A stretch of DNA of 39,394 nt from Oscillospiraceae bacterium (GTDB lineage: Bacteria; Bacillota; Clostridia; Oscillospirales; Ruminococcaceae): NCBI GenBank assembly GCA_016291435.1, contig JAEEXH010000018.1:1-39394 (forward strand), given 5' to 3'. The translations under genes and the position numbers were made by a program. Below are positions 1 through 39,394 of the stretch, one piece after another; position 1 is the first letter of the stretch; every line of letters starts with the position of its first letter. Under the pieces are notes generated by a model. It was not told the origin of the DNA, ran no database searches, and saw nothing but the letters and a program-made list of their open reading frames with translations.

Positions 1-131
1 TGCCTGAATTAACGCAGGTATTAAATGCGCAGCATATCAACCGTCAAGATTTCATTGCGAAGCAATTTCATTCTCTTCATATTTTATCATTTCACTGTAT
101 TATTCCAAGGTACTCACTTTCTATAAGGGGT

Positions 132-167
132 GATCATCTTGATCTTCTTGATCTTCTTGATCATCTT
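132..167 (+). repeat. Tandem repeat, four 9-nt units GATCWTCTT
   Basis: Four head-to-tail units read GATCATCTT, GATCTTCTT, GATCTTCTT, GATCATCTT. The corresponding place in the inverted right arm (about 1973-1991) has only two units, so copy number differs between the two arms. This is the pattern expected of slippage at a short tandem repeat. Confidence 0.9.
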
Positions 168-236
168 GGCGGGCAGAATGCACAAAATCGCACACTGCCA
201 CAACACCTCGTTTGTGGATTCACCGCATCATAGGGC

Positions 237-260
237 GGTAACACGGTAACTCGGTAACAC
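237..260 (+). repeat. Tandem repeat, three 8-nt units GGTAACNC
   Basis: Units are GGTAACAC, GGTAACTC and GGTAACAC. The same three-unit array occurs inverted just inside the right arm (about 1761-1784). It lies directly after the der stop codon, with GGCGGT and ACACCGCC at its ends able to pair, so it could also fold as a weak hairpin behind der. Confidence 0.85.
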
Positions 261-268
261 CGCCAGGA

Positions 269-1606
269 TCAGCCTCTTCCGTTTGCGTCATTGCCGCGCT
301 CGCGCACGATGATCCGCACAGGTGTGCCCTCCAAGCCGAAGGTCTCGCGGATCTGGTTCTCCAGATAGCGCTGATACGAGAAGTGAAACAGCTCCGCATT
401 GTTCACAAAGAATACAAATGCGGGCGGGCAGGTGCTTGCCTGCGTGACATAGTAAATCTTCAGGCGCTTGCCCTTGTCCGTCGGGGGCTGCACACGCGCA
501 GTCGCATATGCCAGAACATCATTGAGGCGCCCTGTCGTGATGCGCATGGCGTTGTTCGCGGCAACCTGCTGAATCATCGGGAAGAGCTTGCTGACGCGCT
601 GACCCGTCTTTGCACTGATAAACAGGAACGGCACATAGCTCATGAAGCTGAAATCATGCTCCAGCTTCTTCTGGAATTCCTGCATCGTCTTCCCGTCCTT
701 CTCGACAAGATCCCACTTGTTGACGCAGACAATGCATGCCTTGCCCTGCTGGTGCGCATAGCCCGCGACCTTGCTGTCCTGCTCGGTGAAGCCTGTGGTC
801 GCGTCGATGACGATGACGGCAACCTGTGCGCGGTCAACTGTCATGAATGCACGCAGCACGCTGTAATGCTCGATGCTGTCTGTGATTTTCGACTTCCTGC
901 GGATGCCCGCCGTGTCGATGAACAGATATTTGCCGTCCTCACGGTCAAGCGGCAGGTCGATGGCATCCCGGGTCGTGCCCGATTCATCGGCGACAATGCT
1001 GCGCTCCTCGCCCGCAAGGTAATTGATCAGCGACGACTTGCCGACATTCGGCTTGCCGATCACAGCGACGGCAATGCGGTCGCTCTCCTCTTCGGTGTCT
1101 GCATCTTCGGGGAACTCCGCACAGACGGCATCCAGCAGATCACCTGTGCCGCTGCCGTGCAGGGAAGATACCGCATAGGGCTCGCCGAGACCGAGGTTAT
1201 AGAACTCATAGAACGCCATCGGCGGCTCACCGATGCTGTCGCATTTGTTGACACAGAGCACAATGGGCTTGCCGGATTTTTGCAGCATTGCAGCGACATC
1301 CGTGTCATTCGCGGTGACACCCGCACGCACATCCGTCACAAGGATGATGACATCGGCACGCTCGATCGCGAGCTCTGCCTGACGGCGCATCTGCTGAAGC
1401 AGGCTGTCATCGGTTTTCGGCTCAATGCCGCCCGTATCGACGACCATGAACTCTCTGCCGCACCATTCTGCCTTTGCATAGATGCGGTCTCTGGTGACGC
1501 CAGGCGTGTCCTCGACAATCGAGAGGCGCTGCCCGACCAGCTTATTGAACAGCGTCGATTTGCCGACATTCGGTCTGCCGACGACTGCAACGATGGGTAA
1601 TGACAT
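269..1606 (-). CDS. der: Ribosome-assembly GTPase Der (EngA)
   Basis: Der is a tandem GTPase needed for assembly of the 50S ribosomal subunit. The 445-residue protein has the expected two G domains: the first P-loop GRPNVGKST near residue 10 and a second, GKPNVGKSS, near residue 180, each followed by DTxG and NKxD motifs (VNKCD, VNKWD). A C-terminal KH-like domain ends with a basic tail. Length is typical for the family. A longer frame runs upstream, but I place the start at MSLPIVAVVG because AGGAG lies about 8 nt before that ATG and homology begins there. The neighbour upstream on this strand is the DUF512 gene, a pairing common in Clostridia, but 739 bp of repeats separate them. Inverted repeat arms flank the gene on both sides. 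Confidence 0.97.
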   Translation of the reverse strand: MSLPIVAVVGRPNVGKSTLFNKLVGQRLSIVEDTPGVTRDRIYAKAEWCGREFMVVDTGGIEPKTDDSLLQQMRRQAELAIERADVIILVTDVRAGVTANDTDVAAMLQKSGKPIVLCVNKCDSIGEPPMAFYEFYNLGLGEPYAVSSLHGSGTGDLLDAVCAEFPEDADTEEESDRIAVAVIGKPNVGKSSLINYLAGEERSIVADESGTTRDAIDLPLDREDGKYLFIDTAGIRRKSKITDSIEHYSVLRAFMTVDRAQVAVIVIDATTGFTEQDSKVAGYAHQQGKACIVCVNKWDLVEKDGKTMQEFQKKLEHDFSFMSYVPFLFISAKTGQRVSKLFPMIQQVAANNAMRITTGRLNDVLAYATARVQPPTDKGKRLKIYYVTQASTCPPAFVFFVNNAELFHFSYQRYLENQIRETFGLEGTPVRIIVRERGNDANGRG

Positions 1607-1692
1607 GTGATCACTCCTACAAATTCGCAATTTGCAATGCGCAATTATGATATCGCCTTGCACCGATGATTCAGAATCGTGTGCTGAAAGCG

Positions 1693-1724
1693 TTTGACTG
1701 TTTTGACATTTTGACAATTTGACA
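1693..1724 (+). repeat. Tandem repeat, four TTTTGACA-like units
   Basis: GAC recurs at spacings of 9, 8 and 8 nt in TTTGACTGT, TTTGACAT, TTTGACAA and TTTGACAT. It lies 87-118 nt upstream of the der start codon, so it may sit in or near the der promoter. I cannot identify a convincing -10/-35 pair for der here. Confidence 0.75.
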
Positions 1725-1756
1725 TACCCTGATAGGTTGTCAGAGTCCGGGCTCCG

Positions 1757-2073
1757 GGCGGTGTTACCGAGTTACCGTGTTACCGCCCTTAGATATGGTG
1801 AATCCACAAGTAAGATGGCAATGCAGCGCGGCATTTTGTGTAAGATGCTGAAAAAAACACAGACAAGGGGGAACGGAATTTGCAATAGGCGCGAGCAGCG
1901 CCGTCAACGGGCTGTCATTGGGCATCTTCGGTCGGGCACCCGGAGGCAAAACGCCTGCACGGGCTCCGTGCCAAGATGATCAAGATGATCACCCCTTATA
2001 GAAAGCGAGTATCTTGAAATAATACAGTGAAATGATAAAATATGAAGAGAATGAAATTGCTGCGCATGAAATC
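1757..2073 (-). repeat. Right arm of inverted repeat flanking der
   Basis: Inverted counterpart of 48-264. Its order, read on the minus strand, is the AT-rich block, two GATCATCTT units, an inserted block of about 100 bp (see 1866-1971), a TTGTGGATTCACC block and three GGTAAC units. Differences from the left arm are scattered point changes plus the insertion and tandem copy number. With the flanking repeats it occupies the 739-bp gap between der and the DUF512 gene, where I see no convincing gene. Confidence 0.85.
1866..1971 (+). repeat. Structured interspersed repeat, copy 1
   Basis: This block is roughly 80 percent identical by eye to 2235-2340, in the same orientation. It contains a hairpin GGCGC-GAGCA-GCGCC (1888-1902) and a second possible stem pairing CGGAG with CTCCG around ACGCCTGCACGGG. 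It is inserted in the right inverted arm; the left arm lacks it. Short reading frames on the minus strand look partly alike in both copies, but a 1-nt indel breaks the frame, so I treat it as non-coding. Confidence 0.75.
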
Positions 2074-2084
2074 CCCGCCTTCCT

Positions 2085-2203
2085 GCCTCCCATGAAAGGG
2101 GAGGGGGACCGCCGCCAAAGGCGGTGGTGGAGGGGTTCTCTGCGGCGTGCGTTCGCTCTCAACCCCTCAGTCGCTTCGCGACAGCTCCCCTGTTAGGGGA
2201 GCC
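2085..2203 (+). repeat. Paired hairpin repeat modules (B then A)
   Basis: Module B (2085-2137) and module A (2161-2203) are related hairpin units in opposite orientations with a 23-nt spacer. Each, read from its AACCCCTC end, has a first stem-loop of variable sequence and a second palindromic stem of the CTCCCC...GGGGAG type. In A the first stem is GTCGC-TTC-GCGAC. In B, on the minus strand, it is ACCGCC-TTTG-GGCGGT-like. The same two modules recur at 7932-8070 in the reverse order. Confidence 0.85.
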
Positions 2204-2234
2204 GAGATACGCTGCGTCCAATAGAAGAACCGAT

Positions 2235-2340
2235 GCAGGGAGAACGGCATGTCCAATAGCCGCGAACAGCGGCGTCATCGGATTGTCATTGGGCGTCTTC
2301 GGTTGGGCTCCCGGAGGGAAACGCCTGCACGGGCTCCGGG
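2235..2340 (+). repeat. Structured interspersed repeat, copy 2
   Basis: Second copy of the block at 1866-1971. Its hairpin is GCCGC-GAACA-GCGGC (2259-2273); compared with copy 1 the second base pair is swapped from G-C to C-G while the stem is kept. A second stem pairs CCCGGAG with CTCCGGG. It ends 5 bp before the stop codon of the DUF512 gene, so it would lie in the 3' end of that transcript. Confidence 0.75.
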
Positions 2341-2345
2341 CACAT

Positions 2346-3653
2346 TCATAAATGCCCTTCTGCGTAGCCCAGCACGGTATCCAGCAGCACATACCCGTCT
2401 ACCGCATTCTTGATCACTCTGACACCAAGCGCTTCTTCGAGCTCCTCCCGCGTCATGTCATCGAGGAACACATCGTCATGCCGAAGACATGTCTCCGACA
2501 AAAGCACCGCGCTGCCGAGCTCGCGCCCTCTGAGCTGTGCGAGCAGATCCTGCCCTGTCAGCAGCCCCGCAACCGTGACCGTGTGCCCATAAAAATCATT
2601 CAGCACCGGAATCACCTGACAGTGCACAGCCGGGAACTTCGCTTCGAGATCGCGCATCATCTTCTCGAGAAACGGCGCTGCCGCCGTCCCGGTCGCAATC
2701 GTCAGAAAACGCGCATCACCGTCATATTCCGCATCTTCCAGCGCATCATAAAATTCATTCATCAGGTATCTGAGCATCCCGACGCCGTTCTCATACTGCG
2801 GGTAGCCCTCGTAGGCTTCATCCTCCGGGAGCGGGAGCCCCGCAAGCAGATAGAGCTCGTCCGACGCATAGACAATGCGCCGCCCGTTTGCGCCGAGCGA
2901 CCAGCGCTGCACCGCTTCAATCTGCTCCACTGCCGCCCTTGCGGTCTCCTGCGTGAAGCACGGGATCGGGCAGAGATGCTGCCGGTGCTTTGTCGCGCCG
3001 AAGGGCACCACCGCGATGCTCTCGACCGCCGGCACCATCGAAAAGAGGTCTGCGAGCGTCTTGTGCAGATGATCGCCGTCATTCCAGGTCGGGCAGAGCA
3101 CAATCTGGCAGTTCATCGAAACGCCCGCCTCCGCCATTTTCCAGAGATATTTCAGCGATTCGCCTGCTTTCTTGTTGCCGAGCATCTGATTGCGCAGATC
3201 GGGCTCTGTCGTCTGCACGGAGACATTCACGGAGAGGTGCATGCGGATGATGCGGTCTACATCCTCGTCGGTGAGATTTGTCAGCGTGATATAGCTGCCC
3301 TGCAAAAACGAAAGCCGTGCGTCGTCATCCTTGAAATAGATCGTCTGACGCATGCCCTTCGGATTCTGGTCGATGAAGCAGAAGATACAGTGATTGCCGC
3401 AGGTGCGCTTTTCGTCCATGAGCGCCGTCGCAAACCCGAGCCCGAGGTCTTCATATTCACCCTTGCGGACGGCAAACTCCACTGCTTCCCCCTCGCGGAA
3501 TACCCGCACATCGAGGTGCTTTTCGGTGATTGCAAAGCGGTAATCGAGCACATCGTGAATCTCTGTGCCGCTGACAGAAATGAGACAGTCGCCCGCTCTG
3601 ATGCCGGCTCTGTCCGCCGGAGAACCGGCTGTCACTTCGGTTATCTCAATCAT
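2346..3653 (-). CDS. DUF512 radical SAM protein with N-terminal PDZ domain
   Basis: The 435-residue protein begins with a PDZ-like segment (about residues 1-65, including GSPADRAGIRAGD). A radical SAM cluster motif, CGNHCIFC (C85, C89, C92), and the DUF512 domain follow. The reaction is not known to me; radical SAM proteins use a 4Fe-4S cluster to cleave S-adenosylmethionine. I chose the start at MIEITEV, where AAGGAG precedes the ATG, rather than a longer upstream frame. Adjacency to der is a recurrent arrangement in Clostridia, so a role tied to ribosome or GTPase biology is possible but only inferred. The rpmF terminator lies just upstream, so the gene either has a promoter in that short gap or depends on read-through. 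Confidence 0.93.
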   Translation of the reverse strand: MIEITEVTAGSPADRAGIRAGDCLISVSGTEIHDVLDYRFAITEKHLDVRVFREGEAVEFAVRKGEYEDLGLGFATALMDEKRTCGNHCIFCFIDQNPKGMRQTIYFKDDDARLSFLQGSYITLTNLTDEDVDRIIRMHLSVNVSVQTTEPDLRNQMLGNKKAGESLKYLWKMAEAGVSMNCQIVLCPTWNDGDHLHKTLADLFSMVPAVESIAVVPFGATKHRQHLCPIPCFTQETARAAVEQIEAVQRWSLGANGRRIVYASDELYLLAGLPLPEDEAYEGYPQYENGVGMLRYLMNEFYDALEDAEYDGDARFLTIATGTAAAPFLEKMMRDLEAKFPAVHCQVIPVLNDFYGHTVTVAGLLTGQDLLAQLRGRELGSAVLLSETCLRHDDVFLDDMTREELEEALGVRVIKNAVDGYVLLDTVLGYAEGHL

Positions 3654-3699
3654 GTCTCCGATTCTCCTTTCCGTCTGATCCGATTCCCGTGCAGCAAAA

Positions 3700-3736
3700 T
3701 GAAAAGGGAGAAGTACAAACGCCCTCTCCCCTTTCA
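3700..3736 (-). terminator. Rho-independent terminator after rpmF
   Basis: TGAAAAGGGAGA and TCTCCCCTTTCA form a stem of about 12 bp with one mismatch. On the minus strand it is followed by TTTTGCTG. It lies 20 nt beyond the rpmF stop codon. Confidence 0.75.
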
Positions 3737-3756
3737 CTCATCATTGCAAACAGCGA

Positions 3757-3942
3757 TCAGTCCTCAGCAATCTTGAGCACTGCAACACCCTTGTAGTATC
3801 CGCACTTCTTGCAGACCTTGTGGGGCGCTTTGATCGCACCGCAGTTGGAGCAGATGCTCATTGCGGGCATTTCCAGCTTGCTGACAGCAGAACGGCGGGT
3901 ATCGCGTCTTGCCTTGGAAACTTTATTCTTCGGTACAGCCAT
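3757..3942 (-). CDS. rpmF: 50S ribosomal protein L32
   Basis: This 61-residue protein is bL32. It starts MAVPKNKVSKARRDTRR, the conserved basic N-terminus, and carries a zinc-ribbon with two CxxC pairs (CSNC and CKKC). It is therefore the zinc-binding form. AAGGAGGTG stands 7-8 nt before the chosen ATG, which rules out the slightly longer frame beginning MPT. It follows the DUF177 gene by 88 nt, the usual yceD-rpmF pairing in bacteria, and is closed by a hairpin terminator. Confidence 0.98.
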   Translation of the reverse strand: MAVPKNKVSKARRDTRRSAVSKLEMPAMSICSNCGAIKAPHKVCKKCGYYKGVAVLKIAED

Positions 3943-4030
3943 TGTCGGCACCTCCTTCTATGAACTTGCACGGGAAGCCCATGCAGTATGAATTGCCAAA
4001 ACCTTGCCCTTAAAGGCACGAGCCGATCGG

Positions 4031-4537
4031 TCACGCCTCAAAGGAGAATGTGACATCGCCTTCGCTTTCGCAGGAGCATGTCCCCTCGTTGCGGTTTTGC
4101 CCGCACAGAGGGCAGAGACCCTTGCAGTCCGGCTTGCAGAGTGTTTTGGTCGGCAGTGAAAGACGGAGATCCGTCATTGCCGTCTCTGCGAGATCGAGCA
4201 TCGCGTCAGGTGCCAGCAGATATTCGGCGTCGTTTTGCTCGGATGCGGTTTCCGTGACGATCACATGGGTAAACTTCGCTTCGACAGTCTGCTCTGTTTC
4301 GCTGAGACAGCGGTCACATTCGAGCAGCAGCCGGGCACGGAGCGTATATGTGAAGAGCAGGACGCCTGCCCGGTTTTCGAGCAGCCCGTCAATTTCGGGG
4401 AGCTTTGCAAAGCGCAGCCCGTAAAGCGCTGCGGTCTCAGCGTCGATCTCCCGTCTGATCTCCCTGCGTTCGCCAATGCGTTCCAGCAGCGACCGGATAT
4501 TGATCCGATAGCTTGCCGATTCATCCTGCTTCTGCAT
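4031..4537 (-). CDS. DUF177 (YceD-like) protein
   Basis: The 168-residue protein belongs to DUF177. It has a central CDRC pair and a C-terminal cysteine cluster (CKPDCKGLCPLCGQ then CSCE) that probably binds zinc. DUF177 genes usually precede rpmF, as here, and family members have been linked to large-subunit rRNA accumulation. I take MQKQDESAS as the start, because residues upstream of it do not resemble the family. A perfect consensus promoter lies about 75 nt upstream, so this gene and rpmF form one transcription unit. Confidence 0.92.
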   Translation of the reverse strand: MQKQDESASYRINIRSLLERIGERREIRREIDAETAALYGLRFAKLPEIDGLLENRAGVLLFTYTLRARLLLECDRCLSETEQTVEAKFTHVIVTETASEQNDAEYLLAPDAMLDLAETAMTDLRLSLPTKTLCKPDCKGLCPLCGQNRNEGTCSCESEGDVTFSFEA

Positions 4538-4611
4538 TGTAAGCCTGCCTTTCCTCCGGCGGCGCACATGCAGGCGCACATCACGAAAAATGCACACAGC
4601 ATCACGGAACA

Positions 4612-4640
4612 ATTATACCAAAAACGCCGCTCTTTGTCAA
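4612..4640 (-). promoter_or_regulatory. Sigma-A promoter for DUF177-rpmF
   Basis: Reading on the minus strand: TTGACA (4640-4635), 17-nt spacer, TATAAT (4617-4612). Both hexamers match consensus exactly. Confidence 0.9.
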
Positions 4641-4680
4641 TCAAATGACGAAATTTGTGGATATTTCCCCAAAATTCCGA

Positions 4681-5100
4681 TCAGTCAGCCTGCGGAATCA
4701 GGTATTTGAGCACAGACTCCGGCAGCGACTCCTTGTCCTCGGAAACGGTGAAGATCATGTTGACCTCATCGCCGGTGAGGATATCGAGCTTTTCGAGCAG
4801 CTTGCCGAGCTCTTCGTAATCTCTGCCGCCGATCTTGAGGATGCCGTCCACAAAGACCTCCTTGATGTCGTAGTTGCCCGCGAGGACGCCTGCGACAAAG
4901 CCGTAGAACATATCATAGCCGTTGATGTTGTAGCGCTCAGCGTCCACGAGACGAACCTTGTGGTTCACCTCATAGGTGAGCTTCATGCACTTCTCAATGC
5001 AGATAATATCGCCGTTTGAGACCTTCACAGCCTCGTCGATCAGTCCGAGCAGGATCTTCGTCTTGCCGGAGCCCTTCTTGCCGGTAATCACTTGAATCAT
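4681..5100 (-). CDS. Small P-loop NTPase-like protein, unknown role
   Basis: The 139-residue protein opens with MIQVITGKKGSGKTK, a Walker A motif at residues 7-14. The rest is a single alpha/beta domain with no membrane segment or signal peptide. A hydrophobic strand followed by acidic residues (EVFVDGIL) could serve as Walker B. The size suggests a stand-alone nucleotide-binding domain. GGGAG stands 7-8 nt before the ATG. It lies 66 nt downstream of pgi on the same strand and could be co-transcribed with it. I do not recognise a named family. Confidence 0.85.
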   Translation of the reverse strand: MIQVITGKKGSGKTKILLGLIDEAVKVSNGDIICIEKCMKLTYEVNHKVRLVDAERYNINGYDMFYGFVAGVLAGNYDIKEVFVDGILKIGGRDYEELGKLLEKLDILTGDEVNMIFTVSEDKESLPESVLKYLIPQAD

Positions 5101-5166
5101 GGTAATTCTCCCTTCGTTTATTGAATTTTCACAGCTTGCCGCCGTGCAAATTGGGAACGGATGTCA

Positions 5167-6501
5167 TCAGCCGAGCTTTGCCTCGAGCGCTGCCTTCATG
5201 TCCTCATAGCCGGGCTTGCCGAGCAGAGCAAACATGTTCTTCTTGTAGCTCTCGACGCCGGGCTGGTTGAACGGGTTGACGCCGAGCATATAGCCGGAGA
5301 CTGCGCATGCCTTCTCGAAGAAGTAGATGAGCCAGCCGAGCGTTTCCTCGGTGGTGTCATCGAGCTCCAGCACGATATTCGGGACGCCGCCCTCGGTGTG
5401 TGCCAGGATCGTGCCTTCCAGTGCTCTGCGGTTCACAACGCTCATGTTCTGACCCGTGAGGAAGTTGAGGCCGTCTGCGTTCTCAGCATCGGGCTCCAGG
5501 AAGAGATCCTGCTTCGGCTGCTTGATGTCAATGACGGTCTCGAACATCAGGCGGGTGCCGTCCTGGATGTACTGACCCATCGAGTGCAGGTCGGTCGAGA
5601 AGATTGCAGAGGACGGGAACAGACCCTTGTTGTCCTTGCCCTCAGACTCGCCGTAGAGCTGCTTGTACCACTCATTCATGAGTGCGAAGGAGGGATCGTA
5701 GGAGACGACCATCTCGACGCTCTTGCCCTTGCGGTAGAAGATATTGCGCAGTGCCGCATAGGTGTAGCAGTCATTCTCCGCAAACGGTGCGGTGTAGGCT
5801 TCCTGTGCAGCTCTGGCGCCTGCCATCAGCTTTTCGATGTCGCAGCCTGCTGCCGCGATCGGCAGGAGACCCACGGCGGTGAGCACAGAAAAACGCCCGC
5901 CGACATCATCCGGGATGACAAAGCTCTCGTAGCCTTCTGCATCTGCGAGGTTCTTGAGCGTACCGCGTGCCTTGTCGGTGGTGCAGTAGATGCGCTTCTT
6001 TGCCTCAGCCTTGCCGTACTTATCCTCCAGCAGCTTCTTGAAGATGCGGAACGCAAGTGCCGGCTCTGTGGTCGTGCCCGATTTGGAGATGACATTGACC
6101 GCAAGATCTCTGCCCTCACAGATCGAGAGCACCTCGTTCAGATAGGTCGGGGAGATATTGTTTCCGACATAGTAGATGTCAGGGGTGTCCTTCTTCATAT
6201 TGTTGTAGAACGGGGACTTGAGGAACTCGATTGCAGCGCGTGCGCCGAGATAGGAGCCGCCGATGCCGATGACGATCAGCACGTCAGCCTGCTTCTTGAT
6301 GCGCTCCGCCGCCGCCTGAATGCGTGCGAATTCCGCCTTGTCATAGTCCGTCGGCAGGGTGAGCCAGCCGAGGAAATCATTTCCGAGTCCGGTCTTGTCG
6401 TGCAGAACCTTCGCAGCAGCCTCCGTCTGGACAGCAATGCCGCTCAGCTCATCTGCGCCGAGAAAGCTCGCAAGATACCGGGTGTTCAGCTTCAAAGCCA
6501 T
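5167..6501 (-). CDS. pgi: Glucose-6-phosphate isomerase
   Basis: Interconverts glucose 6-phosphate and fructose 6-phosphate in glycolysis and gluconeogenesis. The 444-residue length fits the shorter Gram-positive form. Visible family motifs are GIGGSYLG, the phosphate-binding SKSGTTTEP and the C-terminal signature [13 protein letters not shown]. The start is placed at MALKLNTRY, preceded by GGAGG; the upstream extension of the frame lacks homology. A good promoter lies 112-140 nt upstream, making this gene the head of its own unit with the P-loop gene behind it. Confidence 0.98.
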
Positions 6502-6612
6502 GTTACAACATCCTCCACATAGTTTAATTTTTGCCCTCTGTATATTTGTATGTCCGGGCGATATACAGTCAAACCGTCCGGCGAGAGAGGACAGTATCAC
6601 CTATACATTACT

Positions 6613-6641
6613 ATTTTACTATAAATTTCCGAAGATTGCAA
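6613..6641 (-). promoter_or_regulatory. Probable sigma-A promoter for pgi
   Basis: Minus strand TTGCAA (6641-6636), 17-nt spacer, TAAAAT (6618-6613). Each hexamer has one departure from consensus, and the surroundings are AT-rich. Confidence 0.65.
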
Positions 6642-6683
6642 GGGCTTTCACTTTTTTTAGCAATATTGCCAAATCACAATGAC

Positions 6684-7808
6684 TTATTTGAACAGATTAT
6701 CCAATAGTATCCCGAGAGATGCACGCATATCCCGCTTTTCGACAGAATCCGCAGCAGTGAGCGGCACTTCAAAGACGAGACTGTCTCCGCAGAAGAAGGC
6801 AGCAGTCCCGAGCGGCTGCCCTGCCGTGACCGGCGCTTCGGCATATTGCGGCAATAAGATCTCGCAGGAGAGCGCCGCACCGTTTTGCGCCGCGACCGCC
6901 CGAAGGTCGCCTGAGAGGGGCAGCACCGCCGTCTCCGTCCCGTGACGCACTGGGAGCGGGCGGAGAAATTCCGCCGAGAAATCGGGTGTCATGACATGAT
7001 ATTCCGTGAAGCCCGTGTGCAGAAGCTGCTTTGCATAGGTGAAGCGTTCGTCGGTGTCCTCGCAGCCGAGCACGACTGCGGCGCAGCGCATGCCGTCTTT
7101 TTCGGCAGCGAGCGCGAGCGTATAGCCGCTTTGCTCCCCGTGCCCCGCCTTCAGCCCGAGGATGCCCTCATAGGTTTTGAGGAGGCGGTTCTCCGAGACA
7201 AGCTCCGTTGCGCCCTCCCGCAGAAAATCGCGCCATGTCGTGAAATACGGCGTGAGAAAATCGTATTGCAGCAGCGCACAGCAAAGGAGCCCCAAATCAT
7301 GCGCCGAGCTGAGATTCCCCGCGTCATTGCCCGTGCAGTCCGTGAAGACAGTATTTCGCATGGAGAGCGACTCAGCCGCACGGTTCATCTCCCGGACGAA
7401 CGCCTGTTCTGTTCCCGCAAGGCGGCAGGCAAGCGTCACCGCCGCGTCATTCGCATTCCCGATGATGACGCCCCGCAAAAGGTCAGCGACCGGCATCTGC
7501 TCCCCCGCCGTCAGCCAGATCACCGCGCCCTTCTGCGCTTCCGCAGCAGGCGGCGCCGTCACGGGGGTATCTTCCGTGAGCGTGCCCGCAGAGATTGCCT
7601 TTGCCGTGAGATACACGGTCATGAGCTTTGTCATCGTGCCGCAGGGGAGCTGCACATCGCTGTCTGTGCCGCCGAGCACCGTGCCCGTCTCCGCTTCCAT
7701 CAGCACGGAGCCATAACGAAACGGCGGCCTGCCGTCCGCGGAGACCCGCACCTGCATGAGACAGAGCGCCGTGAGCACCGCCGCCAGCCGGAGTATCAGA
7801 TTATGCAT
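6684..7808 (-). CDS. DacF-like S11 family protein with altered catalytic motifs
   Basis: The 374-residue protein resembles D-Ala-D-Ala carboxypeptidases (penicillin-binding protein 5 type), which trim peptidoglycan stem peptides outside the membrane. It has an N-terminal signal-like segment (residues 1-24), the S11 domain and a C-terminal beta domain of the PBP5 C type. All three catalytic motifs differ from the family: TMTK (58-61) for SxxK, NAN (118-120) for SxN, and KAG (220-222) for KTG. I checked each against its codons. It may be a non-catalytic homologue or a distinct subfamily with a threonine nucleophile. I vaguely recall relatives in Oscillospiraceae with similar motifs but could not verify this. 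The gene stands alone, downstream of a terminator and upstream of pgi. Confidence 0.88.
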   Translation of the reverse strand: MHNLILRLAAVLTALCLMQVRVSADGRPPFRYGSVLMEAETGTVLGGTDSDVQLPCGTMTKLMTVYLTAKAISAGTLTEDTPVTAPPAAEAQKGAVIWLTAGEQMPVADLLRGVIIGNANDAAVTLACRLAGTEQAFVREMNRAAESLSMRNTVFTDCTGNDAGNLSSAHDLGLLCCALLQYDFLTPYFTTWRDFLREGATELVSENRLLKTYEGILGLKAGHGEQSGYTLALAAEKDGMRCAAVVLGCEDTDERFTYAKQLLHTGFTEYHVMTPDFSAEFLRPLPVRHGTETAVLPLSGDLRAVAAQNGAALSCEILLPQYAEAPVTAGQPLGTAAFFCGDSLVFEVPLTAADSVEKRDMRASLGILLDNLFK

Positions 7809-7847
7809 CGAATCGCCCCTTTCGCGGCAGTATATGCCCGGGGGCGG

Positions 7848-7886
7848 GGGAAAAGAACAGCCGCCCCGTGGTTTTCACAGGGCGGC
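7848..7886 (-). terminator. Terminator closing the spoVM end of the cluster
   Basis: GCCGCCC...GGGCGGC forms a stem extended by GTG/CAC around AAAAC (7860-7886). On the minus strand TGTTCTTTTCC follows. It separates the long yicC-spoVM cluster from the dacF-like gene. Confidence 0.75.
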
Positions 7887-7931
7887 GTGCCGCAGTTTCT
7901 ACTCGGAATTGTGCAGCAGAAATCAGAATTT

Positions 7932-8070
7932 AACCCCTCAGTCAGCTCCGCTGACAGCTCCCCTTTCAAGGGAGCCAAGAACGAGGAATCTCCAGCCTTT
8001 GAGAAGCGTTTGACCTTGCCTCCCTTGAAAGGGGAGGGGAACCGCCGCCACAGGCGGTGGTGGAGGGGTT
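7932..8070 (+). repeat. Paired hairpin repeat modules (A then B)
   Basis: Module A (7932-7976; stem GTCAGC-TCC-GCTGAC) and module B (8018-8070) flank a 41-nt spacer. The order is reversed relative to 2085-2203. The ends form a short terminal inverted repeat, TAACCCCTC and GAGGGGTTA, so this copy looks like a small non-autonomous element. It fills most of the 309-bp gap between spoVM and the dacF-like gene; I see no gene in the rest of that gap. Confidence 0.85.
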
Positions 8071-8117
8071 ACTCTGCAAACTACCGATTTATCACAGAAG
8101 CACTTTCCTCTATGGAT

Positions 8118-8210
8118 TCACTCCTGCTCCGCCGAATCCCGCCTGATGCGGAACATCAGCCGCAGCAGCCCCGCGAGCAGACGGGGGCTTCGCATCACAA
8201 CGACCTTCAC
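8118..8210 (-). CDS. spoVM: Stage V sporulation protein SpoVM
   Basis: A 30-residue frame starts with GTG and reads VKVVVMRSPRLLAGLLRL, then MFRIRRDSAEQE. It aligns without gaps to B. subtilis SpoVM as I remember it: Lys2, Pro9, a basic residue at 10, Leu12, Gly14, Arg17, Met19 and a basic C-terminus coincide. SpoVM is an amphipathic helix that recognises the curved forespore membrane and recruits the coat ATPase SpoIVA. AAAGGAGG stands 8 nt before the GTG, which decides the start over an internal ATG. The gene follows thiN by 51 nt, its place in B. subtilis. It is easily missed because of its size. Confidence 0.88.
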   Translation of the reverse strand: MKVVVMRSPRLLAGLLRLMFRIRRDSAEQE

Positions 8211-8261
8211 AGCACTCGCCTCCTTTGTAACAGGATATGCACAGTGCCTTGAATCGGTGCA

Positions 8262-8885
8262 TCAGAGGCGCGATGCCGTGACGAGCAGGCGCCCCTCTTT
8301 GCATGTGACCTCCGCAAAATCGCCCGTGACCGCATTGCTGACGCCGAGCGGGAAGCCGCGTGTGAGCGTGCCGTTTTCCAGCGGATACTTCGTGCCCCTG
8401 AGCGTGACGCCCGTGCAGCGCTCTGTCCACGCGAACACCGAAAGCGACCAGCCTTTCGGCGTCTCATAGCGCCTTGCCGTGCCGCTCCCCTGCATGCACG
8501 CCCAGTCCCGCACACCGATGAGGATGCCCTCTGCGCCCGCGTCCATGAGAAATTCCAGCGTCTGGATATTGGCAAGGGTGTGATCGAGCCGCCCGCCGAA
8601 TGCCCCGCAGATGCGGATATCGCGGTATCCCTTTTCCAGCGCGACCCGCGCCGCAAGCATTGTGTCGGTGTCGTCCTTCTCGACGGGCACGGTCATCACG
8701 GGATAGCCCTCCGGCGCCGCACCGAGCGAATCAAAATCGCCGAGCACAAGATCGGGCGTGCGCCCCAGACGCTCACAGAGCCGCAGCCCGCTGTCCGCAC
8801 AGAGGATATATGCCTCCTCCGGCAGCGGCAGACAGGGCAGCCCCTCCTCGGGACCGCCCGCACAGATGATACATGTACGCTTCAT
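8262..8885 (-). CDS. thiN: Thiamine pyrophosphokinase
   Basis: Transfers pyrophosphate from ATP to thiamine, giving thiamine diphosphate. The 207-residue protein shows the expected N-terminal ADSG and GDFDS motifs, then KDDTD in the catalytic domain, with GGRLDHTLANI typical of the family. A C-terminal thiamine-binding beta domain ends near TGDFAEV. Its start lies 1 nt from the rsgA stop codon, so translation is probably coupled. In B. subtilis rpe lies between rsgA and thiN; it is absent here. Confidence 0.96.
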   Translation of the reverse strand: MKRTCIICAGGPEEGLPCLPLPEEAYILCADSGLRLCERLGRTPDLVLGDFDSLGAAPEGYPVMTVPVEKDDTDTMLAARVALEKGYRDIRICGAFGGRLDHTLANIQTLEFLMDAGAEGILIGVRDWACMQGSGTARRYETPKGWSLSVFAWTERCTGVTLRGTKYPLENGTLTRGFPLGVSNAVTGDFAEVTCKEGRLLVTASRL

Positions 8886-8886
8886 G

Positions 8887-9741
8887 TCAGTAGCTCTTTC
8901 TCTGCAATGCCTCGCTGAGCATCACAGTATAGCTTTCGTAGCGGCTCTGCGGGATCTCCCCCGCCGCGACTGCCGCACGCACGGCGCAGTCGGGCTCCTT
9001 CAGGTGCCGGCAGTCCGCATAGCGGCAGGGCTCTGTGACCGCCGCGATCTCCGGGAAGCATTCGGGCAGCTCCTCCGGCGCAATCTTCGCATAGGCATCT
9101 GTCTCAAAAGTCGAGAAGCCCGGGGTATCCGCCACTCTGCCGCCGTTTTCCAGCGTATAGAGCACCGTGTCGCGGGTCGTGTGACGCCCTCTGCCGAGCT
9201 TCTTGCTGATGTCTGCCGTCTCCAGCGAGAGCGACGGCGCGACCGCATTGAGCAGCGTCGATTTGCCGACGCCGGAATTCCCTGTAAATGCGCTGATTCT
9301 CCCTTTGAGCATCTCCCTGACGGCATCGACGCTCTGCGGATTCTCATAGTCCGCCGTGCAGAGCGGGAAGCCGCTCTTTTCGTAGATCGCCGCATATTTC
9401 CCCGCATCCGCGAGATCGACCTTTGTAAACACCAGCACCGGCTCGATGTTCTTGTAGACACAGACCGCGAGGAAGCGGTCGAGCAGCAGCAGATTCGGCG
9501 CAGGATCGCGCACGGACAGCACAAAGAACAGCCGGTCGAGATTTGCCAGCGGCGGACGGATCAGCTCATTTTTCCGCGGGGAGACTGCCGTGATGCAGCC
9601 CTCCTCAAACTCCACGCGGTCGCCGGCACAGGGCGAGATCCCCTGCCTGCGGAAGATGCCACGTGCTTTGCAGGCATATACACCGTCGGGGGACTCTACC
9701 GTGTAAAGTCCCCCGACTGCTTTGATAATCAGTCCGTTCAT
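8887..9741 (-). CDS. rsgA: Ribosome small-subunit-dependent GTPase RsgA
   Basis: RsgA (YloQ/CpgA) is a circularly permuted GTPase that checks late maturation of the 30S subunit. The 284-residue protein has an N-terminal OB-fold. The G motifs come in permuted order: FTKVDL (G4) precedes the P-loop GNSGVGKST, followed by DTPGF. A C-terminal zinc finger reads CRYADCRHLKEPDC. The start codon overlaps the prkC stop by 4 nt (ATGA), implying translational coupling. In B. subtilis the homologue is phosphorylated by PrkC, which fits this arrangement. Confidence 0.97.
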   Translation of the reverse strand: MNGLIIKAVGGLYTVESPDGVYACKARGIFRRQGISPCAGDRVEFEEGCITAVSPRKNELIRPPLANLDRLFFVLSVRDPAPNLLLLDRFLAVCVYKNIEPVLVFTKVDLADAGKYAAIYEKSGFPLCTADYENPQSVDAVREMLKGRISAFTGNSGVGKSTLLNAVAPSLSLETADISKKLGRGRHTTRDTVLYTLENGGRVADTPGFSTFETDAYAKIAPEELPECFPEIAAVTEPCRYADCRHLKEPDCAVRAAVAAGEIPQSRYESYTVMLSEALQRKSY

Positions 9742-11969
9742 TCTGCCGGAGCCTCAGTGGAAGGCTCGGGCGGTGCCTCCGTCGTTGCGACAGTCGTAGT
9801 CTCCGTCGAAACAGGCGGTGCCCATGTCTTCTCAGTGGTCGTTTCGGCGTGTGTAGCGGCAGTGGAGACTGTTGTGACAACAGCGATGCCGCCGACATCA
9901 TGGAACGCCTTGCCGATATCTGCGCTCAGCGTCGTGACGCTGCCCGTATCGAAATTGACGCGGAAGCTGCCGATGCGCGCCTTTGCGCCGGTCGCATCGT
10001 TGGTCAGCGTGAGGATCAGGTCTGCCGTGCCGTTGCCGGAGACAGTGACCTTCGTTCTGCCGCTTGCATACTCCACATCGAACGACGAAGCTTCCAGCGT
10101 CACGATGCCGTCCTCATACACGGTGATGTGGAATCTGCCCGCTGCGTCGCCCGGGATCGTGAATGCGAGATCGACATCCTTCGGCTCCGGCACACCGGTC
10201 GAAACCTCAAGCGTGATGACCGTGTTCTCGGAAACCTCCTCGTTTGCCTTGATATCCTGGCTGAGGATTGTGCCCTCCTCGGTGATGTCGTTGACCGACT
10301 TCTTCTCAAGCAGGAGACCGAGAGACTCCGCTTCCGTCAGCGCGACCTCCCAGTTATGACCGACGAAATTCGGCACAGGCACGGTCTTCTTGTTCGGACC
10401 GCGGCTGATGGTGACGATCAGATAGGAATTCGGGTCCACATCGACAGGGCCCTGCGGATCGGTGGAAATGATCTTGCCGGCTTCGACCTCATCGTTATAG
10501 GAATAACGCGGATCGACATTGATGCCGAGCGACTGGATCTGCTGCTTTGCAGTCTCATAGTCCCAGTTCGTGAAATCGGAGATCTGCACCTTGCGGGCGC
10601 CGAGGCTGACCTTGACCTTAACCTTCTCGCCCTTCTTGACGGCATTGCCCTCGGGGATATCCTGATCGAAGATCTTATCCTTTTCAAAGTCGGAATACTC
10701 GGTGCTGTCCACAACGATCTGGATATACTCGCTGTACTGCATATTTGCTTCCTGATAGTCCATGCCGATGAGGTTCGGCATTGCCATCTCCTCGACCGTG
10801 ACGCCCGTGCGGGTGCGGTCAAGCGCATCGAGGATCATGCTGGAGAACATGATCGCCGCAACGACGATGACGACAATGATGACAGCGCTGAAGATCGGGA
10901 CAAAGAGCGACTTGCGCTCCTCCTCCTCATACTCATCCTCATCGTCCTCGTAATCCTCTTCCTCGGAGTCCTCGGGCGCCTCTGCGGGCTCCTCCGGCTC
11001 GTTCACCGGGGTATAGGCGCGGGTCTTGGTCTTGTCGCTGTCGCTGCTGCCGCCTGCGAGGATCGTCTCGACGGATCTGCCGGCTCTCTTCTCAAGCTCC
11101 GGGAAGTAGCCGAACAGCACATCCTGGTTCTCCTTGAAGGTCTCGATGTCATCCATCATATCGCGGGCAGTCTGGTAGCGGTCCTTCGGATCCTTCTGCA
11201 TTGCCTTGAGGATAATCTCCTCAAGTCCGACCTGGATGTCGGGACGGATGGTATGCGGCTGCGGCACCTCCGCCTGCATGTGCATGACAGCGATGCTCAC
11301 GGGGTTATCGGTATCAAACGGCTTCTTGCCGGTCAGCATCTCATAGAACATGACGCCGACGGAATAGAGGTCGCTCTTTGCGTCTGTCGCAGCGCCGCGT
11401 GCCTGCTCCGGGCTGATATAGTGCACGGTGCCGATTGCCTTGTCGGTCTGGGTCTTGCCCTCCTCGCGGGCAAACTTCGCGATGCCGAAGTCCATGACCT
11501 TGATCGTGCCGTCGGGGAGCATCATGATATTCTGCGGCTTGATGTCGCGGTGCACGATGCCCTTGCTGTGCGCATGCTGCAAAGCGCGCAGGATCTGGAG
11601 GATATAATGCACAGCATCTCTCCAGTCGAGCTGCCCCTGGAGCTCCATGTATTCGTTCAGTGTGTTGCCGTCAATGTACTCCATGACGATGAACTGGATG
11701 CGGTCGGAGAAGCCCACATCGAACACCTTGACGATATTCGGATGGCTCAGCACCGCAATCGCCTTGGATTCATTGCGGAAGCGGCGCAGGAACTCCTCGT
11801 TCTCTGCAAACTCACGCTTCAGGATCTTGACGGCGACGGTCTTCTTGTCCACCACATCGGTTGCACGGTAGACATCCGCCATACCGCCCTCGCCGATGCG
11901 TTCGAGGATTTCATAACGCCCGTCGAGCTTCTTGCCGATGTTCTTGTCGTTGCGATCGTTTTTTTCCAT
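9738..11969 (-). CDS. prkC: Membrane Ser/Thr protein kinase with PASTA domains
   Basis: This 743-residue kinase senses cell-wall fragments through extracellular PASTA repeats and phosphorylates cytoplasmic targets. The kinase domain (about 20-280) has the loop GEGGMADVY, Lys48, HRDIKPQN (140-147) and DFG (160-162). A very acidic linker (about 335-352) precedes one membrane segment (about 354-380). Three PASTA repeats cover roughly 396-457, 461-524 and 530-592. An extra beta-rich domain (about 597-692) and a Thr/Pro/Glu-rich tail follow; these last two are not part of the B. subtilis protein as I know it. The phosphatase gene prpC lies 114 nt upstream. Confidence 0.97.
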   Translation of the reverse strand: MEKNDRNDKNIGKKLDGRYEILERIGEGGMADVYRATDVVDKKTVAVKILKREFAENEEFLRRFRNESKAIAVLSHPNIVKVFDVGFSDRIQFIVMEYIDGNTLNEYMELQGQLDWRDAVHYILQILRALQHAHSKGIVHRDIKPQNIMMLPDGTIKVMDFGIAKFAREEGKTQTDKAIGTVHYISPEQARGAATDAKSDLYSVGVMFYEMLTGKKPFDTDNPVSIAVMHMQAEVPQPHTIRPDIQVGLEEIILKAMQKDPKDRYQTARDMMDDIETFKENQDVLFGYFPELEKRAGRSVETILAGGSSDSDKTKTRAYTPVNEPEEPAEAPEDSEEEDYEDDEDEYEEEERKSLFVPIFSAVIIVVIVVAAIMFSSMILDALDRTRTGVTVEEMAMPNLIGMDYQEANMQYSEYIQIVVDSTEYSDFEKDKIFDQDIPEGNAVKKGEKVKVKVSLGARKVQISDFTNWDYETAKQQIQSLGINVDPRYSYNDEVEAGKIISTDPQGPVDVDPNSYLIVTISRGPNKKTVPVPNFVGHNWEVALTEAESLGLLLEKKSVNDITEEGTILSQDIKANEEVSENTVITLEVSTGVPEPKDVDLAFTIPGDAAGRFHITVYEDGIVTLEASSFDVEYASGRTKVTVSGNGTADLILTLTNDATGAKARIGSFRVNFDTGSVTTLSADIGKAFHDVGGIAVVTTVSTAATHAETTTEKTWAPPVSTETTTVATTEAPPEPSTEAPAE

Positions 11970-12083
11970 CTCTGACCTCCGTGCCGGGTTATGTCTGCCG
12001 GCAGAAATGTTTGGGGTTTATAGCTTCAGCCGCGGCACATGCCTTTCATGCACCGTCAGCGGGTTGACAAAATGAAAAAGGGA

Positions 12084-12815
12084 TCAGCGCTGTGTCAGCA
12101 GGATGACGGAGATATTATCCTTGCCGCCTGCTTCGTTCGCCGCTTCGATGCAGCGTTCGGGGATATGTGCGGGGTCGGTTTCCCGGATGATCTCTGCGAT
12201 TTTCTGATCGTTCACCATGCCGTAGAAGCCGTCTGAGCAGAGAAGAATCTGCTCATCCCCCTTAAGCGGGAAGCTCTGCGTGTCGGAGAGCACTCTGCTC
12301 TGCACGCCGATTGCCCGCATAAGCTCATTGCGGCGCTCGTGCGTTGCGCGCATATCCGCCGTGATGACGCCCTTCTGATACAGAAGCTGCACGACGGTAT
12401 GATCGGTCGTGAGCTGATGTGCCGCGCCCTCGCTGCCGATCAGGTAGGCACGCGAATCGCCGACATTGACAAGGCAGCAGACGTCATCGCGTGCAAATGC
12501 ACCGACGAGCGTTGTCCCCATCCTGCTCGGCACCGAGCTGTGGACAGCCGCCTGATAGACCTTCTGGTTCGCCTCTGCCGCACAGCGGCGCAGCAGCTCG
12601 CAGATCTCCTCTGCGGGCATGCCCTCGCGGTATTCCGCACGGAATTTCTCCTCTGCGGAGCAAATGGCGATCTTGCTCGCGGCACTGCCGTTCTGCATGC
12701 CGCCCATGCCGTCGCAGACCAGCGCCAGCACGCCGTCGGGGAATGCCTCTGCACGCACAGAATCCTGGTTCTCTGTCCGCACCTTTCCGATGTCACAGCC
12801 CTGATAGGCTCTCAA
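12084..12815 (-). CDS. prpC: PP2C-type protein phosphatase
   Basis: A 243-residue metal-dependent phosphatase that reverses PrkC phosphorylation. Motifs include the N-terminal RTENQDS, CDGMGGM (metal-binding aspartate), VGDSRAY and C-terminal GGKDNISVIL, all typical of PPM phosphatases. The start must be a TTG: an in-frame TGA lies only three codons upstream, and the next methionine falls inside the catalytic core. The Shine-Dalgarno sequence (GGTGAG) is weak, so translation may depend on coupling with rlmN, which ends 40 nt upstream. The rlmN-prpC-prkC-rsgA order is as in B. subtilis. Confidence 0.95.
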   Translation of the reverse strand: MRAYQGCDIGKVRTENQDSVRAEAFPDGVLALVCDGMGGMQNGSAASKIAICSAEEKFRAEYREGMPAEEICELLRRCAAEANQKVYQAAVHSSVPSRMGTTLVGAFARDDVCCLVNVGDSRAYLIGSEGAAHQLTTDHTVVQLLYQKGVITADMRATHERRNELMRAIGVQSRVLSDTQSFPLKGDEQILLCSDGFYGMVNDQKIAEIIRETDPAHIPERCIEAANEAGGKDNISVILLTQR

Positions 12816-12855
12816 TGCCGCTCACCACACTTTCCTCTGCCGCAGGTCCTCGATA

Positions 12856-13908
12856 TTATAATCCTGCGTTTTCTATTGTATTGCGCCGGAGCTGCCCGCA
12901 TGCCGCCTCGATGTCTTCACCGAGCGTGCGCCGCACCGTCGCGTTGATGCCCTGCCGCTCCAGCAGCTTCTGAAATTTTGCGGCGCTGCCTGCCGCATAG
13001 CCCGTGCCCTTCACCGGATTGACCGGGATGAGGTTCACATGGGGGCGCTGCTTCGGGAAAAGCGGCCTCAGGCGTTCGCCGAGCAGCCTTGCCATCTCGG
13101 GGGTATCGTTCTGCCCTGCGATGACGGCGTATTCAAATGTCACGCGCCTGCCGGTCTTTTTGAAATAATCCGAGCAGGCTTTCAGCAGTTCGCTCAGCGG
13201 ATAGCGCCGGTTGACGGGCATAAGCTCTGAGCGCCGGGTGTCCTCTGCCGCATGGAGCGAGACAGAGAGCGTCAGCGGGAAGTCCTCCTCCGCGAGCCGG
13301 TAGATATGCGGGACGATGCCGCAGGTTGAGAGCGACACATGCCGCAGGCTCAGGTTCCGCCCCTCGGGGCAGGAGAGCAGGCGCAGGAACTGCATCACGT
13401 TATCGTAATTGTCGAGCGGCTCGCCGATGCCCATGAGCACCGCGCCGGAGATCCGCTCCGCTTCGGGGCGCCCTGCATCCGCCGCATAGATCTGCCCGAG
13501 CATTTCGCCGGGGGTCAGATTGCGGATAAAGCCGAGCGGCGCCGAGGCACAGAATGTGCAGCCCATCTTGCAGCCGACCTGTGTCGAGATACACGCGGTC
13601 ACACCGTGGTGATAGACCATGCGCACGGTTTCGACAAGGTTCCCGTCAGAGAGCCTACATAGATATTTTACAGTATCATCGGCACAAGATGCAAGTGTTT
13701 GCGCAATTTTTGGCATATTTATATAAAAACGCCCCGAGAGCTCCGATTGAAATTGTTTAGATAAATCCGTCATTTCCGCAAAGTCGAAGACCCGCCGGAC
13801 ATGCAGCCAGCGAAAGATCTGTTTTGCGCGGAATTTCGGCGCGCCCATTGCCGTGATCTCAGCTTCAAGCTGCTCCGGCAGCAGGCCTAAAATATCCACT
13901 TTTTCCAT
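12856..13908 (-). CDS. rlmN: 23S rRNA/tRNA adenine-C2 methyltransferase RlmN
   Basis: Radical SAM enzyme that methylates C2 of A2503 in 23S rRNA and of A37 in some tRNAs. In 350 residues it has an N-terminal helical domain, the cluster motif CKMGCTFC (C113, C117, C120), GIGEPLDN, and a late cysteine (about C337) in EAACGQL that forms the methyl-carrier thioether in this family. I start at MEKVDILGLL, with AGGTG about 9 nt upstream; the longer frame runs into the GCGCAATG-type repeat. The gap to the GNAT gene upstream (203 bp) holds only small hairpins. Confidence 0.96.
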   Translation of the reverse strand: MEKVDILGLLPEQLEAEITAMGAPKFRAKQIFRWLHVRRVFDFAEMTDLSKQFQSELSGRFYINMPKIAQTLASCADDTVKYLCRLSDGNLVETVRMVYHHGVTACISTQVGCKMGCTFCASAPLGFIRNLTPGEMLGQIYAADAGRPEAERISGAVLMGIGEPLDNYDNVMQFLRLLSCPEGRNLSLRHVSLSTCGIVPHIYRLAEEDFPLTLSVSLHAAEDTRRSELMPVNRRYPLSELLKACSDYFKKTGRRVTFEYAVIAGQNDTPEMARLLGERLRPLFPKQRPHVNLIPVNPVKGTGYAAGSAAKFQKLLERQGINATVRRTLGEDIEAACGQLRRNTIENAGL

Positions 13909-13933
13909 TTTCCGGAGCACCTCACTTTCCGAA

Positions 13934-13965
13934 ATGCGCAATGTGCGATTCGCAATGCGCAATTG
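13934..13965. repeat. Short GCGCAATT-rich repeat upstream of rlmN
   Basis: GAAATGCGCAATGTGCGATT is followed by CGCAATGCGCAATT. A similar AATTCGCAATTTGCAATG run followed by CGCAATTATGAT lies just upstream of der at about 1621-1650. Both sit 15-60 nt before the start codon of a minus-strand gene. They may be fragments of a dispersed repeat. Confidence 0.5.
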
Positions 13966-14111
13966 TTGAGTCTGCTTCGCAGACAGATTGAGAATGTGAT
14001 AATTATGAAATTGCGCTTGATTGTAAACTGAGAATTACTGAATCGGGATTCGGGGCGTAAGCCCCATTACAGATGATCGCCGTCAGACGATACCGATTTC
14101 TGAAAGATCGG

Positions 14112-14543
14112 TCACAGGAGCTTCACAAACGCTGTTCTGCCGCGGGTGTAGCCCGCACGCTCATAGAAGCGCAGCGTCGATGCTTCCTTTGACTGGGTAA
14201 TCAGCATCATCTTGTAGCAGTTTTCGCTTCGGGCGATTTCGCAGGCATAGTCAAGGCACGCCGCCGCAAGCCCTCTGCCGCGGTATGCAGCATGCGTCAC
14301 GACATTTTCGATGAGCGCATAGGGGCGGCAGCCGTGCGTCAGATTCGGCACGATCAGGCAGGTGCAGGACGAGACAATCTGCCCGTCCTCCTCCGCGGCG
14401 ATGATGTGATAGGCGGGATTTCTGAGGATTCCTGCCCAGACCGCCGCGACCTCCGGCGTCTTCCGGAGGACAGTTTTTTCGTGCAGATGCGTGTAAAGCC
14501 GCATCAGGCCGTCGTAGTCGGCGTCACAGATTTCGCGTATCAT
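14112..14543 (-). CDS. GNAT family N-acetyltransferase
   Basis: A 143-residue single-domain acetyltransferase. The acetyl-CoA loop is YRGRGLAAACLDYA, preceded by the ENVVTHAAY strand, and the fold ends with RFYERAGY, both typical GNAT features. The substrate cannot be read from sequence. It starts 1 nt from the stop codon of the deaminase gene, so the two are translationally linked. With the unknown gene further upstream they form a three-gene insertion between rsmB and rlmN. Confidence 0.93.
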   Translation of the reverse strand: MIREICDADYDGLMRLYTHLHEKTVLRKTPEVAAVWAGILRNPAYHIIAAEEDGQIVSSCTCLIVPNLTHGCRPYALIENVVTHAAYRGRGLAAACLDYACEIARSENCYKMMLITQSKEASTLRFYERAGYTRGRTAFVKLL

Positions 14544-14544
14544 A

Positions 14545-14940
14545 TCAGATCCACCAGTGCGGCGTCAGCTCGCGCATTGTGACCGTTTCGCCGGTCTCAA
14601 AGTTCATCATGATCTCAATATCGCCATAGGTTTCCGGCATGAGCTGCACCATCAGCTCGCGGCATGCCCCGCAGGGCGCGCCCGTGCCGCCGTCGGGCAA
14701 TATCGCCAGCACGCGGCGGATCTCATGCTCCCCGTTTGCCAGCATCTGAAAGATCGCACTCCGCTCCGCACAGATGCCGAGCGTCGAGCAGGTGTCCACA
14801 CAGACGCCCGTGTAGATCTTGCCCGATTCCGATTCGACTGCCGCGGAGACCTCTCCGCAGGTCACATATTCCGAGATGCGGCGCGGACTGAGCACCGCCT
14901 TTGCCGCATCGTAAAGTCTCTGCCATTCCTGTGTCATCAT
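14545..14940 (-). CDS. cdd: Cytidine deaminase family protein
   Basis: A zinc-dependent deaminase of 131 residues, the size of homotetrameric cytidine deaminases. The catalytic CAE (57-59) and zinc-binding PCGAC (89-93) are intact, so it should be active. The conserved substrate-side residues before CAE read GVCVDTCSTLGI rather than the commoner GxNxEN, so a related substrate (blasticidin-S-like or another nucleoside) is possible. GGAGG precedes two adjacent ATGs; either could start. The first overlaps the upstream stop codon. Confidence 0.88.
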   Translation of the reverse strand: MMTQEWQRLYDAAKAVLSPRRISEYVTCGEVSAAVESESGKIYTGVCVDTCSTLGICAERSAIFQMLANGEHEIRRVLAILPDGGTGAPCGACRELMVQLMPETYGDIEIMMNFETGETVTMRELTPHWWI

Positions 14941-15533
14941 CGCACCTCCGTCATATAAGCGTTGTATAAATCGGAACAGCGCTGCATGAGCCGGTTGTAG
15001 GCGTCCGTGACCGCAGGATTGTCCGAGCAGCGCAGATCGGTCTGCGATTCGATCTCACGGATCAGCGCTTCATGCTGCCTGTAATCGGCGACCGGATCAC
15101 CGGTGACCCGGCTCAGCGTTTCCAGATCGGATCTCAGCCGGCGCAGGATCTGCCTGTCCCTGCCGCGCTGCTTTGCCTTCTGTTTCCCCGACCTGCGGCG
15201 GTTCAGAATATCCTCCGCACAGGTCAGCTCTGCCATATAAAAGGATTGCAGCTGCGCATAGGTATATCCCGCCGCTCTGATCACGCTGGAATCCGAGCCG
15301 AAGACGGTCGGCTCTGTCTGCGAGAGATAGGCAAAGATTGCGCGGTTTGTTTCCGTGTCGCCGATTTTTGTGAGCGACATCCAGAAGATAAAGTTCGGAT
15401 CTGCCTCGCCGACCAGAATCACATCCTCGCTGTTCGGATAATATGCCTTGATGCAGCGGAATTTCGGATCCGGCTTGTATTTCGGTGTCTTATAATACTG
15501 CTCGGTCAGAAGATTCAGCTCTGTGATGTCCAT
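14937..15533 (-). CDS. Conserved-looking protein of unknown function
   Basis: The 198-residue protein has no signal peptide or membrane segment. The N-terminal half (about 20-90) has alternating strands and a run typical of a globular alpha/beta fold. The middle (about 110-135) is strongly basic (RRRSGKQKAKQRGRDRQ), then helical. It lacks zinc or nucleotide motifs that I can see. It starts 3 nt past the rsmB stop codon and overlaps the deaminase start. The basic stretch would suit nucleic-acid binding, which is only an inference. Confidence 0.85.
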   Translation of the reverse strand: MDITELNLLTEQYYKTPKYKPDPKFRCIKAYYPNSEDVILVGEADPNFIFWMSLTKIGDTETNRAIFAYLSQTEPTVFGSDSSVIRAAGYTYAQLQSFYMAELTCAEDILNRRRSGKQKAKQRGRDRQILRRLRSDLETLSRVTGDPVADYRQHEALIREIESQTDLRCSDNPAVTDAYNRLMQRCSDLYNAYMTEVR

Positions 15534-15536
15534 ATG

Positions 15537-16910
15537 TTACGCCTCGCGCTTTCGCATTTTACACAGGAAAAATCCGTCGCTGCCGACCATCGCGGGGAAG
15601 AGCGTGGTCATGTCCTTTGCAAAGGGTTTAAGCGCGGGATATTTGTCCCACGGCTTCTCTGTCTGAAACTCCGGGTGCGCCGAGAGAAACGCCCGCACCA
15701 CGGCTTCATTCTCGCGTTTCAGCACCGTGCAGGTCGAATAGACGAGCACGCCGCCCGGCTTCAGCGCCTTTGCCGCCGCTTCTAAAATCGCAAGCTGAAT
15801 CTCCGGGAGCGCGGCGGTCTCCGCCGGGGATTTATACCGCAGCTCCGGCTTTCTCCGGATGACGCCGTACCCCGAGCAGGGCACATCGCAGAGGATGCGG
15901 TCTGCCTGCGGTTTGTCTGTTTCACGCGCATCGCCTGCCTGTGCTTCGATTGCGGTAAGCCCCAGACGCTTTGCGCCGTCGCGGATGAGCTTCACGCGGT
16001 TTTCGTGCAGGTCATAGGCATAAACATGCCCCGTATTCTGCATCATCTCCGCGATCGTGAAGGTCTTGCCGCCCGGTGCCGCACAGACATCGAGGACAGT
16101 CTCCCCGGGCTGTGCGTCCAGCGCCATGCAGCAAAGCTGTGACGCTAAATCCTGCACATGGCAGCTTTTGTTGCCGAAAGCCTTTGCATCGCCGATCAGC
16201 CCGCTGCGGCAGGGGTCGATCGGCACCTGCACCTTGCCGTCGATCTCGGTCGGGACCTCGGCCGTTTCGCCGCGCTTTTCGATCACATACGCCCCCGGGA
16301 TGCCGTCCACCGGCACCGACCGCGGCATGAGGCGTTCGCTGTTTTCGCAGAGCGGATTGCGCCTGAGATATACAGGCGGCGCAGCCATCGCATCCTCTAA
16401 AAATGCGGTCACGGTCGGCTCGTCATAATCGGCAAGCAGCGCATCGAGCAGCGCGGGCGAGACCGAATAGCGCACGGACATTGCCGCACGCGCATCCGCC
16501 GGATACGGGATCTCCTTCCCGCTGCGCAGAAACCCGCGCAGCACGGCATTCACCATGCCCGAAGCGCTCCCCTTGCGGAGCTTCTTCACGCACTCTGTCC
16601 AGAGATTCACCGCCGCCGATTCCGGCGTGCTAAGATAGAGGAGCTCATAGACGCCGCAGCGCAGCACACAGAGCACCTCCGTGTCGAGCTTTTCAAGCGG
16701 GCGCTTCACATATGCCGCAATGCAGGCATCGAGCGTCAGCATGCGGTCAAAGGTGCCGCGGAACAAGCTGCGGCAGAGCGCACTCTCCTGCGGTGTCAGG
16801 TCTTCGGCATTCATCAGGGCATGTGTCAGCGCAAGATTGGAATAGCTCTTTGCCTTGAGCGAACGGATCAGCGTCCGCACACAGAGCAGACGCGCCTCCA
16901 GCCCGATCAT
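15537..16910 (-). CDS. rsmB: 16S rRNA m5C967 methyltransferase RsmB
   Basis: Methylates C967 of 16S rRNA using S-adenosylmethionine. The 457-residue protein has an N-terminal NusB-like helical domain (about 1-140). The Rossmann methyltransferase follows, with the SAM loop DVCAAPGGKT and the two catalytic cysteine motifs DVPCSGYG and YSTCTV. The length is usual for RsmB. The start codon overlaps the stop of the upstream zinc protease gene by 4 nt. Confidence 0.97.
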   Translation of the reverse strand: MIGLEARLLCVRTLIRSLKAKSYSNLALTHALMNAEDLTPQESALCRSLFRGTFDRMLTLDACIAAYVKRPLEKLDTEVLCVLRCGVYELLYLSTPESAAVNLWTECVKKLRKGSASGMVNAVLRGFLRSGKEIPYPADARAAMSVRYSVSPALLDALLADYDEPTVTAFLEDAMAAPPVYLRRNPLCENSERLMPRSVPVDGIPGAYVIEKRGETAEVPTEIDGKVQVPIDPCRSGLIGDAKAFGNKSCHVQDLASQLCCMALDAQPGETVLDVCAAPGGKTFTIAEMMQNTGHVYAYDLHENRVKLIRDGAKRLGLTAIEAQAGDARETDKPQADRILCDVPCSGYGVIRRKPELRYKSPAETAALPEIQLAILEAAAKALKPGGVLVYSTCTVLKRENEAVVRAFLSAHPEFQTEKPWDKYPALKPFAKDMTTLFPAMVGSDGFFLCKMRKREA

Positions 16911-17581
16911 CTGCGCCGCCCGCGGATCAGCAGCAGACGCAGGAGCTGGAGCAGAGAGGTCACCAGCGCCGCCACATAGGTGAGCGCTGCCGCACGGAGC
17001 ACTGCCGCCGCGCCCTTCCGCTCTTCCGCTTCGAGCATCATGGAATCTTCCAGCGTGCGCACCGCACGGATGCTCGCATTGAACTCCACAGGGAGTGTCA
17101 CGAGCTGGAAGAACACCACCGCGAGGAAGAACACGATGCCGAGCGTCAGGAGATTGTAGGAGCTGAAAACGATGCCGAGCACGACCAGCAGATAGGAGAC
17201 CATCGAAGAGACATTGGTCGATTTCACGATCGCATGACGGAGCTTCACGGGCGCATAATCCTGCGCATACTGCACGGCATGTCCCGCCTCGTGCATCGCA
17301 ACGCCGACGGCTGCCACGCTGTCCGAATTGTAAACATCCTGCGAGAGACGGATTGTCTGCGAGGTCGGGTCATAGTGATCGGTGAGGCTGCCCGGAACCG
17401 GCTCAATCGCCACATGCGAGATGCCGTGCTGCATAAGCATCTGACGGGCGGCTTCTGCGCCGGTGAGACCCCGGGAATTGCGCACGCGGCTCCATTTCTT
17501 GAAGGATGCCTTCACATTGATCGAGGCAGCAACGGAAATAATCAGGGAGAGAATCACAAGTCCGTAGGTTGCGTATTGCAT
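16907..17581 (-). CDS. YugP-like membrane zinc metallopeptidase
   Basis: A 224-residue membrane protein of the YugP family. An N-terminal membrane segment (about 4-22) is followed by a cytosolic or membrane-proximal domain with the zinc motif HEAGH (97-101). Further hydrophobic segments occur at about 125-160 and near the C-terminus. Its substrate is unknown to me. It commonly sits between fmt and rsmB in Clostridia, as here, though not in B. subtilis. Confidence 0.93.
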   Translation of the reverse strand: MQYATYGLVILSLIISVAASINVKASFKKWSRVRNSRGLTGAEAARQMLMQHGISHVAIEPVPGSLTDHYDPTSQTIRLSQDVYNSDSVAAVGVAMHEAGHAVQYAQDYAPVKLRHAIVKSTNVSSMVSYLLVVLGIVFSSYNLLTLGIVFFLAVVFFQLVTLPVEFNASIRAVRTLEDSMMLEAEERKGAAAVLRAAALTYVAALVTSLLQLLRLLLIRGRRR

Positions 17582-17635
17582 GAGAATACCTCCTTAACAA
17601 AAGTGTATGCAGATCGGATGCGGTTGATACGGTGT

Positions 17636-18571
17636 TCAGACAATCGCAGAGAAGCGGTCGCCGACTGCCACACGGAAGCCGCGCAGGAATTCCGCCGCGG
17701 GCATCGCACGCGAGCCCTCCGCCTGCAAAACAAGCGGTCTGACGCAGCGCCCGTCGCCGCAGACAAATGTGAGCGTCTGCGGATTCAGCACAGTACCCGG
17801 CGTGAGATCGGAGCGCTCATCGGTGACAACAGAGCCGCGGATCTTGATGCGCCTGCCGCAGAGCAGCGCTGCACCCGTGACGGCACGGATGGTGCGGTCG
17901 ATCTCCTGTGCGGATTTTTTGAAATCAATGAGGCTCATGTCCTTTGTGACCTTTGCGGCGGTGCAGGCAGCGCTGTCGTCCTGCGGGGTCGCGGTGAGTT
18001 CGCCCTTTTGCAGCAGCTCCAGTGTCTCGCGGATGGTATCCGCAGCGAGGTCTGCGAGCTTATCGTGCAGCGTTTCCGCCGTTTCATCGGGCGCGACCGG
18101 GATTTTCAGCGTGTGGAGCATATCGCCGGTGTCGAGCCCCTCTGCCATCTGCATCGCCGTGACGCCCGTTTCGGTGTCGCCTGCCAGAATGACGCGCTGA
18201 ATCGGTGCCGCACCGCGCCATCTCGGGAGCAGGGATGCATGAAGATTGATGCAGCCGTGCTGCGGGAGACAGAGGATCTCCTTCGGCAGAATCTGCCCGT
18301 ATGCGATGACCACGATCAGCTCCGGGGAGATCTCCTGCAAAACGCGCATCGCTTCTGCGGCGTCATCACCGCGGCGCAGCGATTCCGGCTGATACACCGG
18401 GAGCCCGAGCGCTTCTGCCCGCTGCTTCACTGCCGATGCACGGAGCTTCTTGCCTCTGCCGGCAGGTCTGTCCGGCTGGGTAAAGACTGCCGCGATTTCA
18501 TGTCCGTCTGCGTGGAGCGCGTCCAGCGTCGGGACAGCGATCTCCGGCGTGCCCATAAATACGATCTTCAT
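17636..18571 (-). CDS. fmt: Methionyl-tRNA formyltransferase
   Basis: Formylates Met-tRNAfMet for translation initiation. The 311-residue protein has the formyl-transfer domain with MGTPEIAVPTL at the start, the catalytic-site signature NLHASLLPRWRGAAPIQ, and a C-terminal OB-like domain. Length is typical. Its partner def lies one gene upstream, separated by a membrane methyltransferase; in B. subtilis the two are adjacent. Confidence 0.98.
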   Translation of the reverse strand: MKIVFMGTPEIAVPTLDALHADGHEIAAVFTQPDRPAGRGKKLRASAVKQRAEALGLPVYQPESLRRGDDAAEAMRVLQEISPELIVVIAYGQILPKEILCLPQHGCINLHASLLPRWRGAAPIQRVILAGDTETGVTAMQMAEGLDTGDMLHTLKIPVAPDETAETLHDKLADLAADTIRETLELLQKGELTATPQDDSAACTAAKVTKDMSLIDFKKSAQEIDRTIRAVTGAALLCGRRIKIRGSVVTDERSDLTPGTVLNPQTLTFVCGDGRCVRPLVLQAEGSRAMPAAEFLRGFRVAVGDRFSAIV

Positions 18572-18589
18572 ATAGACCTCCAGTCCCCG

Positions 18590-19267
18590 TTACCAGATGA
18601 ACGGAATCAGTCTGTATTTTACCTTCTCACAATATGCCGCGTAGCCCCTGAGGCCCTCCCGCAGCACCTGTTCTTCATTGCGGATGCGCAGCACCATCAG
18701 CGCGGGATAGATCAGAAACACCGGCAGTGCGGTCACGGAGCCGAGCACAAGCGGCACCGCAGTGAACATCAGAAGCGTCGCCAAATACATCGGATGCCGC
18801 ACAATTCCGTAAAGCCCCGTGTCGATGACCTTCTGCCCCTGCTGCACCTCGACCGTGCGCGAGAGATACGCATTTTCGCGCAGCACCTCCGCATAGAGCG
18901 CATAGCCGGTGAGGAAGATGACCGCAGCCGCGATCTGCACCCATTTGGGGAGCGGCAGCCATCCGAAGCGGAAATCGAGCCCCGCAATCACAAAGCCCAG
19001 CAGAAACATCCCGCCGCTCAGCTTCACGACAAGCTGCTGATCCTGCTCCCGCTCCTTCGCGGAGAGCCGCTTTCCGAGCAGCTCCGGCGCTTTCACATAC
19101 ATCACAAGCCCCATCGCGAGCATCGGCACAAAGAGAATGCCCGTCAGCAGCCAGCCGCCGAAATACCGCAGCGTCCCCGCCGGCAGAAAGATGAGCAGCA
19201 TCAGGATCACGGCGCCCGCCGCGAATGCCGTGAGCGCACGGGAAAGCAGCTTTCGCCGGTCAATCAC
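18590..19267 (-). CDS. Isoprenylcysteine/phospholipid-type membrane methyltransferase
   Basis: A 225-residue integral membrane protein with about five hydrophobic segments. The C-terminal signature GLYGIVRHPMYLA followed by RIRNEEQVL marks the ICMT/PEMT family, which binds S-adenosylmethionine at the membrane face. Bacteria do not prenylate proteins in the eukaryotic way, so the substrate is open; a lipid is plausible. The start overlaps the def stop codon by 4 nt, tying it to the def-fmt transcript. It is an insertion relative to the B. subtilis order. Confidence 0.9.
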   Translation of the reverse strand: MIDRRKLLSRALTAFAAGAVILMLLIFLPAGTLRYFGGWLLTGILFVPMLAMGLVMYVKAPELLGKRLSAKEREQDQQLVVKLSGGMFLLGFVIAGLDFRFGWLPLPKWVQIAAAVIFLTGYALYAEVLRENAYLSRTVEVQQGQKVIDTGLYGIVRHPMYLATLLMFTAVPLVLGSVTALPVFLIYPALMVLRIRNEEQVLREGLRGYAAYCEKVKYRLIPFIW

Positions 19268-19743
19268 TTTTTGCCGCCCTCACGCTCCGGCTCGACGAAT
19301 TCCTCGACAAGCTCCGTGAACAGACGCCCGTTCAGGTGGTCGTTCTCGTGGCATGCACAGCGCGCACCGAGATCGCGGAGCTTGAGCTCATACTGCTCGC
19401 CCCTGCGGTTATAGGCACGCAGCACAACGGTCTTCGGGCGGGTGACATAGCCCCACTGGTTCGGCACGGAGAGGCAGCCCTCCACATCGCGCACCTTGCC
19501 GGAGGTCTTGACGATCTCGGGATTCACTGCTTCGATGACATCGCCGTCCTCCTCCAGCATCATGATGAATACTCTGCGCAGGATGCCGACCTGCGGTGCC
19601 GCAAGCCCGACACCGCCCGACTTTTTCAGCGTGTCGATCATGTCGTCGATCAGCGCTGCGAGCTTGTCGTCAAACTTCTCGACCGGGCGGCAGTTTTTCA
19701 GCAGAACCGGATCGCCTGCCTTTACAATGTTGCGAATTGCCAT
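19264..19743 (-). CDS. def: Peptide deformylase
   Basis: Removes the formyl group from nascent proteins. The 159-residue protein carries all three motifs: GGVGLAAPQ (43-51), EGCLS (88-92) and HENDH (132-136). Cys90 and the two histidines of HENDH are the metal ligands and Glu133 is catalytic. Length is usual for type I/III deformylases. It reads into the methyltransferase gene with a 4-nt overlap. Confidence 0.97.
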   Translation of the reverse strand: MAIRNIVKAGDPVLLKNCRPVEKFDDKLAALIDDMIDTLKKSGGVGLAAPQVGILRRVFIMMLEEDGDVIEAVNPEIVKTSGKVRDVEGCLSVPNQWGYVTRPKTVVLRAYNRRGEQYELKLRDLGARCACHENDHLNGRLFTELVEEFVEPEREGGKK

Positions 19744-19812
19744 GATAGTATGTTCCTTTCAGATTGATATACAGTTGTGCGTGCGCTCCGCGGGTGACCC
19801 CTCTGTCCGCGA

Positions 19813-20730
19813 TCAGGCAAATCCGCCGTTCCAGCGGCGGAGAATCCCGTCTCCGCGGAAGGTGTAGCCCTCAAGCCGGATCTCATCGCCTGTAAGCTGC
19901 GATGCGCTGTACCACGGGCTTTCTGCGCCTGCATAGCCCGCAAGGATCTGACAGCTCTGCGCCGGGATGAACCCCTGCGCGAGCAGAAAGCAGCGTTCGC
20001 CTGCTTCGTTCACCGCTTCATCGGCGATCAGCACCGCATGCCCGGGTGCGCCGCCGTGACAGAGAATATCGCCGGGATGCGCCTCAGACACATCAATCGG
20101 CTCCGACTCCGCTTCCAGCGAGAGCGTCCCCGCATAGCGCATCACCGTGACGAGGTAATTGTGAAACTGCTGCTCGGAATCATCGGGGAGCGAGAGCGGC
20201 AGCCACATTGCAAAGTCGCCGAACGCCAGCACGCGCTTCCCGCGCTTCCAGCTCGCCCAGTCGCAGAGGAAGCCGTTGCTCAGATGATAGGAGAGCCGCG
20301 CCTCCTGCCCGGTGCCCCGGAAATATTCGCTCCAGAGCCGGATGATGCTGTCGGCACATTCCTGATAGCCCTCTGCGCCGACCGAAAGATCATAGACCGC
20401 CGCAGCCCCCGCGCCGGAGCGCTGTGAGCCGTCATAGACATAGATCATGCTGCCGTCCCCGTAGACCGGCTGCTGCCGCATGAATGCCGTGAAGCTGCCC
20501 TCTGCCGCTTCCGTGCGGGCAAATCCCTCCGGCGGCAGAATGCGCGTCTCCTGCGTCTGCCCCTCCGGGTCGATATAAGGATTCGGCTTCCTTGTCTGAT
20601 ACGTCTCCGTGACCGCTGCCGGTGTCCATGTCGGGCAGGCACGCATGCGCAGGGCGATCACCGCCGCAGTCAGCAGCCCGCCGTATATGAGCACGCGGAG
20701 AAGCAGATTCCGTTTGGCTTTGGCTGTCAT
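19813..20730 (-). CDS. DUF4846 protein, membrane-anchored
   Basis: A 305-residue protein with an N-terminal membrane segment (about 10-27) and a large outer domain. Phrases such as AEGSFTAFMRQQP, a QECADSIIRLWSEYF stretch, PGDILCHGGAPGHAVLIAD and FLLAQGFIPAQ match DUF4846 as I remember it. Its function is unknown to me; the HGG/GHA segment could form an active site. I use the ATG at 20730, with GGAG 8 nt upstream. A GTG 9 nt earlier overlaps the previous stop codon but lacks a ribosome site. It follows the anchored repeat protein closely, so the two are probably made together. Confidence 0.85.
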   Translation of the reverse strand: MTAKAKRNLLLRVLIYGGLLTAAVIALRMRACPTWTPAAVTETYQTRKPNPYIDPEGQTQETRILPPEGFARTEAAEGSFTAFMRQQPVYGDGSMIYVYDGSQRSGAGAAAVYDLSVGAEGYQECADSIIRLWSEYFRGTGQEARLSYHLSNGFLCDWASWKRGKRVLAFGDFAMWLPLSLPDDSEQQFHNYLVTVMRYAGTLSLEAESEPIDVSEAHPGDILCHGGAPGHAVLIADEAVNEAGERCFLLAQGFIPAQSCQILAGYAGAESPWYSASQLTGDEIRLEGYTFRGDGILRRWNGGFA

Positions 20731-20735
20731 GTGTC

Positions 20736-22001
20736 TCACTCCGTATAAAGCAGCTTCAGTGCGCCGTCATCGGCATCATAGAGCACAAAGCGGCTGTTGT
20801 CGATGCGGATAAAGCACGGGATATTCTGCGAGAGATATGCAGATGCGCTGTTTTCGATGCGGCTGCCGTCCACCAGCAGCGTATCGGGGCTTTCGGATGC
20901 GCCAAGCAGCGAGCCGCCGCCGCGCTCCGCCTCCGGGCTGATCTCCCGGATATTGCGGTCGGGATCCAGATAGCAGAGCCCGTCTCCGTCCACAGAGATG
21001 CCGCATGTGCCCTTTGTCCAGTCCGTCAGATTCCTGAGCGGCACGGATGCGGAGGGCAAAATCTGCCGTGTCATCGCGGCATCCATCTTGAACCGCCCGC
21101 TGTATGTATCATTCCACAGGAAGAGATACCAATAGCTGCCGTCCTGCAAAAAGGGCATGACCGCCGAATAGGAATTGCTCACCAAGTCGCGGTACATCGC
21201 ATTTTCGCCGTACTCGCCGGTGCCGTCCTTCAGCGAATACTTGCCGTAATCGTTCGTATTCACGGAGATGAACGCCGTGTCCTTGTTCGGGAAAAGGATC
21301 ATGTTGCTGTGCTCAGTGCGGGTGTCCCACATGATATGCTCTGCTGCGATCCTGTCATCCGTGCAGTCATAGAGATCCACGCTGTTCGCGTTCTCCGTGC
21401 TGCGCACGGCGGCGTAGAGCTTCCCGGTAAAGGGGTTCACCGCAAGGCCGTAAGCCTCGGTGCGGTCGCCGAAATCGCCGATCTCCTGCACAGTGCCCGA
21501 TGCGATGTCGCAGGCGGAAATATGCGTGGTGTCGCTGAGAAAATAGAGCATGCCCTTGTTTGCGTCATAGCTGAAAAAGGTGGAGGGCATATAGCGCCAT
21601 GCCGCAGGCTGCACCGCCGCAAGCGTCTTCACCTTGAAATCGCTGTCTGCGTGAACGGTGAGATCCTTTTCGGGCGGCGGTGCGGCAGAGGATGAAGCCG
21701 CCGCCGTGCCTGTCACCGCAGCCTGCTCCGTGACCGCAGCAGCCGCCGTTGTATCCGTGACAGCCGCCGTCTGCACCTCTGCTGCGGATTCGGTACCGGC
21801 AGAAAGCGTCATCTCCGCAGTCTGTGCCTCTGTCTGTGTCTCAGTCTGCGCGGCCGTCTGCTCCGCATAGGATGCCGTCGGCTCCTCCGGAACAGGCTGC
21901 TGTTTGGTATCGCGGTAAGCCATGACAGCCACAATCGTTCCGACAACCGTTGCTGCCGAAGCCAGTCCGCCGAGGATCTTTCCGAGCGCTCCGTCTTCCA
22001 T
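20736..22001 (-). CDS. Membrane-anchored extracellular protein, possible beta-propeller
   Basis: The 421-residue protein has one N-terminal membrane segment (about 8-28) without a typical signal cleavage site. A long Ala/Thr/Glu/Gln-rich linker (about 35-110) follows, then a soluble domain (about 115-421). The domain has repeated strand pairs such as GMLYFLSDTTHISACDI, GLAVNPFTGKLYAAVRS and GISVDGDGLCYLDPDRN, which resemble blades of a beta-propeller. No catalytic motif is evident. It lies between the DUF6440 and DUF4846 genes, in an insertion in the priA-def interval. Confidence 0.82.
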   Translation of the reverse strand: MEDGALGKILGGLASAATVVGTIVAVMAYRDTKQQPVPEEPTASYAEQTAAQTETQTEAQTAEMTLSAGTESAAEVQTAAVTDTTAAAAVTEQAAVTGTAAASSSAAPPPEKDLTVHADSDFKVKTLAAVQPAAWRYMPSTFFSYDANKGMLYFLSDTTHISACDIASGTVQEIGDFGDRTEAYGLAVNPFTGKLYAAVRSTENANSVDLYDCTDDRIAAEHIMWDTRTEHSNMILFPNKDTAFISVNTNDYGKYSLKDGTGEYGENAMYRDLVSNSYSAVMPFLQDGSYWYLFLWNDTYSGRFKMDAAMTRQILPSASVPLRNLTDWTKGTCGISVDGDGLCYLDPDRNIREISPEAERGGGSLLGASESPDTLLVDGSRIENSASAYLSQNIPCFIRIDNSRFVLYDADDGALKLLYTE

Positions 22002-22021
22002 GTTTTCCGTTGCTCCTTCTG

Positions 22022-22231
22022 TTATCCCTGATACTGCGGCAGCAGCTCACGCGGCGTCACGATCGGATGCCCTTCCCCGTCAACCAGCACGGTCAGACCG
22101 CCGCTGTAACCGTTCTGATGGTACATATAATTCACGCCGGTCGCCACATCAATGAGCACCTGCGTCTCGTTGGTCAGATCCATCTTCTGCGAATATGCCA
22201 CGATGAAACGCGGCTGCTTTGTCTTTGCCAT
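22022..22231 (-). CDS. DUF6440 family small protein
   Basis: A 69-residue protein starting MAKTKQPRF. The core reads VLIDVATGVNYMYH and GYSGGLTVLVDGEGHPI, the pattern of DUF6440, whose function is unknown. I set the start here because AAGGGAAA precedes the ATG; the longer upstream frame overlaps the end of priA and is basic and unlike the family. It has no signal peptide. Confidence 0.85.
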   Translation of the reverse strand: MAKTKQPRFIVAYSQKMDLTNETQVLIDVATGVNYMYHQNGYSGGLTVLVDGEGHPIVTPRELLPQYQG

Positions 22232-22248
22232 CCTGTATTTCCCTTTCG

Positions 22249-24741
22249 TCAAATGCCGCAGTCGCCGTTCATGTCCGCATAGACGGAGATGCCGGAGAAC
22301 TGCCTGTCCGCATACGCACGCTCCAGCAGCATGCGTATGAATTTTCTCGTTTCTTCTGTGTTTTTGCACTTCATCAGCACGCGCATACGGTATTTGCCGT
22401 TCAGCCTGCCGTAGCTTGCGGCGACCGGTCCCAGCACACGCAGCGGCATGCGGAGCCCTGTCTCGCGGAGCACCTCCGCGATGATCTCCGTGAATCTCGA
22501 CGCGGCTGCCTGCACCTTTTCCTCAAAGACGCCCGAGAAGCCGATCACGCAGAGATCGCAGACCGGCGGAAAGAGCAGCGCCCTGCGCATTGCAATCTCC
22601 TGCTCATAGAAGCTGTCGTAATCCTGTGCGGCTGCAAGCTGCAAGACATAGTGGTCGGGCATATGCGTCTGCAAAATCGCCCTGCCCTGCCGTTTGCCTC
22701 TGCCGCCGCGCCCGACAACCTGCGTCACCAGCGAGAAGGTGCGTTCATAGCTGCGGTAATCGCCCGCAAACAGCGCCTTATCGACCGACACCACGCCGAC
22801 CAGCGTGACATTCGGGAAATCGAGCCCCTTGCCGATCATCTGTGTGCCGCAGAGAATGTCATATTCGCCGTTTGCGAAGGCGCGGAAGCCTGTTTCATAA
22901 GCAGAGCGCGTCATCGTCGTGTCGGCGTCCATCCGCAGGATGCGCGCATGGGGGAGCAATGTCTGCAATTCCTCCTCGAGCTTCTGCGTCCCGAAGCCCA
23001 TCAGCCGCATGCCCTTCTGCCCGCATTTCGGGCAGGTCTCCGTCGGCGGCTGCACATGCCCGCAGTAGTGGCACATGAGACAGCCGTTTGCCTTGTGATA
23101 GGTCATCGGCACGGAGCAGTTCGGGCAGTAGAGCGGTTCATAGCAGTTTTTGCACTGCAAAAGCGTATGATACCCCCTGCGGTTCAGCAGCAGAATGCTC
23201 TGCTCGCCACGCAGGAGGTTTTCCTGCATGGCATCCGCGAGCGCATTGGAGAACGGGCTGCCGTTGCCGTTCATGCGCTCCTCGTTCATATCGACGACTG
23301 TGACCTCGGGGAGCGGCGCCTGATTGTAGCGCTCGGGCATCCGCAGGAGTGTATAGACCCCGCGCTCGGCAAGATAGCGGCTCTCAAGCGAGGGTGTCGC
23401 CGAGGCAAGCACCAGCGCCGCATTGTGACGGCGGGCACGCACCCTTGCAACCTCTGCCGCATGATAGCGCGGCGCAGAATCGGATTTATAAGAATGCTCG
23501 CCCTCCTCATCGAGAATCAGCAGCCCGATGTCGGGGAGCGGCGCAAAGACTGCGCTGCGCGTCCCGATGACGATCTGTATCTCCCCGCGGCGGATCAGCG
23601 TGTCCGTATCGCGGCGCTGCCGGAGCGACAATCCGCTGTGGATCAGCGCGACCTTGCTGCCGAAGCGCGACTGGAAATACTGCACGACCTGCGGCGTCAG
23701 CGAGATCTCGGGGATCAGCAGGAGCACCTGCCGCCCGCGCCGGAGCGTCAAGGCAATGAGCTGCTCAAAGACTGCCGTCTTGCCGCTCCCGGTGACGCCG
23801 TACAGCAGAAATGCAGCCGCCTTCTGCGCTTCAACGGATGCGGCGACCGCGTCATAAGCTGCCTGCTGCTGCGCATTGAGCACCGTATCCTCCGGTGAAA
23901 TCGTCGCCTCTGCATCACGCGGGACAGAGAGCAGCTCCGCCTCGTATTGCTCCGCGATGCCCGCCTTGATGAGATTCTTCACGACAACCTCTGTCACGCC
24001 CGCATGATAGGCACATTCCTTTGCAGAGAGGGAGGTATGCTCCCGCAGCACGCCGATCGCCAGAAGCTGCTTTGCCGTCGGGCTGAATGCAGTCTCATCC
24101 GCGAGATACGCCTGTGAGAGCCGCAGCAGCTTCTGTACGCTGTCGCTGATGCGCTGCTTCCCCTCAGAGACACTGAGCAGGCAGCCCTTTTTCTCAAGCT
24201 GTTCGAGCAGCTTCTGCTTCGCGGGATCCTCCGCGGCTGTGCGCAGGAGTGCATCGCGCTCGGCTTCCTGTGCGGAGAGCAGCGCCGCATGAAAAATCTG
24301 CTCCTCTGCGGTGAGCTTCGCGCCGACCGGCTTCTCCAGCACGACATAATGCTGCTCAAGCCTCAGCTGCATGCCGCCCGGGAGCACCGCACGCACCGCG
24401 TCATACCATGTGCAGAAGGTGTGCGCATGCAGCCAATCGACCAACATTTGCAGCTCGTCTGTAAGCACAGGCTCCCTGTCGAGCAGCGCCGCAATCGGCT
24501 TCAGGGCAAAGCTGCGCCCTTCCTCCGCTTCGGCAGGTGCTTCGCCCAGCGCCAGCACCATCGCGATGCGTCTGCGGTTACCCATGCCAAACGGCACGGC
24601 AACCCGCATCCCGGTCTTCAGACGGTCCCGCATCGCCTCCGGCACCGCATAGGTATAAAGCTGATCATAGCCAAAGGCAGCCGCATCCAGGGCGACCTGT
24701 GCCGCCTGTACGCCGCTGCCCCATCCGGCATCATGCAGCAT
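22249..24741 (-). CDS. priA: Primosomal protein N' (replication restart helicase)
   Basis: PriA rebuilds replication forks after damage. The 830-residue protein has an N-terminal DNA-binding domain. A superfamily 2 helicase follows, with Walker A GVTGSGKTAVF and a DEEGEHS box. Eight zinc-binding cysteines come as CKNC, CPNC, CHYC and CPKC, and then the C-terminal helicase lobe. Length is in the usual range. Its ATG overlaps the rpoZ stop by one base (TGATG). B. subtilis has coaBC between rpoZ and priA; here it is missing. Confidence 0.97.
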   Translation of the reverse strand: MLHDAGWGSGVQAAQVALDAAAFGYDQLYTYAVPEAMRDRLKTGMRVAVPFGMGNRRRIAMVLALGEAPAEAEEGRSFALKPIAALLDREPVLTDELQMLVDWLHAHTFCTWYDAVRAVLPGGMQLRLEQHYVVLEKPVGAKLTAEEQIFHAALLSAQEAERDALLRTAAEDPAKQKLLEQLEKKGCLLSVSEGKQRISDSVQKLLRLSQAYLADETAFSPTAKQLLAIGVLREHTSLSAKECAYHAGVTEVVVKNLIKAGIAEQYEAELLSVPRDAEATISPEDTVLNAQQQAAYDAVAASVEAQKAAAFLLYGVTGSGKTAVFEQLIALTLRRGRQVLLLIPEISLTPQVVQYFQSRFGSKVALIHSGLSLRQRRDTDTLIRRGEIQIVIGTRSAVFAPLPDIGLLILDEEGEHSYKSDSAPRYHAAEVARVRARRHNAALVLASATPSLESRYLAERGVYTLLRMPERYNQAPLPEVTVVDMNEERMNGNGSPFSNALADAMQENLLRGEQSILLLNRRGYHTLLQCKNCYEPLYCPNCSVPMTYHKANGCLMCHYCGHVQPPTETCPKCGQKGMRLMGFGTQKLEEELQTLLPHARILRMDADTTMTRSAYETGFRAFANGEYDILCGTQMIGKGLDFPNVTLVGVVSVDKALFAGDYRSYERTFSLVTQVVGRGGRGKRQGRAILQTHMPDHYVLQLAAAQDYDSFYEQEIAMRRALLFPPVCDLCVIGFSGVFEEKVQAAASRFTEIIAEVLRETGLRMPLRVLGPVAASYGRLNGKYRMRVLMKCKNTEETRKFIRMLLERAYADRQFSGISVYADMNGDCGI

Positions 24742-25034
24742 CAGTCTGCGTTGTCCTCGTCCGGGTCCGCAAGACGATACTTGCCGGCTGCAAACTCATC
24801 GACTGCTGTCTTGACCGGATTCTCCTCCAGCACGATCTGCTTGATCGTCTTGTCGTCGAGTCTGCCCTTCTGCTCGCCGTTCAGCTTCGCACGCTTGTCG
24901 GCAGCCGCCTTTGCAGCCTCCTTTTCGCGGCAGTGCTGCTCTGCGATCTCTCTCGCACGCTTTGCAATGCCGATGACCAGCGAATAATAGCTGTCATTCT
25001 TTCCGATGATCTGATACATAGACGGTCTCAACAT
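24741..25034 (-). CDS. rpoZ: RNA polymerase omega subunit
   Basis: A 97-residue protein beginning [20 protein letters not shown], with the helix GIAKRAREIAEQ that corresponds to the conserved omega core (ARRAR-like). A charged linker and the ending KTAVDEFAAGKYRL are typical of Clostridial omega. It overlaps the end of gmk by 7 nt and touches priA, so gmk-rpoZ-priA are translationally chained. Confidence 0.95.
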   Translation of the reverse strand: MLRPSMYQIIGKNDSYYSLVIGIAKRAREIAEQHCREKEAAKAAADKRAKLNGEQKGRLDDKTIKQIVLEENPVKTAVDEFAAGKYRLADPDEDNAD

Positions 25035-25636
25035 GATAACATCTCTCCTATTCTTTCGGTCTGATATGCAGGCTTCAGCATCTCAGCGCGGATCATCGCG
25101 CCGAAATCGTCAACTGCATCCTGCAAATCGTCGTTGAGTATTATGTAGTCATACTGCTTTGCGAGCGGAAGCTCCTCCGCAGCACGGGCAACACGCTGTT
25201 CGATGACCTCCTCGGTCTCTGTGCCGCGCTTGTGCAGACGGCGGCGCAGCTCATCGAGCGTCGGCGGAATCGTGAACACAAGGATCGCATCGGGGCATTT
25301 TTCTCGGATCTGGAAGGCGCCCTGCACCTCAATTTCGAGGATCACATGCTTGCCCTGTGCGCGCATCTCCTCGACCTCTTTGCGCGGCGTGCCGTAATAA
25401 TTCCCGACATACTGCGCATGCTCCAGAAAGCCGTCTTCTGCGATGCGGCGCTCAAATTCCTCACGCGAAATGAAATGATAATGCACATGATCGGTCTCGC
25501 CCTCACGCGGGGCACGGGTCGTTGCCGAGACAGAGACCGCGCAGTCGCCGCGCTTTAAGATCTCCGCGACCATGGTACCCTTGCCGCAGCCGGAGGGTCC
25601 CGAGAGCACGATCAGAAGACCTTTCTTCTCACTCAT
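25028..25636 (-). CDS. gmk: Guanylate kinase
   Basis: Phosphorylates GMP to GDP. The 202-residue protein shows the P-loop GPSGCGKGT, the GMP-binding segment [11 protein letters not shown] followed by YHFISREEF, and the EIEVQGA strand. The [13 protein letters not shown] lid also matches. Length is typical. It overlaps remA by 8 nt and rpoZ by 7 nt. Confidence 0.98.
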
Positions 25637-25898
25637 CCTCCTGCTCCTCCTCTGCCGGTGAATTGCTGCCGCCGAGACGCGCCGCGATGGTCTCCGGCTG
25701 GATCGCCGAAAGGATCACATGGTCGCTGTCCATGACAATGACGGCGCGGGTGCGTCTGCCGTAGGTCGCGTCGATCAGTCTGCCGCGGTCGCGGGCATCC
25801 TGCACGATGCGCTTGATCGGTGCGGATTCCGGGCTGACGATCGTCACCAGCCGCACCGAAGAAATCATATTGCCAAAGCCGATGTTGATGAGCCGCAT
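25629..25898 (-). CDS. remA: RemA/DUF370 regulator
   Basis: An 89-residue protein of the RemA (YlzA) family, a ring-forming DNA-binding regulator that activates biofilm matrix genes in B. subtilis. The start [12 protein letters not shown], followed by [13 protein letters not shown] and [14 protein letters not shown], is highly conserved. The C-terminus is acidic and longer than in B. subtilis. The position between yicC and gmk is the same as in Bacillus. Whether it controls a matrix here cannot be told. Confidence 0.94.
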
Positions 25899-25919
25899 CT
25901 TCGGTATCTCCTTTCGCTG

Positions 25920-26816
25920 TCATTCCATATTCTGAATCTGCTCGCGGAGCTTCTCGATCTCCGATTTCATATCGACAACGAGCTTTGTGATGCGCAGATC
26001 CTGTGCCTTCGAGCCGATGGTGTTGACCTCGCGGTTCATCTCCTGCACGAGGAAATCGAGCTTTCTGCCGACCGGCTCTGCCGATTGCAGCAGCTCACGG
26101 AACTGTGCGATATGGCTGTGCAGACGGACAGTTTCCTCGTCGATGGCGGTCTTTTCAGCAAAGATCGCAGCTTCGGTCAGCACGCGGGATTCGTCAACGG
26201 CTCTGTCTGCGAGGAGCTCCTGCAATTTGGCAAAGAGTCTTTCGCGGTAGCTTTCAGCAACAGAAGGTTCGATTGCCTCGACTTCAAGGAGCATCTTTTC
26301 AAGCCCCGCGAGCTTGCCGGTGAGATCCTCCGCGAGACGGGCGCCCTCGGCGTCGCGCATCGTAAGGAAGGAATCGAGCGCTTCTGCCGCGACCTGCTGC
26401 ACCGCATCCCAGACCTCCTGCTCGTCATCCTGCTCCTTCATCACCGTGAAGACATCGGGCAGGCGCAGCAGAGAGGAGAGGCAGATATCGTCATCCAGCC
26501 AGTCGCTGCCGTATTCGCCGAGCTCTGTATTGAGCGAGCGCAGCGCATTGACATAGCCCTCAGCCACAGCGCGGTTGACCACCACGCGGGCATCCTTGCC
26601 GTCCGCACGGATAATCGTCACGGAGACCTCTGTCTTGCCTCTGCCGATTTTGCCGTTCAGCATCCCCTTCAGCTTTTCTTCGAGGTACATGCAGGTGCGG
26701 GGCAGGCGCGCAGAAAACTCATAGTAGCGGTGATTCACCGCACGGATCTCGACGGTCACATCTCTGTCACCGATCAGACGCTGTGCTCTGCCGTAGCCGG
26801 TCATACTTCTAGGCAT
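25920..26816 (-). CDS. YicC/YloC family endoribonuclease
   Basis: A 298-residue protein starting MPRSMTGYGRAQ, the family hallmark, and ending with the conserved helix GREVNTIGSKA-like segment (REVNTIGSKAQDL) and KSEIEKLREQIQNME. The E. coli and Bacillus relatives are reported to be endoribonucleases involved in RNA turnover. I use this ATG, with GAGGG 7 nt upstream, instead of a 9-residue longer form. It heads the large minus-strand cluster and has a good promoter about 55 nt upstream. Confidence 0.94.
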   Translation of the reverse strand: MPRSMTGYGRAQRLIGDRDVTVEIRAVNHRYYEFSARLPRTCMYLEEKLKGMLNGKIGRGKTEVSVTIIRADGKDARVVVNRAVAEGYVNALRSLNTELGEYGSDWLDDDICLSSLLRLPDVFTVMKEQDDEQEVWDAVQQVAAEALDSFLTMRDAEGARLAEDLTGKLAGLEKMLLEVEAIEPSVAESYRERLFAKLQELLADRAVDESRVLTEAAIFAEKTAIDEETVRLHSHIAQFRELLQSAEPVGRKLDFLVQEMNREVNTIGSKAQDLRITKLVVDMKSEIEKLREQIQNME

Positions 26817-26868
26817 ATCAGATCCCTCTTTTCCTTGCCGCATATTACGGCAATTATATCATCTATTT

Positions 26869-26897
26869 AGTATACCATAATTCCGCCGGAAAATCAA
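26869..26897 (-). promoter_or_regulatory. Promoter for the yicC-spoVM cluster
   Basis: Minus strand TTGATT (26897-26892), 17-nt spacer, TATACT (26874-26869). It is the only convincing promoter at the head of the cluster, 53 nt from the yicC start codon. Confidence 0.75.
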
Positions 26898-26945
26898 GGG
26901 CTTTCCGCCGTTTTTTCCCGTTTCGCACACATTTTTGCCCCGGCA

Positions 26946-26985
26946 GAGAAAAAGCACCCGACTCCGCACGGGAATCGGGTGCTTT
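26946..26985 (-). terminator. Terminator of the GH48 gene
   Basis: AAGCACCCGA and TCGGGTGCTT pair perfectly (10 bp), with extra pairing possible in the loop. On the minus strand the stem is followed by TTTTTCTC. It lies about 32 nt after the GH48 stop codon. Confidence 0.9.
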
Positions 26986-27016
26986 GTATTCGGTTTTCGC
27001 TGTCCGTCTCGGAAAA

Positions 27017-29512
27017 TTACTTCTGGCCGAGAACGGAGTAGTCGATCAGACCTGCCAGATACTTGAGGATCATGGTGAGGTCATTACCGTCCACAGTGCC
27101 GTCGTTCTTCACATCAGCATTCTTGGAGCCCTGAACGCTCAGCTCAGCGCCGCCGCCGATTGCCTTTGCGAGCAGAACTGCGTCAGAGAGCGAGCAGCGC
27201 TCTGCGAAGTTCTCTTCCTTGGAGCAGTCTGCGTTGCCCCACTCGACGCTGGTCTGCTCAGGCCCTGCGCCGTCCGGCAGAACATCAGGATACAACTCAT
27301 ACATGGTACCGAGAGCCATCATGATGTCGCCTGCATGCCAGAATCTGTGGTAGGTCAGGTCAACCTGGCCGACATTGACGAATGCGCTTGCATCAGTTGC
27401 GCAGTCCATGCCGTAGTTGTAGGTTTCCTTCGTTGCGTCGAACTCCTTGAGCTTTGCACCTGCTGCGACGTCCTTCTCATATGCTGCCTCAAGCTGCTTA
27501 TAGAGGTCAGAGTAGGACTTGCCTGCATCCTTGTACATCGGACGGATGTCGATGAACTTTGCGCCCGGACCGACTTCGTAGCCATACGGATACTTACCGG
27601 TGTTGCCGCCGGTGTAAACTTCCTGTGCCCAGAAACGAGCGAGGGAGCCGTTGTGGTCAGTTCTGGAGAGACCGATATCGTCTCTGCCGAGCTTCCAGGT
27701 GCGGTCCATGAGCTGCTGAGCGATGTAGAGGCCGTGCTGTGCGAGATCAGTGGTGCTGTCCTCAACAGTGCCGGAAGCCTCAACGCCGTTTGCCTTTGCG
27801 TAGTAGATCAGGGTGTTTGCATAAGAGCAGACGCAGCCGAGGTCGGTGTTCTGCGTGCCTGCGACAGTGCAGGTGAGGTTGCTGTTCTCCTGATAAGAGC
27901 CGGACCATTTCTCAGGCTTGCCGGACCACTTCAGGCTGGACGGAACGGAGAAGTCACCGTCATCGGTCAGCTTGGTGTTATCTGTGAAGAACTTGACCCA
28001 CTTATCCAGAACGGTCTTCAGAGCCTCTTCGATGCTCATGCCGCCCGGCTTGATGCTTGCTGCCTTTGCAGCAACAGTGGGATTGGTCTTGATGATGTAG
28101 TAGAGCTCTGCCAGACGCTGAGTTGCCCAGTACTGGTTACCGGTCCAGTTGTTGGAACCCGGGTCAGCGTAAACCGGCTGCTCGATGTAAGCCATGTCAT
28201 GGAAGGTCGGGATACCGGACGGATAGGTGGAGTAGTTGCCCATCCAGCAGTTGGTGCAGCCGCCTGCGAACGGACCCTGCTTCGAGGACAGCCAGAGATA
28301 CATCTCGAGCTGACGCTCCAGGGACTTCTCGTAGTCCTTCGTTGCATCGGTAGCCTTCATCGCGGTGTTCAGGCCGGAATCATAGAGCAGGCCGAACGCT
28401 GCGAGCGGGTTCTGATAGAACTGATGTGCATGAGAGCAGCCGATCTGCCAAGCCCATGCGCCGTCTGCTGCGCCGCCCCATGCGGTGTACCAGGACATCA
28501 GATAGTGCTTGCCTTCTTCACCTGCGGATGCAGAAGTCTTGCTCTGGCAGCCGATCTTCTTATAGTACTTGTCGTACATGTCGTTACGGCACATATCACC
28601 CATCATACCGGCCTTGGTGGTGACGGAGGAATCGCCGACACCCCAGCGGTTAGCAGCGTAGACAGCCTGGATTGCACGGTCTTCTGCGTCAGGAGCGTTG
28701 GTGTAGGACCAGGACTTCGCAGTGGACTCCTGGAACGCAAACTTCATGCCCTTGCCGGGAGCGCCGTAGTCGAGGGTCTCGATTGACGGATGCGGAATCG
28801 TCTCGAAGCAGGACTCCTGGTCGCCGCGCTGGAAGGTGTTGATGAAGGTGAAGCTGCCGAGCTCGTCACGGCCGGAACCGCTGAAGCCATACCAGTCATC
28901 GACATCAGCCAGCCAGTGGAGCAGATACTCTCTGCCCTCGCTGTAAGCGGAGGTCAGCTTGGAATGCAGCGGGTTCTTACCGGTATTCTGCTCATTGCCC
29001 TCAGAGGGATACAGCTTGACATTGTCCGGATGCTCGTCTGCAACCTGAGCGCTCAGTTCGCCCTTGCTCCAGAAGCCGCTCTGCTGATCCGCTTTCGGGA
29101 TCAGAGCCTCGAGCGTTGCCCATGCCTTGCCGAGATCGGAGCCGGAAGCGCCGGAAACCTCGCCCTTCTTGACGATGTTATCGTGCATCGCTGCGATCCA
29201 GACGATGTAGGACATTGCCTCGGAAGTGGTCTCATGGCCGTAGTCCGGAGCCTCGCAGATCAGCTCTTCGACAGAGTGATACGGGATACCGAAACCGCCG
29301 GAAGCGACATTCTTCGTGCTGAGGTACTTGTTGGTCTGACCGTCCTCGATGACGTCAGCGTAGAGAGACATGAAGCGCTCTGCATAAGTAGAATCGCCGT
29401 ACTTCTCTTCCTTGGTGCGAGCCGCAGAAGCAGTGACGGACATCAGCGCGCTGGATGCCATTGCCGTCGCGAGGACGGCCGCGAGAATTGCCTTGCTTTT
29501 CTTGAATTGCAT
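27017..29512 (-). CDS. Cellulosomal GH48 cellulase with C-terminal dockerin
   Basis: GH48 enzymes are processive cellobiohydrolases acting on cellulose chain ends, usually the dominant cellulosome enzyme. The 831-residue precursor has a signal peptide (about 1-30, ending VTASA). The GH48 module follows, with YGHETTSEAM (91-100) carrying the family's proposed acid glutamate. A dockerin (about 760-831) closes the protein. Its second calcium repeat, NADVKNDGTVDGNDLTMILK, is canonical; the first (NADCSKEENFAERCSLSDAV) is expanded and has two cysteines. I chose MQFKKSKAIL as start, with AGGGG upstream. The gene is single, with its own promoter and terminator. The dockerin implies a scaffoldin encoded elsewhere. 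Confidence 0.97.
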   Translation of the reverse strand: MQFKKSKAILAAVLATAMASSALMSVTASAARTKEEKYGDSTYAERFMSLYADVIEDGQTNKYLSTKNVASGGFGIPYHSVEELICEAPDYGHETTSEAMSYIVWIAAMHDNIVKKGEVSGASGSDLGKAWATLEALIPKADQQSGFWSKGELSAQVADEHPDNVKLYPSEGNEQNTGKNPLHSKLTSAYSEGREYLLHWLADVDDWYGFSGSGRDELGSFTFINTFQRGDQESCFETIPHPSIETLDYGAPGKGMKFAFQESTAKSWSYTNAPDAEDRAIQAVYAANRWGVGDSSVTTKAGMMGDMCRNDMYDKYYKKIGCQSKTSASAGEEGKHYLMSWYTAWGGAADGAWAWQIGCSHAHQFYQNPLAAFGLLYDSGLNTAMKATDATKDYEKSLERQLEMYLWLSSKQGPFAGGCTNCWMGNYSTYPSGIPTFHDMAYIEQPVYADPGSNNWTGNQYWATQRLAELYYIIKTNPTVAAKAASIKPGGMSIEEALKTVLDKWVKFFTDNTKLTDDGDFSVPSSLKWSGKPEKWSGSYQENSNLTCTVAGTQNTDLGCVCSYANTLIYYAKANGVEASGTVEDSTTDLAQHGLYIAQQLMDRTWKLGRDDIGLSRTDHNGSLARFWAQEVYTGGNTGKYPYGYEVGPGAKFIDIRPMYKDAGKSYSDLYKQLEAAYEKDVAAGAKLKEFDATKETYNYGMDCATDASAFVNVGQVDLTYHRFWHAGDIMMALGTMYELYPDVLPDGAGPEQTSVEWGNADCSKEENFAERCSLSDAVLLAKAIGGGAELSVQGSKNADVKNDGTVDGNDLTMILKYLAGLIDYSVLGQK

Positions 29513-29755
29513 TCTTTTTTCCCCTCTCGTAAAAATAGGTTTGTTGCTTCTCACGCACGGAACCCGCGAAGCAATGACGGGCTGTTCGTGATGAATCGGT
29601 GCCGCACCCGTGCAGCGGCACTGTCCCCTCGGCTGTACGGTGACCTTTTATACGCATTGCCTGTCCGGATTTGCAGCGATGAAGCTGCGGCCTGCGCAGT
29701 ACGACGCAGAGTCCTTCACGGGCATCAGAATATAAGTATCCCCAATACAGTTCCT
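29513..29755 (-). promoter_or_regulatory. Long structured 5' leader of the GH48 mRNA
   Basis: From the promoter's expected start near 29755 to the ATG is about 240 nt without an open gene. On the minus strand it can form several hairpins, for example GTGCCGC-TGCACGGGT-GCGGCAC (about 29600-29622) and GCAGC-TTCATC-GCTGC. I compared it mentally with T-box and cyclic-di-GMP riboswitch cores and saw no match. It could stabilise the mRNA or regulate it; neither is shown. Confidence 0.55.
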
Positions 29756-29761
29756 TAATTC

Positions 29762-29790
29762 ATTATAGTGTTTCCGGGGCGATTTGTCAA
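29762..29790 (-). promoter_or_regulatory. Consensus sigma-A promoter of the GH48 gene
   Basis: Minus strand TTGACA (29790-29785), 17-nt spacer, TATAAT (29767-29762). Both hexamers are perfect, consistent with strong expression. The divergent ABC operon starts about 290 nt to the right; the rest of this 569-bp gap shows no gene. Confidence 0.92.
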
Positions 29791-29948
29791 GCCTTTGTGC
29801 GAAAACCGTTCACCTTCGGCATACTTTTTGGATGCTTCAACAAAATCGTACTTCCATTTTTGTGCAACCTGAACTATCAATTTTGACCCTGTGCAAAACG
29901 ATTCTCACGATCTCCCCGCGCAGCATACACATGCCTGACACATTCGCC

Positions 29949-29957
29949 TGCTATAAT
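29949..29957 (+). promoter_or_regulatory. Possible extended -10 promoter for the ABC operon
   Basis: TGCTATAAT is an extended -10 element. No good -35 lies 17 nt upstream. It would give a leader of about 118 nt before the ATPase gene. Confidence 0.45.
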
Positions 29958-30081
29958 ATGCATAATGCAGGATTCTGCGCTTTCGTTCATCTCAATGTAA
30001 AAGTTTGTTCATAATCTATTCATACGCATTTGCGATAATAGAATATATATGCTTTCTTATGAAAGGGGCTTTGAGACCGCT

Positions 30082-31119
30082 ATGGTTGAAATCAAAAATC
30101 TCACCAAATACTACGGCGTACACCCCGCTGTGCAGGATATTTCCTTCACGGTCGGCGACCACGAAGTGCTCGGCTTTCTGGGGCCGAACGGCGCCGGAAA
30201 ATCCACGACCATGAACATGATCACAGGATGTCTGCCCTCGACCTCGGGCACGGTGCTTGTGGACGGCTACGACATTGCAAAGGATCCGATGGAGGTCAAG
30301 CGCCGCATCGGCTATCTGCCGGAACTGCCGCCGGTCTACCCGGACATGCGGGTGCGCGATTATCTGACCTTCGCGGCAGGGCTCAAGGGTGTGCCGCGTG
30401 CAGAGCGCAAAAGCCAAGTCAACACCGCAATGGAGCGCCTGCGCATCACCGATGTGCAGAAGCGCATCATCGGCAATCTCTCGAAGGGCTACCGCCAGAG
30501 AGTCGGCTTTGCGATGGCGCTGCTCGGCAAGCCGAAGTTCCTGATCCTCGATGAGCCGACGGTCGGTCTCGACCCGACGCAGGTCGCAGAGGTGCGCAAG
30601 CTGATCCGGGAGCTCTCCGCCGATCACACGATCATTTTCTCGACACATATCCTCGCCGAGGTCACTGCCGTCTGCGAGCGGGTCGTCATCATCAATAAGG
30701 GGCAGATCCGCGCAGTTGACACCATCACGAATCTCGAAAACAGCCTCACGACGGAAAAGATCCTCAGACTGAAGATCGAAGGCGAGATCACAAAGATCAC
30801 GAATATTATAAATAGTACAAAGGGCGTGCAGGAGATTACCTCCGTGGAGTATGAAAGCTCCGGCGTCAATATCTTCACTGTCAAGGTCGATGCGGACGAT
30901 GTGCGCAAGCCGCTCATGGCGGCGCTCCTTGCCGGCGACTGCATGGTGCTCGAGGTCACGGCGGTGAAGTCGAGCCTCGAAGATGTCTTTGTCAAGCTCA
31001 CGGGATCGCCCACACGCAAGCAGTCGCGTGAAGACGCCTTCCAGGAGCTCGGCAGAGAAATGGATGCCGCACGCGAGGCAGACGAGCGGAAGAACAAGAA
31101 CGGAAAGGAGGATGCGTAA
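30082..31119 (+). CDS. ABC transporter ATPase, GldA-like
   Basis: A 345-residue ATP-binding subunit. Walker A is GPNGAGKST, the signature is LSKGYRQRVG and Walker B is LILDEPTVGLD; the switch histidine lies in FSTHILAE. A C-terminal extension of about 110 residues ends in a charged tail. The family is the GldA/NatA type that pairs with ABC-2 permeases. I start at MVEIKNLTKYYG, where homology begins; an upstream ATG at 30049 lacks a ribosome site. The stop codon overlaps the next ATG (TAATG). Confidence 0.94.
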   Translation: MVEIKNLTKYYGVHPAVQDISFTVGDHEVLGFLGPNGAGKSTTMNMITGCLPSTSGTVLVDGYDIAKDPMEVKRRIGYLPELPPVYPDMRVRDYLTFAAGLKGVPRAERKSQVNTAMERLRITDVQKRIIGNLSKGYRQRVGFAMALLGKPKFLILDEPTVGLDPTQVAEVRKLIRELSADHTIIFSTHILAEVTAVCERVVIINKGQIRAVDTITNLENSLTTEKILRLKIEGEITKITNIINSTKGVQEITSVEYESSGVNIFTVKVDADDVRKPLMAALLAGDCMVLEVTAVKSSLEDVFVKLTGSPTRKQSREDAFQELGREMDAAREADERKNKNGKEDA

Positions 31120-31850
31120 TGTTTTCACTGTATAAAAAGGAAGTACAGTCCTACTTCTACTCCCCCTTTGCATATGTCGTCAGCGCACTCTTCCTGTTCG
31201 TGTTCTCGCTGAGCTTCATCAACAGCATCTCGAGCATGAGCTCCAATGTGCTGAAATTCTCCTTCTCCAATATCTTCTATAACAGCTTCTTCTATTTCAT
31301 CTTCCTGATCCCGCTGCTGACGATGCGCACCTTTGCGGAGGAGCGCAAGTCGCACACGGAGACGCTCTGGCTCTCGGCACCGATCACGATTCCGCAGGTC
31401 GTCATCGCGAAATTCCTCGCGGTGGCAACGGTCTTCCTGCTGATGATGGTGCTCTCGCTTTTCTTCCCGCTGGTCGCCTGGTGGCACGGCTCTGTTGTGC
31501 TCTCGAGCCTGATCTGCGGCTATCTGGGATTCTTCCTCTGGAGCCTGGTCTGCATCGCAATCGGCGTGATGATCTCCGCGCTGACGGACAACCCCATCAT
31601 TGCGGCTGTGCTCGGCGAAGCAGCCATGATCCTTGTGCTCTTCCTCGACAACTTCACGAACACCGATCTGATCCAGTCTGTCAAGCCCGTTGCAAAGGTC
31701 TTTGAGTGGTTCTCGACCGAAAAGCGCTTCGGCGCCTTCTCGCAGGGGCTCTTCAGTCTCGCCGACCTGATCTTCTTCCTGTCGATCACCGTCGTCGTGC
31801 TGATCTGGACGATCATCATTATTGAAAAGCGCCGCCAGAGCCGCGGCTGA
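31119..31850 (+). CDS. ABC-2 permease, GldF-like
   Basis: A 243-residue membrane protein with six likely transmembrane segments. The phrase LLTMRTFAEERKSHTETLWLSAPI is close to the GldF pattern, in which a conserved ERK/EL segment follows the second helix. AAAGGAGG stands just upstream, at the end of the ATPase gene. It would form the channel of an exporter with the ATPase and the GldG-like protein. The substrate is unknown. Confidence 0.93.
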   Translation: MFSLYKKEVQSYFYSPFAYVVSALFLFVFSLSFINSISSMSSNVLKFSFSNIFYNSFFYFIFLIPLLTMRTFAEERKSHTETLWLSAPITIPQVVIAKFLAVATVFLLMMVLSLFFPLVAWWHGSVVLSSLICGYLGFFLWSLVCIAIGVMISALTDNPIIAAVLGEAAMILVLFLDNFTNTDLIQSVKPVAKVFEWFSTEKRFGAFSQGLFSLADLIFFLSITVVVLIWTIIIIEKRRQSRG

Positions 31851-31867
31851 CCGGAGGAATATGTGCA

Positions 31868-33337
31868 ATGGATAACTCGATTTTTGCCAAGAACAAGCGC
31901 TTCACTGTGCTTGCGTGGGTGCTCGCGATCCTTGTGCTTGCGGTCGCGATCCCATTTAACCTGATCTTTGAACGGCTGAATGTCCACTTTGACATGACGC
32001 CGAACAATCTCTACACGCTCTCCAAAACAACGGAAGACTATCTCAATGAGCTTGATGACCGCGGCGTGGTCGTCGATGTCTACTTCCTCGCGAAGATGGA
32101 GGATCTGGAAGCAGATCTCGAATGGCTGGCGCTCTACCGCACGCTGCTTGCCTATGATGCACACGATTGCTTCAACCTCATCGACATCGACCCGGATGAG
32201 GAGCCGGAAACGCTCAAAAAGATCAATCCGGACGGCGTCTATAACTTCGATGTGGCAGACTTCATCTTCGTCTGCGGCGATATGATCAAGCGCATGCCCG
32301 GCGGTATGGCATATGTCTACAAGACCAATGCCGACGGACAGGTCACCGATGCGGAATTCCGCGCAGAAAACTATTTCACCGGCTACATCAAGTCCGTCGT
32401 GGACGGCGAGCAGCCGACGGTCTACTTCCTTGAGGGACACGGCGAAAAGCCGCTCACCGAAATGACCCGCATGACCACCAACCTCGGCAACTACAACTAC
32501 GGCTCCGGCGCGCTCAACCTGACGACCGCCGAAGCTGTCCCGGACGACTGCTGCATCCTCGTCATCGCAGACCCGCAGTTTGACCTCACCGATGCGGAGT
32601 ATCAGAAGATCTACGCCTACACCGAGAAGGGCGGCAATGTCTCCCTGCTGATCGGGCCGAACGATTCCAAGGAATCCTTCCAGAATATCCAGCGGCTTCT
32701 GAACACCTACTGCATCGCAATGAACTACGACCGCGTCTCCGAGACCGACGAGAACCGTCACTCGCACGATGAGCCCTACGCGATGATGTGCGATATCGCA
32801 GAGCCCTCCGGCGATTCGACCGAGGATCTCACCTCTGCCCTGCTCCCGACGGTCAACGATCTTGTCACCTACATGCCCTATTCCCGCAGCTTTTACAGCA
32901 CCTACGGCACCAACTACGGCGCGATGAGCATGGATATCATGATCCGCACCGCGACCACCGCACAGGCAGAGCCCTGGGGCGGCAGTCAGCTTGACCAGGA
33001 TGCCGTCACCGGCGAGAATCTCTCGCTTGCAATGTATTCAATGGATTCCCAGCGCGAGGGCTCGAAGCTCACCGTCTTCGGCAGCGCGGATTTCATCACC
33101 GATGAGGGCGCCGCAAGCGCATACTTCATCAACCCGCTCCAGCTCTTCCTCTCCACGATCACATGGATGTATAACTCCGATGTGGATATGAACATCGCAA
33201 ACAAGGCGCGCACCTATGACAGCCTCAATGTCAACAGCTCTTCCGAGGCAACCGGTCTGATGGCTCTGTTTATCGGCTTCCCGCTTCTGATCGCTGCCGT
33301 CGGCGTGATCGTCTGGCTGAGGAGGAAGGACGGATGA
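31868..33337 (+). CDS. GldG-like ABC transporter auxiliary protein
   Basis: A 489-residue protein with an N-terminal membrane helix (about 12-32), a long outer region and a C-terminal helix (about 463-483) before a basic end. The segment FDMTPNNLYTLSKTT followed by VVVDVYFL is typical of the GldG/Mla-type auxiliary domain. PTVYFLEGHGEKPL and the later ILVIADPQFDLTDAE also fit this family. In Bacteroidetes GldG partners GldA and GldF, but gliding machinery is not expected here. GGAGG precedes the ATG. Its end overlaps the DUF4340 gene by 4 nt. Confidence 0.9.
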   Translation: MDNSIFAKNKRFTVLAWVLAILVLAVAIPFNLIFERLNVHFDMTPNNLYTLSKTTEDYLNELDDRGVVVDVYFLAKMEDLEADLEWLALYRTLLAYDAHDCFNLIDIDPDEEPETLKKINPDGVYNFDVADFIFVCGDMIKRMPGGMAYVYKTNADGQVTDAEFRAENYFTGYIKSVVDGEQPTVYFLEGHGEKPLTEMTRMTTNLGNYNYGSGALNLTTAEAVPDDCCILVIADPQFDLTDAEYQKIYAYTEKGGNVSLLIGPNDSKESFQNIQRLLNTYCIAMNYDRVSETDENRHSHDEPYAMMCDIAEPSGDSTEDLTSALLPTVNDLVTYMPYSRSFYSTYGTNYGAMSMDIMIRTATTAQAEPWGGSQLDQDAVTGENLSLAMYSMDSQREGSKLTVFGSADFITDEGAASAYFINPLQLFLSTITWMYNSDVDMNIANKARTYDSLNVNSSSEATGLMALFIGFPLLIAAVGVIVWLRRKDG

Positions 33338-34749
33338 AACAAATTCGCTGGATCATCATTCTCGCTGTCACAGCCCTTGTGCTCGGAGGGATCTTCATTG
33401 TCGTCGATCGGCGCACAAAGGAAAAGGACAAGGAGAAGAACAAAGGAACAGAATCCAAGCAGCTTCTCTCCATCAACGCAGACTCCGTCACGCGCATCGT
33501 CATCGACAATGAAGAAGGGCATTTTGCCTTCGACTGGGACATGCAGAAGGGCTGCTGGAAGCTCGTCAGCAGCGATCAGTTCCGCATCAATGAATATGCG
33601 ATCTCCGGCATCTGCACCTATATCTGCGATGTCAAATCCGTGAAGACCGTCGCCTTCGACTGCGAAAACACTTCCGCCTACGGCTTCGACAACCCTGTCA
33701 CAATCAAGGTCTACACGCTCGACACCGACGAGGAGCACCCCTACATCCTTCAGGTCGGCGACAGCACCCCGACCCATGATGCCTACTATGTCATGGTGGA
33801 CGGCTCGGATGATGTGTATACGGTCGATTACAACACCGGCTCCATCTTCTGCGCCGCAAAGAACACCCTGCGCAACACCTATCTCTTTGATTACAATGCC
33901 TCGCAGCTCACCTATTACAAGCTCGAGCGCAGCGGAAAGGTCATCTCGGAGCTCAAACGCAATGCAAACAATGACTTCGAGCTGATCACCCCCGCAGGCT
34001 ATGAGACCTCCAAGCTGACCGTCGATGACCTGACGAATCTCGTGATCCGTGTGCAGGTCACGGAATTCCTGGAGGAGCACCCGGAGGATCTTGCCAAATA
34101 CGGGCTCAAGGACCCCTGGGCAAAGCTCTCGCTCGAAGCCGTTGATGACGGCGCGACCGTTAAGGAGGAGATGTGGTTCGGCGACATGACCACGGACAGC
34201 GACAACGCACAGGAGATGTACGGCTATTTCACAAGCACCGATCAGGTGTTCAAGGTGCTGCGTGCGGATGTGCAGTTCCTGGAATATGACGCAAAGAAGT
34301 ATATCTCGCCCTACTGCGTGACCGTCAACATCGAGGACCTGAGCGGCATCGACGTCGATCTCGGCGAGGTCTATGACCTGCACGAGACACTCTCGCTCGA
34401 CTACGCAAACGGGCAGTATGCGCTCGGCAGCACCGATATCGACGCCTTTGACGACGAAGATCTCACGCAGCAGTACATCGAATTCTTCCGCTCGATCGCC
34501 TATCTCACCTTCACCGATACCGATTTTGACGCGAAGCCCGAGGGCGACGCTGCCATGTCGATCACCTATCACTATCTCGACGGCAAGGATCTGGCGCTGA
34601 CATTCATCCCCGCCGGCGACAAAAACTACTATCTCATGAAGAACGGCACCTACACCGGGCAGACCGTCCGGCTCAATGCCTTCACCGGCACCGGCTGCAT
34701 GACGAATGTCTACACCGAACTGCTGAACAAGGTCAAGAACCATCAGTGA
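33334..34749 (+). CDS. DUF4340 protein, membrane-anchored
   Basis: A 471-residue protein with an N-terminal membrane helix (about 6-24), a short charged linker and then a large outer domain. Segments such as FDCENTSAYGFDNPVTIKVY and the two-repeat layout (about 45-220 and 225-460) suit DUF4340. These proteins regularly follow GldG-like genes, and I infer that they form the outer part of the same complex. The gene ends the operon and is followed by a strong terminator. Confidence 0.88.
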   Translation: MKQIRWIIILAVTALVLGGIFIVVDRRTKEKDKEKNKGTESKQLLSINADSVTRIVIDNEEGHFAFDWDMQKGCWKLVSSDQFRINEYAISGICTYICDVKSVKTVAFDCENTSAYGFDNPVTIKVYTLDTDEEHPYILQVGDSTPTHDAYYVMVDGSDDVYTVDYNTGSIFCAAKNTLRNTYLFDYNASQLTYYKLERSGKVISELKRNANNDFELITPAGYETSKLTVDDLTNLVIRVQVTEFLEEHPEDLAKYGLKDPWAKLSLEAVDDGATVKEEMWFGDMTTDSDNAQEMYGYFTSTDQVFKVLRADVQFLEYDAKKYISPYCVTVNIEDLSGIDVDLGEVYDLHETLSLDYANGQYALGSTDIDAFDDEDLTQQYIEFFRSIAYLTFTDTDFDAKPEGDAAMSITYHYLDGKDLALTFIPAGDKNYYLMKNGTYTGQTVRLNAFTGTGCMTNVYTELLNKVKNHQ

Positions 34750-34750
34750 A

Positions 34751-34791
34751 GCAATGCCCCCGATACGATGCGTACCGGGGGCATGCTTTTT
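34751..34791 (+). terminator. Terminator of the ABC operon
   Basis: ATGCCCCCG pairs with CGGGGGCAT, with further TACG/CGTA pairing inside, followed by GC and TTTTT. It lies directly after the DUF4340 stop codon. Confidence 0.92.
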
Positions 34792-34794
34792 GCA

Positions 34795-34823
34795 TTGACA
34801 GCACGCGAAAAGTATGTTACAAT
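34795..34823 (+). promoter_or_regulatory. Promoter of the GH51 operon
   Basis: TTGACA (34795-34800), 17-nt spacer, TACAAT (34818-34823). The gene starts 35 nt later. It begins just 4 nt past the preceding terminator's T run. Confidence 0.9.
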
Positions 34824-34857
34824 AAATATACAGAAATATATGAAGGAGTTACCCGCT

Positions 34858-36321
34858 ATGAAACAATATCAAATGCTGATCAATGCCGCAGACCGCACCG
34901 GGCATATCCGCCCCGAGCTCTACGGTCATTTTTCTGAGCACCTCGGCAGATGTATCTATCAGGGCATCTATGTCGGGGAGGATTCCCCCATTCCAAACAT
35001 CCACGGCATCCGCAGGGATGTGATCGAAGCCTTCCGGGAGATCAGGATGCCTGTGCTGCGCTGGCCGGGCGGCTGCTTTGCAGACGAGTATCACTGGAGA
35101 GACGGCATCGGCGAGAAGGCTTCCCGCAAGCGCATGGTCAACACAAACTGGGGCGGCACCGTCGAGGACAACAGCTTCGGCACGCATGAGTTCATGGAGC
35201 TCTGCGAGCTGGTCGGCTGCAAGCCCTATCTCGCAGGAAATGTCGGCAGCGGCACCGTGCAGGAGCTTGCGGAGTGGATCGAATACATCACCTTCGACGG
35301 CGATTCCCCGCTTGCGAATGAGCGCCGCAGAAACGGACGCGAAAAGCCCTGGAAGCTCCCCTATCTCGGCATCGGCAATGAGGCCTGGGGCTGCGGCGGC
35401 AATATGCGCCCGGAGCACTATGTCGATGTCTACCGCCGCTACCAGAGCTTCTGCAAGAATTTCAGCGGCAACACGCTCTATCGCGTTGCATGCGGCCCGA
35501 GCGCAGACGATTATCACTGGACAGAGACCATGATGCAGGAGCTGAAGCCCTGGCACACAAACGCCATTGCGCTGCACTTCTACACCGTGCCCGACTGGAA
35601 CAACAAGGGTCTTGCAGCCGAATTTGACGATGCACAGTATGAGACGCTGCTGGCTGCGGCAGGCTATATGGACACGCTGCTCACCCGTCACACGGAGATC
35701 ATGAACCGCTATGATCCTGACAACCGGATCGGGCTGATTGTCGATGAATGGGGCACATGGTATGATGTCGAGCCTGACACGAACCCCGGCTTCCTCTATC
35801 AGCAGAACACCATGCGTGACGCGATCGTCGCCGCGCTGACACTCAATATCTTCAACCGTCATTCGGAGCGCGTTGTGATGGCAAATCTCGCGCAGGCAGT
35901 GAATGTCCTTCAGGCGCTGCTGCTCACGGAGGGCGCAAAAATGATCAAGACGCCGACCTATCATGTCTTCGATCTCTACAAGGCACATCAGGACGGCGAC
36001 GCGGTCTATTGCTTCTCTGAGAATGACCGCAGCGAGAAGGGCGTGCCGGTGCTCTCGCACTCCGCTTCGCTGAAGGACGGCAGGCTGACGCTCACAGTCG
36101 CAAACTGCACGCTCAGAGACAGCGCTGAGATCTGCTGCACGGTCGCCGGATTTGACGCAAAGACCGTCACCGCACGGATCCTCACGAATGAAGCGCATGC
36201 ACACAACACCTTTGAGGAGCCGGAGCAGGTCACGATTCAGCCGCATACCGCATCCATCGAAAACGGTGTGCTCCGCTGCACGCTGCCGCCCTGCTCGGTC
36301 ACGGAGCTGACCCTCGCATGA
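34858..36321 (+). CDS. GH51 alpha-L-arabinofuranosidase
   Basis: Releases arabinofuranose from arabinoxylan or arabinan fragments. The 487-residue protein has no signal peptide, so it acts on imported oligosaccharides in the cytoplasm. The (beta/alpha)8 barrel carries the acid/base Glu175 in [11 protein letters not shown] and the nucleophile Glu297 in [10 protein letters not shown]. The C-terminal beta-sandwich starts near residue 385. AAGGAG stands 7-8 nt before the ATG; longer upstream frames run through the promoter and are excluded. Its stop overlaps the DUF6171 gene. Confidence 0.97.
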
Positions 36322-36575
36322 TCGGAAAGCCCCCGTGCAGACGCTGCCTCCTCGCGGAAACGGATGCTGCGCACATCGCAGAGACTGTGCAGAAACGCAT
36401 CGCACAGATGCCGGAGGAAGAACGGACAGCGCCCGCGGAATATGCACGGCGGCTCAGTCAGTGCCGGGCATGTGACATGCTCACAGACGGGCTCTGCGGC
36501 GTCTGCGGCTGCTATGCGGAGCTCCGTGCGGCAAAAGCGAAGCAGCACTGCCCCGACTGCGTCCCCCGCTGGTAG
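36318..36575 (+). CDS. DUF6171-like small cysteine-rich protein
   Basis: An 85-residue protein with paired cysteines: CRRC near the start, then [18 protein letters not shown] and a final CPDC. The spacing suggests two zinc sites. The pattern CRACD...[14 protein letters not shown] matches DUF6171 as I recall it; the function is unknown. The start codon overlaps the GH51 stop by 4 nt, so it is co-translated with the glycosidase, but I see no functional link. Confidence 0.85.
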
Positions 36576-36624
36576 CCCCCCGCACGCTGCAATCAACCAT
36601 TACCCGGAAAGGCGGTATATCCCG

Positions 36625-37185
36625 ATGCACCCATTCCCAAGGCTCGCCATGTTCGATCTGGACGGCACGCTTTTCGACACCTTCCGCGCAAATTATCTCG
36701 CCTACCGCGAAGCCTGCGGTGACGAATTTCCGTTCGACGAAGCCTTCTTCGCCGCACACTGCATGAGCCGCAGCTACACCGATTTTCTCCCCGACTGCGG
36801 CGTTCCCGCAGAGCGCGTGCAGGAGATCCATGAGCGCAAAAAGGCATGCTATGCGCATTATTTCTCTAAGATCCGACCGAACCGTGCACTCTTTGCCATC
36901 GCCGAGCAGATGCGGCAGAACGGCACTGTGCTCGCCGTTGTCACCACGGCGAACCGCAAAAACACCGATGAGCTGCTCTCCGCATTCGGCTATGATGCAC
37001 TCTTCACCGTCAAGGTCACGCAGGAATGCGTCACGCGCCACAAGCCGCACCCTGATTCCTATTTGCAGGCGATGCAGGCTGTGGGTGCTGCGCCGGAGGA
37101 ATGCGTGGTCTTCGAGGATTCCGGCATCGGCGTGGAAGCCGGAAAAGCATCCGGCGCCGCTGTCTTCCGCATCGAACAATTCTGA
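36625..37185 (+). CDS. HAD superfamily hydrolase
   Basis: A 186-residue phosphatase-like protein. Motif I is FDLDGTLFDT (D11, D13), motif II lies in VVTTANRKN, motif III in RHKPHPDSYL and motif IV in VFEDSGIGVEAG. The alpha-helical cap (about 20-85) is typical of the beta-phosphoglucomutase/phosphatase subclass. The exact substrate, probably a sugar phosphate or nucleotide, cannot be read. GGAAAGGCGG lies upstream of the chosen ATG; a longer frame overlaps the DUF6171 gene out of phase and is not supported. Confidence 0.93.
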   Translation: MHPFPRLAMFDLDGTLFDTFRANYLAYREACGDEFPFDEAFFAAHCMSRSYTDFLPDCGVPAERVQEIHERKKACYAHYFSKIRPNRALFAIAEQMRQNGTVLAVVTTANRKNTDELLSAFGYDALFTVKVTQECVTRHKPHPDSYLQAMQAVGAAPEECVVFEDSGIGVEAGKASGAAVFRIEQF

Positions 37186-37192
37186 CAGAATC

Positions 37193-37231
37193 CGCCCGTC
37201 TTCTGCACAAAAAGATGGCAGGAGGCGGGCG
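37193..37231 (+). terminator. Hairpin after the HAD gene, possible terminator
   Basis: CGCCCGTCTTCTGC pairs with GCAGGAGGCGGGCG over 14 bp with two G-U pairs. No proper T run follows, so termination is uncertain. It stands between the GH51 operon and the tRNA promoter. Confidence 0.5.
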
Positions 37232-37238
37232 TGAAGTC

Positions 37239-37267
37239 TTGACAAATCCGGCAGATTGTGGTATAAT
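37239..37267 (+). promoter_or_regulatory. Consensus promoter of tRNA-Gly
   Basis: TTGACA (37239-37244), 17-nt spacer, TATAAT (37262-37267). Both hexamers are perfect and the tRNA starts 20 nt later. Confidence 0.93.
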
Positions 37268-37287
37268 AGCATGGTAAAGAGCGGTAT

Positions 37288-37358
37288 GCAGGTGTAGTTT
37301 AGTGGTAAAACATCAGCTTCCCAAGCTGAGGTTGAGGGTTCGATTCCCTTCACCTGCT
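37288..37358 (+). tRNA. tRNA-Gly, anticodon CCC
   Basis: A 71-nt cloverleaf: acceptor GCAGGTG/CACCTGC pairs perfectly, D-arm GTTTAGTGGTAAAAC, anticodon stem TCAGC/GCTGA with loop TTCCCAA, and a T-arm with TTCGATT in its loop. CCC reads GGG glycine codons. The 3' CCA is not encoded (T then TCA follows). It is transcribed from its own promoter towards the unknown gene 61 nt downstream. Confidence 0.96.
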
Positions 37359-37419
37359 TCAGCCAAGCGTTTCGGCATTTGTCGGAGCGCTTTTGTTTTG
37401 TATCAGAAGGGAGCGGCAT

Positions 37420-37833
37420 ATGAAACGGGAGATCATTCGGATCGGAACACCGAACAAGCTGAATCACAAATATCTGAACGGGCAGTTTGAGCTGCTCGTG
37501 CTCGGTGTCACCGGCAGAGACCCGGACACGGTACAGGCTGCCGAAGCTGCGCGTCTGGCACTGCTGGAGGAGGAAGCCGCCCGTCTCTACAAGCAGTATA
37601 CTGCCATGCCGCGAAAGGAGCTCTGCCAGCTCTTTCAGGCATACGGTGTGCGGTGCCTCAGTGAGCTGATCCGCTGCTTTGTGACGTACACATACACGCT
37701 CCTGCTTTCGCTCGCTGACGCAAAGCAGATCCTTTCGCTGACAGAATCGCTCCGCAGACGCCGCGCCGAAACAGAGCGCATGGTCGCGGCCGGCAGTGCA
37801 ATACAGGCGCGTTTGCAGCAGAACGCAGAATAA
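37420..37833 (+). CDS. Protein of unknown function
   Basis: A 137-residue, mostly helical protein with no signal or recognised motif. It begins MKREIIRIGTPNKLNHKYLNG. Its middle (about 45-80) is a charged helix, a more hydrophobic helix (about 85-110) follows, and the tail is basic then polar. AGAAGGGAG stands about 5-8 nt before the ATG, better than the start 9 codons upstream. It may be transcribed with the tRNA. A bidirectional terminator follows. Confidence 0.75.
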   Translation: MKREIIRIGTPNKLNHKYLNGQFELLVLGVTGRDPDTVQAAEAARLALLEEEAARLYKQYTAMPRKELCQLFQAYGVRCLSELIRCFVTYTYTLLLSLADAKQILSLTESLRRRRAETERMVAAGSAIQARLQQNAE

Positions 37834-37838
37834 ACACA

Positions 37839-37872
37839 AAGCCCCTGCGTGCAGTGTAACACGCAGGGGCTT
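37839..37872. terminator. Bidirectional terminator between convergent genes
   Basis: AAGCCCCTGCGTG and CACGCAGGGGCTT pair perfectly over 13 bp. T-rich tracts follow on both strands. It separates the unknown plus-strand gene from yebC. Confidence 0.92.
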
Positions 37873-37882
37873 CACTTCTTTC

Positions 37883-38620
37883 TTATTCCTCGTCAGGCTG
37901 ATCCCAGTTGTGCCAGACATTCTGCACATCATCGTCATCCTCGAGATGCTCAAGCAGCAGGTTCATCTTGCGGATCTGCTCCTCATCCGTCAGCGTGACA
38001 TAGGTGCTCGGCACCTGCTCCGCCTCCGCGGACACGACATTGTAGCCCTTTGCCGTGAGACCCTCGCGCAGCTCGCCGACTGCGTTCGGTGCGCAGATAA
38101 TCTCCACGCTCTCCTCCTCAAAGGTCATGTCATCGCCGCCGAGATCCATCACATCCTCAAGCACGGTATCCTCATCGAGCTCGCCCTCATGCTCCAGCAC
38201 GACGATGCCTTTCTCAGAGAAGAGATAGGAGACACAGCCGTTGGTGCCGAGGTTGCCGCCGAACTTGTCGAAGTAGTGACGTACATCACCGGCTGTTCTG
38301 TTCTTGTTGTCTGTTAATGTTTCAACGATACATGCAACACCACCTACTCCGTATCCTTCATAAGTGTTTTCTTCATAGTTAATTGAACCTAATTCACCAG
38401 ATGCCTTCTTAATGCTACGATTGATATTGTCATTAGGCATATTGTTTGCTTTTGCTTTAGCAATAACATTACGAAGTTCGCTATTTGATGCTGGATCTGC
38501 TCCGCCATTCTTAACTGCAATTGCTATTTCACGACCAATCTTTGTAAAAACATTAGCACGTGCTGCATCTGCCTTACCTTTCTTTTGTGCAATATTATGC
38601 CATTTTGAATGTCCGCTCAT
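37883..38620 (-). CDS. yebC: YebC/TACO1 family regulator (mosaic gene)
   Basis: A 245-residue YebC family protein, of full and usual length. Members act as transcriptional regulators or as aids to translation of proline-rich stretches. It starts MSGHSKWHNIAQKKGKADAA and has the conserved NRTAGDVRHYFDKFGG. The reading frame is intact, but composition is not: codons for about residues 1-105 are AT-rich (AAT, ATT, GTT, ACA) and those after about 115 are GC-rich like the rest of the window. The switch falls near 38,270-38,330 in the best conserved part of the gene. The encoded protein may be functional if the junction is real, or an assembly chimera if not. Confidence 0.93.
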   Translation of the reverse strand: MSGHSKWHNIAQKKGKADAARANVFTKIGREIAIAVKNGGADPASNSELRNVIAKAKANNMPNDNINRSIKKASGELGSINYEENTYEGYGVGGVACIVETLTDNKNRTAGDVRHYFDKFGGNLGTNGCVSYLFSEKGIVVLEHEGELDEDTVLEDVMDLGGDDMTFEEESVEIICAPNAVGELREGLTAKGYNVVSAEAEQVPSTYVTLTDEEQIRKMNLLLEHLEDDDDVQNVWHNWDQPDEE

Positions 38621-38631
38621 GTTATACCCCT

Positions 38632-39375
38632 TTATTTAACACTATACATCGCAATAGCTGCTGCCACCGAAACGTTTAGTGATTCTACATTGTTTTTCAT
38701 TGGAATAGAAATTGTGTTTGTTACAACTTCCTTAATCTCTTTAGAGATTCCATGTGCTTCACTACCCATAATTAGAGTGATTGGTCCTTCAAGCTTTTTA
38801 TCTAAGATATTTTCTCCCTTCATATCTAGCATTGCACTCTTTGTTTTTGTAATTAAAGTTTGTGCTTGCTCTAAAGAGATATCATAGATTCTTACCTTGA
38901 ATATGCCACCTAATGTTGATCTAATTACTTTTGGCGAATAAACATCTACACTATTGTAAAGATATATATCTTCAAATCCTGCCGCTGCTGCTGTTCTTAT
39001 TATTGTTCCAACATTTCCTGCATCTGATACATTGTCTAGTAAAAGAGCATTTTTCTTTGGAAGAGCAAACTCGTTTACAACTTGCTTGCAAACAGCAACA
39101 CTTCCATAAGGAGTTTTAGTATCTGATATCTTATTTAAAATATGATCTTCAACTAAAAATACTTTGGCTGCTAAATGTTTATTAACTATTGAAGCACACT
39201 CGTCTTGCCTGTTTTTGTTAGTGAAAATATATAATATCTCCACCTTCTCAGACATATCTCTTAAAAGATTAATACCCTCCGCTAAAAACAATCCGCTTTC
39301 ATCTCTTCCCTTTTTATCTAAAAGGGATGATGCAAGTTTTACAAATTGGTTTTGGCTAGAGGTTATTATTTCCAT
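38632..39375 (-). CDS. SpoU/TrmH-family RNA 2'-O-methyltransferase
   Basis: A 247-residue methyltransferase. The N-terminal part (SSQNQFVKLASSLLDKKGRD) resembles the RlmB-type substrate-binding domain. The knotted SPOUT domain shows LDNVSDAGNVGTIIRTA, IMGSEAHGIS and ESLNVSVAAAIAMY, the three SpoU motifs. It probably methylates a ribose in 23S rRNA or tRNA, but the site is not readable. It ends 11 nt before the yebC start codon. Its DNA is AT-rich throughout, like the first half of yebC, so it probably comes from a different genome than the rest of the window. Confidence 0.93.
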   Translation of the reverse strand: MEIITSSQNQFVKLASSLLDKKGRDESGLFLAEGINLLRDMSEKVEILYIFTNKNRQDECASIVNKHLAAKVFLVEDHILNKISDTKTPYGSVAVCKQVVNEFALPKKNALLLDNVSDAGNVGTIIRTAAAAGFEDIYLYNSVDVYSPKVIRSTLGGIFKVRIYDISLEQAQTLITKTKSAMLDMKGENILDKKLEGPITLIMGSEAHGISKEIKEVVTNTISIPMKNNVESLNVSVAAAIAMYSVK

Positions 39376-39394
39376 TGAATTATGCTATCGCTTT

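Follow-up and report, generated by a model that had tools for sequence, protein, structure and literature searches.

Results and discussion

The window analysed here is an entire contig of 39394 bases (C81), so that its right edge is also the contig end. It belongs to a draft genome (G000) of 155 contigs and 3.16 Mb, with an estimated completeness of 92.72 and contamination of 3.59. Near the right edge a yebC gene changes its base composition part of the way along an intact frame, and the question raised is whether this records a real genetic exchange or a fault in assembly. The features concerned are listed below.

37839..37872, no strand assigned: GC-rich inverted repeat between ORF 37393-37833 and yebC, read by eye; it looks like a candidate terminator shared by the two
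37883..38620, minus strand: hybrid yebC frame, 245 aa (ORF, family profile, split ancestry)
37883..38275, minus strand: 3' part of yebC, host-genus type, GC rich (protein and DNA identity to the genus)
38276..38296, minus strand: switch interval of 21 bases (type-specific codons on either side; change points at 38278 and 38296)
38297..38620, minus strand: 5' part of yebC, AT-rich Clostridia type (protein and DNA identity to L033-L035)
38632..39375, minus strand: RNA 2'-O-methyltransferase gene, AT-rich type, directly upstream of yebC (70% amino acid identity to L033-L035)

Composition break within yebC

The hand counts of G+C made for the first-pass annotation (35 in 38161-38220, 23 in 38641-38700 and 19 in 38821-38880) proved exact. 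Its description of the right side as AT-rich, methyltransferase gene included, was also borne out, GC being 0.580 over positions 1-38283 and 0.347 beyond. Within yebC itself, 25 of 113 third codon positions are G or C in codons 1-113, compared with 102 of 132 in codons 114-245. The best change point for third-position GC falls after codon 114 (window 38278), with a log-likelihood gain of 40.4, a value reached by none of 1000 codon shuffles (maximum 8.0). At the level of single bases, scanned over 37000-39394, the change point is 38296. The abrupt change previously placed near 38,270-38,330 was narrowed, with composition and ancestry both switching at 38276-38296.

As a composition control, 19 of the 155 G000 contigs were sampled, with up to 20 kb taken from the start of each, together with C80, the other contig of this draft that carries a yebC gene. 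One of the 19, C60 (L101, 2340 bases), consists entirely of N and was excluded from the counts, leaving 18 usable contigs. The lowest GC of any 1-kb window in these 18 contigs and C80 was 0.401. From one 600-base flank to the next, GC jumped by at most 0.20 in the controls, compared with 0.225 at the yebC junction. Since this barely exceeds the control range, the distinctive signs are the sustained low GC and the change of ancestry. A GC dip near 30 kb was considered as a similar junction and set aside, because GC is host-like on both sides of it; the largest jump there is 0.15, at 30120, and the ORF at 29784-30014 has a GC of 0.42.

Ancestry of the two parts of yebC

The frame is open throughout and its 245 amino acids are of normal length for the family, as had been claimed. 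It scores above the cut-offs of both YebC/PmpR profiles, NF001030 (322.2 against 243 bits) and TIGR01033 (300.6 against 208.75 bits), and in this it is like any member of the family; it differs in that its two parts come from separate lineages. The suggestion of a hybrid origin stood when each half was compared separately, the best relatives of the two being different. Two sets of loci were used. The first comprised three AT-rich MAG loci with a GC of 0.34-0.35 (L033, L034 and L035, labelled Clostridia bacterium or uncultured Clostridia bacterium), and the second was the host-genus set of 27 loci, from 26 other genomes and C80. Amino acid identity to L033, L034 and L035 is 100, 100 and 99%, respectively, in codons 1-108, and 42-43% in codons 109-245. 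The 27 host-genus loci are 62-68% identical to the first segment and 76-85% identical to the second. At the DNA level, codons 1-90 match L033-L035 with an identity of 0.944-0.948, and the 3' part matches 25 genus genes with 0.755-0.824. The best genus relative of the 3' half is L007 (from genome G029) by DNA and L003 by protein.

In steps of 60 bases, the DNA of the gene matches L033-L035 with an identity of 0.88-1.00 as far as position 300 and of no more than 0.60 from position 361. The switch is bounded by an AGA codon of the AT-rich type at gene positions 322-324 and a TAC codon of the host type at 346-348, which places the change of ancestry at gene positions 325-345. Over a 66-base stretch spanning the junction, own-type codons are kept on both sides in all 26 other genus loci and in all three donor-type loci. 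At most about 21 bases at the join fit both sides, as judged from relatives rather than from the parents' own sequences.

Identity to L033-L035 is uneven along the AT-rich side. The 180 bases at 38315-38494 have an identity of 0.93-1.00; the start of yebC, about 120 bases, has 0.90-0.92, and 60-base steps through the methyltransferase gene give 0.43-0.91. The peak at 38315-38494 may reflect strong conservation or another switch, from one AT-rich relative to a second.

The AT-rich block extends to the contig end, which lies 19 bases past the methyltransferase start codon and about 1.1 kb past the switch; the contig stops inside the block, with no return to host sequence. The 1111-base contig end matches L033-L035 over its whole length with 79-80% DNA identity, and no further copy of it was found elsewhere in the G000 draft. 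A search of the genome contigs with the methyltransferase gave 13 loci, of which L033-L035 were 70% identical over all 247 residues and the other ten 30-37%. The best NCBIfam match of the protein is RlmB (TIGR00186), at 92.9 bits; as this is below the cut-off of 160.15, the exact family member is left unnamed. The order methyltransferase-yebC is common to the window and all three of L033-L035, yebC beginning about 10 bases after the methyltransferase gene.

A second yebC in the same draft

G000 contains a second yebC, at C80:623-1357 (locus L062), in the order obgE-mrnC-yebC that is typical of the genus. As on C80, mrnC and obgE stand upstream of yebC in 25 of the 26 other genus loci; in the exception, L028, yebC stands at the end of the locus and its match starts from residue 22. 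There is one convincing mrnC and one convincing obgE in G000, both on C80. No convincing second copy of either was found in the draft, the other matches to mrnC having E values of 0.26 and 0.50 and the other match to obgE being 41% over residues 73-218.

The C80 gene also changes ancestry. It was compared with contig C45 of G027, a genome from a different species of the genus. In C80 202-1079 (878 nt, the yebC 3' part and a noncoding tail) there is a single mismatch and no gap, and in C80 1080-1357 (278 nt, the yebC 5' part) there are 37 mismatches. Counted along yebC, the 3' half is identical in 387 of 387 columns, compared with 234 of the first 270, and C80 becomes G027-like from gene position 279 onward. 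Among the 300 pairs formed by 25 other genus genes the highest 3'-half identity is 96.9%, with none at 98%, and the difference in identity between halves does not exceed 0.117, compared with 0.133 for C80 and G027. The noncoding tail belongs to a dispersed repeat, for which G027 gives 116 matches and G000 ten, three of them within C80 itself and seven, of 27-34 bases, elsewhere. Some of the G027 copies of this repeat (L062:140-600 on C80) are inverted within one stretch.

The presence of two copies in the draft would be expected if G000 had two true yebC genes, that on C81 being a horizontally acquired paralogue. However, of 61 genomes examined 56 have a yebC match, and G000 alone has two, the other 55 having one each. 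Each G000 copy is moreover split between two ancestries, so that together they may represent two pieces of a single native gene. A genuine paralogue is considered very improbable.

Relationship between the two copies

If one native gene has been divided between the contigs, the 5' half on C80 and the 3' half on C81 should belong together. Both have the same best genus relative by DNA, L007; against this, the C81 3' half is closest to L003 by protein. When 25 genus genes are ranked by identity to each half, the Spearman correlation of the ranks for the C80 5' half with those for the C81 3' half is 0.71, and with those for its own 3' half 0.43. These rank correlations give weak, supporting evidence, since the range for intact genes is wide (-0.07 to 0.95, mean 0.67) and the C81 and C80 3' halves also correlate at 0.61. 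From the ancestries taken together we infer that the C80 5' side and the C81 3' side are two pieces of one native gene, in which case the C80 switch would lie at gene positions 279-348.

Gene order did not help to place the C81 3' half as native. To its left are a 146-aa ORF (37393-37833) and an adjoining ORF that presumably encodes a protein resembling a HAD-type phosphatase. Neither was found beside yebC in the 27 genus loci, with flanks of about 1.5 kb or less, and neither had a match in L063-L069 (seven stretches of 6,000-13,001 bases), in C80 or in L070-L072. Among the other, automatically chosen ORFs of the window, yebC was the sole match in L063-L069. Of 29 other genus genomes, 7 have relatives of the 146-aa ORF, in each case on a different contig from yebC.

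Origin of the junction

Two explanations had been offered on first reading, a contig assembled as a chimera through a conserved sequence and a homologous recombination, and the evidence strongly favours the former: the halves of the C81 gene have different best relatives, and C80 switches too. C81 is, with high confidence, an assembly chimera, and its final 1.1 kb or so (about 38297-39394) would be foreign to the source genome. The composition change in yebC is very probably an ordinary artefact of assembly and not a real feature, and the 245-aa protein is most probably an artefact that fuses sequence from two taxa. The simplest account that the sequences allow is that there is one native yebC, each piece of which was continued into the yebC of another species at a conserved stretch. 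On C81 the assembler would have left the host-genus genome within this stretch and entered the yebC of an AT-rich Clostridia species. C80 would carry the matching error, in which the obgE-mrnC-yebC 5' side runs on into a yebC 3' half and a downstream repeat that belong to a species very near G027. The joins were presumably made by short words common to the species. That C81 and C80 both switch partner at almost the same point of a single gene fits a tangle in the assembly graph, and a second ancestry switch in the same gene of the same draft points to assembly.

A real homologous recombination would have brought the AT-rich block, comprising the methyltransferase gene and the yebC 5' half, into the host chromosome and left a working hybrid gene. 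As this explanation requires, the frame is kept through the join, which falls at a homologous codon, and the product is a full-length protein that fits its family, but an assembly error at a shared word gives an in-frame join at a homologous codon equally well. Likeness between the two gene types is, furthermore, low, at 58-59% for the 5' part and 50-51% for the 3' part (C80 compared with L033-L035), the block reaches the contig end without coming back to host sequence, and the same gene on C80 also switches, to a third species. A 40-base query over the junction, with up to three mismatches allowed, was run against an even sample of 394 genomes of the order, taken from a larger group. The only genome in which it was present was the window's own. 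The proposal that the same junction be sought in independent isolates was answered with none in the 393 others, a list that held no conspecific strain and no other member of the genus. There were no exact matches to the junction in viral_contigs, and a literature search found no paper on yebC with a hybrid gene and recombination. Recombination is judged very unlikely. Its extension to both contigs, with the conserved core of yebC as a true recombination point that gave one copy an AT-rich 5' half and the other a sister-species 3' half, is similarly unlikely.

The GC-rich part of C81 might itself be a contaminant from another species of the genus. The contamination estimate of the draft leaves room for this, and the longest matches of 17901-37880 to other genus genomes are at most 76% identical, so that no near relative fixes the species. 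A contaminant would still have to be joined to another species, as it leaves the AT-rich end unexplained; this origin is improbable, though compatible with a chimera.

One published account (PMC4496567) states the general mechanism by which interspecies chimeric contigs arise in metagenomes, via a k-mer shared in a conserved gene. C81 resembles such contigs in its abrupt change of ancestry, in a conserved coding stretch and near a contig end; as in such contigs, the gene order of the donor type continues past the join. It is unlike the usual case in that a second contig of the draft has a matching switch, which allowed the diagnosis to be made without reads. Other errors of this kind may be recognised in the same way, by seeking a corresponding switch in a second contig of the draft. 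If taken at face value, both the methyltransferase and the hybrid protein might be entered in databases under this genome and then be described as cases of transfer between distant lineages.

Other repeats in the window

A segment of 298 bases (26949-27246), which takes in the 3' end of ORF 27017-29554 and a little of the sequence past it, has an 87% copy at G000:C136:13461-13758. About 64 residues of the same ORF match C80, L059 and L060. Perhaps, and this is a guess, the ORF carries a recurring C-terminal module, putatively dockerin-like.
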